Origin: Hysterangium stoloniferum | Taxonomy: Eukaryota > Basidiomycota > Agaricomycetes > Hysterangiales > Hysterangiaceae | Length of the DNA: 64,000 bases | Reading direction: 5' to 3' | NCBI GenBank assembly: GCA_015178975.1 | Contig: WHVD01000059.1 | Span: forward strand, 1-64,000 | In this document: positions 1 to 64,000 of the stretch, one piece after another | Numbering within the stretch: the first letter of the stretch is position 1 | Layout: each line of letters starts with the position of its first letter | The notes under the pieces: model-generated | Database searches by the model: none | What the model saw: only the letters and a program-made list of their open reading frames with translations | Told to the model about the DNA's origin: nothing | Program-made: the position numbers and the translations under genes

Positions 1-10
1 GAATGTTAAA

Positions 11-871
11 TTGGCTGCAAGAAAAGAAAGCAAAAGACCTAGAGTTCAATACCCCCGATCCAGTCGACTTATGAAAGAGGATTTGACTATTATCTATCGC
101 AAAAGGGACCCTCCGGGTGGATATTCCAGTATTGGGATTTCAGCATTACACGTCTACGGACACGTAGGGAATTCAGAAGCCTCAAATCCTATTAAAATCA
201 GGCTGGACGCTGGAGCTGACCTCTCCTTAATCTCGGAGGATTTCTATAAGGAACTAGAGGACCGCCCTAAACTCAAGCAAGGACTCAAGCTGCGCCTCGT
301 ACAACTTACCGGTAATGCCAAAGTATTAGGATACATCAACGTCCCCATTTATCTCGAGGACGACACCGGTATACTCCTCAAATTTACTGCCGAGACGTAT
401 GTTGTCCGAGGTATGACCATCCCGATCCTTCTTGGAGAAGACTTTCACGTGAATTATGAGATCGGGACACTGCGAGACCAACCGCTGGGTTCCAGATTGA
501 TTTTGCCTGGGAGAGCAGGATCTATTCCAGCCAGCTCTTCCAAGGAGCTGCAGCCTTTAACCTTTTCGATTAGCAAGATCCCCTTTGAGGAATTAGCCGA
601 TGACCCGTCTGAATTGACTTCCAAACCAGACAAAGGAGTGCGTACTGAAAGAGTCGCACGGGCCTTACAAGATTGTACTATAGAACCGGAATCAGCTCGA
701 TTAGTACCGATCTTTGTAGGAGATCTTATTGGTGACCAATGGATAGTCGAGGGAGTTGTCTTACAGAACGACGATGGGAGTATACTAGCTGCTCCCACCA
801 CTGCCATCTCTAGGGAACGTGCCGCGATACCTCTCGCTAATCCCTCTCTGACGCCAAGAATCATCAGATGA
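11..871 (+). CDS. Element 1 pol, aspartic protease region
   Basis: The region encodes a retropepsin-like aspartic protease, which in this family cuts the Gag-Pol polyprotein inside the virus-like particle. The active-site signature DAGAD followed by LSLI lies near residues 67-75, and a second hydrophobic segment ending ILLGEDF near residue 140 fits the flap and C-terminal half of retropepsins. An extended linker of roughly 130 residues follows before the polymerase. The reading frame may start upstream of the window, so the first Met is not necessarily the real start. Fossil element; no function is claimed for this copy. Confidence 0.75.
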   Translation: MAARKESKRPRVQYPRSSRLMKEDLTIIYRKRDPPGGYSSIGISALHVYGHVGNSEASNPIKIRLDAGADLSLISEDFYKELEDRPKLKQGLKLRLVQLTGNAKVLGYINVPIYLEDDTGILLKFTAETYVVRGMTIPILLGEDFHVNYEIGTLRDQPLGSRLILPGRAGSIPASSSKELQPLTFSISKIPFEELADDPSELTSKPDKGVRTERVARALQDCTIEPESARLVPIFVGDLIGDQWIVEGVVLQNDDGSILAAPTTAISRERAAIPLANPSLTPRIIR

Positions 872-1344
872 GGGGAAACCGTTGGATTAATTCACGATGC
901 GAACAAATGGGCCCAGACTCCTAGATCTTCGACTGAGAGGGCATCAATGCAGTCGATGGCAACCAAGATCACTCATCTTGTCGAAAGTCTATCAAGAATA
1001 GAAGAGGAACGTGTCCTTAATCCTCAATCTTCCAGGCTGCCCCTGCAATGGGAACTCGCAGACAATTTCGATCCGGCAGGCCCCAAAACATCAGAAGTTG
1101 CCACCACGGAAACGCTTCGCGCGGAAGATCTGCATAAGCTAGTTAATTTAGGTCCTGATATCCCTACCGACGTCTCCCCCCACTTGGAGTCAGTATTAAC
1201 TAAGAACGTCCTAGCTTTTGGAGTAGATGGGCATTTAGGACAAGTAGATGTCAAGGTCAATGTTCCCTTAAAAGATGGCGCACAACCTATTTCAATGTCA
1301 ATGTTCTAACCTCCCCGGCTAATAGGAAAGTCATTGACGAACAA

Positions 1345-2127
1345 ATGGACACTTGGTTCCAACAGGGAGTGATTGAACCATCCAAGAGTCCTTGGGGGGC
1401 GCCAGCCTTTGTCGTCTATCGCAACGGGAAACCACGAGTAGTAATCGACTATAGAAAGTTGAACAGCCTAACGGTTCCCGATGAATTTCCACTGCCGCGT
1501 CAATCGGAAATCATGCAGGCACTCTCGGGATCCAACATCTTATCTTCTTTCGATGCACTAGCTGGTTTTACCCAATTTGAAATGTTAGAGGAAGATAAAC
1601 CGAAGACAGCCTTCAGATCCCATCGAGGACTGTGGCAATTCAGGAGAATGCCCTTTGGACTTCGTAATGGACCTTCTATATTTCAAAGGGTTATGCAAAC
1701 CGTACTTGCACCCTACTTATGGATATTCTGCCTAGTTTATATTGACGACATCGTGATCTTTTCTAAGACATGGGACGATCATCTAGAGCATTTGGACCAG
1801 GTCCTACAAGCTATCATTGCAGCGGGAATCACTCTCTCGCCCAAAAAGTGCTACGTGGGGTACAATTCGATTCTACTACTAGGACATAAGGTGTCTAGAC
1901 TTGGCTTTTCGACCCATCAAGAAAAGGTCGCCGCTATATTGGAATTAGCCACGCCTTCTAAGATAGCAGACCTTCAACGCTTTCTCGGAATGGTTCTGTA
2001 CTTCTCTGCTTACATACCATTCTACTCCTGGACGGTTGCTCCACTTTTCAACCTCTTAAAGAAAGGAGTTCATTGGCATTGGGATTCAGAACACGCCGAG
2101 CTTTTGAAGACATCAAAGTTGCGTTGA
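1345..2127 (+). CDS. Element 1 pol, reverse transcriptase region
   Basis: This is a reverse transcriptase of the Ty3/gypsy class, which copies the element RNA into cDNA. The order of RT blocks is clear: WGAPAFVVYRNGKPRVVIDY near residues 18-37, then FDALAGFTQFEM, then FRRMPFGLRNGPSIFQ, then the catalytic YIDD box in CLVYIDDIVIFS near residue 130, then the thumb-like LGHKVSR and LQRFLGMVLYFSAYIP. The two Asp of YIDD are present. It lies directly downstream of the protease and upstream of RNase H on the same strand. Part of a broken fossil. Confidence 0.88.
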   Translation: MDTWFQQGVIEPSKSPWGAPAFVVYRNGKPRVVIDYRKLNSLTVPDEFPLPRQSEIMQALSGSNILSSFDALAGFTQFEMLEEDKPKTAFRSHRGLWQFRRMPFGLRNGPSIFQRVMQTVLAPYLWIFCLVYIDDIVIFSKTWDDHLEHLDQVLQAIIAAGITLSPKKCYVGYNSILLLGHKVSRLGFSTHQEKVAAILELATPSKIADLQRFLGMVLYFSAYIPFYSWTVAPLFNLLKKGVHWHWDSEHAELLKTSKLR

Positions 2128-2438
2128 GTTCGGCTCCAGTACTTGGACACCCTGCGAGCGGTATGCCTTATAGGTTATACACAGACGCTTCGGACTTCAC
2201 GCTGGGATGTTGCCTCCAGCAAATACAAAAAAATGACGCTTAAGGACCTAAAGGATACGAAAATTTATGCCCAAGCAAGGGCAGCTTTCGATCAATCACG
2301 AGATGTCCCCATTTTTGTTACTTGTTATAAAACCAAGGAGCCGGAATTCACCTGGACGGATTCCTGGGCCGCAGATTTTATGACACCAGTGTCACAGTCG
2401 AACACGTTATCACCTATTGGAGCTGTACGCTCCACAAA

Positions 2439-3128
2439 GTGGAATGTAACTACTCGGCCACAGAGCGAGAAGCATTAGCTGCTAAAGAAGGATTAGTCCA
2501 TTTCCAGCCCTTTATCGAGGGAGAACATATCCTTTTGATCACTGATCATGCGGCGTTACAATGGGCCAGATCTTACGAGAACACTAATCGTCGACTGGCC
2601 GCATGGGGGGCGGTATATGCTGCATACCCCGGTCTGGAAATCCTACATAGAGCAGGGCAGATACACAGCAATGTTGACCCATTATCTAGACTTCCTCGAG
2701 TACCTGACTGTGCTAGCCCTGTGAGAGACAATCTCTTACCAATCGTAGCAGATTCTTATAACCGGAATGACAAAGAGACGTTATGGGAAAACAAACCAGC
2801 GGAAAAGGCCGTCTTTCTCACTCATCACGAGTTAGTTGAACCTGTCGGAACCGTCGAAGAGGTCCCCCAAACAAAATGGGACTTGCACAACCTTCCCAGA
2901 AACGATGAGACTGACGAGGCGGATTTTACTCTCTCGAATCCACAATTACTTATAGAGATCGATGAGAATTATGCTAAGGAACTTCGCGACGGATACCAGA
3001 AAGATCCCACTTTCAGGAATTATTACGCCACCGATCCCATTTCTCCAAACATGGTAGCCACTCCTTCGCATTATTTTATCGGCAAGAATAAGCTATTGTT
3101 CTTTCGAGATTTGGACTGGAAAAGTTGA
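2439..3128 (+). CDS. Element 1 pol, RNase H and linker
   Basis: The N-terminal part, with YSATEREALAAKEGLVHFQP and LLITDHAALQWARSY, is the Ty3/gypsy RNase H block (catalytic Glu in TEREAL, Asp in TDH). HRAGQIHSNVDPLSRLPR is the typical end of this domain. RNase H removes RNA from the RNA-DNA hybrid during reverse transcription. A hydrophilic linker of roughly 130 residues leads to the integrase zinc-binding region. Part of a broken fossil element. Confidence 0.8.
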   Translation: MECNYSATEREALAAKEGLVHFQPFIEGEHILLITDHAALQWARSYENTNRRLAAWGAVYAAYPGLEILHRAGQIHSNVDPLSRLPRVPDCASPVRDNLLPIVADSYNRNDKETLWENKPAEKAVFLTHHELVEPVGTVEEVPQTKWDLHNLPRNDETDEADFTLSNPQLLIEIDENYAKELRDGYQKDPTFRNYYATDPISPNMVATPSHYFIGKNKLLFFRDLDWKS

Positions 3129-3146
3129 ATCTGCATTCCTAGCAGC

Positions 3147-4467
3147 ATGACGACAACCATACTCAAGCTGATACACGATAATCCTTTCGAAGGAGCTCAT
3201 GCAGGTGGCCACAGGCTCTTTAATCTGATGAAAGACTGTTTCTTCTGGCCGAGGATGTTGCAGGACTGCGTGGCGTACGCTCGCAGCTGCGACATATACC
3301 AGAAAACTAAAATCGATCATTCCGCTCGACAAGGAGCCCTTCGACCCACGGATGTACTCCTAAGGCCGTTTGAGGTTGTCTCAATGGACCTGATTACCGG
3401 ATTGCCTCCTTCTACAGAGGGCAGTTATTCTGCCATCTTCATCGCCGTGGATAAACTCACGTGCTTCTTGATCTGTGAACCCACCACTTCAGATCTATCC
3501 GCAGAAGGATTCGTGCGAATCTTCGTGAATAAAGTAGCCGCTCCTTTCGGCCTGCCTTCAAGGATAATCTGTGATCGAGACAAAAGGTGGACCTGTAGGT
3601 TTTGGAGAGAAGTCTGCAAAGTATATGGAAGTGCCCTTGCAGTATCCTCGTCCCACCATCCTCAGACCGATGGTCAAACAGAGAATGCTAATGCTATTGT
3701 GGAGCAAATGCTCAGTGTACTGCGCCTCTTCGAAGGAGGAATGGTCTAAATGGACTCAAGTAGTGGCTCATACCTACAATTCGACGGTGCAAAGCTCAAC
3801 AAGCTATGCGCCGGCCTTTTTGCTGATGGGCTACTTACCAAGAGGAATGTCTAGCTGTCTAGGAGGGGACGACCCTGTGGTTCCCAGAGAATTATCAGAT
3901 AGCCCTGTAGCCGACCAATGGATCTTAGAATTGGAAAACCACCGACAAGCGGCGCGGGATTCGATTGCGCGAGCACAAGAGACCCAAGCTCGCAGTTACA
4001 ACAAGAGACGGAGATTAGTGGAGGATATCTCAGAGGGAGATTATGTTCTGATCAATCCCCATTCTCTCGAGCTCGTCGAGGCCAAGGGACCCGGAAGAAA
4101 ACTTATACAAAGACGGATAGGGCCATTTGAGGTCTTGGAAAAGATCAATCCTCAAGTCTTCCGACTCCGCATCCCCTCGGAATATCAATTACATCCAGTG
4201 ATTAATCGAGACCATCTTAAAAAGTACCACCTCTCCCCTAAGGAATTCGGATCGAGGGAGCTACTCGAGAACCCTCGAGAACTCAATCGTAACGACGAGG
4301 AGTACGAAGTAGAAGCTATAGTAGGGCACAAAAAGCATCGCAATCGACTCCTTTTCCAAGTTCGATGGAAAGGATATGGACCGGAGGAGGACACTTGGTT
4401 AAATGGCAATGACCTTCGTAACGCTCCCGCTCTTCTTAGAGCTTACAAGACTATTTATCGAATTTAA
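3147..4467 (+). CDS. Element 1 pol, integrase with C-terminal chromodomain
   Basis: The region encodes the integrase that inserts the cDNA copy. It begins with a His-His-Cys-Cys zinc-binding part (HDNPFEGAHAGGHRLF ... CVAYARSCDIYQ). The catalytic core follows, with VSMDLITGLP (first Asp), a second Asp near IICDRDKRW, and HPQTDGQTENANAIVE (Glu). Downstream are a GPFEVLEKINPQVFRL segment (GPF/Y-like module) and a chromodomain, YEVEAIVGHKKHRNRLLFQV through RWKGYGPEEDTWL. Chromodomains define chromoviruses and are thought to steer integration to heterochromatin. Part of a broken fossil. Confidence 0.85.
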
Positions 4468-4499
4468 TGATCATTTCACATCCTTACGACGACAACACT

Positions 4500-4660
4500 G
4501 TTTATCTATTTCTAGCTCTACCCCTCCCCCTACTTTCTTCCCCCTCGGCCTTTCACTTCAATAACCGAGCGGAGCTTGAAATTAATATAAAATACGTAAA
4601 TTCGCTAAAGAAAATTTTATTCCCCCTATCTCTTCCCTCCACGTCAACCTCTCTAATCAG
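4500..4660 (+). promoter_or_regulatory. Possible internal promoter ahead of the extra ORF
   Basis: About 160 bp separates the end of the chromodomain from the next ORF. It holds a C/T-rich tract (about 4515-4550), an AATATAAAATA stretch at 4584-4594 and a second pyrimidine-rich tract just before the ATG at 4667. Pyrimidine tracts upstream of a TATA-like box are common in fungal promoters. This is inference only; read-through from the LTR is the alternative. Confidence 0.3.
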
Positions 4661-4666
4661 TACACT

Positions 4667-7129
4667 ATGTCGCAGGAGCAACAACCCAAACCCAAGTTCC
4701 CCAACTTCAAAAGAATACCGCGACCTCAACCCATTAATACCTCTACCACACCGTCTCACACTGAACAAGTCGAGCACTCCACGAGTAATTCTGGAACGCC
4801 TTTGCCAATACCCTCCGCTGCGCAGGGTGACATCACGGGAACGTCCACCAACTCGGGGAACGGAACCGCCTTTACTCCATACGCTCCTCTTCCCAGACCC
4901 CGATTTCCCAATTTTAAAAGAATACCTCGACCTCAAACTACAGTTCCTTCTGCCCCATCACCTCGAACAGAAACTGTCGAGCACGTGGAGGAGACTTCAT
5001 TGTTCACGAATCCTACGCGGACGGACTCCATTTCAAAAGCTGCACCATGGTCCTCTAATACTTGGGGGGCTCCCTCGGGAACATGGAGCAAAACCCCACC
5101 ACCTTCTTGTAGTATTTTCCCTTCTACCGAAGAGGAGATCAGAAAGAAACAGCAGTCTGAGGCCTTCTCTGCACAGGTTCAGGAGGAATTGAAAATGCTT
5201 AAACGGAAGAGGAGAGAGGAGTACTTGGAAGGACAATGGAGGATGGGGGCTAGGGATAATGTCCCTTCAAGGCGGACACGCCAGGAATGGAGGAAAATGG
5301 AAGGGCACGATAATCCTTCAATCATCGCTCCCCCTTCGGGTCATAAATGGACGGATTTCGCTGAAACGGATTGCAGCGACAGGGGCACGCCATGTGTTCG
5401 GAGTGTAGGCCAAAAAAGTAGGAAAGGAAAAGATGGAGTCACCTTCTACGATTGGGACAAGGTACGAAGGATCAAGTTACAAAGCATTGCATTGCGACAT
5501 GGAGATGGAGTTGCATTACCTCCCAGACCCCCTTCACACCGTGGACCTCAGGAACGGACCTACCGGATGGGGCCCAGTGATCTTTCATCTGACTCGGAGG
5601 ACAACCAATCTCGCTACCCCGCCTATGACAGCAAGTACCTCGGTGCTGACTGCCATGAAGGTTTCCTACTCCCTGACAACATTCACTTCTTCACGAGTGA
5701 TCCTAACCAACGACGAAAGCTACCAACTTCCGTCAGAGTTTGGAGAGGGTATCGTCCAGCAGACTCTGCAATCCCATCCACTTCCTCTCATCTCCCTCCA
5801 CCTCCGCCGGTCTCTTCCGTACCTACATTACAGCACTTTACACCCTTTTCGGAGCTACCGGGAAGTCTTGTACCATCCTCCGAGCTGCCTTCTCTTCCCC
5901 CTATACCACTACCCCTCCCCTTCGCAGGACATTGTCTTATATCACTGTCCTCATCCATACCCAAGCCTCCTCCAGCACCACAGCCAATCTCACCCCTCCG
6001 CACGTCACCCGACCCTCTCGTCGCCTCCCACTCTACTTCGACACCTTTGGCCCCTGCGGTGTCTAACGTTCCCCTCACTTCCTTGACACCGCAGAGTCCA
6101 CCGCCCGCCTCTCCCTACTCCCCTTGCGTTTCTCTGGGAAGTCCCATTCAGCATCCTAACGATACATTAATGGATGTTGATCACCCTATCCCGGAAGTTC
6201 TCGCAACGCCTATGGAGGAAGTCCTCGAAGCGCCTCTTTCAGCCATAGACGTCTCCAAGGAACCCCCCCCGGCAATGGAAGCCTTTGAGGAACCTCCCCC
6301 CTTAAGCGAAAAAGCAAAAGGGAAACGAAGAACTCAAGCTGACGAGCCCCTTGTCATGGACCCCCCCTCGACCCACCCCATTCGCAGCCCCCCGCCACAG
6401 CCGTCCTCTCCCCTCCATTCTGGGGATACGGCTGGCCCCTCCCGTCCCTTCCAGTCAAGTTGGATGCGCGTGTCTATTAATTACCCCTCTGACATCTTCA
6501 CTGTGGGACGCACATTAACGCGACTGGGACCAACCCTGCGGCAGCCCCTTCTTAAAGGGCATATCCAGGGGTATAGCGGGTCTCTTACTTTGTCGGACCG
6601 CATGAGCGCATTTTATTTATGCGTCAACGACCCTAAGGAACAGCTGCGTTTAGCAGAGGATATAGAACGGGTGGAACTTTCCATGTTTCGGTCCTTACTT
6701 GTCAACTCCTCTTGTGTTCTTCCTGACCACACACCAACCCACTCTGCAGTGGACCTCGTTGACTTGTTGGAGCAACTGTTGCCAGATTCGGACACTTCGA
6801 GAGGAATCCCCTCTGGAGGAGACATGAGCTCCACACCGCTCATCACTCCTACCCCGCCATCACTACACTCTCGACCCCCTCTCCTTGCCCGTATAACTGA
6901 CACTTCCGCGGATCGCGTTCGCGCCATAATTCGAACGCGCCAGAAGGTCTACGGTCGTTGGGTCTCGTCGATCCAAAAACTGGATGGGTTGACATCCGCC
7001 AATGACGCTTCGAGGCGGGAGGACATCGCTCTTTCCTTTCGTGCCAAGCATCTCGCCTGGGGCAACGCTATCCTACACCTTGGGGGTTCATCGCAGGACG
7101 CATGGGGAGGAGTTCCAAGTGTCCTTTGA
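4667..7129 (+). CDS. 820-residue extra ORF of element 1, unknown function
   Basis: I do not recognise this protein. The ORF is open for 820 codons on the same strand as pol, between the chromodomain and the 3' LTR. What is visible: a 13-residue motif PKFPNFKRIPRPQ near residue 8, repeated with small changes near residue 78; a highly charged Glu/Lys/Arg segment (about 155-210) of coiled-coil character; long Pro/Ser/Thr-rich low-complexity stretches in the middle and C-terminal half; and a less biased block near 600-690 containing a YLCVNDPKEQLRLAEDIERV helix-like run. There is no CCHC knuckle, protease or membrane segment. It could be an accessory protein of the element or a captured host fragment. 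It is the longest uninterrupted frame in the element, although pol is broken. Confidence 0.7.
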   Translation: MSQEQQPKPKFPNFKRIPRPQPINTSTTPSHTEQVEHSTSNSGTPLPIPSAAQGDITGTSTNSGNGTAFTPYAPLPRPRFPNFKRIPRPQTTVPSAPSPRTETVEHVEETSLFTNPTRTDSISKAAPWSSNTWGAPSGTWSKTPPPSCSIFPSTEEEIRKKQQSEAFSAQVQEELKMLKRKRREEYLEGQWRMGARDNVPSRRTRQEWRKMEGHDNPSIIAPPSGHKWTDFAETDCSDRGTPCVRSVGQKSRKGKDGVTFYDWDKVRRIKLQSIALRHGDGVALPPRPPSHRGPQERTYRMGPSDLSSDSEDNQSRYPAYDSKYLGADCHEGFLLPDNIHFFTSDPNQRRKLPTSVRVWRGYRPADSAIPSTSSHLPPPPPVSSVPTLQHFTPFSELPGSLVPSSELPSLPPIPLPLPFAGHCLISLSSSIPKPPPAPQPISPLRTSPDPLVASHSTSTPLAPAVSNVPLTSLTPQSPPPASPYSPCVSLGSPIQHPNDTLMDVDHPIPEVLATPMEEVLEAPLSAIDVSKEPPPAMEAFEEPPPLSEKAKGKRRTQADEPLVMDPPSTHPIRSPPPQPSSPLHSGDTAGPSRPFQSSWMRVSINYPSDIFTVGRTLTRLGPTLRQPLLKGHIQGYSGSLTLSDRMSAFYLCVNDPKEQLRLAEDIERVELSMFRSLLVNSSCVLPDHTPTHSAVDLVDLLEQLLPDSDTSRGIPSGGDMSSTPLITPTPPSLHSRPPLLARITDTSADRVRAIIRTRQKVYGRWVSSIQKLDGLTSANDASRREDIALSFRAKHLAWGNAILHLGGSSQDAWGGVPSVL

Positions 7130-7166
7130 CATCTTCTTTGACATAGCTCTTCGACCTGGGGGGCAC

Positions 7167-7797
7167 TGTGAGAGGTATGGCAAAATACACTCAGGAAATA
7201 TAGTCGGATGTGCTCTTACTATATTTCCTTTATTATTTCTATTTTCTCTCTTTCATTATACCTATAATTAGTTCAACGACCTATGTATGCGGTAGATCGA
7301 CTCTCGTGGGCGCACACACGCCAGACTTATGTATTCTAGCGCCGGTAGTTTAGAACTCAGACACTTTTTACACCGCAACCACGACTTACCCAGACACCCA
7401 TTAGTGTCCTGTAAGTTGTGATTGGTGTATCATCTCGACCGTCACAGACGGGCTTTAGCTACTCATTCAAACTGAGTTTCGAACTGTATCAGTCGAAACT
7501 CAATCCCTATCTCAACTTGCGTGGACTACATCCACGCTACTCTATTATTCGACTCTCTAACTACTCTACTTGCACTCGAGCAGTTATCCAGAATCGTACT
7601 TAACCAGTCGATTCTGCTTATTCGTTCTAGCTATCTACCTTACTTTAGATAGCTATTTCTCTCTACCGTATTGAACTACATAGTCAATACGTGTTCGCTC
7701 CGTATTAGACTTAGACAGTCAATACATAGTGGTATCGTACTTCAACGGTCGATATTCTTCGTATATAGAACGGTTAGAACTTCTACCACTCTTCACA
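7167..7797 (+). repeat. 3' LTR of element 1
   Basis: The LTR is 631 bp, starting TGTGAGAGGTATGG right after the polypurine tract CTGGGGGGCAC and ending ACTCTTCACA. The boundaries are supported by the related solo LTR at 26496-26899, which has the same start and end and a perfect TSD. The five bases after it are CAGCC; the partner TSD is outside the window. Confidence 0.8.
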
Positions 7798-8294
7798 CAG
7801 CCTTAGACTCCAGCCCTCTGGTTATCAGCCAAGTGTTGAGATCTCAGGCCTGAAGCTAAAGGGTGATCAGATATTGGGGGTCCGTACATACTCAACTGGG
7901 AGGTCCAATTCTACTAATCAAGTGGAGCTTGGCTTCAATGTATGTGTTGCCTTGCACAAACTGTCAGTTTGCTCCAGTATTTGGAGACAAGAAAATAGTA
8001 CATAATGAAACTAAAGTCAACATTTTGCTAGAACAACTGGGGGCTGAAATGCTAAGAGTTGAGGGGTAAGAGTCTTGGCTGGCTGAAAGCTTTTTGTCAG
8101 AAATTAAGTAGAGAGAAGGGGAATCTAAGCTGATATTCAAACTAAAGATAAGTAGAGTACAGGGTAAGGTTTTTATACTAGAGTGAGATGGATGATTGGA
8201 AGGTGTTATGACCGTGTTGCAACCCGAAGATAACTGACGACACTATCACCTCAGGTTATTGTCACGTCTTCATATCAGCCACTGTCGGTAAACC

Positions 8295-9340
8295 TGTTAC
8301 GACCGTGTCACAACCCTATCGGTCCCCAAGGTTATCGCCACTTATCAACAATTCAAGTTACTATTCAAGTCACCACATCAGAAACCATCGGCCCCCGAAG
8401 CTGATGTATGCTTTCACGATGATCAAACTCCGTTTACGCCCACATCAAAAATACTTGTATTGTCTGGTTAAACTTTTGATATGTCCCTTTTATTATGTTG
8501 ATCCATTCTATCCTATGTTTCACATATGTCTATCTATATTTGTAGTCCTCGAACTATTTTCTTTTACCGTATTTCCGCCCTCGGTTATCATCGGCCTCCA
8601 AAGTAATCATAAACTTCCCGTTCCTAGTCAAGCTTATTGTTAATACCGTTTTCCACCCTTCTCCCTGATTAGTATTTTCTAGACACCTGTTACTTGTATA
8701 TGAACCCGCTGTAGTTGTAGTTTAGGCAATCAGAATATTGACTCAGAATACCCTCATATGTCTGTAACAGTCTCATACTAAGAATCCCCTCATCCACCTT
8801 CGTGTGTGCTTGCCCACTCCTGACCCTGACCCCTTGGCCTGACACTCGACTTATCCTTCAGTCCCAATCGGTATCTCGCCGAAAGGAACTCCTTAGGATT
8901 AGTCTTCGCCTGTCTGAAATTTAAGGACACCCTACAGATATTTGCGAGGGCGCAGCACATAAGCTGAAGCCAAGTCCTTCTGATTGGTCCCTATCGGCCA
9001 CTGACATTATGTTAGAGTATGATATTACAGCTCTCACATAGTATATGATGTTCCCTATATTTTTCTGATATTTGTAGTATTTTTCCCAGCACTGTAGGTG
9101 CAGTATTGAGTGAGTTATCTAGTAAGGTAACTGATGTATAGGTGCTTAGGTAAGCACCCTGTAGCATACTCCGCTGTGGGTGTGGGAAAGTCTCCTTAGT
9201 GTTTACTTTCCTCACACTCACAGGTATGTAGTTATTTCACAGTTGAATACATTTAGTGTTTACTTTCCTCACACTCACAGGGTGTTTGTTAAGAGTTATT
9301 CAACTGTTTCAACACATTAGTCAGTTTTCAGTTCTTAACA
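8295..9340 (+). repeat. Solo LTR A, TSD AAACC, nested in LTR B
   Basis: It starts TGTTACGACCGTG and ends CAGTTCTTAACA. AAACC occurs at 8290-8294 and 9341-9345. It is interrupted by LTR C (9010-9314). Without that insert it is about 736 bp, matching the 738-bp and 737-bp copies at 16952 and 59292. Confidence 0.9.
9010..9314 (+). repeat. Short solo LTR C, TSD CATTA, innermost level of the nest
   Basis: The 305-bp insert starts TGTTAGAGTATG and ends TTTCAACA, with CATTA at 9005-9009 and 9315-9319. Removing it restores the end sequence of family A exactly. It holds two direct copies (about 9196 and 9253) of a 27-29 bp segment with core TTTACTTTCCTCACACTCAC. The TGTTAG...CAACA ends suggest a copia-type LTR. 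Confidence 0.85.
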
Positions 9341-10258
9341 AAACCCAACACTGATGTACACCCTCATGGCAATCAACCCCCACTTCAGCCCCTGTCAAAT
9401 TATACTTGTACTATCTGGTTATACTCTGATATGTCCCTTTATCCTTTGATGATCCATTTATTCTATGTCTCACCTATGCCTGTATATACTGTGGACTGTT
9501 TCCTTTTTTCGTAGTTATTATCCTCAGTTATTCACAGCCTCCAACTTTATCATAACCTTCCTGTTCTTGGTCAAGTTTATTTGTCATTGGGGCATTTCTC
9601 CTCTTCCCTTAGTTAGTATTTTCTAGATGCCAATAACTCGTATATAAACCTGCTGTAATGTAGCTACTAAGCAATCAGAATATCGACTCAGAACACCCCT
9701 AAATAACTCTCATAGTCTTGCTCTGAGTATCCACTCTCTGATCCTCTGACTCTCCAACCCTCTGACTCTCCGACCCTCTGACCCTCTGACCCAACCCTCA
9801 ACTTATCCTACAGCTTCCAATTGGTGACTTACCATGAGGATTGCACAACAGGACTAGTTCTCACCCACCTGAAATTTAAGGACACCTGATGGTAACTTTC
9901 AAGGGCACAGCATAAAAGCTGAAGCCAAGTCCTTCCATTCAGCCTCTGTTGGTCTTCCAACCTTAGTCACCTTTCTGTTCTTAACAGAAGGCCAATCATG
10001 GAGGTAAGAAGACAAATGGGTCAAAAGAAGCAAGTGATGGAACAAGGGGTGGAAGGGGATTAAATGCAAGGTAACAGAAGAATACTAATGGTTAGAGGTG
10101 GCAAATAAATGTAGAACAGATGATGGAAAATCATCAGAATGGGAGCAGAATGGAATGACCAAAATGGTAATTGATGTGACAGTGCTGATGTTGGGAAGCC
10201 AGAGGGTTACCAGAGTAAGAACAGGTTGTGGCACCCTAAAACATGAGGTTCCTAAACA

Positions 10259-10516
10259 GTATCCCCCTATTAGGTCAAGACCTTTCTAAAAAATGATATC
10301 TGGGTGCCTCATGCACTCACTTGGGTTAATATTTGCACCTATGCTTTTTAGTCAATGGGCACCTCTGGGAATATAAAAATTCAATCTTTTCAAAATTTTT
10401 ACTCAGAATCTCTCGACTTCCTTCCTTGCCCACCACACATTCTCAACCATTATTCCCAATGAGCCCCAGTAACAATGAGGACATGTGAGGGCTTTAACAA
10501 TGGCTTTGGGAGGCTG
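10259..10516 (+). promoter_or_regulatory. Polypurine tract remnant and putative start of an accessory gene
   Basis: Next to the family D LTR lies the complement of a polypurine tract (10259-10285). Further right are GGGAATATAAAAATTC (TATA-like, about 10368) and an ATG near 10458, followed by sequence that continues across the solo LTR 10517-11893 into the charged coding relic at 11894. This mirrors the opposite-strand gene of the F-type elements (43574-44734). Evidence is weaker here because the copy is decayed. Confidence 0.35.
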
Positions 10517-11893
10517 TGTTAGGATCCTCACCTTTTTGGGCCCCTGCAACTTGTTTTCACTCTGACAACCCTCCAGCATCCCAATATCAGTACCCCCAAC
10601 TATGGCATCACCACCTGCAGCACCCTGATACTTGGTTTACTATAGATCACCCCTTTTAATCATTCCATTCTGCTCCTGTCATGATGCTTTTCCATCATCC
10701 ACTATATGTGTAAACATCATTGTGTAAACATCATTTGCCACCTCCCTTTAGTATTCTCCTACTACTTTGCATTTAGTTCCTATCATCCCTCCATCCCATC
10801 ATTTGCTTCTTTTGATCCATTTGCCTTCTTACCTCCATGATTGGCCTCCTGATCACCTGTTTCATTTTTAGTACATAACTCTCATATTGTATGCTATAGT
10901 TCTTCAGTTTGAATATTGACTTACAGCCTTTTGCATTATGTAAGGTGCATGCTAGATTTGCAGGGAAATATTGCTGAAAATTGTGAACCTCATAGCTCTC
11001 TCAATAATTGACCAATTGCCTTGAAACTTCATATGCATATTTTACTATTATATATCTAGTATATTTTGAGTTATAACTTGAAAATTTGACCTATAGCATG
11101 TTTCCCAAAATTGCAGTCCATTTGAGCTTGCAAACCAATTCATAAGCCAAAAAATGTGTCACTCCCAATGAGCTTGTAATATGTTGTTTTAAATGTATAT
11201 AGGTAGTAAAAAATGACAGCACCTGGCTTTGTGGACAGAGATAATGTGAGTGAGTTTGCCAAGTAAATGCATACAAACTACCCTCATACAGGTTTGCAGC
11301 TGGATTTTTTACTACCTAGATACATGTAAAACAACATATCACAAGCTCATTGAAAGTGACACATCTGTTGGCTCATGAATTGGTTCACAAACTCAAATGG
11401 ACTGTGATTTTGGGAAACATGCTGTAGGTCAATTCTTTGAGTTATAACATCAAACTATACTAGATATATAATAATAAAATATGTATATGAAGTTCCAAGG
11501 CAATTGGTCAATTATTGAGAGAGCTATGAGGTTCACAATTTTCAGCAATATTTCCCCACAAATCTAGCATGTGCCTTACATAATGCAAAGGGCATGTAAG
11601 TTCCCCTACTCTTTTATTTAATCCTCTTCAAGATGTCATCAGCCAGCTGAGACTCTTAGCATTCCAACTCTTAGCATTTCAGCCTCCCACCTGATTAAAC
11701 TAAGTGTGGATTTTTAGTCTATTGCATACTAATACTTGTTTTGAAATACCTGAGCACCCCAATAGTTTGTGTGAGGGTGCAACACATAAGTTGAAGTGAA
11801 ACTCCACCTGCCTTGTAGAACTGGACCTTTTGGTTAAGTACATTTCTAACCTACAGACCCCTGGAACCTCATCCATTTAGCCCTAGAAACCTA
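10517..11893 (+). repeat. Solo LTR of family D (plus), probable TSD GGCTG
   Basis: It starts TGTTAGGATCC and aligns with the - strand copy at 7834-10258. GGCTG occurs at 10512-10516 and 11894-11898. The right end (CCTA) is decayed, so the end is set by the TSD. It is interrupted by a foldback element at 10924-11596. Confidence 0.6.
10924..11596. mobile_element. Foldback MITE with arms of about 300 bp, TSD TA
   Basis: The 673-bp insert inside the family D LTR is almost a complete inverted repeat. The left arm (10924 to about 11220) reads CAGCCTTTTGCATTATG inward, and the right arm (about 11297-11596) reads its complement with scattered differences. A loop of about 75 bp remains. TA at 10922-10923 and 11597-11598 is the only duplicated target and fits the Tc1/mariner superfamily. 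It has no coding capacity. Confidence 0.8.
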
Positions 11894-12158
11894 GGCTGAG
11901 GAGAAGAAGAGGATGCATGATGAGCAGGAGGCTGCTGAGTGGAAGACCAAGGAGGAGGGGGAACATTGGGCATTTTTAGCAGCAAGGTGGAAGGCTGTGG
12001 CTGAGTTGAGAAGTCATGAGAAGGGGAAGGGTAGGGCATCAGTAGAGCCTGTTAGGATCCCAGTCATTTGGTCCTGCAACTTTGTTTTACCTTCCCCACC
12101 CTCTGGCATCCTGCTATCAGTACCCCTGACTACAGTGCCACCACCTGTGGCACCCTGA
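11894..12158 (+). pseudogene. Relic of a charged accessory ORF (family D-type element)
   Basis: The open segment from 11913 translates as MHDEQEAAEWKTKEEGEHW and continues with Arg/Lys/Glu-rich sequence, like the N-terminal part of the opposite-strand gene seen at 15949 and 44525. From 12050 it runs into a family D LTR fragment, so the last residues are LTR sequence. Short and decayed; it is assigned by resemblance only. Confidence 0.4.
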
Positions 12159-12368
12159 CACTTGGTTCACTGTGACTTTCTCTTTTTGTCATCCCATCCT
12201 GTCTCCATCCTGACACTCTCCCATCACCCATTCTACGTGTAAATGTTATTTGCCACCTCATACCCTTTAGAATACCTTCATTACATCATATTTAGTTCTA
12301 GTCTGATCCCTACCCTTTTCTGTGCTTCCTTTGACCCATCACCACTTCTCACTTCCTGATCAGCCTTC
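12050..12368 (+). repeat. Family D LTR fragment
   Basis: It starts TGTTAGGATCCCAG and follows the family D consensus for about 320 bp, as far as CTGATCAGCCTTC, where another repeat begins. No TSD was found. Confidence 0.65.
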
Positions 12369-12651
12369 TGTTAAGTGCAGGGCTTATGGGTCAGCCTACA
12401 GGGGAAACCCACAGATATTCTGGGGAAGGATGTGGGTGGCTTCAGCTGTGCTGCACCCTTGCAAGATCACATTGTCCAACTTCAGACAGGAGCAGATGGG
12501 AAACCTGTGGGTTCTGAGAATACACAGAGGCAAGTTACTAGAGAGTTACTTAGTCAATTTTCTGATTGGATTCTATGTACAGATAGCTACTTGACTATAT
12601 AAAATTATAAACTCTTGTACTACTAATTCAGAGATACAAAAAGACATAACA
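12369..12651 (-). repeat. Short LTR-like fragment resembling family E
   Basis: It reads TGTTAAGTGCAGGG at the left and CATAACA at the right. It contains the shared LTR box in reverse (GGCTTCAGCTGTGCTGCACC at about 12440). The terminal part resembles the end of family E LTRs on the - strand, but no matching TSD is present. Confidence 0.4.
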
Positions 12652-12670
12652 TGCATACAATAAAACAATA

Positions 12671-12726
12671 AACCAGATGTCAGATGGATTGGGAACAAGG
12701 GATAGACTGAACCAGATGTCAGATGG
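12671..12726. repeat. Two direct copies of a 17-bp unit
   Basis: AACCAGATGTCAGATGG occurs at 12671-12687 and 12710-12726, 39 bp apart. The rest of 12652-12744 shows nothing recognisable. Confidence 0.6.
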
Positions 12727-12797
12727 GAAAGGAAGGCTCTAGGTCAGGGGGCCGATGATATGAAATGAACTAATTGGGGGGCCTGACAATAGAGATC

Positions 12798-14273
12798 TGT
12801 TATGATTGGAATTCCTGCCGGACTCCAGGCACTAACTTATATGCACCCACACCCTATACACACCAATTGTCAGTTTACCAGAATTCCCGCCAGACTCCAT
12901 ACATCAGACTTGTCCACATTCGACTTCATTATGTCATGTATCAGTCACCAGAATACCTGCCGGACTCCGTCCCTGTCTATGTCCAACCTCGTCCCACACA
13001 TCAGTCACTGGACCCCACTCAGAAAACCCGTTATCCCTCTAACTGAGCCCTGTTTCCATGTTAGTCAAATGACCTGTCAGACGCTGCTCCCACTCTGTTT
13101 CCCGTTATGGTTTATGACCTGTCATGATTGAGACTCCGCTCTGTCCCATTCCGTTTCTAACACCAAATTTGGTGTTTACTTATCTCATTTTATGTTTTGC
13201 TAGTTTTGTTTTCATTATTACTGGATTTGGTATGTTATTCATTCCACAGTCTATATAGGAGGTTGTCCATAATCATTATAATATCAAATGTTTACTAATA
13301 AAAGCAAAATTGCTACAAAAATCCATCTTTAAATAGTGACATATCCTCTGAGAGTATTATATTGTTAACCACCAATCATAAGAAACAATTCTTCATATTA
13401 CATCCTAAATAATTCAGAGTCAATTAATAGAACCTATTGTATATAGTTTTCCAATTTATGTAAATACTTGCTAATACTTTTGTTGTTAATTTGTTTTTTA
13501 AAAACTAAATTGTAGTTATTTCCTAGTAAAATATATGAGATGTCATTGGAAATTTTTCATCCTATGGCCTTCTTTATTAAGTGAAATTACCTATATATTC
13601 TGGGTATGTTGAATCAAGTAGAAATCTGTTCAGATTGACAGATCTGTTCCGAAGTAATACATATGTATTTAGAGGTGCCAATGATATACATATGCGTGGA
13701 ATGGACTATCTAAAGGTATCTTTTTTTTTAAAGCATTAGTGTTTTAAACTACTAATTTTTTCATTGTCTACTTGTGTCCGGAAAGATTCTTTAGTTTGTA
13801 ATGTATGAGAGAGTTTAAAACTTTTTGAAAGTTTTAAAAACCAAATTATGTTTGAATCACATCCCAGATGTTTAAATGACCTTTAGAGTATATTAGAATT
13901 TGGTATACTTAATAGTTTTCAGATATCCTCCATAGTCTGGCAGATGTTGTACATACAATCCAGTCAGAAAATCAGCTTAGATTCTCCCCAGTAATCTAGT
14001 ACATTTTACACTCTAAACTCCTCTTTGAATAACACTGCTCTCACTAGTCAGAGCCCATGGGCTCTGACGCATCTATCACTCAACCCCCAACTTATTTATC
14101 TCGACTCCCCGACCCCTCAACCCATGAACTCCGCCTGGACTCCCCAGGACTCCCGTCCACCCATTTGAAATTGGACAACATGATCTCGGGAGGGTGCAGC
14201 CTATAAGCTGAAGCCAAGTCCTACCAGATTTCATGGGTTTCTCCAGAAACCCTCCATGTACACACCCTTAACA
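12798..14273 (+). repeat. Solo LTR E1, TSD AGATC
   Basis: It starts TGTTATGATTGG and ends CACCCTTAACA, with AGATC at 12793-12797 and 14274-14278. It aligns with the LTRs of element F (37090 and 44735) and the solo LTR at 48156. An AT-rich insert of about 680 bp (13253-13934) interrupts it. Most CpG positions of the better preserved copy at 48156 read TpG or CpA here. Confidence 0.85.
13253..13934. mobile_element. AT-rich MITE-like insert with GGAGG...CCTCC ends
   Basis: Family E copies run directly from CCACAGTCTAT to CTGGCAGATG, but here about 680 bp of AT-rich sequence intervenes. It begins TATAGGAGG and ends GATATCCTCCATAG. The ends match those of the 626-bp insert at 20142-20767. Exact borders and TSD are ambiguous (AGTCT flanks are possible). 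There is no ORF. Confidence 0.55.
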
Positions 14274-14612
14274 AGATCATACTAGTCGGGAGGTCTGACT
14301 CTATAAACATAGTCAACTTATGTGTTGTGCCCTCACACAAACTGTTAGTGTGCTCTGATATCTCAAACAGAATGGATAGTATGATGATCAACACTAATTG
14401 ACTGGTGGGCCAAAATACTGAGAGTTGTAAGGTAAGAGTTCACAGCTTGCCAAAGAACATCTTTGAGAGTATTGAGAAGGGAGGAAAGAGACTGAGAACT
14501 AGTAGAGGGTAATATAAGTTGATTTTAAAACTAAGGAAATGTATCATACATGAAGAAGATTTTATACTACAATGAGACAGATGACTGGAGGGCCAATAAA
14601 GGAAGTGAAGGG

Positions 14613-15499
14613 TGTTAAGTTCTGGATCTCCAGGCAGATTCTCTGGTGGATATTCTGGACACTTCCTGGTAAATGCCCACAGAGTTCCAGAGGATTAGTC
14701 CGGAGACTTTCCAAGGGTTAGTTCAGGGAGTATCAGAATATATACCAGAGTGCAGAATGGACTTGGCTTCAGCTTATGTGCTGCACCCTCATACCCTCAC
14801 TCGGGTGTCCATATTTCAGAGGGCAGATATATCCAGAGTGTTTACAGATACTCAGAGTTCCCGGGGGCTCTGGATGTCCAGAGTCCAGAGAGTTCCGGAT
14901 ATTGAGCAGATAGAAAGAACAAAGGAGAAGGTTAACTAAGTTGAGATTAAGACTAAAGAGTAAGTATGTACATGACTATGGAAAACTATATAGATGTTCC
15001 AATTATTGTACTACAAGTCTGGGAGTATAATAAGACCTATTTGGAACTGTTTCCAAACTAAGGATATAATAACAGGTCAGATAAATGAGGAGATAAGGAT
15101 GAGGACAGATCAGGGAATAAGTACAAGAACAATAAACAAACGAATGAACATCTGTCAACCAGTCAGTTACCATATGTGGAACACAGGAAGTGAGTCGGAA
15201 TGTCCACAGACATCTGATACTATCCGGAAATGGATCCTAACACTATAATGACCTAAGTGGGCATATTTCTGGAATGCCACAGATTCCAGGTAAGTCGGAA
15301 CATTGGCATAGAGAGGATTGACAAGGATGATCTGGTGAAGGTTGGGCCTTAGACCAAAGTATCTAGAACAAACACCAGGAGTCTGGGCAGAGTCTGGGTT
15401 GGGAAATGACCAAGGATGCTTGGAGTCTGGAAGATAGTTCAGAACCTGATATACTTTCCAGGAAATACTCTGTGGAGTCTCTGGGAACAGATCTTCACA
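14613..15499 (-). repeat. Solo LTR G1, TSD AAGGG
   Basis: It reads TGTTAAGTTCTGG at the left and CTTCACA at the right, with AAGGG at 14608-14612 and 15500-15504. The reverse of the shared LTR box (GGCTTCAGCTTATGTGCTGC) lies near 14770. It aligns with the left part of the copy at 60125-60710, which is shorter. Confidence 0.7.
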
Positions 15500-15785
15500 A
15501 AGGGTGAGACAGATCATAGGAAATCAATGACAAGGTGGGAAGACTAAATGTAAAATACTAAACAATACTAAAAGGGTCTGAGGTGGCAAGTGAGATGTAT
15601 ACAGGGAGATGGTGATGGGGAAGTGAACAGGACAGAGATGGGATGGAAGGCTAACAGGGTCAAAACTATAATGAAACAAGTGTTGGGGGCACCATGGGTG
15701 GGGTTCCAACCGTGAGATGACAAAGGGTATTGAGTCCAAAACAAGTTGCAGGGGTCTGAAATGACAGGGATCCTAAGACCCTCCC

Positions 15786-15948
15786 TTTTAGGCTGATGTC
15801 CCAAAGAGGCCCTAGAACTTCTTAAGGTTTGTCAGTTACATATATGTGTCAAGATATCAGGTGATATGGAAGGTGAGGTTCAAATGCAAGGAGCCTATAA
15901 AAAATTGAAAATAATAAAATTTCTCTGTCTTTTATACCCCCCATCAAT
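15786..15948 (+). promoter_or_regulatory. Promoter of the accessory gene, TATA-like box
   Basis: This block aligns with the reverse complement of 44526-44734 in element F. It includes a CCCAAAGAGGCYCTAGA stretch, a repeated TCAGYTACATGTATGTGTC-like unit and GAGCCTATAAAAAATTG (TATA-like at 15894-15905), about 55 bp before the ATG at 15949. Conservation between a relic and element F argues for a real promoter. Confidence 0.5.
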
Positions 15949-16335
15949 GACCCAAATGGGACCAAAACCCATGCCTCAAAAGCCAAATGCACCAGCTGGG
16001 GCCCTCCATGGGCAACACATACTGGGCCCCATTCTTGAGCAGTGTGAAGAACAGTGGTGGCAATGTGAGGAGGAGGAAAAGAGGGCCAGGGAGGAGGAGG
16101 AAGAGCTGGAAAAGGAGTATTGGGTGGTGTTTGCTGCAGAGAAGGTGGCAGAGGAGAAGAGAAAAGGGAAGAGGAGGCAGCCTGGGTTGCTGCAGAATGT
16201 GCCAAGGCATCCATGATGATTGTCACAGGTAGAGTAAGTATACATTTATTTTTAGAAGCCTTACTGACAGTCTCCCATTAGTGCAAAGCAGTAGAAGTGG
16301 AGTCAGAGTCCAAGGGGGTGTTAAGTTCCAAATGC

Positions 16336-16702
16336 AGGATCTCCTCGAGCCTGGGGAGGTTTCTAGTAATTATTCTGAACACTTTCCAGGAATGTCCTGC
16401 AGAGTCCCTGGGTAATAGTTCAGGGTGTTTCTGGGGACTAGTACAAGGAGTATCAGAATAATTACCAGAGGTACTGAGATGGACTTGGCTTCAGCTGAGG
16501 TGCTGCACCCTTCTGAAGAGGATCTCTCAAGCCCCACAGAGGTTTCCAGTAATTATTCTGAACACTTCCTGGGAATGTCCTGTGGAGTCCCCAGGTAGTA
16601 GTCCAGGGAGTTTCCAGGGATTAGTACAAGGAGTTATCAGAATAATTACCAGAGTACTGAGATGGACTTGGCTTCAGCTTATGTGCTGCACCCTTGTACA
16701 CT
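16336..16702. repeat. Tandem duplication of about 180 bp inside LTR E2
   Basis: Two units (16336-16513 and 16519-16702) share GTAATTATTCTGAACACTT, CAGAATAATTACCAGAG and the reverse of the shared LTR box. The box is therefore present twice in this LTR. Confidence 0.7.
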
Positions 16703-16951
16703 CATTTGGATGTCCATATTTCAAGCTGATGGAATGCCTACAAGGAAGATGTAGATTCCAGAGTTCCCATGGGATTTCTGGGAATTGAGCATGCAGACAG
16801 ACAAGAGGAGTAGAGACTGGATCAGGATGTATTCAGGGTGTAACTAGTTTGAGATTTCAACTGGATTGTAAGTACATGAGTATGGGAGACTATATATAGA
16901 CTTTGAAATATGTATATGCAATACCAAATATGGTAATAATGAGGTGCAAAA

Positions 16952-17689
16952 TGTTAAGAACTGAAAACTGACTAATGTCGGTGGCCGATAGGGACCGATC
17001 AGAAGGACTTGGCTTCAGCTTATGTGCTGCGCCCTCGCAAATATCCATAGGGTGTCCTTAAATTTTGGACAGGCGAAGACTAATCCTAAGGAGTTCCTTT
17101 TGGCGAGATACTGATCAGGACCAAAGGATAAGTCAAGTGTCAGGCCAAGGGGTCAGGGCCGGGAGTGGGCGAGCGCACGTGAAGGCAGATGAGGGGATTC
17201 TTAGTATGAGACTGTTACAGATGTATGAGGGTATTCTGAGTTGATATTCTGATTGCCTAGTAACTACAACTACAGTGGGTTCATATACAAGTAACAGGCA
17301 TCTAGAAAATACTAATCGGGGAGAAGGGCAGAAAATGGTATTAACAATAAGCTTGACTAGGAACGGGAAGTTTATGATTAGTTCGGAGGCTGATGATAAC
17401 TGAGGGTGGAATTACGGTAAAAGGAAATAGTTTGAGGACTACAAATATAGATAGACATATGTGAAACATAGGATAGAATGGATCAACATAATAAAAGGGA
17501 CATATCAAAAGTTTAACCAGACAATACGAGTATTTTTGACGTGGGCGTAAATGGAGTTTGATCATCACGAAAGCATACGTCAGCTTCGGGGGCCGATGGT
17601 TTCTGATGTGGTGACTTGAATAGTAACTTGAATTGTTGATAAGTGGCGATAACCTTGGGGACCGATAGGGTTGCGACACGGTCATAACA
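16952..17689 (-). repeat. Solo LTR A2, TSD CAAAA
   Basis: The 738-bp LTR reads TGTTAAGAACTGAAAACTG at the left and GACACGGTCATAACA at the right. CAAAA occurs at 16947-16951 and 17690-17694. Confidence 0.9.
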
Positions 17690-18280
17690 CAAAACAAGTA
17701 AACATAAAATGAGATGAGCAAATACCAAACTAGGTATTAGGGATGGAATGGAATGGGAGTGGGGTTTAAAACATGACAGGTCATTTGACCATAATGGGAA
17801 TGGGGCTCTATGCTCTGTTAGAGGGGCTCTGGGAGTCCAGTCAGAGTCAAGCAATGGGAACAGAGAATTGGGTATAAACAGTGTTATGTATTTCTAAGTT
17901 TTTCCCGATTTTTAATCAATTTCCCCTAACAAATTGCGAAAACGAATATTTAAATGTAATTATATTGCGACAATAAAATTGTACAATATTTGCTTGATTT
18001 ATCTTGAATTTATACAATTTATTTTGTATTTTTATCGTATAAATTGAGCAAGTTATTGAATTTCTAACTTTTATTCTTTTTTGATTAATATGTTGGCGAC
18101 TCAGCGCTTATTCACAACAAGTGACAGCCATCACAACAGGTGACAGTTGTCACAAGGGGGCGCGAAACAGTAACAAGAGTGCATGACAGTCACAAGATGT
18201 GAAGGGTGTCATACGTGCGCACAGGTGTGAGAGCATTATGTCACCATATATGCTACTACAGCAAAAACCGGAAATTCCCT

Positions 18281-18514
18281 GGAATATTCCAGTGGCTTCC
18301 AAAGGAGTAGTAGATAGTAGGTACTAATAATAGATAGAATATTGTAGAATATTCTATAAGATTCCAGAAAGTTCTATTATGCCAAGAATATTCTATAGTG
18401 TCTTAGAAGTAGTTAGAACCTTCCACAATGCTCTAGAAAATTCTAGAAAATTCTAAATGACATCATTCAATCTTCTAGAATCTTCTAAATGTTTCAGACT
18501 AAAATGTATATAAG
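18281..18514 (+). promoter_or_regulatory. Array of perfect heat-shock elements upstream of a TATA box
   Basis: Alternating GAA/TTC units with 2-nt spacing occur at 18281-18290, 18347-18354, 18362-18374 (three units), 18386-18393, 18416-18423, 18436-18453 (four units) and 18473-18485 (three units). A TATATAAG box follows at 18507-18514. HSF trimers bind nGAAnnTTCn arrays. Seven clusters in 205 bp next to a TATA box make chance unlikely. Confidence 0.65.
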
Positions 18515-18598
18515 GAGCTCAGCTCCAGCCCTGAATATCATCAAAACATATCATATCATCTCACCACATCTGTGTGTCACTGCAGCAAGCAGGCTACT

Positions 18599-18970
18599 CC
18601 ACCCCTATCTGGGCAGTTGGACATCCAATTCCACCTCTATCAGAGCTGTTGGAAACCCTTGCCATCTCTATCAGAGTTGTTGGCCTAATCAGATCCCTTG
18701 TCACCTCAATCTGAGCTGTTGACTGATCTGCTGTTCCCCTGTCACCTCAATCTGAGTTGTTGACTTTTGTTCCCCTTTTGCCACCTCTTAGTTGAGTAGC
18801 TGGCTATCTTTTATATATCTGTTGCCACCTCGGTTAGAGTTGTTGGCTATCAACCTATAATATATAAATAATCTCACACTATAGTCAACTCTTAATTGAG
18901 TACTGATTATTAGTTTCCCTTACATTATTATTTGTAGTCTAAGACTTCAGTCACCTCTAGTTGAGTAATT
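18599..18970 (+). repeat. Degenerate minisatellite in LTR H
   Basis: About seven to nine units of 30-44 bp share the core CCACCTCTATCAGAGTTGTTGG, with variation such as TCACCTCAATCTGAGCTGTT. It lies downstream of the TATA box and would be within the transcript leader. Confidence 0.65.
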
Positions 18971-20141
18971 TGACTATTTATTACATTACAAATAATCCCT
19001 TTTCCATTGTTCATTCATTGTGAATCAGTAAAGCATATTCACATAAACAAATACTGAGAATATCCTTGCAAGATCTTTAAGACTACATTAAGATCCTGAT
19101 AAGTTAGTATCACAGTAGACCTTGTAGGTTAGTGTAAATAGAGCATATATTAGCCAAATAGTGTTTTATTCTATATCTAATCTTTTGACCTGTTTATAAA
19201 TATTTTTACTGTTTGATAAATAGTATAAAATATATATAAACTAGCTAGTATTGAAGTTAAATCTAGCTTCGGAATTAGTAAATTGTTATTCTTATTTTAA
19301 TAGTTGTTGTCACAGAAAAAGAACAAGCTTGCACAAGCAGCTCTCAAAACCTTCTTTGCAAAGTAGGGTGCATATATTCAAGTAAACTCTTGACTTCAGG
19401 GGTTCTAAGTCTATTTAGGCTGCCACTGATTAATATCAAATACTTAAATTATTTTACCTTGCAGTGAATTGAGTATTTGCACATTTTGATAGAGCATTGG
19501 ACTCCTTTTTTGGAAAATAGTATTAAAATAAGGCTAATACATCACAAACAGGTTGATGTGTGGGTCCAGTGGAGTCCAATGATTGGTACATGAGACACAG
19601 TATCAGATATAGACAGGTTTGACATGTGTGGGTCCATAATGGGAGTGGGGTTCTATGCTCTGTTAGAGGGGTTCCAGGAGTCTGGTTGGAGTCCAGTGAT
19701 GGTCACAGAGAGTTGGGTATAAACAGGTTGATATGTGGGTCTAGCAGAGTCTGATAACTGGTACATGGACAGTGTCAGATATGGACAGGTTGACATGTGG
19801 GTCCAGCAGAGTCCAATGACTGGTGCATATAGGGTGATGTACAGGTCCCAGTGGGTACTCCAGTTCAAACTGTACCTTGGGTACAATATAGAGAGTTGGG
19901 TGCATATAGGGTGGGGTCCGGGTTCTGGCAGGTTTTCCGGTCCTAACAGGGGGAGCCAGAGACTCCTCAACAAAAGGTAAGTGGGTGGTCTGTGGGGATC
20001 TATATACTGAATAAAATGACAGAAGGTGTGGAGGTTCCCTCCAGCCTGGCTGGAGTCAAAAAATGACCCATGGTGTTCTGGTTGAAATGACCAGAATGTG
20101 GACTGCTTCCAGAAGTCCAGTCTGCTCATATCAAGATGCCA

Positions 20142-20767
20142 TAGGAGGATAACCCAAAACTTTAAAAGTTATTTGTCCACTAAAGTATATATATTTATAT
20201 TGTTTGTTGTAGAATTAATATTTAATCAAATTCAGTCTATCAGGTGATACTCTGGAGAATAAGGAAATATTAATATTTATCTTGTATCTGACAAAAGTTA
20301 GTCAAACAAACATATATAGATTATCCTTTTGGGGATAAATTCCACAACATGGATTAGTTGGCCAGATAGTTCTGGTTAACTTTCTAAACCAAATAAATTT
20401 AAATTATATGAATTACATTTGAAAGTTTGCATAATATACAAGAGAATACATCTTATCCCAAAGATTAAGTCATAACCCAAATAATTTTAGTTAACTATAA
20501 TGTTTGTGGACATTTTAAAAGTCACAGAGATACTAGAGAATGCATCTCATCCCAAAGATTAAGTCATAACCCAAATAATTTTGGTTAACCATGACATTTG
20601 TGCATATTTTAAAAGAGAATACAAGTTTTAAAGATGAAATTTTGGGGTAATGAAATATAAACTCCTAAAACATATAGTTATAACCAAAGGAAATAGTCTC
20701 ACTTAAAAATATGAGGACTTTTCCATAAAATTTTGTATCTTCAATGAAGTGTGACTATCCTCCATAG
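20142..20767. mobile_element. MITE-like insert, GATGCCA flanks
   Basis: The 626-bp insert has ends TAGGAGGATA and TATCCTCCATAG, the same terminal motif as the insert at 13253-13934. GATGCCA is repeated at 20135-20141 and 20768-20774. A 7-8 bp duplication would fit hAT-like elements, but no transposase is present. It is very AT-rich. Confidence 0.55.
20442..20613. repeat. Direct repeat of about 80 bp inside the MITE-like insert
   Basis: Copies at 20442-20520 and 20534-20613 share CCCAAAGATTAAGTCATAAC and flanks through CATTTTAAAAG, with a few differences. Confidence 0.8.
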
Positions 20768-20819
20768 GATGCCAGAGTGAAAACAAGTTGCAGAGGTCTG
20801 CAAATGAGATTCCTAACAC
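20768..20819 (-). repeat. Start of a family D LTR
   Basis: On the - strand it reads TGTTAGGAATCTC, then CTCTGCAACTTGTTTTCACT, matching the family D start. Only about 50 bp are recognisable to the right of the MITE-like insert. Confidence 0.5.
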
Positions 20820-21582
20820 AGTATTGGTTTCTCTAGGCACATTATTATGGCTTTCATTAGGATTTTGCTGGGTAACAAAATACAAGGCATTTTAAGAGTT
20901 CTCTCATTCAAAAACTCCATCAAAAATAGACTATTTCCAATAATGTTTCTTCAGAATTTCCTGATGAAAATTTTCAGCATTTTCAGATACAATTTTTGAC
21001 CTCAGAAAAACTTGCTAAAACTAAAGTTTTTTTTAAACAATTTGTTACTTCAAAAAATGCTTAGAAAATTTGGCCAAACAGTAAGATTTTCTGAAGGTTT
21101 TCCAACTTCAAAAACCTTGGTCTAGTGTGTACATGTCTGTGTCCATGTCTGAGTTCCTGCACTATTACTGTAGTGCATCACATCCACTTACCTTTTTCAT
21201 TCTAATAAAACACTGGGCAGTTTGTGCTGTACGATGTTGACAGTATAGCGAAAATGGACAAAGTTTATTTATGATGACTAAGCTACTGTAAAGTATGAAA
21301 TAGCCGAGTGTTGAGATAAAATGTGTCAATGGCTTGCAATACAATGTACTTTAAGATGTGCCTAGATTCTCTACTGTTCTACTTGACCAACCCACAAGAA
21401 TGAAGTGATTCATCACTCACTACCCCTACTATTCTATTACCATTGTGATTTGATAGCCCTTGTTCTTGTATGCCTTGAACAGGGTTATTCAATACACCTA
21501 GGTGTGGAGTGCTTAAGTAATATTACATGAGCAGTATTACATATGCACAAAATTCTTTGTCCACTGCACACACCATCCAGTC
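20820..21582. other. AT-rich stretch, no gene seen
   Basis: No ORF with recognisable content, no LTR ends and no tandem structure were seen. The segment near 20940-21120 has repeated TTTTCAGA/TTTTCTGAAGG words but no clear element. Confidence 0.5.
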
Positions 21583-21740
21583 AACTTTTCCATATCTCAA
21601 TCAGCGTTTCCATATCTCAATCAGCTTTTACATCTCAATCAGCTTTTACATATCTCAATCAGCCTTTCCATATCTTGGTCAGCTCTTTCATATCTCAGTT
21701 AGCTTCTCCATATCTCGGTTATATCTCGGTCAGCTGTTCT
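21583..21740. repeat. Minisatellite of about 20 bp upstream of BVMO copy 1
   Basis: About eight degenerate units of TTCCATATCTCAATCAGCTT. The duplicate locus at 61 kb lacks it. Confidence 0.75.
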
Positions 21741-22016
21741 TGCTAGCTTCTGCTTCTGTCACCATTAGATCACTCAAAAGTCAATTCGAAAAATGTCTCA
21801 ACTAATTTTTATCACAAACTGCGCATAGTTATATTAATACCTCTGGTAACTCACAAACCTCTATCACATGACTTCATCGGAATCCCCAACTTGGTTTGCG
21901 AACCTATACATCCTAATATAAACCATAGTTTCGGCTGCCCCCGGGGAGTATGGTTTTGGGAGGTTCGGCTATAATAGGATTTCGATATGAAAAGTGGATT
22001 CTATATACACTTTACT

Positions 22017-22171
22017 GGGGGGGGGGGGGGGGGGTTGGTCCTCCGCTGTACAGCCGGGCATCGGGGGAGGAACATTATGCAATAGACCTTTCTTCTCCCT
22101 TTATAATCACAGACATGCCTTCTCCCTTTATAATCACAGACATGCCTTCTCCCTTTATAATCACAGATATG
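22017..22171. repeat. Run of 18 G and three 27-bp repeats before the BVMO start
   Basis: There is an uninterrupted G run at 22017-22034. Three tandem copies of a 27-bp unit with core CTCCCTTTATAATCACAGA follow (about 22091-22171), the last ending 10 bp before the BVMO ATG. Copy 2 has a single related unit. The repeat keeps the upstream frame open, which produces an artificial N-terminal extension. Confidence 0.8.
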
Positions 22172-22180
22172 CCTCCTACT

Positions 22181-23900
22181 ATGAGCACCGAACTCGATGT
22201 TGTCGTTGTCGGCGCAGGTTTTTGTGGCCTGTACCAGCTCCTTAGCCTTCGCAAACGCGGGTACTCTGTCCAAGTTTACGAAACCGCACCGGACTTGGGA
22301 GGCACGTGGTACTGGAACTGCTACCCTGGTGCTCGTAGTGATTCGGAAGTTCCTATATACGAATATTCCCTAGAGGAGCTGTGGAAAGGGTGGAAATGGA
22401 CTGAACGATTCCCCTCCAGGAGCGAACTACGCGCCTATTTCGACTATGTAGATAAGACATTCGACGTTAGGCGAGATATCAAGTTCAACACCCGTGTCAC
22501 CGCGGCCGAGTTCAACACTACGACTGACCGTTGGGCCGTCACGACAAGCGACGGTAGGGTCGTTCACCCACGTTTTTTTATTCTATGCACAGGCTTCGCG
22601 TCCAAACCATACATCCCTCCATTCAAGGGCCTCGATACCTTCAGAGGCGTGTGTCACCATAGCGCTCTGTGGCCGCAGGAGGGTATTGACCTGACGGGAA
22701 AGCGAGTGGGAGTCGTGGGTACAGGTGCAAGCGGCATTCAGATCATCCAAGAATCCGCCGCCATAGCAAACCACCTCACCATATTCCAGCGCACTCCCAA
22801 CATGGCGCTTCCCCTGCGTCAACAAACTATAGACCAAACATCTGAATCAGATGCGAAAGATAACGGTGGCTATCAACGGGTCTTTGCATTTTGCAAGACG
22901 ACTTTCGCCGGGTTCGCTCTCGACCTGATCTACAAGAACACTTTCGATGTGAGTACCGAGGAACGTCGGGAAACATTTCATAGGCTCTGGGAAAAGGGCG
23001 GTTTCTGGTTCTGGCTGGGAACGTTCCAGGACATGTTCACAAACCAAGAGGCAAACGATCTTGCATATGCCTACTGGAAGGATAAGGTTCGGGCTCGTAT
23101 CAACGACCCCGTCAAACAGGAGATTCTCGCACCAACTTTTCCCCCTCATCCATTCGGCACCAAACGTCCTGCTTTAGAGCAAACCTATTATGAGGTGTAT
23201 AATCGTGATAATGTGGCCCTAATCAACATTACGGAGAACCCCATCGTCGAGGTTACGCCCAAAGGTGTTCTCACCCAGGACGGAGTCGAACACGAGCTCG
23301 ATGTTCTCGTCCTTGCGACTGGGTTCGATGCGGTGACCGGCAGTATGTCGCTCATCGATATCAAAGGGACAGATGGTACTATGTTGAAGGACAAGTGGGC
23401 CAAAGGACTGACCACTTACCTTGGTATGACGGTGGCGAAATACCCCAATATGTTCTTCCCGTATGGTCCGCAAGCTCCGACCAACTTTTGTAATGGTCCT
23501 ACTTGCGCGGTAAGTTCTAATATTTTTTTCGCATACCTCACCGAATCATAGCTTCATCACCTTGTCATAGGAACTCCAAGGTAACTGGGTCACAAACTGT
23601 ATTGACCACGCACGAGCCAACAACCTCACCCACGTGGAAGCCAAAGAGGATGCACAAAGTCGATGGGTGAAGATTGTCGGTGATACCTTCCAGACGCAGC
23701 TATTCACTAAAGCGAAGTCCTCGTACACCGGTGCGAATATCCCAGGCAAGGTGATCGAGTCTATGAATTTCACAGGAGGTCTTCCGTTTTATGATAAATA
23801 TATAAGGGAGGTCGCAGAGAAGGGGTATGTGGGATTTGTATTGAAGTCCGGGAATGAGGCGGAGGTTGCTTCTAACGGATATATTTTGCATCATGGATAA
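22181..23900 (+). CDS. Baeyer-Villiger monooxygenase, copy 1
   Basis: This is an FAD- and NADPH-dependent class B flavoprotein monooxygenase. The family inserts one oxygen of O2 next to a carbonyl, turning ketones into esters or lactones; the substrate is unknown. Two exons, 22181-23509 and 23571-23900, flank a 61-nt intron (GTAAGT...CATAG, phase 0), giving 552 residues, the usual BVMO size. Motifs: FAD-binding GAGFCG (11-16), GGTWYWNCYPGARSD (40-54, with the Asp of the active site), BVMO fingerprint FRGVCHHSALWP (154-165), NADP-binding GTGASG (180-185), catalytic Arg in GTKR (329). The C-terminal motif reads SYTGANIPGK with Ser494, where the second copy and family members such as PAMO and CHMO have Trp at the NADP site, so activity may be reduced. 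The ATG at 22181 is chosen because it sits 10 residues before the FAD motif and matches the only plausible start in copy 2. No signal peptide; probably cytosolic. Confidence 0.9.
23510..23570 (+). other. Intron of BVMO copy 1
   Basis: 61 nt, GTAAGT donor, CATAG acceptor, phase 0. The same position and length occur in copy 2 (62830-62890). Removing it joins NGPTCA to ELQG, which continues the BVMO C-terminal domain. Confidence 0.88.
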
Positions 23901-24395
23901 CTGGAAAAGTGTGTACTTCTATCTCAATATCAAAGGTCGGGATGCATGCCAGCGAACAACACAAATCAGACTGAAGGAGTGTGATAGAAAATAATGAAAG
24001 CGCGATTAAGAGAGAGCTCAAATAGTATGTTTTGTTATTGATTTATGTAATTCATTACGCTCTAATCTTACAATGCATAATGGACAATGGAATCGATGCT
24101 CATTATACTTGACATCTCCCGAGGCACAACACACTAGCGGCCGGGAGGAGAGCCCGCTGCCTCCATCTGAATAACTATACCGACTACCGGGAATGGGGAA
24201 TGAGACAATCGAGCACAAGACTCATTCGGACTCCCATGCACATAACATCTCACAATATTTGGTATGGATCGATATGTATATGTATCAACTACTAGATTAC
24301 GAATTCATGCTACAATATGTGGTTCACAAATACACAATGATGGTGGAAATATAACCCAGACGGCGGTATATCCAACAACTTCACAAACGTCAGCA
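23901..24395. other. 3' flank of BVMO copy 1
   Basis: Closely matched by 63203-63823 in the second copy. It contains GTGATAGAAAATAATG and other AT-rich words that may belong to the 3' UTR. Antisense ORFs here are similar in both copies only because the DNA is similar, and they show no family motif. Confidence 0.5.
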
Positions 24396-24851
24396 TTACC
24401 GCATATCCATGGGAGGTGCCCACTCGGGGACATGTCCCTACTGTTGGAATTGGTGATCAAACCACCCTTTTCCTAGGGGCCGTTCACCCATTTCCTCACT
24501 TTTTCATAGGAGGATGCTAATTGTGGACTATGTTTTCTGAGGTTAATGCATGCCAGAACCAGTGCACACCTAAACTAGCATCCTACCTATCATGTCAGAA
24601 GGTGATTCACTAACTGACACATTGATTGACAAACAAGTATTATTATTACAAGTCTATTACCCACTTGTAGATTGTGTATTACAATAAGCCAACTCATACT
24701 ATTTTAATACCTACTGGAATTCCTGGCTCACAAATGCAACCTTGGCAGCCTTGGGAATAATATCCAGATAATTGGGTGGTAATAGCACTGTGTACAGGTC
24801 CTTTGAGTTTTTAAGGCTGACAGATGCATTGTCTAAGTGAGGCTTTGAAGA
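24396..24851 (-). pseudogene. 3' end of an unrecognised host gene, disrupted copy
   Basis: On the - strand the sequence right of the insertion reads LLPPNYLDIIPKAAKVAF, matching the open gene end at 63824-64000 (LLPPNYLDIIPKAAKDAF). The 268-bp LTR-like insertion (24442-24709, TSD CCTAC) splits the last codons. The part nearest the terminus (24396-24436) still ends in a stop at the equivalent place. Because of the insertion the reading frame meets a stop right after SQEFQ. It converges on BVMO copy 1, as in the second locus. Function unknown. Confidence 0.6.
24442..24709 (+). repeat. 268-bp LTR-like element K, copy 1, TSD CCTAC
   Basis: It starts TGTTGGAATTGG and ends CTATTTTAATA, with CCTAC at 24437-24441 and 24710-24714. 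The paralogous site at about 63868 is empty. A second copy, reversed, is at 30081-30347. The TGTTGGAAT start resembles copia LTRs. Confidence 0.88.
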
Positions 24852-25254
24852 CAATTATGACTGTAATTGAGGTTGGGCTGGTTTTTCTGTCTGTATTTGG
24901 GGTTGACCCCCCCCAGCCACTGATTGATTCGGTCCTATGGACCCACCCACATGAATTGAAATATATGACAAGCCTAAGAAACCTTGCTATGCTGTGGGGC
25001 AGTCCCTTTGTGACCTGCCCCACTACTTGCTGCAGGCTCTGGCTTGTCAGGGGGCAGATGCCCCCAACCCCCCACACCAACAACTCTGAAATATTTCTCA
25101 GGCTCATTGTCAGAGAACATATACTTTAAATTCAAACCACTTCAGAATCAAAATGGCAAATGGCTTTAGAACAATCCAGAATGGGATGCACAATCTGCAT
25201 TTGTAAATCCTACAGCAACACTGCAATCTGCATTTGGCATGGGAGGTATGGGCA
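24852..25254. other. No gene seen
   Basis: About 400 bp without recognisable coding or LTR sequence. CAATCTGCATTTG occurs twice near 25191 and 25228. Confidence 0.4.
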
Positions 25255-26495
25255 GTGTTAGGACTGGAAAACCTGCTGGGTTCCAGACCCCATCCTACAT
25301 GCACCTGACTCTCTGTACCCACCAGGTTACAGTTAACTGGAAAACTCACCAGCACCCTGCTGTATATGCACCTGACCCTCTATATGGTACCCAAAGTACA
25401 GTTACAACCAGAGTGCCCACCAGGACCCATGCACATCAAACCTGTCTATATATCTGACTCTGTCTCATGCACCAGTCACTGGACTCTGCCTGGACAACCC
25501 ATCAGCTCTCTAACTGAGCCCCATTCCTGTTATGGTCAAATCACCTGTCATGTTTCACACCCTGCATCTGTTCCATTCCATCCCTAACACCTAGTTTGGT
25601 GTTTACTCATCTTATTTCATGATTACTTGTTTTGATCTTTATTATTACCAGATTTGGTATTGCATACATTCCACAGTCTAGCTAGTGTTGTACATACAAT
25701 CCAGTCAGAAAATCAACTTAATTCTCCCCAGTAACTTAGCATACTATATCCTGCTCTATCCCCATCTCTCATCTTCAAAACACAATGCTATTGACCTCAT
25801 TGGAGCCTGCAGGCCTTCTGACTGGCCTCCTGATCTGCCACATTCTCCACAGACTCCTGAAAAGTCAACTATGCACTTTCATACCTCTCGGGATCCATGT
25901 TGAAATGGTTCAAACCAGGTTGTCTCTAGCTCTTCAGCAAACACATTTCAATCTTCAAGCCAGGTCAGCTCTTCCTCGGAAAGTCTGCTCATGTGGATTG
26001 GGGGTTGTGTTACCTCTCCATGCATTCATGAGTTTACTCATCTCAACACATCCACTCTTTTGAACTCTGACTCATTTTATATTAAACTCATGTCTGATAT
26101 GATCCCAAAATTCATTTTCTCAGCACTCATAGATTCCTGCTCAACTCATTGTTTTTTTAAATACAAAATTCATGCAAAACAGTCTGTTGTCGACTATAAA
26201 TCTGGTCAGACTCTGACTTTTTGATGGCACAAGCAATTTGGTTATCACCCAAGCTTGCAACCTATCTATCCAGTTCCCACATGGAAAATCCCAGTTGGTC
26301 ACTTTCTATGTGACCCAGTTAGACTCAAGTTGCTTGGTTGTCCTAGGACATAACTGGCTTACCTGACACAATCTGTTGATTGACTGGTTACTTTCTGGAT
26401 ATCCACAGTGCCTGAGATAACTAGATCTGACATGGCCTCCATGGCTTCCATAGCTTTTCTGGCACCCCCAGCCTTCCTGGCACCTGTGGCCTTGG

Positions 26496-26899
26496 TGTGA
26501 GGAGTATGCTTTTACCACAGTTTCATTATGGTAAAACACTCCTTTTATTTTATTTATATTTTACACATTTTATTCATATTTTTCTATCCTTTATATTCTT
26601 TGAATATTGCACCATTTTATTAGTTCGAAGCTTTGTGTATACTTGTGGGTGCACTTGGCACCAAATGAAACTCAGACACACTTTTACCCAAGCACCACCA
26701 CTCATAAGACATAAACTAGGTCTACAGCAAGTGGTGATCAGGGTAACATGTCAGCTACCACATAGGTAGCATTATCTGAGCTATCTAACACTTCAGACCT
26801 CGAACTATAGCAGTCGAGGCCTCCACTCGAATCATCATTCTTCCCATTCTACTCATTTCTTCGTATATAGAATGGTCAGAACTTCTACCACTCTTCACA
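26496..26899 (+). repeat. Solo LTR related to element 1, TSD CTTGG
   Basis: The 404-bp LTR starts TGTGAGGAG and ends CTCTTCACA, with CTTGG at 26491-26495 and 26900-26904. The last 60 bp (TTCTTCGTATATAGAA and AGAACTTCTACCACTC) match the element 1 LTR end closely, while the middle is diverged and shorter. Confidence 0.9.
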
Positions 26900-27990
26900 C
26901 TTGGTGGCCCATATGATCCCTATGGCACCCATGGCTTCCCTGGAACCCATGGCATCTCTGTCATTTCTCTTATTAATGCTGCAGTGTTTATCAGAGCTAC
27001 CAAAATGGATGGATCCCAGGTGTTCACTATCAACTTAAAAGTTGATGAAGCAACCAGTTGTTTTTCAACCCTGGCATCTGAGCAATCTGCAGACCTAGAA
27101 GGCATCCCCAAGAAATACCATGTTTTTGCAGATGTTTTTAGTAAGCATAAAGCTGACCGGCTTCCACCCCACAGAGAGTACAACTTAAAAAATCAACCTC
27201 AAAGAAGGTGCCCAGCCACCCCTTGGACATACATATCTACCTGCTGTCCTCCACAGAACTTTCTGCAATCCAGGATTTCCTGGATGAACATTTGTCCATA
27301 GATTTTATCCAACCCTTGAAGTCTCCTTTTGGAGCACCCATTTTGTGTGTTAAGAACAAGGATAGATCCCTTCGACTATGTGTTGATTTCAGAGGACTAA
27401 ATGCTATTACATGGAAGGATAAGTATCTGCTCCCACTTATATCTGACCTGCTCAATGCTCTTCAGAATGCCCATATTTTTACCAAGATAGACCTTAAACA
27501 CACCTACCACTTGGTCTGGATAGCTGTGGGAGATGAGTGGAAAACCACTTTTAGGACCCATTATGGGGCTTTTGAGTGGTTGGTGATGCCCTTCAGGCTC
27601 ACCAATGCTCTGTCTGTTTTTCAACATTTTATTAATGATATTTTCTCTGACATGCTTGATGTATGCATCATTGTTTATCTGGATGACATTCTTATCTACT
27701 CCAAGGACCCCACAGCACACAACAAGCAGGTCTGCAAAGATCTCCAGAGACTCAGACAACATGGTCTATTCACAAATGGTAAAAAGTGTACATACTTTGA
27801 CACAGACTCCATGGAATATTTAGGTTTCATAATGGGACCCGATGGACTCTGTATGGATGAAGCCAAAGTACAAGCCATCAAAGATTGGCTGGAACCCAGA
27901 AAAGTCAAAGATATAAAATCTTTCCTCAGCTTTGCCAATTTTTACTGATGGTTATATCTGCAAATATTCTGAGATCACAGTCCCCCTTAC

Positions 27991-28315
27991 TGTTAGAATA
28001 AACTGCAAGCCTGGGGAGCAAGTTGAATGACTTTCTCTGTAGGGCAGAAACTACGACTTAAGTAGAGCAGTGTAGAAATAAACCAATGCTATAACTAGGC
28101 TTCCAGTTGAGGTTTCTACTCCTCAACTGGGGCTAACTATATACTATATTACAGGGTTAGTATATGGGTCTGTGCTCAGTCACAGGACAAGGAACTCGGA
28201 ACTCTGTAACTAAACTAATAATAATATCACGGAAATCCATGAACCGGTGATAACCTAAGCAGTTACAAGATAAGGTATGAGGTCATACTAATCGATGATT
28301 CCTCATATTCCAACA
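27991..28315 (+). repeat. Solo LTR, copia type, TSD CTTAC
   Basis: The 325-bp LTR starts TGTTAGAATAAACTG and ends ATATTCCAACA, with CTTAC at 27986-27990 and 28316-28320. It sits within the RT-RNase H part of element G. It contains an inverted pair, CCAGTTGAGG and CCTCAACTGG (about 28112-28140), that could form a hairpin. Confidence 0.88.
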
Positions 28316-30080
28316 CTTACTTGTCTTACATGCAAGGGTGCCCTGTGGAATTTTGATGATAAGTGTCAAAAAGCTTTCAATCTTTTAAACGATTCCTTTT
28401 CTTCAGCTCCAATCCTTTTACATTGGAAACCAGACACTCTACTCATTGTTGAGATGGATGCCTCAGACTATGCACTTGGAGCAATTTTGTCTATCCAGGA
28501 CTCTGATGGAGAAGTCCACCCCATGGCTTTTCCATCCCAGACTTTTACCAGACCAGAGCTCAATTATGACATCCATGACAAGGAACTCCTAGTGATTTTT
28601 GAAGTCTTAAAATCATGGTGACACTATTTGGAGGGCATGGAAATTCTGATTGACATTGTAACAGATCACAAAAACCTGGAATACTTTTTGACCACAAAAC
28701 TTTTGACCCACCAGCATGCCCATTGGTCTGAATACCTATCAGCTTTTAATATGATCATCCATTTTTGACCTGGCCACCTCGGCAGCAAACCTGATGCTTT
28801 GACTAGATGATGGGACATCTATCCAAAGAGAGGAGCAATGACTATGCCACACAACTTGAAACCAATTTTCACAAACCAGCAGCTTACTGCATCAGCCTGT
28901 GCAACTTTCCTCATCCATCCCATCATCTGTGGAATTATCATTATGGATATCGAGAAATTACATCAAGATATTCTATCAGCAATTCTGCTAGATCCAATAA
29001 CCAAAGCACACCTTGACAATCCCATAGACCCCAGTCAACCCTGGTGGTCTCTTGACCAGCATGGTTTCATTAGACTTGACAATCACATATATGTACTGGA
29101 CTCCCACAGCCTCCACCTAAGAACAGTCCAGTACAACAACCATGATCACCCACTCTCGGGACATTTCAGGCTCAACAAGACTCTATCATTGATAAGAAGA
29201 GAATACACTTGGCCCAGACTCCAAGATTTCATTCAGGACTATTGTAAATCTTACATCACTTGTCCATGCTCCAAATCACAGCATCACAAGCCATACGGTG
29301 TTCTGAAATAACTCCTGGTACTGGAACACCCATGGAATTCCATCTCTGGATTTCATTGAACACCTACCAGACTCCAAAGGCTTTTCCACCATTCTAGTCA
29401 TTGTAAACAGATTCTCAAAACAAGGTAGTTTCATCCCTACACATGACACCATCATGTCTGTGCAGTTAGCGAACTTTTTATTATCAATGTATTTTCCAAG
29501 TACAGAGTCCCATCCCATGTAACTTCCAATCAAGAATCAGAGTTTGTATCTCACTTCTTTAGACCCCTCTGGAAATCCTTGGACATGAAGTTACACTTCA
29601 TGTCTGGACACCACCTGGAAGGTGATGGACAAACCAAGCATGTCAATCAGACATGGGAACAATATATCCATGTATATTGCAACTATCAACAGGACAATTG
29701 GAAATCCTTGTTACCACTTGCAGAATTTACTCACAACAATACACCCTCAGCCACTACTGGAATTTCCCCATTATTCGCAAATAAAGGGTACAATCCAAAT
29801 ATTATGGTATACTCAGAACAGAACCTTGCCTCAGCCCATGCTAAAGAATTTGTCACAGACCTCCACGAACTCCACAAAGAACTCTGGACCACAATAAAAT
29901 CTGCCCAAGAACAATATCAGCATTCAGCAGACAAAAACTGGATTCCACCCGAACTTCAAAATTGGTGACCATGTTTTTGTCAAAGCTCAATTCTTCCAGA
30001 CTACCCATCCATCAAAGAAACTCTCTGAAAAATATTTAGGTCCATTTGAGTTAATAGCACAAGTTGGTTCAGTTTCATGG

Positions 30081-30347
30081 TATTAAAAATAGTATGAATT
30101 GGCTTATTGTAATACACAATCTACAAGTGGGTAATAGACTTGTAATAATAATACTTGTTTGTCAATCAATGTGTCAGTTAGTGAATCACCTTCTGATGAT
30201 AGGTAGGATGCTAGTTTAGGTGTACACTGGTTCTGGCATGCATTAACCTCAGAAAACATGGTCCACAATTAGCATCCTCCTATGAAAAAGTGAAGAAATA
30301 GATGAGCCACCCCTAGGAAAAGGGTGGTTTCATCACCAATTCCAACA
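30081..30347 (-). repeat. LTR-like element K, copy 2, TSD CATGG
   Basis: The 267-bp reverse copy of 24442-24709 has CATGG at 30076-30080 and 30348-30352. It sits in the integrase C-terminal part of element G. Confidence 0.88.
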
Positions 30348-31036
30348 CATGGACCCTGCAGCTTCCAGATAGCATGCATGTGGTACACCCAGTATTTCAT
30401 GTCTCTATGCTAGAACTGTGTACTGCTAACACTATCCCAGACTCCGTGCAATCTCTGCCCCCTCCAGTCATTATTGACAGAGAACCCGAGTTTGAAATCT
30501 CACAAATTTTAGACTCAAAAATAGATAAGCCTTGACACACTTGTAAACTGCTTTACTTGGTCAAGTGGGTGGTTATGAGGGCACAGATGAAGAGACATCT
30601 TGGATTTTGGCCACAGAACTCAGGAATGCCATGGAGATTGTCACTGACATTCACACAGCTTACCCACTCAAACTGGGCCCATTATGCTCTCTCTAGCCAC
30701 ATTCTGCAGACCCCATGTATATGTTGGATTCACTTCATTTTTCCTTGTTGCCCTATATCTCTCTTTGCTTTCACAGGTTTCAGACTCGTCTGTTAAGTCT
30801 TAGTGGATCTTCCCATGGACTTTTTCACACTTTTATTTGAAAATTTAAAAAAAAAGAAATTTTCTTTTCACTCTACACTAATGGGGCTATGTTTTTGCCC
30901 ATTTTCATTAAATTCTTTTTGGAGCTCCACCAGCTCCTCGGCAACCCCAGACTCCTTCCCAGGCTCTGCAGAACTCCCACTCTGGGACTCCTTATACACA
31001 TATCCTCCATATATTCTGCCAAGAACTCCTGGAACC

Positions 31037-31778
31037 TGTTATGACCATGTTGCAACCTGATGGTCCCCAAAGTTATCGCCACCTATCGACGATTCAAGTT
31101 ATCATTCAAGTCATCACATCAGAAACTGTCGGTCTCCCGATGCTGATGTATGCTTTTGCAGTGATGAAACTCTGTTTATGCCCCCATCAAAATATACTTG
31201 TACTATCTGGTTAAACTCTGATACGTCCCTTTTTATTATGATGATCCATTCTACTCTATGTTTCACATATGTCTATATATACTTGTAACCCTCAGACTAT
31301 TTTCTTTTCTCGTAATCCTGCTCTCGGTTACTTCACGGCCTCCAAACTAATCATAACCTTCCCATTCCTAGTCAAGCTTATTTGTCAATACTATTTTCCA
31401 CCCTTCTCCTAGTTAGTATTTTCTAGACACTGGATACTTGTATATGAACCCGGTGTAGTTGTAGTTACTAGGCAATCAGAATATCGACTTAGAATACCCT
31501 CTTACACCTCTAGAAGTCTTGTACTAAGTATTCCGCTATCTGCCTTTGCATGTGCTTGCCCACTTTCAGTTTCCAACCCCTTGGCCCGACACTCGACTTA
31601 TCCTTCAGTTCCGATTGGTAGTTCGCTGAGAGGTACTCGTTAGGACTAGTCTTCGCCCATCTGAAATTTAAGGACACCCGACAGATAGTTGTGAGGGTGC
31701 AGCACATAAGCTGAAGCCAAGTCCTTCCGATTGGTCCCCGTCGGCCTACCGACACTAGTCAGTTTTCAGTTCTTAACA
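31037..31778 (+). repeat. Family A LTR at the left breakpoint of an inversion
   Basis: It starts TGTTATGACCATG and ends CAGTTCTTAACA. The left flank is GAACC (31032-31036) and the right flank is TGTTT (31779-31783), so this copy has no TSD of its own. The matching halves are at the other breakpoint: GGTTC at 34987-34991 and AAACA at 35733-35737. Confidence 0.92.
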
Positions 31779-34390
31779 TGTTTTGAGATAACATAAATAA
31801 TGAATAGTTTTGCAAGTTCTTGAGGGGTAATTGTGTCATGTGTAGGTATAAAAATACTTTGTTTAATGAATCTGTCAACAACAACTGAGATGGAGGTGAA
31901 GGACTGTGAGGCAGGAAGGTGCTCAATGAAATCCATGGAAATCAAGTTCCACAGGAGCTCTGGGATAGGAAGTTGTTTTAATAGACCATAGGGTTTGTGT
32001 CTCTGGCATCATATATAGGTGGTGCAAGACTTTCAATAGCTTTTACAAGTGTGTGGAGGGCCAGCAGGTGTATTCTTGGTGGATAATACTAATGGTTTTG
32101 TTAGATCCATAGTGGCCAGAGATTGGGTGGTCATGAGTATGCTGAAGGATGTGCAAGTGAAGTGTTCTGCAGTTAGGGATGTAGATGCTGCCCTCAAGGT
32201 GGATAAAACTACTCAAGTCTCAAGTCCATTGGGGGGCCAATGGGTCATTAGGGTTGTCAAAATGGGCATGTGTAATTGGGTCATTTTGGAGGTCTGAAAG
32301 GATGTCTTGGTGGAGTTTGGTAACATCCATAATGGTGATGCCGTGAAGTACAGGTAAGACTAGAAAAGTGGTGTGAAGGGATGCCATGATCTGATTGGAG
32401 GTGAAGATAGGCTTCAGATTATGCAGGTTTACTGTTGCATAGTCATTGGTCCCCTCCTTAAGGTAGATGTCCCATCATCTAGTCATGACATCTGGTTTGC
32501 CACCAGGCTGAAAATGAATTATGAGGTTGAATTGGGAGAGGTATTCTGACCATCAGGCTTGCCAGTGAGTAAGAGGCTTAGTGGTAGTGAAGTATTTTAA
32601 ATTCTTGTGGTCAGTGACAATATCAATTGGGCTCTCTGAACCTTTGAGGTAATAACACCAGGCCTTGAACACTTCAAAAGTAGCAAGGAGTTGAGTTCTG
32701 TAGAGGTAAAAGTTCTGGAAAGGAAGGTAACTGGGTGAATTTCTCCATCAAGTGTAATAATGGAAAGAATTACAGCTAGGGCATAATCAGATACATCAGT
32801 TTCAGCAATCATCGGGCAGTCTGGTTGCCAGTGTGTAAGTATGGGTGCCAATACAAAAGTGTCTTTGAGTTGTTGAACCACTGTCCTGCATTGAGTTGTG
32901 AAGTTCCATGGGGCCTCCTTACAAGCAAGGCAGGTGAGGGGACCATGATATCTGATTGTTGTAAATGAAATGGCAGTAGAAGTTGGCGAAACCAAGGAAA
33001 GACTGAATGTCTTTCACTTTTCAGGGTTCCAGCCATTCACAGATAGTCCAGATTTTGTCTTCATCCATTGTAAGTCCATTGGGTCCCATTATATAACCTA
33101 GATATTTAATACAGTCTACATCAAAAGAACATTTATCACTATGGGCAAAGAGTTTATGCTTTAGGAGCCTCCAAAACACTTCATGAACATGTTCATCATG
33201 TAGCATCAGGTCTTCTGAATAAATGAGAATAACATTGAGGTATATAAGAACACAAACATCAAGTACACAGGTCACTGAGGATATTGTTCATAAAACATTG
33301 GAAGGTTGCTGGAGCATTGGTGGGTCCAAATGGCATAACCAACCATTCAAAAGAACCATAGCATGTTCAGAACACTGTTTTTCATTTATCACCTGTGGCA
33401 ATCTGCACCAAATAACAGGCATGTTGCAAATCAATCTTGGTATAAATGCAGGCTCTCCAAGGGGCATCTAAAAGGTCTGTAATGAGTGGAAGAGGGCACC
33501 TATCCCTTTTTGTGACTTTGTTGAGTCCTTTGAAATCTACACAAAGGTGTAAGCCATCCTTCTTTGTAATGAAAAGAATCAGAGTGTTGTAAGACAATGT
33601 GGAGGGCTGTATAAAGCTAATATGAAGGTGTTCATCTATAAATTCCCTAAGGGAAACCAGTTTGGATTGTGGGAGGGAGTATATGTGCACAAGAGGAGGG
33701 TCCACACTATCCTCAAGGTCAATCTTGAGATCATAGGTTCTATGGGGAGCTAAAGTGTCAGCATGCTGTTTGCTGAAAATGTCTGAAAGGTTGTGATGCT
33801 TCTCCAGGATGCTGTTGAGGTCAACAGTGGCCTTGAAAAGGTAGTCATGTGTGTGGAAGTGCTGAGAAACATTTAAAGAAAATGTCTGGGATCCATCCCT
33901 CTTATTGGCATGTAAAAATGTGTCAGCATTAACTAAAGAGATGGATGGGGGGTCTGTCATGAGGGGTTGGCCAGCAGAGCTGCTGCTGCCCAGGCTGAGA
34001 CTGAAGAAGCTGGAATTTGACCATCAGGTGCCTGGAAAGTAAGATGGCCTAATACCCAGTGAATCAATGGATTGTAGCAGGTGAGCCAGTTGTATCCAAG
34101 GACAACTGTGCAACTTGAATCCAACTGTGTCACATAAAAATGTGAGCTGCTGAAGTGTTCCACATGGAAAAACAACCACAAGGTCACAAACTTGAGTTAT
34201 GACACTATTGCTAGTGCCATCAAAGAGTCAGAGGGACCAGTTCAACTGATTGAGTCTTGAGTTTGTGAATGGTGAGGAAATCAGTGTCTATGAATCAATG
34301 GGTTGACCCAGAGTCCACCAATGCTCTAAACTTTGAAAGGATAAGTACTGAGGTTAAGGAAATGAAAAGAAAATTGGGGTTTGAAAGAGT
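31779..34390 (-). mobile_element. 5' part of chromovirus X (inverted), broken
   Basis: Read on the - strand, the order is protease region (about 34330-33970), RT (about 33960-33020, with the DVCVLIYLNVILIYS block in the YLDD position), RNase H (about 32995-32460) and the first part of integrase (about 32400-31779). It is a fossil of the F/G type with many breaks. The rest of its integrase lies at 35733 on the + strand, across the family A LTR, because this block was inverted. Confidence 0.8.
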
Positions 34391-34991
34391 GGAGGCATTG
34401 AGTCAGAAGGCCATATTTTAGAGGATGCTAAAGAGGAAAAGAAGAAGGAAGAGGAGGAGGCAGTGCAGGTTGCTGTGGAGCTTGCCACAGCAGCCATGGA
34501 GAGGTACATTAACTTCTTTCTCTTTTTTCTGACTTCACTGACTGTTGCTTTCTAGTGCAAAGCAGTAGAAGTGAGTCTGAGTCTGAGGGGGAAGCTGAGA
34601 GCCCTCAAAAGGTAAGTGGCAGGTCCACAGGAATGTCCAAGACTGACCAAAACAACAGAAGTCAAAGAAAATGCTCCAGTATGTCTGGAGTTAAAAGACG
34701 ATCTGTGATGCACTGGATGCAATGACTGCAACACAGAGTACTACTGGAAGTCTGGGCAGGGGCTGGGCTGTTGGCCATGTGCACACCTCAAAGCAAGGTG
34801 CTCACTGGTTCACAAGCCCATGGGGTCCATGGTATGGGAAGTGGGTGGCTTGGCAGAAAGGCCTGGGGCCCTGGAGGAAACTTTGGGGTGGATAGTGATG
34901 GGCATAGAGGCCCAGAACCAGTTGATTGAAGAGATCAACTGGGTGCAAGGGACTATGGTGGAGAGTCTCCAGAGACTCTGTGGGGGGGTTC
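34391..34991 (+). pseudogene. Accessory-gene relic (copy 3), inverted with the block
   Basis: A charged KEEEEAVQVAVELATAAMER segment is followed by a GT-AG intron-like stretch (34504-34555, with a CTGAC branch-like word), then a cysteine cluster near 34690-34790 ending CAHLKARCS (34776-34802), as in element F. The 3' continuation on the opposite strand is at 30870-31036, separated by the family A LTR and the inversion. Fossil; function unknown. Confidence 0.6.
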
Positions 34992-35732
34992 TGTTAAGAA
35001 CTGAAAACTGACTAGTGTCGGTAGGCCGACAGGGACCGATCGGAAGGACTTGGCTTCAGCTTATGTGCTGTGCCCTCACAACTATCTGTCAGGTGTCCTT
35101 AAATTTCAGATGGGCAAAGACTAGTCCTAATGAGTACCTCTCAGCGAACTACCAATCGGAACTGAAGGATAAGTCGAGTGTCGGGCCAAGGGGTTGGAAA
35201 CCAAAAGTGGGTGAGCACACGCAAAGGCGGATAGTGGAATACTTAGTACGAGACTTCTAGAGGTGTAAGAGGGTATTCTAAGTCGATATTCTTATTGCCT
35301 AGTAACTACAACTACAACAGGTTCATATACAAGTATCTGGCGTCTAGAAAATACTAACTAGGAGAAGGGTGGAAAATGGTATTGACAAATAAGCTTGACT
35401 AGGAACGGGAAGGTTACGATTAGTTCGGAGGCTGTGAAATAACCGAGAGCAGGATTACAAGAAAAGGAAATAGTCCGAGGGTTACAAGTATATATAGACA
35501 TATGTGAAACATAGAGTAGAATGGATCATCATAATAAAAAGGGATGTATCAGAGTTTAACCAGATAGTACGAGTATATTTTGATGGGGCGTAAATGGAGT
35601 TTGATCACTGCGAAAGCATACGTCAGCATTGGGAGACTGATGGTTTGTGATGTGATGACTTGAACGATAACTTGAATTGTCAATAGGTGGCGATAACCTT
35701 GGGGACCATCGGGTTGCAACATGGTCATAACA
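34992..35732 (-). repeat. Family A LTR at the right breakpoint of an inversion
   Basis: The 741-bp LTR reads TGTTAAGAACTGAAAACTG at the left and CATGGTCATAACA at the right. The flanks are GGTTC (left) and AAACA (right), each the complement of the corresponding flank of the copy at 31037. Confidence 0.92.
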
Positions 35733-36115
35733 AAACATGGCATTCTGACACATGTCATGTCAGATCAAGGCTCCAAATTTGTCTCCCATTTCTTTAGGTC
35801 ACTTGGTACTGCCCTTGGTATGAAACTACATTTTACTTCAGGACACCATCCAGAAGGTGATGGACAGACCAAGTTAGTCAATCAAACATTGGAACAATAT
35901 CTTCATATCTATTGTACAGTGGGTCAAAAAACTGCCCCAATGTTTGTGCATTTTAGAAAGATTGATATTGTGTGAGGGAATGACATCAGCAAAAGTTCTG
36001 AAAAATTCACATGCTATACTAGAACATGTTGGCTATCTACCAACTTAAGAAATCATGTGATTCCAATCAAAACTCATTACTCAATAAATCAAACAAAATA
36101 ATCACTCATTGAGGC

Positions 36116-36245
36116 AGTTTTTTGACCCTCTATTATTTTACAATATAATACTTTGTATGACCCCCCTTTGCCTTTAAAACTGCCTGTATCCTCCTAGGCA
36201 TTCTTTCTCTTAGCTTCTGGAACCATTGGGACAGTTTTTTTGACC
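36116..36245. repeat. Tandem duplication of about 116 bp at the T1 3' end
   Basis: The unit beginning CAGTTTTTTGACCCTCTATT at 36116 recurs at about 36232. It duplicates the inner terminal repeat and the last codons of the transposase. Confidence 0.75.
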
Positions 36246-36262
36246 CTCTATTATTTTACAAT

Positions 36263-36979
36263 CTAATGCTTTGTATGACCCCCCTTTGCCTGTAAAACTG
36301 CCTGTATCCTCCTAGGCATGCTTTCTATTAGCTTCTGGCATGTCTCTGGTGGTATTTCAGTCCACTCCTTTGCCACCCTGTCCCATAATTCATGTACTCC
36401 TTTGGGTGATATGTCATATTGTTGGAGTTTGGCCTTGAGGTGTTGCCAGAGGTGTTCAATGGGAGTTAGATCAGGGGATTGGACAGGCCACTTCATGGGA
36501 ATGATGTTATTGTCAGAAAACCACTGGTCTGCCTTTTTTGAGGTATATTTTGGATCATTGTCCTGTTGGAAGTACCACTTATCCTCAACCATCTCCAAAC
36601 TTTCAATGCTCTCCACTCCCTCCTCCAAAATCTCACAATACTGCACTGCATTCATGTTTCCCTGCACCTCTATCAGCTTCCCCACCCCATTCCAGCCCAT
36701 ACACCCCCAAACCATCAATTTATTTCCCCCTCCATGTTTGACAGTTGGTGTGGTGGTCCCATCTGATACTGGTTCCCCTTGTTGCTTCCAAACATATACC
36801 TTCCCATCTGACCCAATCCTATTGATTTTTGTCTCATCAGTCCACAACACCCTCTTCCAGTCCTCCATAGTCCAATTTTCATGGTATTGGGCAAACTTTA
36901 GACATTGCTGACAATGAGACCCCTTGAGCATAGGGACTTTCTTCTTTGTTGCTGACCTAAAGCCAGCTTCCTTCAACAC
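36263..36979 (-). pseudogene. Tc1-family transposase, catalytic part (T1)
   Basis: This is a DDE transposase that cuts and pastes the element at TA targets. The open segment of 238 residues holds the whole catalytic triad: first Asp in VLWTDETKIN (near 47), second Asp in WYFQQDNDPKYTS, and Glu in SPDLTPIEHLWQH, with 34 residues between the second Asp and the Glu (DD34E). The helix-turn-helix N-terminal part is separated by the 8.4-kb insertion of element F at 37090, so the gene is inactive. The second copy T3 (51890-58136) carries Gly in place of the second Asp, so T1 keeps the better active site. Confidence 0.9.
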
Positions 36980-37089
36980 ATTCCTAACAGTCTGACGAGT
37001 GACAGAGGTATGTAGATATGATGGAATTTATGAATTGGGTGGCTTGGACAGCATTGTCAAGCTTCCCAGAGCTGATTGATGGATAATTG

Positions 37090-37905
37090 TGTTACGACTG
37101 GAAAAACCGCCCAGACTCTGGGCACTAACTTATATGCACCCGTGCCCTCTACGCACCCATTATCAGTTAACGGAATTCCCACCATACTCCGTATGTCAGA
37201 TTCATCTATGTTCATCTTCGTTATGTTGTGTTTCAGTCACCGGAATACTCACTGGACTCCATCTCTGTCTATTTCTGACCTTGTCCCACGTGTCAGTCAC
37301 TGGACCCCCACTCAGAAAACCCGTCACCTCTCTAACAGAGCCCCGTTCCTGTTTTAGTCAAATGACCTGTCACAATTTGGACTCCGCTCCCGCTCCATTT
37401 CCCATTATGGTTTATGATTTGTCACTATTCAGACTCCGCTCCATTCTGTCCTGTTCCTAACACCAATTTGGTGTTTACTATTCCCGTTTTATGTTTTGCT
37501 CATTTTGTTTCATCATTACTGGATTCAGTATGACATTCACTCCATGGTCTATTTAAACTGGCAGATGTTGTACATACAATCCAGTCAGAAAATCAGCTTA
37601 GATTCCCCCCAGTAATCTAATACATTTTCTGCTCTAAACTCCTACTTGAATTACACCGCTCACACTAGTCGGAGCCCACGGGCTCTGGCGTATCTATCTC
37701 TCTCACCTATCTTGACTCATGACCCACGACCTCCGACCTACAACCCCTCAACCCACGACCCCCACCCGGACTCCCCAGGATTCCTGTCTGCCTGTCTGAA
37801 ATTGGACAACATGATCTAGCGAGGGTGCAGCCTAAAAGCTGAAGCCAAGTCCTACCGGATATTCCACGGGTTTCTCTGGAGACCCGCCCTGTACGTATCC
37901 TAACA
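37090..37905 (+). repeat. 5' LTR of element F
   Basis: 816 bp, TGTTACGACTGG...GTATCCTAACA. It contains TTTGGTGTTTACTATTCCCG and, near the 3' end, the shared box AAGCTGAAGCCAAGTCCTAC (37838-37857). Confidence 0.92.
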
Positions 37906-37941
37906 GTATTTTCTGACTAAGACTCGCAGATTGTTTTCAAT

Positions 37942-39852
37942 ATGCCACCCAGAAAGAAAGTGAATGCACAGGCATCATTACCTGGACTGTCGACTCTTCA
38001 TTCCCCATTAACTTTGTATACCAGTCAGATGCTTGCGAACCAGTTGGAACCCATGGAAGAAGCCCATATCGAAGAAGTCCCAGAAAACCAGGATGAATCC
38101 GCGCACGAGGACAAATCCGTGCATGAGGACAAATCTGCGCATGAGGACAAATCCACGCACGAGGACAAATCCACGCACGAGGACAAATCCGCGCACGGGG
38201 ACAAATCTGCGCACGGGAACGAATCCGCGCACAAGGACAAATCCGCGCAAGAGGACGAATCCACGCACGAGGACGAATCCACGCACGAGGACAAATCCAC
38301 GCACGAGGACAAATCCACGCACGAGGACGAATCCACGCACGAGGACAAATCCACGCACGAGGACAAATCCACGCACGAGGACAAATCCACGCACGAGGAC
38401 GAATCCACGCACGAGGACAAATCCACGCACGAGGACAAATCCACGCACGAGGACAAATCCACGCATGAGGACGAATCCACGCACGAGGACAAATCCACGC
38501 ACGAGGACAAATCCACGCACGAGGACAAATCCACGCACGAGGACGAATCCACGCACGAGGACGAATCCACGCACGAGGACGAATCCACGCACGAGGACGA
38601 ATCCACGCACGAGGACGAATCCACGCACGAGGATGAATCCACGCACGAGGACGAATCCACGCACGAGGACGAATCCACGCACGAGGACGAATCCACGCAC
38701 GAGGACGAATCCACGCACGAGGACGAATCCGCACACGAGGATGAATCCGTGGCCCCCGACAAGGGCAAAGGTGTCGAAATTCCTCCACCTATCGAACGAC
38801 TGCACTTGGGGGACCCTACTTCTGAATTTTTAGCAGGTACTATAGATACATTCATGACGCACCTGTTCGAAGAACAAAAGAAAAAGGAACAAGAACCTCC
38901 ATGGTCAAAAGTCAATGCTCTGGAACCCTTCACGGGTTCCAACCCAAACAAACTCTCTACTTTCCTCATGCAATGTCACTTCAATTTCCGTGATCGATCC
39001 GCTGCATTCTCCATGGACTCCTGAAAAGTCAACTACACACTTTCATACTTGTCGGGATCCGCGTTGAAATGGTTCGAACCGGCTTTTAGCAGAATTTCCG
39101 AGGAAGAGCCACTTTGGCTCGAAAATTGGGATGCTTCTGTTGAGGAGCTTGAAACCAACTTTGGCCTGTATGACCCAACAGGATTAGCTGAGAACAGTCT
39201 CACAAATCTTTGTATGAAGGACACGCAGTGCATAACAGACTACATTGTCCAATTCAATAATCTTGCAGCTCGTTGTCAGTGGGGCCATCCTGCTCTCTGC
39301 CACCAATTCTATGCCGGTCTGCCATCCCGCCTTAAAGATGAAGTCTCAAAAGGAGAAGATGGCAAGCCAAAAACCCTGTCCCATATGTGCCTCAAAGCTC
39401 AAAATGCAGATGCACATTATTGGGAATGTCACACAGAAGTTGCCTGCGAGACTTCCGTGGACAAAGTAAACAAGTCCACAGCCAATAAAACCAACAACAA
39501 CAACTCGTCAACCAGCAACCAAAACTCCACGCAATCTGACAAGAAGAACGATAAAAAGTCTTCTAACAACAACAACAACAACAACAACAAGGACAATAAC
39601 AAGGGTCAACAGTCCGGCCAGCAAGCCAGAAAACCTGACCTCTCAGGCAAACTCGGACCTGATGGCAAATTGTTCCCACAGGAAAGACAATGTCGTATGG
39701 ACAATAACCTCTGTCTCTTGTGTGGGAAACCCAGTCATCGAGTCCCGGAATGTCCGCTGGCAAAAGCAAACTCTGCAAAGGGTCGAACAGCCAAGACCTC
39801 CACGGAAACCCTGTCGAAGGACAAACTGGCTTCTGACTCGAAAAAAGAGTGA
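37942..39852 (+). CDS. Gag region of element F with CCHC zinc knuckle
   Basis: The region encodes the structural protein of the virus-like particle. The N-terminal part (MPPRKKVNAQASLPGL) leads into a hexapeptide repeat array (see the minisatellite). A retrotransposon Gag core follows (SGSALKWFEPAFSRI, LARCQWG, YAGLPSRLKDEV), then an Asn/Ser/Lys-rich linker with a poly-Asn run. Near the C terminus is a zinc knuckle of CX2CX4HX4C form (CLLCGKPSHRVPEC, about 39712-39753), used for RNA packaging in this family. Part of a broken fossil. Confidence 0.82.
38092..38739 (+). repeat. 18-bp minisatellite in gag, about 36 units
   Basis: The unit is GAGGACAAATCCACGCAC with A/G variation, coding the acidic hexapeptide DKSTHE or DESTHE. 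Units 14-25 show a higher-order period of four (one DE unit then three DK units, three times), and the last ten are all DESTHE. Because 18 is a multiple of three, most reading frames on both strands stay open across it. Confidence 0.95.
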
Positions 39853-40058
39853 GCAACCCCACAGACTCCACGCAGGTTGGGGATTGTGTTGCCTCTCCAC
39901 GCATTCAAGAGTTTCAACACATCCACTCTTTCACATTCTGATTCATTTTTTGTTAAACTTGTGTCTAATATGATTCTGAAATTTGTTTTTTTCAGCTCTT
40001 ATAGATTCAGGCTCGACTCATTGTTTTTTTAGATACAAAATTCACGCAAAAAGATTTT

Positions 40059-43000
40059 TTGTCAACTTATCCAATAAATCCAGCTAACAGTATAACATTC
40101 CAGACCCCCACGGCAGCCGAGGAAACTGCACCCATCCCGGCCTTCACGGCACCCATGGCCTTCCTGGCACCTGCAGTCTTGAGGACTCTTGTAATCCCTA
40201 CAACACCTATGGCTTCCCCAGAACCCACGGCACCTCCATCTATTTCTCTGATTAATGCTGCAGCTTTTATTAGGACTTCAAAAATGGACAGGTCCCAGGC
40301 ATTCACTATCAACTTAAAAATTGATGAAGCAACTGGACATTTTTCAACTCCGGTATCTGAATCTGAGCAAGCTGCTGACCTAGAAGGCATCCTGGAGAAA
40401 TATCATGACTTCGTGGATGTTTTTAGCAAGCAAAAAGCTGACCAGCTTCCGCCCCACAGAGAATACGACTTAAAAATCGATCTCGAAGACAGCACCCAGC
40501 CACCCCTAGGACATATTTATCTGCTCTGGTCCATGGAACTTTCCACAATCTGCAATTTCCTGGATGAACATTTGTCCATAGGTTTTATCAGACCCTCAAA
40601 GTCTCCTTTTAAAGCACCTGTTCTGTTTGTCATAAAAAAGGATGGATCCCTTCGACTATGTGTTGATTTTAGAGGACTCAATGCTGTCACCAAAAAGGAT
40701 AAATATCCACTCCCACTTATATCTGATCTGCTCGATGCTCCACAGAATGCCCAGATTTACACCAAAATAGATCTCAAACATGCCTATCACTTGGTCTGGA
40801 TAGCCGTGGGCAACAAATGGAAAACCACTTTTAGAACCCGCTATGGGGCCTTCGAGTGGTTGGTGATGCCCTTTGGACTCACCAATTGCTCCATCTGTTT
40901 TTCAGTGTTTTATCAATGACATTTTCTCCAACATGCTCGATGTATGCATTATTGTTTACTTGGATGACATTCTTATCTACTCCGAGAATCCTGCGGAACA
41001 TGACAAACAAGTCTGTGAAGTTCTCCAGAGACTCAGACAATATGGTTTATTCGCAAATGGGAAAAATGTACTTTTGACACGGACTCTGTGGAATACCTGG
41101 GTTTCATGATGGGACCCGATGGACTCCGCATGGACAAAACTAAAGTGCAAGTCATCAAAGATTGGCCTGAACCCCGAAAAGTTAAATATATACAATCCTT
41201 CCTCGGCTTTGCCAATTTTTACAGATGGTTTATCCATGGATATTCCGACATCACGGTACCCCTTACCCATCTTACACATAAGGATACTCCATGGAATTTT
41301 AATGATAAGTGTCAAAAAGCTTTCAATCTTTTAAAAAATTCTTTTTCTTCAGCTCCTATTCTGTCACATTGGAAACTGGACTTCCTGCTCATTGTTGAAA
41401 CGGACACCTCGGACTATGCACTTGGAGCCATTCTGTCTATCCAGGACTCTGATGGAGAAGTCCACCCCGTGGCTTTTCTATCCCGGACTTTTACTGGAGC
41501 AGAGCTCAACTACAACATTCATGATAAGGAACTCCTGGCAATTCTTTCAGCTTTCAAAGCATGGTGACACTATTTGGAAGGCTCGGGAACTCCTATTGAT
41601 GTTGTAACAGATCACAAAAACCTGGAATACTTTTCTACCACAAAACCTTTGACCCACTGGCAGGCCCACTGGTCTGAATATCTATCTGCCTTCAACATGA
41701 TTATCCATTTTCGACCTGGCCGTCTTGGGGGCAAACCTGACGCTTTAACTAGATGATGGGACATCTATCCTAAAGAGGGGAGCAACGACTATGCCATGGT
41801 AAACCCGCACAACCTGAAACCTATTTTCACGAATCAGCAACTTACCGCATCAGTCCATGCAACTTTCCTCATCAATCCCATTGTCTGTGGAATTATCATT
41901 ATGGATGTTGAGAAGTTACATCAAGATATTCTATTGGCAATTCCACTAGACCCGATTACTAAAGCTCACCTTGACAATCCCATGGACCCTGGTCAACCCC
42001 GGTGGTCTCTTGATCAACATGGTTTCATTAGACTTGACAATCGAATCTATGTACCGGACTCCAATGGCCTCCACCTCAGGATCCTTCAATACAAACATGA
42101 TCATCCACTCTCAGGACATTTCAGGTACAACAAAACTCTATCATTAATAAGAAGAGAATATACTTGGCCCAGACTTCATGGATTCATTAAGCACTATTGC
42201 AAATCTTGCACTACTTGTCCCCACTCGAAATCTCAGTGACACAAGCCATACAGCCTTTTGAAACAACTCCCGGTACCGGAACACCCATGGAATTCTATCT
42301 CTATGGATTTCATTGAACACCTACCAGATTCCAAAGGCTTTTCTGCCATTCTAGTCGTTGTTGACAGATTCTCAAAACAAGGTATATTCATCCCTACATA
42401 TGACACAATTACTTCCGTGCAGTTAGCGGAACTTTTCATTATCCACATATTTTCCAAGCATGGAGTTCCATCCCATGTGACTTCTGATCGAGGATCAGAG
42501 TTCATATCTCACTTCTTTAGATCCCTCAGGAAATCCTTGGACATGACATTACATTTCACATCCGGACATCACCCGGAAGGCGACAGACAAACCAAACGCG
42601 TCAACCAGACATTGGAACAATATCTCTGCATATATTGCAATTACCAACAGGACAATTGGAAATCCTTGTTACCACTTGCAGAGTTTGCTTACAACAATGC
42701 ACCCTCGGCCACTACTGGCATTTCCCTGTTCTTTGCAAATAAAGGATATAATCCAAATATTACAGTACATCCAGAATGAAATCTCGCCTCTGCTCATGCT
42801 CAAGAGTTCACCATGGACCTCCACGAGCTCCACGAGGAACTCCAGACTGCAATACTGTCTGCCCAAGAGCAATATCAACATTCAGTGGACAAACACCAGA
42901 TCCCACCACCAAACTTCAAGATTGGCGATCGTGTTTTTGTCAAAGCTCAATTCTTCCAGACTACCTGTCCATCAAAAAAGCTTGCTGAAAAATATTTAGG

Positions 43001-43472
43001 TCCATTTGAAATTATCGCACAAGTAGGATCAGTCTCTTGGACCCTACGGCTTCCGGATAGCATGTGTGCGGTACACCTGGTATTTCATGTTTCTATGTTA
43101 GAACCTTGTACTGCTAACACTATCCCGGATCGTGTGCAATCTCCGCCTCCTCTGGTCATTATTGACGGAGAACCTGAGTTTGAAATCTCGCAAATTTTAG
43201 ATTCGAAAATTGACAAGCGTCGACACACTTGTAAACTGCTTTACTTGGTCAAGTGGGTGGGTTATGAGGGCACCGATGAAGAAACCTCATGGATTTTGGC
43301 CACAGAACTCAGTAATGCATGGATATCATTACTGACTTTCATACAGCTTACCCACTCAAACCTGGACCACTATCGTCTCTCTGACTGCACTCCGTGGACC
43401 CCATGTTATGTTTGGACTCATTTTCATTATTCCCTGTCACCCTATGTCTCTCTTTGCTTTTACAGGTTCTGA
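40059..43472 (+). CDS. Pol region of element F (RT, RNase H, integrase, chromodomain)
   Basis: RT spans about 40400-41250 ([20 protein letters not shown], then [12 protein letters not shown] with the catalytic YLDD at about 40957). RNase H is about 41290-41760 ([23 protein letters not shown]). Integrase starts with a zinc-binding part ([11 protein letters not shown] ... [11 protein letters not shown], about 42110-42230) and continues with the core ([47 protein letters not shown]). The C-terminal chromodomain lies at about 43170-43330 ([20 protein letters not shown]). The protease motif lies just upstream, near 40000. Broken fossil. Confidence 0.88.
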
Positions 43473-43573
43473 CATGTTTTTCAAGTCCTTAAGCGGTTTT
43501 CTTGTGGACTTTGATTTCTTATGTTTTTCACGCCTTATTTTCATTTTCAAAAATTATTAAACTTTTATATTAT

Positions 43574-44525
43574 TCAATCTACATTTATGGGGCTATGCTT
43601 CTGCCCAACCTCAGCCATCTCCTGAGGAAGCTCCGCTACCTCCATGGGCACCCCATCCTCATCCAATCCGGCATCCTCAGAACTCCTGGCTTGTGGCTCC
43701 CCATAGATATATCCACCAAACTCCACTAAGAACTTCCAAAATTCCGAGCGGAGCCCACAGAGCTCATTCACCACCACAACTTGGACCTTGTTGCTTCTTC
43801 GGAGCAACTCGTTCTGGGCCACTATGCCCTCGGCAATCCACCCCAACATGTCATCCAACCCAGACAACCCATCTGTCCCACTAATGTCCCGTGCCCTGGA
43901 TCCCATGGGTTGCTCGTGGATGAGCGAGCACCTTGCCTTGAGGTGTGCACATTGGTAGCACCCAGTCCCCACCCAGACTTTCGATTGCATTCTGTGTTCC
44001 GGTCATTGCAACTGGAACACCATGGATCATTCCGCATTGGAAGACAGACTGGTGCCGCCTTCCTTGCCTTCTGTTGATATGGTTAGTTTCTATGGCTATC
44101 CCACAGACCCGAGGCTTACCTTCTGGGGGCTCTCTGGCTCCCCCTCAGACTCTCTGTCACCTTGCGCTGAAAATAACAAGTCAGTAAAAAGAAAAATGAC
44201 AAGTTAAGTTGGGACTTACTTTTCCCGTGACTACCGCAGCCCTGTCTGCAGCCACCTGTGCTTTCTCCGTGGCCACCCACACAGCCTCCTCCTCTTCTCG
44301 TTTCTTCTCCCTCGCAGCCTCTTCCTCCGTGGCCAATGCCACCTCATACTCCCTGTCCAAAGCCTCCTTGGCCTCCCTGGCCTCCTTCTCTGCTTCTTCA
44401 CAAAGTCGGTGCTGCTCTTCTCGCCGCACCAAAAGTTGGGCTGCACTCCAAGGCACCCAATATGGAGTGCCTGTGGAGGGCCCAGCAGTTGGCATTGCCT
44501 GTCTTGGTGTTGGTTTTGGTCCCAT
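43574..44525 (-). pseudogene. Opposite-strand accessory gene of chromovirus F
   Basis: The gene runs toward pol from beside the 3' LTR. The N-terminal exon (44525 downward) begins MGPKPTPRQAMPTAGPSTG and continues as a Glu/Ala/Arg/Lys-rich, probably coiled-coil helix (REAKEALDREYEVALATEEE). A GT-AG intron (44219-44167, 53 nt, CTGAC branch word) follows. Further on are cysteine clusters WCSSC (about 44022) and CYQCAHLKARCS (about 43926-43961), then a leucine-rich acidic tail (LVEFGGYIYGE). The paired CxxC groups suggest zinc binding, perhaps DNA or RNA binding, but I recognise no named family. Homologous relics at 15949, 30870/34391 and perhaps 11894. The copy is part of a broken fossil; I do not assert a full product. 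Confidence 0.6.
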
Positions 44526-44734
44526 TATATCGAAGATGGGGTAATAAAGAAGAAGAAATTTCTATTTTTTCAAATTTATATATAGGCTCATCGCATTTGA
44601 ACCTTACCTTCCAGATCACATGACTCTTTGACACATACATGTAACTGACATGACCTTTGACACATGCACGTAGCTGACAAGAACCTTATCGAGGTCTAGA
44701 GCCTCTTTGGGACTTCGGCATAAAGGGAGGGTAC
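44526..44734 (-). promoter_or_regulatory. Promoter of the opposite-strand accessory gene
   Basis: It lies between the accessory-gene ATG (44525) and the 3' LTR (44735). On the - strand it holds GAGCCTATATATAAATTTG (TATA-like, about 44573-44590), roughly 50 bp before the ATG. Upstream is a doubled unit related to TCAGTTACATGTATGTGTCA. The same layout is at 15786-15948. Confidence 0.55.
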
Positions 44735-45534
44735 TGTTACGACTGGAAATTTCGCCTGGACTCCGGGCACTAACTTATACACACCTGTGCCCTATACGCA
44801 CCCATTATCAGTTACCAGAATTCCCACTGGACTCTGTATGTCAGACTTGTCTACATTCATCTTCATTATGTTGTGTTTCAGTCACTGGAATACTCACCAG
44901 ACTCCGTCTCTGTCTATTTCTGACCTTGTCCTGCATGTCAGTCACCAGACCCCACTCAGAAAACCCATCACCTCTCTAACAGAGCCTTGTTCCCATTTTA
45001 GTCAAATGACCTGTTACGATTTGGACTCCACTCCCACTCCATTTCCTGTTATGGTTTATGATTTGTCACGATTCAGACTCCACTCCATTCTGTCCCGTTC
45101 CTAACACCAATTTGGTGTTTACTATTCCCGTTTTATGTTTTGCTCATTTTGTTTCATCATTACTGGATTTGGTATGACATTCACTCCACAGTCTATTTAA
45201 ACTGGCAGATGTTGTACATACAATCCAGTCAGAAAATCAGCTTAGATTCCCCCCAGTAATCTAATACATTTTCCGCTCTAAACTCCTACTTGAATTACAC
45301 TGCTCACACTAGTTGGAGCCCACAGGCTCCGGCACATCTATCTCTCTCACCTATCTCAACTCACGACCCATGACCTCTGACCTACGACCCCCGCCCAGAC
45401 TCCCCAGGATTCCCGTCCGCCTGTCTGAAATTGGACAACATGATCTAGTGAGGGCACAGCCTATAAGCTGAAGCCAACTCCTACTGGATATTCCGCAGGT
45501 TTCTCCGGAGACCCGCCCTATACATATCCTAACA
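44735..45534 (+). repeat. 3' LTR of element F
   Basis: 800 bp, TGTTACGACTGG...CATATCCTAACA, preceded by the polypurine tract AAAGGGAGGGTAC. Differences from the 5' LTR are mostly transitions at former CpG sites. Confidence 0.92.
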
Positions 45535-47152
45535 AATTGACTGTTTATCATAAGGGAAAAGCTTGGAAGGATGGCCACCAGGATGATTTTCCTTATCCCC
45601 CTCTACCTCCCTACTGATCCTGCCAATAGTACCCTTCTCCAGGCCAGTCCTAGCTTAAATTTGACAATGGGAATACCCCTCATTGAGGAGAGAAACAACA
45701 GAAGAATGCTTTTCAGCAGAGATGGATTTCATAGTGGTAGTAAGGGGTTAAGGAGATGAATGAACAAAGTTCAACATGCCAAATTGATACAAATAAGGTC
45801 ACATGACATGTTGATGATACACATGACCCACTCCTACCTTATATTGGTGTGTAACATTGAAAATCAGAGAAAATAATAGAGGGTCAAAAAACTGCCCCAA
45901 TGAGTGATTATTTTGTTTGATTTATTGAGCAATGAGTTTTGATTGGAATCACATGATTTCTTAAGTTGGTAGATAGCCAACATGTTCTAGTACATATATT
46001 ATGTGAATTTTTCAGAATTTTTGCTGATGTCATTCCTTCACATAATATCAATCTTTCTAAAATGCACAAATATTGGGACAATTTTTTGACCCACTGTAAC
46101 TACCAACAGGACAATTGGTTGGACCTCTTGCCCCTCACTGAACTTGCCTATAATAATGCCCCAAATGCCACCACCAGTATTTCCCCCTTCTTTGCAAACA
46201 AAGGATACAACCCTAACATTACAGTCCACCCAGAATGTGATCTGGCCTCTGCTCACACCCAAGAGTTCATAACTGATCTAGACAAACTCCATTGCAACCT
46301 CCAGTAGCCCATACTCGATTCTCAGGCATTTATCCAGAAATTGGCAGACTCCCAATGCCTATAAGCACCTAATTTCAAAATCAGTGATTAGGTTTTCATT
46401 AAAGCTGAGTTTTGTTGGACTACCTGACCTACCAAAACGCTTCCTAAAAAATATCTCAGCCCATATGAGATTATTGCACAAGCTGGCATGCATTCACTCA
46501 CCCTTCAGCTTACTGATACCATGCATGCAGTACACCTGGTCTTCCATGTCTCTGTATTGGAACTGGCCATGCCAAATACCATCTCCAAATGCATCCAACC
46601 TCCTCCCCCACCTGTCATTATTGATAGGGAGCCTGAATTTGAAATTGAAGCTGTTCTGGACTCCAAAATCAATCACAGGTGACATGCTTGCAAGTTACTC
46701 TACCTAGTTATATAAGTGGTCTGGCTATGAAGGTACAGATGAAGACACATCTTGGGTCCTCACTACTAAACTTGGGAATGCACCTGAAGTTGTTCTAGAG
46801 TTTTATACTGCAAATCCAGGCAAACTGGGACCCCTTTTGACCATCTAACCACCATCACTGGCCCTAGGACTCTTCCCTGGACTCACTTCATCATTCCCTG
46901 TCACCCTACATATATCTCATCTTGTTTTCTAGCTTTTCATACAAGTTTCCCACACACCTTTTTAGGGTCTTGAAGGGTCTTGACCTAATGGGGGGATACT
47001 GTTAGGATCCCAGTCATTCAGCCCCCCACAACCCTGTTTTACCTTCCCAATCCTCCTGTTAGGGCAACACTAACAAGGCTACCAAAACACAAAAAGAAAC
47101 AAGAGAGAGAGGGAAAGATAAGGAGTAGGAGAATGGAAGTTCTAATGACTTG

Positions 47153-47963
47153 TGTTAGGATACGTACAGGGTCTCCGGAGAAACCCATGGGATATCCGGT
47201 AGGACTTGGCTTCAGCTTATAGGCTGCGCCCTTGCTAGATCGTGTTGTCCAATTTCAGACAGGTGGACGGGATCCCAGGGAGTCCAGGTGGGGGTCGTGG
47301 GTTGAGGGGTCGTAGGTCAGAGGTCATGGGTCGTGAGTCGAGATATGTGAGAGAGATAGATGTGCCGGAGCCCGTGGGCTCCCACTAGTGTGAGTGGTGT
47401 GATTCAAGTAGGAGTTTAGAGTGGAAAATGTATTAGATTACTGGGGGGGAATCTAAGCTGATTTTCTGACTGGATTGTATGTACAACATCTGCCAGTTTA
47501 AATAGACTGTGGAGTGAATGTCATACCAAATCCAGTAATGATGAAATAAAATGAGCAAAACATAAAACGGGAATAGTAAACACCAAATTGGTGTTAGGAA
47601 TGGGACAGAACGGAGCAGAGTCCGAATAGTGACAAATCATAAACCATAACAGGAAATGGAGTGGGAGCGGAGTCTGAATTGTGACAGGTCATTTGACTAA
47701 AATGGGAATGGGGCTCTGTTAGAGAGATGATGGGTTTTCTGAGTGGGGTCCAGTGACTGACGCGTGGGATGAGGTTGGAAATAGACAGAGATGGAGTCTG
47801 GTGGGTTTTCCAGTGACTGAAACACAATGTAACAAAGATGAATGTAGACAAGTCTGACATATGGAGTCCAGTGGGAATTCTGGTAAACTGATAATGGGTG
47901 TGTATAGGGCGCAGGTGCGTATAAATTAGTGCCCAGAGTCTGGCGGGATTTCCGGTCGTAACA
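47153..47963 (-). repeat. Solo LTR E3, TSD ACTTG
   Basis: The 811-bp LTR reads TGTTAGGATACGTACAGG at the left and CCGGTCGTAACA at the right. ACTTG occurs at 47148-47152 and 47964-47968. Confidence 0.92.
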
Positions 47964-48155
47964 ACTTGAGAATATCACATTTGTATTAAGTGGAAATCCT
48001 AAGAGATTGAAATGGGTTCTAACTATGTACATCTTAGGGTATTTATACATACTAAAGGGAAAACTAATTAAAGTTTTTATTGAAGGTTCAAACCTTTAAG
48101 GAAATTAAAATAAAGTTTACATTTGACACATGTATGACATGTGATTGACACTGTG

Positions 48156-49003
48156 TGTTACGACCGGACAAATCCCGCCGGACTCCGGGCACTAACTCGT
48201 ACGCCCCCACGCGCTACAAGCACCAATTGTCTGTTTATAGGATTTCCCGCCCGGACTCCGTTACGTCAAGACTCGTTACGTTCGACCTCATTAAGACACA
48301 TATCAGTCACCGGACTTCCCCTGGACCCTGTCTCTGTCTATGTCCGTCTTCGTCCCACGCATCAGTCACCGGAACCCGCTTAGAATCCCGTCACCGCTCT
48401 AATCGAGCCCCATTCCTGTTTTAGTCAAATGACCTGTCACAATTTAGGACTCCGCTCCCGCTCCGTTTCCCATTATGGGTTATGCTTTGTCACGATTCGG
48501 ACTCTGCTCCGTTCTGTCCCGTTCCTAACACCAATTTGGTGTTTACTATTCCCGTTTTATGTTTTGCTCGTTTTGTCTCATTATTACTGGATTCGGTATG
48601 TCATGCATTCCACGGTCTATATAAACTGGCAGATGTTGTACATACAATCTAGTCAGAAAATTAGCTTAGATTCCCCCCAGTAATCTAATACATTTTCCTC
48701 TCTAAAACCCCACTCTTATCAGACCGCTCGCACTAGTCGGAGCCCACGGGCACCGGCGCATCTATCTCTCTCGACTATCTCAACTCACGACTCTCGACTC
48801 ACGACTCTCGACTCACGACTCTCGACTCACGACCTACGACTCACGACCCACGAACCCCCGCCCGGACTCCCCGGGATTCCCGTCCGCCTGTCTGAAATTG
48901 GACAACACGATCTAGCGAGGGCGCAGCCTATAAGCTGAAGCCAAGTCCTACCGGATATTCCGCGGGTTTCTCCGGAAACCCGCCCTGTGTGTGTATCCTA
49001 ACA
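48156..49003 (+). repeat. Solo LTR E4, TSD CTGTG, best-preserved family E copy
   Basis: The 848-bp LTR starts TGTTACGACCGG and ends GTATCCTAACA. CTGTG occurs at 48151-48155 and 49004-49008. It is rich in CpG where other copies have TpG or CpA. A short run of ACTCACGACTCTCG repeats lies near 48782-48840. Confidence 0.93.
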
Positions 49004-49068
49004 CTGTGTGGCCACAAAACAATGTTTCAAGCTGCCATTTCACATTCGTGTGATGTCACACACACATG

Positions 49069-49201
49069 CTGTGACTTGTGATGCATGCACACTGTGACTT
49101 GTGATGCATGCACACTGTGACTTGTCATTTGCGTACTTTGTGACATGTGACATGTGACAAATAAACAAAATAAAATAAAATAAAATAAAATAAAATAAAA
49201 T
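49069..49201. repeat. 23-bp tandem repeat and AAAAT microsatellite
   Basis: About 2.5 copies of CTGTGACTTGTGATGCATGC plus ACA (49069-49126), then an AAAAT repeat of about seven units (49165-49201), both inside LTR J. Confidence 0.85.
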
Positions 49202-49779
49202 GTATGAGCCCTGACACCTCCAGTGTCCCAACACTTCCCATCTGCACATATACTCCTTGTTGTCACCTAATATTGTTGTTTAGTACCATACATTAGTTTC
49301 TATTGCTCCCCACTTTGATCTGTCCTACACTTCACTTTTCTGATCAGCCTTCCGATCACCCCTCTCAATGTATAGTAGTATAAAGCTCTTTCCATGTATG
49401 TATACTACAGTTCTTCAGTTCAAATATCAACTTAGATTAGCCCTTCTTAGTTTTTTGCCTTCTCCTCTCATCACTATATTCTTAAAGAGTGGTCTCAGCA
49501 AGCCATGACCCTCTACCTCTCAACTCTTAGTGATTCAGCCCTCCAGTTGATTAAGCTAAGTGTTGACTCTTACTCATATCATACTATCTGCTCTGTTTGA
49601 AATACTGGAGCACCCTGACAATTCATGCAAGGGGGCAACACATAGGTTGAAGCCAAGCTCCAGTATGGTTAGGGTCAGACTGACTGACTAGTACGATCTC
49701 TATCATTGGCCCCCTGATTAACTCATTTCCCATCATCAGCCCTCCAACTTAGAGCATTCCCCCTCTTCCCAGCTTAGAT

Positions 49780-50390
49780 CTTCATACAACCCCATGCAAC
49801 CCCAAACTATGATGCTACCTCCTCCAAATTTGATGGTTGCTTCCACCTCCCTGTCTCCAAGTGGTTCTCCAGACCTTTTCCAGCAATACTGGTGCCCATC
49901 TGATCCAAATCTATTGATCTTGGTCTTATCTGACCAGATAACTCATTTCCAGTCCTCCACTGTCCAATTTTGGTGCTTCTCAGCAACAGCCAAACTAGCT
50001 TTATACATAGTGCCTGGAGAGAGAAAAGACCATATCTTTGCATAGGACCTGTAACCCTCCTGCTTGAGTATATTTCTGAGGGTTTGTACAGAAACAGGGT
50101 CCTGGAGGATGGAGTTGATGTGTTTGGCAGCTGCAACAGCCAGTCCTGACCAAGATGAGTATAGCCCATTGATCAACAGCTGATAGCTTCTTGGGATGAC
50201 CATATTTGATGTTCTCCTTGTCAAAGTCATAGATTTTGCAAACATTGGAGACTGTACTCTTGCTAATACCAAACTTTTTGGCAATTTGCCTGGTAGAATA
50301 GCCAGAAGAGAGGAGGGAAATGATGCTCTCATATATAGCAGTGGAGATAGGCTTCATTGGGGCTAAATAATGGATGGGACATGAATTCAA
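49780..50390 (-). pseudogene. Truncated Tc1-like transposase T2
   Basis: This is a different Tc1 lineage from T1 and T3. On the - strand, MKPISTAIYESIISLLSSGY and STRQIAKKFGISKSTVSNVC form the helix-turn-helix DNA-binding N terminus. A segment with HINSILQDPVSVQTLRNILK follows, then the start of the catalytic domain (KHQNWTVEDWK, and a DKTKINRFGSDG block near 49905). The sequence stops near GGSIMVWGCMG at about 49790, so the second Asp and Glu are missing, and at least one frameshift separates the N-terminal parts. Inactive. No TIRs identified. Confidence 0.75.
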
Positions 50391-50471
50391 CCACTTTATC
50401 TACTGATTGAACAATAATAATGTCATAGGTATCCATGACAACCAACATCAACTTTATATTAAGGCACACAG

Positions 50472-50668
50472 TGTTAGAAGGATAGAATCGAAAGGGGATT
50501 GGGGCATAGAATAGTGATCCTAGTATGAATAGACCACCACTCAGATATGGCATACTGGCTACTATAACTGAACTCAGATGACTGCATGTTGGACACAGTC
50601 ACAGACATGGATAGGGACTATTATGGATACATGTGGGTACTTAGGGTTCTGAACCACAAATTCCAACA
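50472..50668 (-). repeat. LTR of short element I, copy a
   Basis: On the - strand it starts TGTTGGAATTTGTGG and ends CTTCTAACA (197 bp). A GGTGGGAG purine tract abuts it at 50669, as expected for a 3' LTR. It aligns with 51738-51889 plus 58139-58184. Confidence 0.6.
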
Positions 50669-51737
50669 CTCCCACCTGGTGAGAGAACCAAAAGAACAAA
50701 GCTCCCACCAAATATGTATAACAATCCATCCATAGTCCAAAATATAAAATACTCCCAAATCTTGCTAGTAATAATCAAATAAAAGATGACAAGATAAGTC
50801 TCCACATGAAAAGAAAGTTTGAATAAAGGTTGGGAGTTCCATTGTGAAGGGAAATAGAGGCAGATGAAAAATAAAACCAAAATACCAGCAAATCCAGACT
50901 AAACACATCTGAAAAATCCAAAATTCATCAAAGGAGGCACTGGTAGTGCTCATAGGATGACCATAAGGAAAAGGAATGTTGTTGGACTTGTTGAATATGA
51001 TATATTATGGAGGATGATAGAAAGAAGATGCCTGGAATGTATGGGATGACACATTGACAAGACCATGACCAAAAATGATCCAAAAAGGGATTACATATTT
51101 AATTGGTGAGAAAGGTGGATGGAGATGAAAAGAGTGGTCATGCTCATCAAAAATTCCATCAGAAACTAGTTGTGGCTCTCTTCACAATGTCTACAAAATT
51201 CCGAATGATGACTGTCACAATGGTGTGACATTCATTGGTGTGACAGGTGTCTGCTGGCAGATGTTGGGGGCTGCACAGAGGCAACAACAGCTCATGGTGA
51301 TATGAAACATGGATAAGTTGTGGATGGAGGTTACAAGATGGTGCTGTAATCAGAAAAAAGGAATTGCTAAAGTGGATCCTGTTAAGTTTTGAGACAAGAA
51401 TACAAAAGGATTGAGTCTGTATATGTGGCTCAGTGAGTGAATAACTTTCACTGAGGTATATGGCAAATTTTGTGTCCTTTTATTTACTTTGTAATTGTTT
51501 AGGGGAGTCTTTAGGAGAGTAAAAAGGAGAGATTCAGATACTCGAAGTTTCTAGCTAATTGCATCATTAAAGGATAAATATATAATCAAAGGAGTTATGT
51601 AATTCCCCCTTATGGCACCATAGTATATGCACATATATGTGCATACATTTGTCATCACAGATTCAATCCCAGTCTCGGTTTATGCAAAGACTTGTTATTA
51701 TCAACAGATCTCACAGAGATTAAAGAATAATGGAGGA
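50669..51737 (-). mobile_element. Internal region of LTR element I, non-coding
   Basis: About 1.07 kb lies between two similarly oriented LTR-like repeats. No protease, RT or integrase motif was seen in any frame. It may be a non-autonomous or collapsed copia-type element. Outer TSDs do not match. Confidence 0.4.
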
Positions 51738-52431
51738 TGTTGCCAAATAGAAGGGGGATCAGGGCACAGAATTGTGACCCTAGTGGATGAATAAACCACC
51801 ACTCAGACATGGACACATACTGGTTACCAGAAGTAACCAAACTCAGATGACTGCATGTTAGACAGAGTCACAGACATGGATAGAGACTACACTTCTGTTG
51901 TTTCTCTCCTCAATGAGGGGTATTCCCATTGTCAAATTCAAGCTAGGACTGACCTGGGGAAGGGTACTATTGGCAGGATCGGTAGGGAGGTAGAGGGGGA
52001 TAAGGAAAACCATCAGTCCTTCCAAGCTTTCCCCTTATAATCAACAGTCAATTATCCATCAAATCAGCTCTGGAAAGCTTGACAATACTGTCCAAGCCAC
52101 CCAATTCATAAATTCCATCATATCTACCTCTGTCACTCCTCAGACTGTTAGGAATGTGTTGAAGGAAGCTGGCTTTAGGTCAGCAACAAAGAAGAAAGTC
52201 CCTATGCTCAAGGGGTCTCATTGTCAGCAATGTCTAAAGTTTGCCCAATACCATGAAAATTGGACTATGGAGGACCGGAAGAGGGTGTTGTGGACTGATG
52301 AGACAAAAATCAATAGGATTGGGTCAGATGGGAAGGTATATGTTTGGAAGCAACAAGGGGAACCAGTATCAGATGGGACCACCACACCAACTGTCAAACA
52401 TGGAGGGGGAAATAACTTGATGGTTTGGGGG

Positions 52432-52600
52432 TGTTAGAAAGTAGAATCTAATAGTAAACTCAGTCTCGTATAACAGATATAACGGACTGAGGTGTGGGGG
52501 TATTCTGACTATAGTATATATAACCTTGGTTCCTTATGTTTCCGCGTGGTCCCTTGACCCTGCATACTCTTGGCAAGAGGTTTTACGGTGTTATCCAACA
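52432..52600 (-). repeat. 3' LTR of the copia element
   Basis: 169 bp. On the - strand it runs TGTTGGATAACACC to CTTTCTAACA. The AGTATATATAACC stretch (about 52511) is TATA-like. Confidence 0.95.
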
Positions 52601-52668
52601 CTCCTCCTCACCGTAGAACAACCCCCCAAAAAAGGGGCTCCTCCTCGCATGGAAATCTGGAAGTCCTG

Positions 52669-54447
52669 TTAACGAAGGCCTAAGAAATTACGAAGATGAA
52701 GGAATTTCGACGGCTCTAAAGCTTTGGTAAAGATGTCAGCGATATTGTTTTTAGTGTTGATATAGTGTAAGGAAAAATCCCCAGCATGAACACGTTCACG
52801 AAGGAAGTGGTACTTGATATCAATATGTTTGACTCGAGAGTGCAGAAGGGGGTCTTCAGATAAAGTGATGGCAGCATTATTATCGCAAAAGATGGTTGTG
52901 GAGTCCGTGCAAGGGAAATTAATTCCAGTGAATAATGCTCGGAGCCAGCTACCTTCCTTGACAGTTTCAAATGCAGCGACGTATTCAGCTTCGCAAGAAG
53001 AAGCAGCAACGGTTTTCTGTTTCTTTGTTGTCCATGAAATAAGACCCGATCCTAAAGTGAAGGCATAACCACTAATGCTGCGTCTGGTGTCAAGACAATT
53101 CACCCAATCGGAATCAGTATATCCAGTAAGTTTAATACTGTTTGAACTGCCCAGGCAGAGTTGAAGGTTCCTCGTGCCTTTCAGATAGCGAACAACACGA
53201 ATAGCAGCGGTCCAATGAAGTGTGCAATAGCTGTCAAGGAATTGTGACAACTGTTGAACAGCATAGGCGATATCAGGACGTGTGGAAATGGCCAAGTAAA
53301 GTAGGCACCCAACGAGCGATCGATAGGGTATTTTGAGTAGATCATTGGTTTCGATGGGAGATAGGGAGGTACGGTCAAAGCGATGAAGTTTAAGGTTGTG
53401 ATCCATGGGTGTAGAAATGGTAGAGGAAGTGCTTTGGCCGAATTGTCGCACGATTCTGTCAATCAGGGCAGTCTGGGAGAGATATACAGAGTTATTTGGT
53501 CGATCCCATACCACTGCAATGCCGACGACGAAACTGACAGAGCCAAGCTCTGAAATTGTCCACACATGACGCATTTGATCCTTGAAGAGATTATTCTCGG
53601 TGGGAGTACTGGCAATAGAAAGAAAGTCGTCAACATGTACGGCAGCGATAATAATACCAGTGGTCGTTCGTCGATAATAGATGCAAGATTCACAGGTAAG
53701 CCGGGTGAAGCCCCAGGCCAGCATCTGCTCATTCATCGTTTGATTCCATATTCTGCCACTTTGCTTCATACCGTAAAGGCCTCGGACTATCATCCATACG
53801 TAATCCTCTTTCCCTGGTTCCTCAAATCCTTCAGGTTGTGTCATAAACTGTACTTCGTCATCAGGAAGAAGGCCATAGAGAAAAGCGGTCTTGATGTCAA
53901 TCTGCTGTGCATCCCAACCAAGAGTAGCTGCGATATGGAGTAAGATACGCCAGGATTCCATGTGTGCTGTTGGTGAGGTCGTTTTATGATAATCTTTACC
54001 ATAAACTTGCTCAAAACCTTTAAAGACCAACCGTACTTTCCACCGAACTGCTCTACCAGATTCATCCCGTTTGATTCGAAAGACAGGGCGCCCCTTTCTA
54101 ATCTTGCAACCCTGGGGAACATCGGAACGGGGAACTAGTTTGTAAACCCCCATCTGTTTGAGTGAGTCTAACTCCTCCTGGTATCCAGCTCGCCATCGAT
54201 TAGCATCACCCGAATGGAGGGCTTCAGCCCAAGTCTGCGGTTCGTCATTGCATGTTAATGGGTCAATGCCCAGTGTGTCGGGCATAGTTGCAAAACCGAG
54301 ATGTGTGTCCAGTAGATCTGTATCTATTGGGAGAGATGATAAAATATTTTTTAGTTCATCAGAATCTATGGTAGGTGGTGATGACGCAATAGTAGCAGTG
54401 TGTAATTCATTGATAGCATTTGATCGTTCATGTCGTTGTAACCGCAA
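52669..54447 (-). CDS. Copia reverse transcriptase and RNase H region
   Basis: 592 residues are open. RT is recognisable from YKLVPRSDVPQGCKIRKGRP, QIDIKTAFLYGLLPDDEVQF, GLYGMKQSGRIWNQTMNEQM and the catalytic HVDDFLSIAS (near 260). RNase H follows with LTGYTDSDWVNCLDTRRSIS, SSCEAEYVA, FCDNNAAITL and HIDIKYHFLRE. The end INTKNNIADIFTKAL is typical of copia. It lies just inside the 3' LTR. Confidence 0.94.
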   Translation of the reverse strand: MRLQRHERSNAINELHTATIASSPPTIDSDELKNILSSLPIDTDLLDTHLGFATMPDTLGIDPLTCNDEPQTWAEALHSGDANRWRAGYQEELDSLKQMGVYKLVPRSDVPQGCKIRKGRPVFRIKRDESGRAVRWKVRLVFKGFEQVYGKDYHKTTSPTAHMESWRILLHIAATLGWDAQQIDIKTAFLYGLLPDDEVQFMTQPEGFEEPGKEDYVWMIVRGLYGMKQSGRIWNQTMNEQMLAWGFTRLTCESCIYYRRTTTGIIIAAVHVDDFLSIASTPTENNLFKDQMRHVWTISELGSVSFVVGIAVVWDRPNNSVYLSQTALIDRIVRQFGQSTSSTISTPMDHNLKLHRFDRTSLSPIETNDLLKIPYRSLVGCLLYLAISTRPDIAYAVQQLSQFLDSYCTLHWTAAIRVVRYLKGTRNLQLCLGSSNSIKLTGYTDSDWVNCLDTRRSISGYAFTLGSGLISWTTKKQKTVAASSCEAEYVAAFETVKEGSWLRALFTGINFPCTDSTTIFCDNNAAITLSEDPLLHSRVKHIDIKYHFLRERVHAGDFSLHYINTKNNIADIFTKALEPSKFLHLRNFLGLR

Positions 54448-54843
54448 TCGTTCAGCGCTGTCCCTAGACTCCTGAATGGCATGGTCAAGTCTGGAAGTTG
54501 AGGCAGGTTGTCCAGCAGTGGTTCGAGTGGACCGTCGAAGTGATGTGTCTGGTAATTCATTGGGTATCTCGATGTCAGATGGTTCCTGTAATGGAATGAT
54601 TGCAGGGGAAGAATCGGAAAGCTCAGTAGGGGTACCATGGGAGTAGTGTTCACCAGATAAAGGGAGTGGTTCCGAGTAGTCATTAGATTGGGTAGTAGAA
54701 TCGTTCGTGGTGGTTCGCGGATGGCCATCATGACTTTCAAGAAATCGGACATGATATGAGCTATATATTAGTCGCGTTTTTGGGTCGTAGCATCTATATG
54801 TCTTAGACTTATCATCATATCCGATAAGAATACACTCAATTGA

Positions 54844-57216
54844 TCACTCGTAAATCTTAGGGTTTGTCCAATTTTGGATTAAGACAAAGGCTCGACAACC
54901 AATTTCCCGTAGGTAAGAGTAGTCTGGTTTGCGACCATACCATAGTTCCCAAGGTGTTTTATCTATCAGTGATTTGGTAGTAGTTTTGACATGTAGATGA
55001 GTAGCAGTGAGGTAGAATTCGTCCCATAAGTGTGCAGGTAATCCTGCATAAATACGCATGGTTCTGGCTTTGGCCATCAAAGTGCGATGTAGTCGTTCTA
55101 CTCGTCCGATATGTGCTGATGTATATGGAGCTGTAAACTGATGATTGGTACCCCTAGATGCTAACCAATTAGTCATTTCATGACTTTTGAGCTCTCCATT
55201 GTCAGTACGATAAGTGCCGACTTTTAATCCAGTCTCAACTTCCCGTGTACGTTCCCAAATTTGAAGTTGCGACAATGCGTCACCTTTTAATTTGAGTGGG
55301 ATGGTCCAGCAAAAACTTGAAAAATCGTCCACAATATTCATAACATAATTATTTCCAGTTCGTGAGGTGACAGGATTAGGCCCAGATAAGTCTATCCACA
55401 CTTTTTCCAATTTTCTCGTTGCCCTGTGTCCCACTCCCTCCACTCGTGTTTTGGGAACAGAAGATTTGGTCTGTTTGCCCAGAATACAGGAGTCGCATTT
55501 AGTGGGAGTGGTGGAAGAGTTGGTGGGTGTCGCACCTTCAATAAAACCATTATTGAACATATCGCGAATAGCCTGAAAATTTGCATGACCGAGTCGACGA
55601 TGCCATGTCTCAATGGTGGGTGTGCGGTGAGTTAGAAATGCATGCTCGGCTTGTGCAGAATGGATATGTAGTGAGTATAAATGTTTCTGTGGGAGCAGGT
55701 CGCCTCTGGCAATGATTGTTCCAGACGATTTTGTGGTGAGCCAACAAGATGTATGATCGAAGTGTGCGATAACATTTGAATCCCCTGTAAGGCATCGAAT
55801 TGAGATCAGTCGCACGGTGGCATCTGGGATATAGAGGACATTTTGTAGGATCAAATGTGAGCCACGACCGATTCGAAGTTTGATATCCCCAATACCTATT
55901 GCCCATACAGAGGAACCACCCAAACCTTTGACAGAGCGAGGGGTGACAGCGTTCAAAGTCAAGAAATCATCACGATTAGGGGATATGTGGACAGAGGCAC
56001 CACTGTCCATCCAAAATGGGTGCGAGTCAGTGGAAATGGGTGTTCTGTTAGATTGGGATATGGCATTGATATCAGTGGTGTTAATGGCAGCCATTGTAGA
56101 TTGGCTGTGTTTGGACCAGTCTAAATTAGTTATTAACTCCTCCTCAATGACGAGCCACCCATCATATTCGACAGTATCAGGCAGCGACATAGAAGATGTG
56201 GCAATGGTAGTAGAGGATGGGATAGCCAAATTGGCAACAGGGGGTTCCGAAGAGGAAAAGTCTGATGATGCCATGTTGATGATGTAGACACGACCATCTG
56301 CACCTTGCAATTTAATAGGGATTTTCGGTGCAGTGGAGGTAGGAGTAATGAGGTTGGCAGGTGGGGCAGTGGAAGTACCCGATTTTGAACTGCGGGCAAG
56401 GCGTCGTGCCTGTTTGGATTCTTCCAGAGTTTTTCCCGCCATGCCCCCACCAGGTCGGATACAGAATTCAGCCTCATGATAATTGCGTTTGCAGTTTGAG
56501 CAAATCACAGAGGCAGGTTTCGAAGGATGTTGGGCAGACATGGCGATCGACTCAGCAGGTTGCACCTTGTCAGAGTTGAGGAGGTTCTGTTCATTATCCA
56601 AATACCCACAGAATTGAGTGGATGTGAAGGGGTTGGAGTCAGTAGACATAGAGATATCACGAGTGATGATGGATCGGATGTTCCCAAAATCATTGTCAAG
56701 GGAGCCTAAAAGGGCAATACACTTCAGGAGATCTTTAGAAATAGTACCCATATCATAAGCACGATCAATGAGGGAACAAATCTTCTCAGCTGTTACTGGT
56801 AAAGGGGTAGAACGAACACAACGGGTGGTGAGAGCCTCCTGTAATAGTTGTACTTGGCGAATAGGCCCCTCACTTTGATGGCATTGTCGAATGGTTTCCC
56901 AGCAGGCCTTTGCACCTAGTTTTCGGTCAAGGTATTCCTGTTCAGTCGTTTCGACAGTTGATGCAATGAGTGCTGCGGCCAGGGAGTTATTAGCCAACCA
57001 GTTAGTTTTTGCACGGGGTTCAGTAGTACTGGGTTCGGGGATGGTGCCATCGACATAACCAGAGAGGCCAGTGAGGGTAAGAAAAAGATCTGCGGCGCGA
57101 AGCCAAGGACGATAGTTGGATTTAAGTTTGTCAAGTTTAGGTCCAGTATAAGTGATATTGGTACGGATAAGGGTTATAGAGGGTGCAAGGGCATCCGTAG
57201 AAGTAGGAGTAGTCAT
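54844..57216 (-). CDS. Copia Gag, protease and integrase region
   Basis: The Gag part (LDKLKSNYRPWLRAADLFLT, EYLDRKLGAKACWETIRQCH) fits the copia Gag family. A zinc knuckle CSNCKRNYHEAEFC lies near residue 236. The protease active site is MDSGASVHIS near 403. The integrase zinc-binding part is WHRRLGHANFQAIRD with CDSCILGKQ. The core holds VWIDLSGP (Asp), TYRTDNGELKS (Asp) and SAHIGRVERLHRTLMAKART (Glu). The products would form the particle and insert cDNA. 790 residues are open in this copy. Confidence 0.92.
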   Translation of the reverse strand: MTTPTSTDALAPSITLIRTNITYTGPKLDKLKSNYRPWLRAADLFLTLTGLSGYVDGTIPEPSTTEPRAKTNWLANNSLAAALIASTVETTEQEYLDRKLGAKACWETIRQCHQSEGPIRQVQLLQEALTTRCVRSTPLPVTAEKICSLIDRAYDMGTISKDLLKCIALLGSLDNDFGNIRSIITRDISMSTDSNPFTSTQFCGYLDNEQNLLNSDKVQPAESIAMSAQHPSKPASVICSNCKRNYHEAEFCIRPGGGMAGKTLEESKQARRLARSSKSGTSTAPPANLITPTSTAPKIPIKLQGADGRVYIINMASSDFSSSEPPVANLAIPSSTTIATSSMSLPDTVEYDGWLVIEEELITNLDWSKHSQSTMAAINTTDINAISQSNRTPISTDSHPFWMDSGASVHISPNRDDFLTLNAVTPRSVKGLGGSSVWAIGIGDIKLRIGRGSHLILQNVLYIPDATVRLISIRCLTGDSNVIAHFDHTSCWLTTKSSGTIIARGDLLPQKHLYSLHIHSAQAEHAFLTHRTPTIETWHRRLGHANFQAIRDMFNNGFIEGATPTNSSTTPTKCDSCILGKQTKSSVPKTRVEGVGHRATRKLEKVWIDLSGPNPVTSRTGNNYVMNIVDDFSSFCWTIPLKLKGDALSQLQIWERTREVETGLKVGTYRTDNGELKSHEMTNWLASRGTNHQFTAPYTSAHIGRVERLHRTLMAKARTMRIYAGLPAHLWDEFYLTATHLHVKTTTKSLIDKTPWELWYGRKPDYSYLREIGCRAFVLIQNWTNPKIYE

Positions 57217-57290
57217 TTTTAGGGTTTAAAGCCAAACGTTGGCGAAATGTTGGTAATGTTAGTCCTACTTAGAAATATAGGCCCATAACC

Positions 57291-57459
57291 TGTTAGAAAG
57301 TAGAATCTAATAGTAAACTCAGTCTCGTATAACAGATATAACGGACTGAGGTGTGGGGGTATTCTGACTATAGTATATATAACCTTGGTTCCTTATGTTT
57401 CCGTGTGGTCCCTTGACCCTGCATACTCTTGGCAAGAGGTTTTACGGTGTTATCCAACA
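57291..57459 (-). repeat. 5' LTR of the copia element
   Basis: 169 bp, one difference (C/T) from the copy at 52432. The primer-site-like GGTTATGGGCC lies immediately inside. Confidence 0.95.
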
Positions 57460-57464
57460 GGGGG

Positions 57465-57908
57465 TGTATGGGCTGGAATGGGGTGGGGAAGCTGATAGAG
57501 GTGCAGGGAAACATGAATGCAGTGCAGTATTGTGAGATTTTGGAGGAGGGAGTGGAGAGCATTGAAAGTTTGGAGATGGTTGAGGATAAGTGGTACTTCC
57601 AACAGGGCAATGATCCAAAACATACCTCAAAAAAGGCAGACCAGTGGTTTTCTGACAATAACATCATTCCCATGAAGTGGCCTGTCCACCACTCCCCTGA
57701 TCTAAATCCCATTGAACACCTCTGGCAACACCTCAAGGCCAAACTCCAACAATATGACATACCACCCAAAGGAGTACATGAATTATGGGACAGGGTGGCA
57801 AAGGAATGGACTGAAATACCACCAGAGCCATGCCAGAAGCTAATAGAAAGCATGCCCAGGAGGATACAGGCAGTTTTACAGGCAAAGGGGGGTCATACAA
57901 AGCATTAG
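57465..57908 (+). pseudogene. Tc1 transposase C-terminal half (T3)
   Basis: GWNGVGKLIEVQGNMNAVQY through LQAKGGHTKH matches T1 nearly residue for residue. QQGNDPKHTS replaces the catalytic Asp with Gly, while SPDLNPIEHLWQH keeps the Glu. The stop at 57908 is followed by the inner and outer terminal repeats (57917-58136). Confidence 0.88.
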
Positions 57909-58439
57909 ATTGTAAAATAATAGAGGGTCAAAAAACTGCCCCAATGAGTGATTATTTTGTTTGATTTATTGAGGAATGAGTTTTGATTGGAATCACATGA
58001 TTTCTTAAGTTGGTAGATAGCCAACATATTCTAGTATATCATGTGAATTTTTCAGAATGTTTGCTGATGTCATTCCTTCACACAATATCAATCTTTCTAA
58101 AATGCACAAACATTGGGGCAGTTTTTTGACCCACTGTATTATAGACATGTGGGTACCTTAGGGTTCTGAACCACAAATTTCAACATAATCATGATCAAGT
58201 TGAATTAGCCACAGGGGATAGTAATACTTCCCATGTTGTGCAAGGGCATCCAAACCAGGTCTAAATGTGATTAGCATGTATTAAGACAATTGAAGGTGAA
58301 TTTTGATTTGGAAACTTGCAAGAGGTGCTTCTGCGAAGGTTGAATAGCACAGTTATTTAGCTGTTGAGCAAGCTATTTAAAACATATCTGTAAAAGGCTA
58401 TCCAAATATCAAAACAGGTTCACATACTGTTATGATTGA

Positions 58440-59010
58440 GGTTGTAATGCTAGTTGAATCTGAACTATATCACATTCATCACAAATGAATGATTTATTTC
58501 CAAGGTTACTAGCTCTTCCTTCATGTTGACAATCAATATGAGACCAATTATGACATTCATCACAGTGAATGTAGTCATTGGTAAACCCTGAGTTACTTCC
58601 TCATTACCATCACCAGTATGTCTACAGTGACATGAGATTGGAAATAGTGAAGCATTAGAACTTATCCTAGTAATCTCATGTATAGGAGATATGTAAAGCA
58701 GACATAGACATAGGTTTTGGAAGTCTTTTAGGCTTTGTTTCATGAATGACTACCTCACCTTCTCTGTCAGACTCTACTCTTTGAAGGTATCTTTGAGGAT
58801 GCTTCTGTTGGGAATAGGAGGCCTCAGTAACTACATCTATAATTTTGTAAAATAAAGAAATTATTAAGGGAAACTTGACATACCCTTTCCAAGAATAGAT
58901 ATGTATTGTTGGTTCATAGTCTTTGATATTCAAAATATTGGGCCTGGAATGAAACCCAAATAATTTGTGAAAGTGATGGAACAGAAATGATATAAATAGC
59001 ACATAAGAAT
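58440..59010 (-). pseudogene. Relic encoding a PHD-type zinc finger
   Basis: On the - strand, one frame near 58585-58470 reads YIHCDECHNWSHIDC, then KSFICDEC, the second half of a PHD finger (CxxC, then HxxC, then CxxC with the conserved Trp). Another frame just upstream gives CHCRHTGDGNEEV, the first Cys pair, so a single-base frameshift separates them. Further upstream an open stretch (59002-58676) has HFHKLFGFHSRPNILNIKDY and YSWKGYVKFPLIISLFYKI. PHD fingers read histone tails in nuclear proteins. It could be a decayed host gene or a gene carried by a DNA transposon; I cannot tell which. No start was assigned. Confidence 0.5.
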
Positions 59011-59291
59011 CAGTCCAACAAAGTATTATGATAATATACCATTAAAGAAATAAGACAGACAATTCCAAAATAAGAGGAATAACTGAATAAATTTCAAGGA
59101 GTCCAGTAAGCAGTTTAAGTATGTAATACAGTAAGCCAAGAATTCCAAAGTATATATCCACAGGGATCCGAAGTGTCCACAGATGGTGCTTCTTGACTGA
59201 TATGAGATTTTACCAACAGGAACAAGACAGTATAAGGATTGAAAGCTTATATATATATATCCCTGGCTGGTATTAAAATGTGATCTGTTGC
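59011..59291. other. AT-rich flank, no gene seen
   Basis: It includes a short TA run (about 59250-59262). It is interrupted on the right by solo LTR A5. Confidence 0.4.
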
Positions 59292-60028
59292 TGTTAAGAA
59301 CTGAAAACTGACTAATGTCGGTAGGCCAATAGGGACTGATCGGAAGGACTTGGCTTCAGCTTATATGCTGCACCCTTGCAAATATCCATTGGGTGTCCTT
59401 AAATTTCGGATGGGCAAAGACTAGTCCTAACGAGTACATCTCAGCGAGTCACCAATCGGGACCGCAGGATAAGTCGAGTATCAGGCCAAGGAGTGGGTGA
59501 GTGCACATGAAGGCAGAGGGTGGAATACTTAGTAAGAGACTTCTAGAGATGTATGAGGGTATTCTGAGTCGATATTCTGATTGCCTAGTAACTACAACTA
59601 CAGTGGGTTCATATACAAGTATACGGCATCTAGAAAATACTAACTAGGAGAAGAGCGGAAAACATTATTGACAAATAAGCTTGACTAGGAACGGGAAGGT
59701 TACAATTAGTTCAGAGGCCGTGAAATAACTGAGAGCAGGATTACAAGAAAAGGAAATAGTCCGAGGGTTACAAGTATATATAGACATATGTGAAACATAG
59801 AGTAGAACAGATCATCATAATAAAAAGGGACATATCAGAGTTTAACCAGATAGTACCAGTATACAGTATTTTGATGGGGGCATAAATGGAGTTTGATCAC
59901 TGCAAAAGCATACGTCAGCATCAGGAGACTGAGGGTTTCCAATGTGATGACTTGAACAATAACTTGAAATGTAGATATGTAGGTGGCGATGACCTCGGGG
60001 ACCGTCGGGTTGTGACATGGTTGTAACA
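59292..60028 (-). repeat. Solo LTR A5, TSD GTTGC
   Basis: The 737-bp LTR reads TGTTAAGAACTGAAAACTG at the left and GACATGGTTGTAACA at the right. GTTGC occurs at 59287-59291 and 60029-60033. Confidence 0.92.
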
Positions 60029-60124
60029 GTTGCTATGGGAGTGACCAAAGTAGATAAACACTAAACCTACACATTATTAATAGAGTCTAGAGTTTAAGCC
60101 ACTCACATTGTATAGGTGAAAGAG

Positions 60125-60710
60125 TGTTAAGTGCTGTGTCGGAACTTATTCTGGAACTATCAGAAAGTCACTGGGAACTTAGAAACTATTGGATAGGGTC
60201 AGGATGTCAGCTTCAGCTTATGTGCTGCACCTCTACACAAACACTCGGGAGTCCTTAATTTCAAAGATGGGACTTACACTGGAAGATATGGATATTCAGA
60301 GTTCTGAAGAGTTCCAAATATTGAGCATACAGAAAGATGGAAGAGGGAATAAGAAACTAAGTTGATATCAGATCTAAAGTAAAGTACAAATTTGTGGAAA
60401 CTAATATAAGTTTTCTTGTTATTGTACTACAAACTAAGACCACAATAAGAACAAAAACAGGAATACAATAAGATGGACTAGGGAAAGATTATTCTGAAAT
60501 GGGAATACAATAAACAATGAGTGAATACTTGTCAGCAGACAAGTTACCAAATGTGGAACAAGGGGAAGATATGGAAGATGTGGGAACTGTAATGTTCCAT
60601 AGTTGGAGGTTGGGGTCAGATGTTAAGGTGGAAGTCAGATCGGGGTGTAAAGTTGGATGTGTCGGATAATAACAGATATTGAAGTACATATCCAAGAACG
60701 GGTCATAACA
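60125..60710 (-). repeat. Solo LTR G2, TSD AAGAG
   Basis: The 586-bp LTR reads TGTTAAGTGCTGTG at the left and AACGGGTCATAACA at the right. AAGAG occurs at 60120-60124 and 60711-60715. The reverse shared box (CAGCTTCAGCTTATGTGCTG) is near 60209. Confidence 0.88.
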
Positions 60711-61408
60711 AAGAGGTACAAGGCTACAGCAAACTAGGACCTCATAAATGTACTTCTCACTTGACAATCTTGATCTATCAGTGAGTTACTACTAACCTAA
60801 TCAAAGAGCAAGCTATAATAAAAAAGAAGAAAAAGATATAACTACTGTATCTAAGAGAATGGATAGTACCTTTCCAAAGCAAGAGATTCCCAAAACTCTT
60901 ACAAAAGTGTAGAATAATTGGAAAGAAACAATGCTCAATAACACTGGATAAATAGAGAAGCTAATCAGAGTGTCACCAAAAGATATAGTGTGGTTTGGGT
61001 CAGGAATTGCAGAGGTTGACTGTTGATGCTTGAAAATTTTTCAAACACCTTTCAAACACCAACATTGAATCTCACTGTGAGTGCACAGACTGCTGTGAGT
61101 GGTGTCCCAAAAATTGGACAATTGCTGCAAATATACATGTTGGCTTCAAACTAAAACATAGCTATATTTTGAATGGTAATACTCAAAATAGCATTTAGAT
61201 GATATATGCTCTTGGAAAAAGGGCTAATTCACAATTTTAAACATTAAAACCCAGTCTTAAAAGTAAATTAACAGGGCCCCAGTACATAGATTGATATATT
61301 ATGAAGAATATATACAAAACCGTATCTATTTTATGTTAGTTAAATGCGTCTTTGATGGGCATTTTGAGGTGTTCCTAGCAGTCTCGGCAGTCGGGACACG
61401 CTGTTCCC
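60711..61408. other. AT-rich stretch before BVMO copy 2, no gene seen
   Basis: There are no recognisable coding motifs or LTR ends. Homology to the copy 1 locus starts only near 61409, so the promoter of copy 2 is not shared with copy 1 beyond the last 90 bp. Confidence 0.45.
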
Positions 61409-61500
61409 ATGACCCGCTGTACAGCCGGGCTTCGGGTGAAGAACATCATGCAATAGCTTTCTCTTCTCTCTTCATAGTAACAGACATACCTCCTAGACCT

Positions 61501-63202
61501 ATGAGCACCGAACTCGATGTTGTCGTTGTCGGCGCAGGTTTTGGTGGCCTGTACCAGCTCCTTAGCCTTCGCAAACGCGGGTACTCTGTCCAAGTTTACG
61601 AAACCGCACCGGACTTGGGAGGCACGTGGTACTGGAACTGCTACCCTGGTGCTCGTTGTGATTCGGACGTTCCTATATACGAATATTCCCTAGAGGAGCT
61701 GTGGAAAGGGTGGAAGTGGACTGAACGATTCCCCTCCAGAAGCGAACTACGCGCCTATTTCGACTATGTAGATAAGACATTCGACGTTAGGCGAGATATC
61801 AAGTTCAACACCCGTGTCACCGCGGCCGAGTTCAACACTACGACTGACCGTTGGGCCGTCACGACAAGCGATGGTCGTGTCGTTCACCCACGTTTTTTTA
61901 TTCTATGCACAGGCTTCGCGTCCAAACCATACACCCCTCCAATCAAGGGCCTCGATACCTTCAGAGGCGTGTCTCACCATAGCGCTCTGTGGCCGCAGGA
62001 GGATATTGATCTGACGGGAAAGCGAGTGGGAGTCGTGGGTACAGGTGCAAGCGGCGTTCAGATCATCCAAGAATCCGCCGCCATAACAAACCACCTCACC
62101 GTATTCCAACGCACTCCCAACATAGCGCTTCCCATGGGTCAGCACACTATAGACCAAACATCTGAATCAGATGCGAAAGATAACGGTGGCTATCAACGGG
62201 TCTTTGCATTTCGCAAGACGACTTTCGCTGGGTTCGCTTTAGACCTGATCGACAAGAACACTTCCGATGTGAATACCGAGGAACGTCGGGAGACATTTGA
62301 CAGGCTCTGGGAAAAGGGCGGTTTTTGGTTCTGGCTGGGAACATTCCAGGACATGTACACAAACCAAGAGGCAAACGATCTTGCATATGCCTATTGGAAA
62401 GATAAGGTTCGGGCGCGTATCAACGACCCCGTCAAACAGGAGATTCTCGCACCAACTCTTCCCCCTCATCCATTCGGCACCAAACGTCCTGCTTTAGAGC
62501 AAGCTTATTATGAAGTGTATAATCGTGATAATGTCGCACTAATCAACATCACGGAGAACCCCATCGTCGAGGTTACGCCCAAGGGTATTCTCACCCAGGA
62601 CGGCGTCGAACACGAGCTCGATGTTCTCGTCCTTGCGACTGGGTTCGATGCGGTGACCGGCAGCATGTCGCTCATCGATATCAAAGGAACAGATGGTACC
62701 ATGCTGAAAGACAAGTGGGCCAAAGGACTGACCACTTACCTTGGTATGACGGTGGCGAAGTACCCCAATATGTTCTTCTCGTATGGTGCGCAAGCTCCGA
62801 CCGCCTTTTGTAATGGTCCTACTTGCACAGTAAGTTATAAGATTTTATTCGTATACCTCACCGAATCATAGCCCCATCACCTTGTCATAGGAACTCCAAG
62901 GTGACTGGATCACAAACTGTATTGACTACGCACGAGCCAACAACCTCACCCACGTGGAAGCCAAAGAGGATGCACAAAGTCAATGGGTGAAGATCGTCGG
63001 TGATATTTTCCAGACACAGCTATTTAGTAAAGCGAAGTCTTGGTACACCGGTGCGAATATCCCAGGCAAGGTGGTCGAGTCCATGAATTTCACAGGAGGT
63101 CTTCCGCTTTATGATAAACATATAAGGGAGGTCGCAGAGAAGGGGTATGTGGGATTTGTATTGAAGTCCGGGAATGAGGCGGAGGTTGCTTTTAACGGAT
63201 AG
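61501..63202 (+). CDS. Baeyer-Villiger monooxygenase, copy 2
   Basis: It is a paralogue of 22181-23900. Exons 61501-62829 and 62891-63202 flank a 61-nt intron at the identical phase 0 site, giving 546 residues. Motifs: GAGFGG (11-16), GGTWYWNCYPGARCD (40-54), the BVMO fingerprint FRGVSHHSALWP (154-165), GTGASG (180-185), GTKR (329), and SWYTGANIPGK with Trp494 present. GARCD and the Trp are closer to characterised family members than in copy 1, so this copy is the more likely active enzyme. The C terminus ends at AFNG; copy 1 runs six residues further because its next codon is Tyr (TAT) rather than a stop (TAG). It is convergent with the gene at 63824-64000, a possible small metabolic pair. 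Substrate unknown; no signal peptide or membrane segment seen. Confidence 0.92.
62830..62890 (+). other. Intron of BVMO copy 2
   Basis: 61 nt, GTAAGT donor and CATAG acceptor, phase 0, matching copy 1 in place and length. Confidence 0.88.
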
Positions 63203-63823
63203 ATTTTGCATCATGGGTAACCGGAAAAGTGTGTACTTTTATGTGGGTCAATATCAAAGGTCGGGATTGCATGCCAGCGAACAACACAAATCAGACTGAA
63301 AAAGTGTGATAGAAAATATTGAAAGCGCGATTAAGAAAGAGCTCAAGTAGTATGTTTTTGTTATTGATTTACGTAATTCATTACGCTCTAATCTTACAAT
63401 GCATAATGGACAATGGAATCGATGCTCATCATATTTGACATCTCCCGAGCACAACACACTAGTAGTCGGGAGGAGAGCCGCGGCCGCCATCTGAATGACT
63501 GTACTGACTACCGGGAATGGGGAATGAGACAATCAAGCCTGGGGAGAGGTGACGGAAAGGAAAATTGTCAACAATGCCGGCGTAACAGGTACTAACAGCG
63601 AAATAATCAACGACCCTCAGATCTCAGACCCGGGCTCATTCGGACTCTCATGCACATAGCATCTCACAATATTCAGTATGGATCGATATATTTATCAACT
63701 ACTATATTACGAATCAATGCTACGATATGGGGTTTTCAAATACATGTAATCACGACAAATACACAATGATGGTGCAAATATAATCCAGACGGCAGTATAT
63801 CCAACAACTTCACAACGTCAGCA
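63203..63823. other. Convergent intergenic region
   Basis: About 620 bp between the BVMO stop and the stop of the - strand gene. Homologous to 23901-24395 apart from an extra stretch of roughly 80 bp near 63541-63625, which copy 1 lacks. Confidence 0.5.
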
Positions 63824-64000
63824 CTACCGCATCTCCATGGGAGGTGCCCACTCGGGGACATGTCCCCACTGGAATTCCTGGCTCGCAAATGCATCCTTGG
63901 CAGCCTTGGGAATAATATCCAGATAATTGGGCGGTAATAGCACTGCGTACGGGTCCTTTGAGTTTTCAAAGCTGAATGATGCATGGTCTGAGCCAGGCTT
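63824..64000 (-). CDS. 3' end of an unrecognised host gene (runs off the window)
   Basis: On the - strand, from the window edge to the stop at 63826-63824, the frame reads KPGSDHASFSFENSKDPYAV, then LLPPNYLDIIPKAAKDAFAS, then QEFQWGHVPEWAPPMEMR. The composition is that of an ordinary soluble protein. The homologous frame at 24396-24851 keeps most residues between 24715 and 24851 but is disrupted there. I do not recognise the family. Its convergent position relative to the BVMO gene, preserved in both copies, suggests the two moved together. Confidence 0.6.
   Translation of the reverse strand, partial: KPGSDHASFSFENSKDPYAVLLPPNYLDIIPKAAKDAFASQEFQWGHVPEWAPPMEMR

What the first reader, a model, noticed from the sequence alone, without database searches (positions are those of the whole stretch)
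43574..44734. Accessory gene on the opposite strand of chromoviruses, with its own promoter and a conserved intron
Between pol and the 3' LTR of element F lies a gene pointing the other way. Homologous relics at 15786-20134 and at 30870-31036 plus 34391-34991 (and perhaps 10259-12049 in a family D setting) keep the same order: C/T-rich complement of the polypurine tract, doubled ACATGTATGTGTC unit, TATA-like box about 50 bp before the ATG, MGPKP start, charged helix, GT-AG intron of about 50 nt, then CxxC and CYQC/KARC cysteine clusters. Conservation of promoter, intron and cysteines among decayed copies implies past selection on the gene. I know of no named family; a zinc-binding regulator of the element or a counter-defence protein is inference.
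Basis: partly seen in the sequence, partly recalled or inferred. Interest (0 to 1): 0.8.

Follow-up and report, generated by a model that had tools for sequence, protein, structure and literature searches.

The report
Antisense zinc-cluster gene in fungal retrotransposon
A family of jumping genes in a fungus carries an extra gene on the opposite strand, with two introns and a zinc-cluster-like cysteine pattern, that natural selection has kept working and that probably controls the element itself.

Summary
The finding is real and larger than described. Element F (LTRs 37090-37905 and 44735-45534) is an old, broken chromovirus copy. Between pol and its 3' LTR lies an antisense gene, and the same gene sits there in many other copies in this 111-Mb genome: 56 of 60 fetched gene loci show pol / antisense gene / LTR. 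Of 57 aligned copies, 15 read as one spliced frame of 288-298 aa. Two checked insertions have identical LTR pairs, so gene-bearing elements moved recently. There are two introns, not one (GT-AG in 55 and 56 of 57). Transversions shared between copies show purifying selection in the antisense frame (omega about 0.2; pol 0.14), while private ones look neutral. Six cysteines with Zn(II)2Cys6 spacing are kept in 56-57 of 57 copies, but Pfam Zn_clus does not detect them. Antisense genes at this site are known in plant Grande, RIRE2 and Retand and in Botrytis Boty. This is an intron-bearing, zinc-cluster-like variant. Most likely it is a nuclear DNA-binding regulator of its own element. CGG-N3-CCG sites in U3 are an unproven lead. 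No transcript data were available.

The parts
37090..37905 (+). 5' LTR of element F
   Evidence: direct repeat with 44735-45534, 88.7% identical
39049..39852 (+). gag ORF
   Evidence: Retrotrans_gag E 5.6e-9
40059..42779 (+). pol fragments: reverse transcriptase, RNase H, integrase
   Evidence: RVT_1 3e-13, RT_RNaseH_2 1.2e-28, Integrase_H2C2 9.6e-17, rve 6e-12 in separate ORFs
42813..43472 (+). 3' end of pol with chromodomain
   Evidence: SH3_Tf2-1 5.9e-19, Chromo 2.2e-6
43574..44070 (-). exon 3 of the antisense gene (frame-broken in this copy): cysteine cluster, linker, C-terminal helices, stop codon
43928..44019 (-). six-cysteine cluster C-x2-C-x6-C-x9-C-x2-C-x6-C in intact relatives; split by a frame change here
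44071..44119 (-). intron 2 (49 nt, GTAAGC...AACAG, CTAAC branch-like motif)
   Evidence: GT-AG in 56 of 57 copies, length 47-53 nt
44120..44166 (-). exon 2 (47 nt here; 57 nt in 54 of 57 copies)
44167..44219 (-). intron 1 (53 nt, GTAAGT...TTTCAG, CTGAC branch-like motif)
   Evidence: GT-AG in 55 of 57 copies, length 48-58 nt
44220..44525 (-). exon 1: MGPKP start and charged helix with 7-residue repeats
   Evidence: length a multiple of 3 in 53 of 57 copies; common lengths 306 and 327 differ by 21 nt
44526..44734 (-). conserved 5' region (promoter-like) from LTR edge to ATG
   Evidence: mean identity 0.963 among 36 pairs of intact copies, against 0.808 in introns
44575..44584 (-). TATA-like box, 50-59 nt before the ATG
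44618..44676 (-). two tandem copies (29 and 30 nt) of a unit holding ATGTGTCAAA
44721..44734 (+). polypurine tract of the element (TAAAGGGAGGGTAC), read as pyrimidines on the gene strand
   Evidence: sequence
44735..45534 (+). 3' LTR of element F
15956..16329 (+). relic of the same gene (exon 1 and start of exon 2), diverged family
   Evidence: tblastn E 5e-15
19947..20118 (+). relic, cysteine-cluster part
   Evidence: tblastn E 2e-4
34421..34984 (+). relic of a second family, exon 1 end to linker
   Evidence: tblastn E 7e-27; 48 DNA matches in the genome
30871..31011 (-). relic of the C-terminus of the same second-family gene, separated from the rest by inserted sequence
   Evidence: tblastn E 1e-7

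Best explanation
A lineage of chromodomain Ty3-type LTR retrotransposons in this fungus carries a third, protein-coding gene on the antisense strand between pol and the 3' LTR. It is read from its own promoter-like region, which abuts the polypurine tract, and two short introns are removed. Because the introns face the wrong way for the genomic RNA, they survive retrotransposition. Shown here: position, gene structure, intact young copies, purifying selection, invariant cysteines. Inferred: the product (about 290-298 aa: charged helix with heptad repeats, basic stretch PQKKARK, six-cysteine zinc-cluster-like motif, C-terminal helical part) enters the nucleus, dimerises and binds DNA. It most likely acts on the element's own LTR U3 (candidate CGG-N3-CCG sites) and on the gene's own upstream repeats, to tune sense transcription. 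That would be a fungal analogue of the HTLV antisense protein HBZ or of the proposed role of plant antisense ORFs.
For: Same place and orientation in 56 of 60 loci. 15 of 57 copies have a full spliced frame. Exon lengths are nearly fixed while intron lengths vary 48-58 and 47-53 nt. Whole gene: shared transversions 49 synonymous / 58 non-synonymous against 0.166 expected synonymous, p 1.8e-12, omega 0.24; private ones 15/86, omega 1.14. Same copies: gene omega 0.20, last 660 bp of pol 0.14. dN/dS median 0.20 over 45 pairs of 10 intact copies, range 0.14-0.40. Cysteines 56-57 of 57. 5' region identity 0.963 against introns 0.808. Identical LTR pairs, 821/821, in two insertions, with 5-bp target duplications. 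CGG-N3-CCG over-represented in U3: 5 against 0.43 expected in L052.
Against: No RNA, protein or binding data. Pfam Zn_clus does not match the two intact proteins at E<=1, and none of its 83 matches in the genome overlaps a family place listed. The CGG-N3-CCG result comes from related LTRs and 78 arrangements were scanned. It ranked second, behind an N5 spacing, in one of four LTRs, and GGACTCC sites are not significantly better conserved than the rest of the LTR (p 0.09). The only structure model was useless (pLDDT 40). A mirror frame on the pol-sense strand of exon 3 also shows weak bias (p 2e-3), though 0 of 30 copies are free of stops there. One copy, L033, has a stop-free pol-sense frame of 327 codons.
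Confidence: 0.55

Rival explanations
1. Counter-silencing factor: the protein binds the element's noncoding DNA and removes or blocks CpG methylation or heterochromatin, as VANC proteins do for VANDAL transposons in Arabidopsis.
For: Old copies have lost CpG heavily (O/E 0.52 against 0.96 in intact copies; 32 of 64 in-frame stops are CGA to TGA), so methylation-like silencing is a plausible pressure. The genome has cytosine methylase and Piwi matches. A self-encoded, sequence-specific DNA binder fits VANC logic (PMC10398659 abstract).
Against: No sequence relation to any named family was found. No methylation data. CpG loss does not show that the protein counters it.
Confidence: 0.2
2. Replication-cycle helper: the protein works in nuclear import, particle assembly or integration-site choice, not in transcription.
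For: Retained by transposition-competent lineages with constraint near that of pol; basic stretch and zinc-cluster-like motif could bind nucleic acid.
Against: A separate antisense promoter decouples it from Gag-Pol expression, and the conserved 5' region suggests separately regulated expression. Nothing tested directly.
Confidence: 0.14
3. The antisense RNA is the functional product (double-stranded RNA, interference with sense transcription); the reading frame is incidental.
For: Antisense RNA would overlap the sense RNA; Piwi-domain genes exist. Reviews raise this for plant elements (PMC7264820).
Against: Codon-specific selection in exons 1 and 3, fixed exon lengths, invariant cysteines, changes in 7-codon units. 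It may operate in addition.
Confidence: 0.04
4. A captured host gene carried along passively, or an artefact of a large repeat family.
For: Introns would fit capture at the DNA level.
Against: Purifying selection along shared branches, neutral change after insertion, and presence in diverged families.
Confidence: 0.02

Closest known systems
Antisense additional ORFs (aORF-3R) of plant Ty3 elements: maize Grande gene23, rice RIRE2, Retand with TRP28 domain
   Same: [quoted passage not shown] for Grande, its own promoter and a nuclear protein (PMC7264820 parts 1-2 of 3); for Retand, a predicted DNA-binding domain and a suggested regulatory role (PMC11963269 abstract, passages, Discussion).
   Different: Host is a fungus and the element is a chromovirus; no TRP28 or other Pfam domain in the two intact proteins tested; six-cysteine zinc-cluster-like motif; two conserved introns. 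The word intron does not occur in the main text of PMC11963269.
brtn of Boty elements in Botrytis cinerea
   Same: An additional antisense gene of a fungal LTR element (title of Zhao et al. 2011, seen only as a reference in PMC8365987; Boty named in PMC7264820).
   Different: I could not read Zhao et al. and had no brtn sequence, so homology, introns and cysteines could not be compared. The host is an ascomycete.
HBZ of HTLV-1
   Same: Antisense gene near the 3' end of a retroelement; nuclear product with a role in the virus life cycle (as described in PMC11963269 passages). That it is spliced and a bZIP protein is recalled.
   Different: Promoter lies in the 3' LTR in HTLV (PMC7264820) and outside the LTR here; cysteine cluster instead of bZIP (recalled).
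Zn(II)2Cys6 fungal transcription factors (Gal4 type, PF00172)
   Same: Exact cysteine spacing C-x2-C-x6-C-x9-C-x2-C-x6-C and helical region after it.
   Different: No Pfam match; the basic residues sit mainly in the second half of the cluster (KAR), whereas in Gal4 the first half is the basic one (recalled).
VANC anti-silencing proteins of VANDAL transposons
   Same: A mobile element encodes a protein proposed to act on its own noncoding DNA (PMC10398659 abstract).
   Different: VANDALs are described there as Arabidopsis TEs with VANC proteins; no sequence relation shown here.

Membership tests
[quoted passage not shown]
   56 of 60 gene loci; loci were chosen by similarity to the gene, so copies without it were not sampled
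Antisense accessory gene between pol and 3' LTR (aORF-3R) | protein-coding, under purifying selection | tested here: met
Antisense accessory gene between pol and 3' LTR (aORF-3R) | transcribed from its own promoter | not testable with these tools
   no RNA data; conserved 5' region with TATA-like box only
Zn(II)2Cys6 cluster protein (PF00172) | six cysteines, C-x2-C-x6-C-x(5-12)-C-x2-C-x(6-8)-C (rule recalled) | tested here: met
   spacing 2,6,9,2,6; each Cys in 56-57 of 57 copies
Zn(II)2Cys6 cluster protein (PF00172) | match to the Pfam profile over its cut-off | tested here: not met
   no Zn_clus hit at E<=1 in two intact proteins; none of 83 genome matches at E<=10 overlaps a family place listed or 32
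Zn(II)2Cys6 cluster protein (PF00172) | binds two zinc ions and CGG-type DNA | not testable with these tools
   candidate CGG-N3-CCG sites only
Chromovirus (chromodomain Ty3-type LTR retrotransposon) | LTRs, gag, RT-RNase H-integrase order, chromodomain at the end of pol | tested here: met
TRP28 (PF04195) antisense proteins of Retand | TRP28 domain | tested here: not met
   no such Pfam hit at E<=1 in two intact proteins

The most novel reading that the evidence does not exclude
The element encodes its own zinc-cluster transcription factor from an intron-containing antisense gene, together with matching CGG-N3-CCG operator sites in its U3 and repeats in the antisense promoter: a self-contained regulatory circuit carried by a fungal retrotransposon, able to act on all copies in trans.
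Probability: 0.3. Interest if true: 0.82.

Novelty: new variant of a known kind. Interest (0 to 1): 0.63.

Why it matters
Antisense accessory genes of LTR retrotransposons are known, but their function is described as unknown (PMC7264820). Here many intact copies, two recent insertions, frame-specific selection, a recognisable cysteine motif and candidate target sites make function directly testable. The conserved antisense introns also show, without any RNA data, on which strand the functional transcript is made: genomic RNA of the sense strand cannot splice them, so they pass unharmed through retrotransposition. If the product is a self-encoded transcription factor or anti-silencing factor, it would be a fungal parallel to HBZ or VANC and a handle on how fungal retrotransposons burst.

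Tried and rejected
Sense-strand ORF as the real gene: L033 has a 327-codon stop-free pol-sense frame, but in the other intact copy tested (L027) each pol-sense frame has at least one stop, 1-7, and the six-frame selection test picks the antisense frame in exons 1 and 3. The mirror frame in exon 3 is weakly biased (p 2e-3), as expected when third positions coincide; 0 of 30 copies are stop-free there.

RNA-only function: rejected as sole explanation by codon-specific selection.

Structure: AlphaFold2 on the window's exon-3 ORF alone gave mean pLDDT 39.9; not used. PDB by sequence: no hit at E<=1; a 5-sequence profile gave 3 weak hits, E 0.19-0.48, matching the helical N-terminal half, read as chance.

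Homologues elsewhere: viral contigs had no confirmed relative. No collection of fungal genomes was available, so spread to other fungi is untested. Genome contigs was not searched.

U3 motif: over-represented against shuffles in 4 LTRs examined, but related LTRs, 78 arrangements scanned, N5 ranked above N3 in L047, and site conservation not significant (p 0.09, 9 LTRs of 11 asked). The five control LTRs lack the CpG-decay-tolerant motif on both strands, but four of the five are one LTR family and all are CpG-poor: a weak control. Kept as a lead only.

Prior art: ten paper searches were answered. I saw no report of an intron-bearing or zinc-cluster antisense gene in a fungal retrotransposon in those listings; the library holds open-licence papers only, so this is not proof of absence.

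Full report
WHERE. The window lies in a 111-Mb genome of 554 contigs. Hydrophobin matches (18) fit a fungus; I did not establish the phylum. Element F is a Ty3-type element with chromodomain: LTRs 37090-37905 and 44735-45534; gag, RT, RNase H, integrase and chromodomain ORFs in order. Its LTRs are 88.7% identical and its gag-pol is broken into several ORFs, so this copy is old.

THE GENE. On the minus strand the ATG is at 44525. Exon 1 is 44220-44525, intron 1 44167-44219, exon 2 44120-44166, intron 2 44071-44119, exon 3 43574-44070. In the window copy exon 2 is short and there is a frame change between the third and fourth cysteine codons, so this copy cannot make the protein.

COPIES. A DNA search of the own genome scored 41 matches out of 927 candidates. 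I fetched 60 gene loci, L001-L060. In 56 of 60 the order is pol, antisense gene, LTR. L005 and L031 have no LTR hit next to the gene; L037 and L039 have no pol hit. L020-L022 and L024-L026 are near-identical duplicates. Because the loci were found through the gene, elements without it were not sampled. A protein search with exon 3 scored 150 of 1139 candidates. By my count of its listing 115 of the 150 have no stop in the matched stretch, and 22 share one score, as a recent burst would give. Two diverged relatives of the gene, present as relics in this window, also have copies elsewhere (48 and 50 matches). Of six second-family loci examined, four show both an LTR-like and a pol match on the expected sides.

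STRUCTURE CONSERVED. In 57 aligned copies (3 short ones left out) GT-AG holds for intron 1 in 55 and for intron 2 in 56. Intron lengths vary (48-58 and 47-53 nt). Exon 2 is 57 nt in 54 and exon 1 is a multiple of three in 53. The two common exon-1 lengths, 306 and 327, differ by 21 nt and one copy is 369, that is, whole 7-residue repeats in the charged helix. Fifteen of the 57 give an uninterrupted spliced frame of 288-298 aa (all).

YOUNG AND INTACT. For two intact copies I fetched the other LTR: both pairs are identical over 821 of 821 bases, with 5-bp duplications GCTGA and CAGCT at the ends. So gene-bearing elements inserted recently. Copies with broken frames show CpG loss (observed/expected 0.52 against 0.96 in intact ones); 32 of 64 in-frame stops in 35 decayed copies are CGA to TGA. 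This is what methylation-driven decay would do; the genome has two cytosine-methylase matches.

SELECTION. To avoid CpG decay I used transversions only. In 30 non-redundant copies, those shared by at least two copies fall 23:17:67 on codon positions 1:2:3, while private ones fall 35:40:26. Shared changes are 49 synonymous / 58 non-synonymous where 16.6% synonymous is expected (p 1.8e-12, omega 0.24); private ones are 15/86 (omega 1.14). So selection acted while the element was propagating and stopped after insertion. Six-frame control: only the antisense gene frame is strongly biased, in exon 1 (26/30, p 7.8e-7) and in exon 3 (21/26, p 4.2e-6). One pol-sense frame in exon 3 is weakly biased (18/29, p 2.2e-3), but 0 of 30 copies are stop-free in it. 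On the same copies the gene has omega 0.20 (42 copies) and the last 660 bp of pol 0.14 (43 copies). Pairwise dN/dS among 10 intact copies has median 0.20, range 0.14-0.40.

PROTEIN. The six cysteines are present in 56, 56, 57, 57, 57 and 56 of 57 copies, with a histidine (H180) in 57. The spacing 2-6-9-2-6 is that of a Zn(II)2Cys6 cluster (rule recalled). But Pfam gives no Zn_clus match at E<=1; none of 83 Zn_clus matches in the genome overlaps a family place listed or 32 (compared by eye); and the PDB has no relative. I therefore call it zinc-cluster-like, not a member. Before it lie a charged helix with heptads and the basic stretch PQKKARK; after it a linker and a segment rich in helix formers. 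One structure job on the window's own exon 3 failed to give a usable model.

PROMOTER-LIKE REGION. The 209 nt from LTR edge to ATG keep a mean identity of 0.963 among 36 pairs of intact copies, against 0.808 for introns, 0.881 for exons and 0.951 for the 3' part of pol. It holds the polypurine tract, two tandem copies of a 29- to 30-nt unit and a TATA-like box 50-59 nt before the ATG. Constraint is clear; promoter activity is not shown. Part of the constraint may come from the polypurine tract.

A POSSIBLE TARGET. In LTRs of intact copies GGAGTCC (gene strand) is the commonest 7-mer, alone or tied, in the four listed. CGG-N3-CCG occurs 5, 3, 3 and 3 times in L052, L046, L059 and L047 against 0.43, 0.29, 0.30 and 0.28 expected, the top arrangement in three and second in L047. 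In L052 the sites are at 26, 99, 169, 344 and 594 of the sense-strand LTR, and a TATA-like box is at 464, so four of five are upstream of it. A box at 463-466 was found in 4 of 7 LTRs. Against: the LTRs are related, 78 arrangements were scanned, site conservation is not significant (p 0.09), and the control LTRs are few and CpG-poor. This is a lead.

HOW IT MOST LIKELY WORKS. Steps shown: an intact antisense coding gene with introns, kept by selection. Step that follows from known biology: introns facing against the genomic RNA are not spliced from it and so persist through reverse transcription. Steps inferred: transcription from the conserved 5' region, nuclear entry, DNA binding, regulation of the LTR. 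I put 0.55 on the whole chain. The main rival is an anti-silencing role like VANC.

KNOWN OR NEW. Antisense additional ORFs at this place are known in plant Grande, RIRE2 and Retand, and in Botrytis Boty (PMC7264820, parts 1-2 of 3 read; PMC11963269, abstract, passages and Discussion; PMC8365987, passages). Grande gene23 is described there as nuclear with its own promoter, and Retand's TRP28 protein as a predicted DNA binder. The primary papers on Grande and Boty were not available to me. New here, as far as my ten searches show: a fungal chromovirus, two conserved introns, a zinc-cluster-like protein, and intact copies in recent insertions.

Noticed in passing
37961-38782: Long 18-bp tandem repeat array at the start of the internal region of element F (35 overlapping register copies listed), in a stop-free frame of 360 aa with a sub-threshold LED_rpt match.
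   Followed up: no
22146-24214 and 61463-63538: Two copies, 94% identical, of a flavin monooxygenase-like gene in the same window.
   Followed up: no
G000, matches: 30 of 150 listed gene copies start within 6 kb of a contig start (by my count), about 4.5 expected if spread evenly: either assembly breaks in young repeats or a preference for chromosome ends.
   Followed up: no
52669-57216 (-): Copia-type element with long open gag-pol frames (592 and 790 aa) beside the old gypsy copies.
   Followed up: no
G000:C56:39585-39800, C115:74835-75050, C85:76115-76324, C309:4792-5007: Open frames with two Zn_clus matches in a row about 15-25 bp apart: a possible family with doubled zinc clusters.
   Followed up: no
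L033, gene region: A stop-free pol-sense frame of 327 codons runs opposite the antisense gene in this one copy; not kept in L027.
   Followed up: partly
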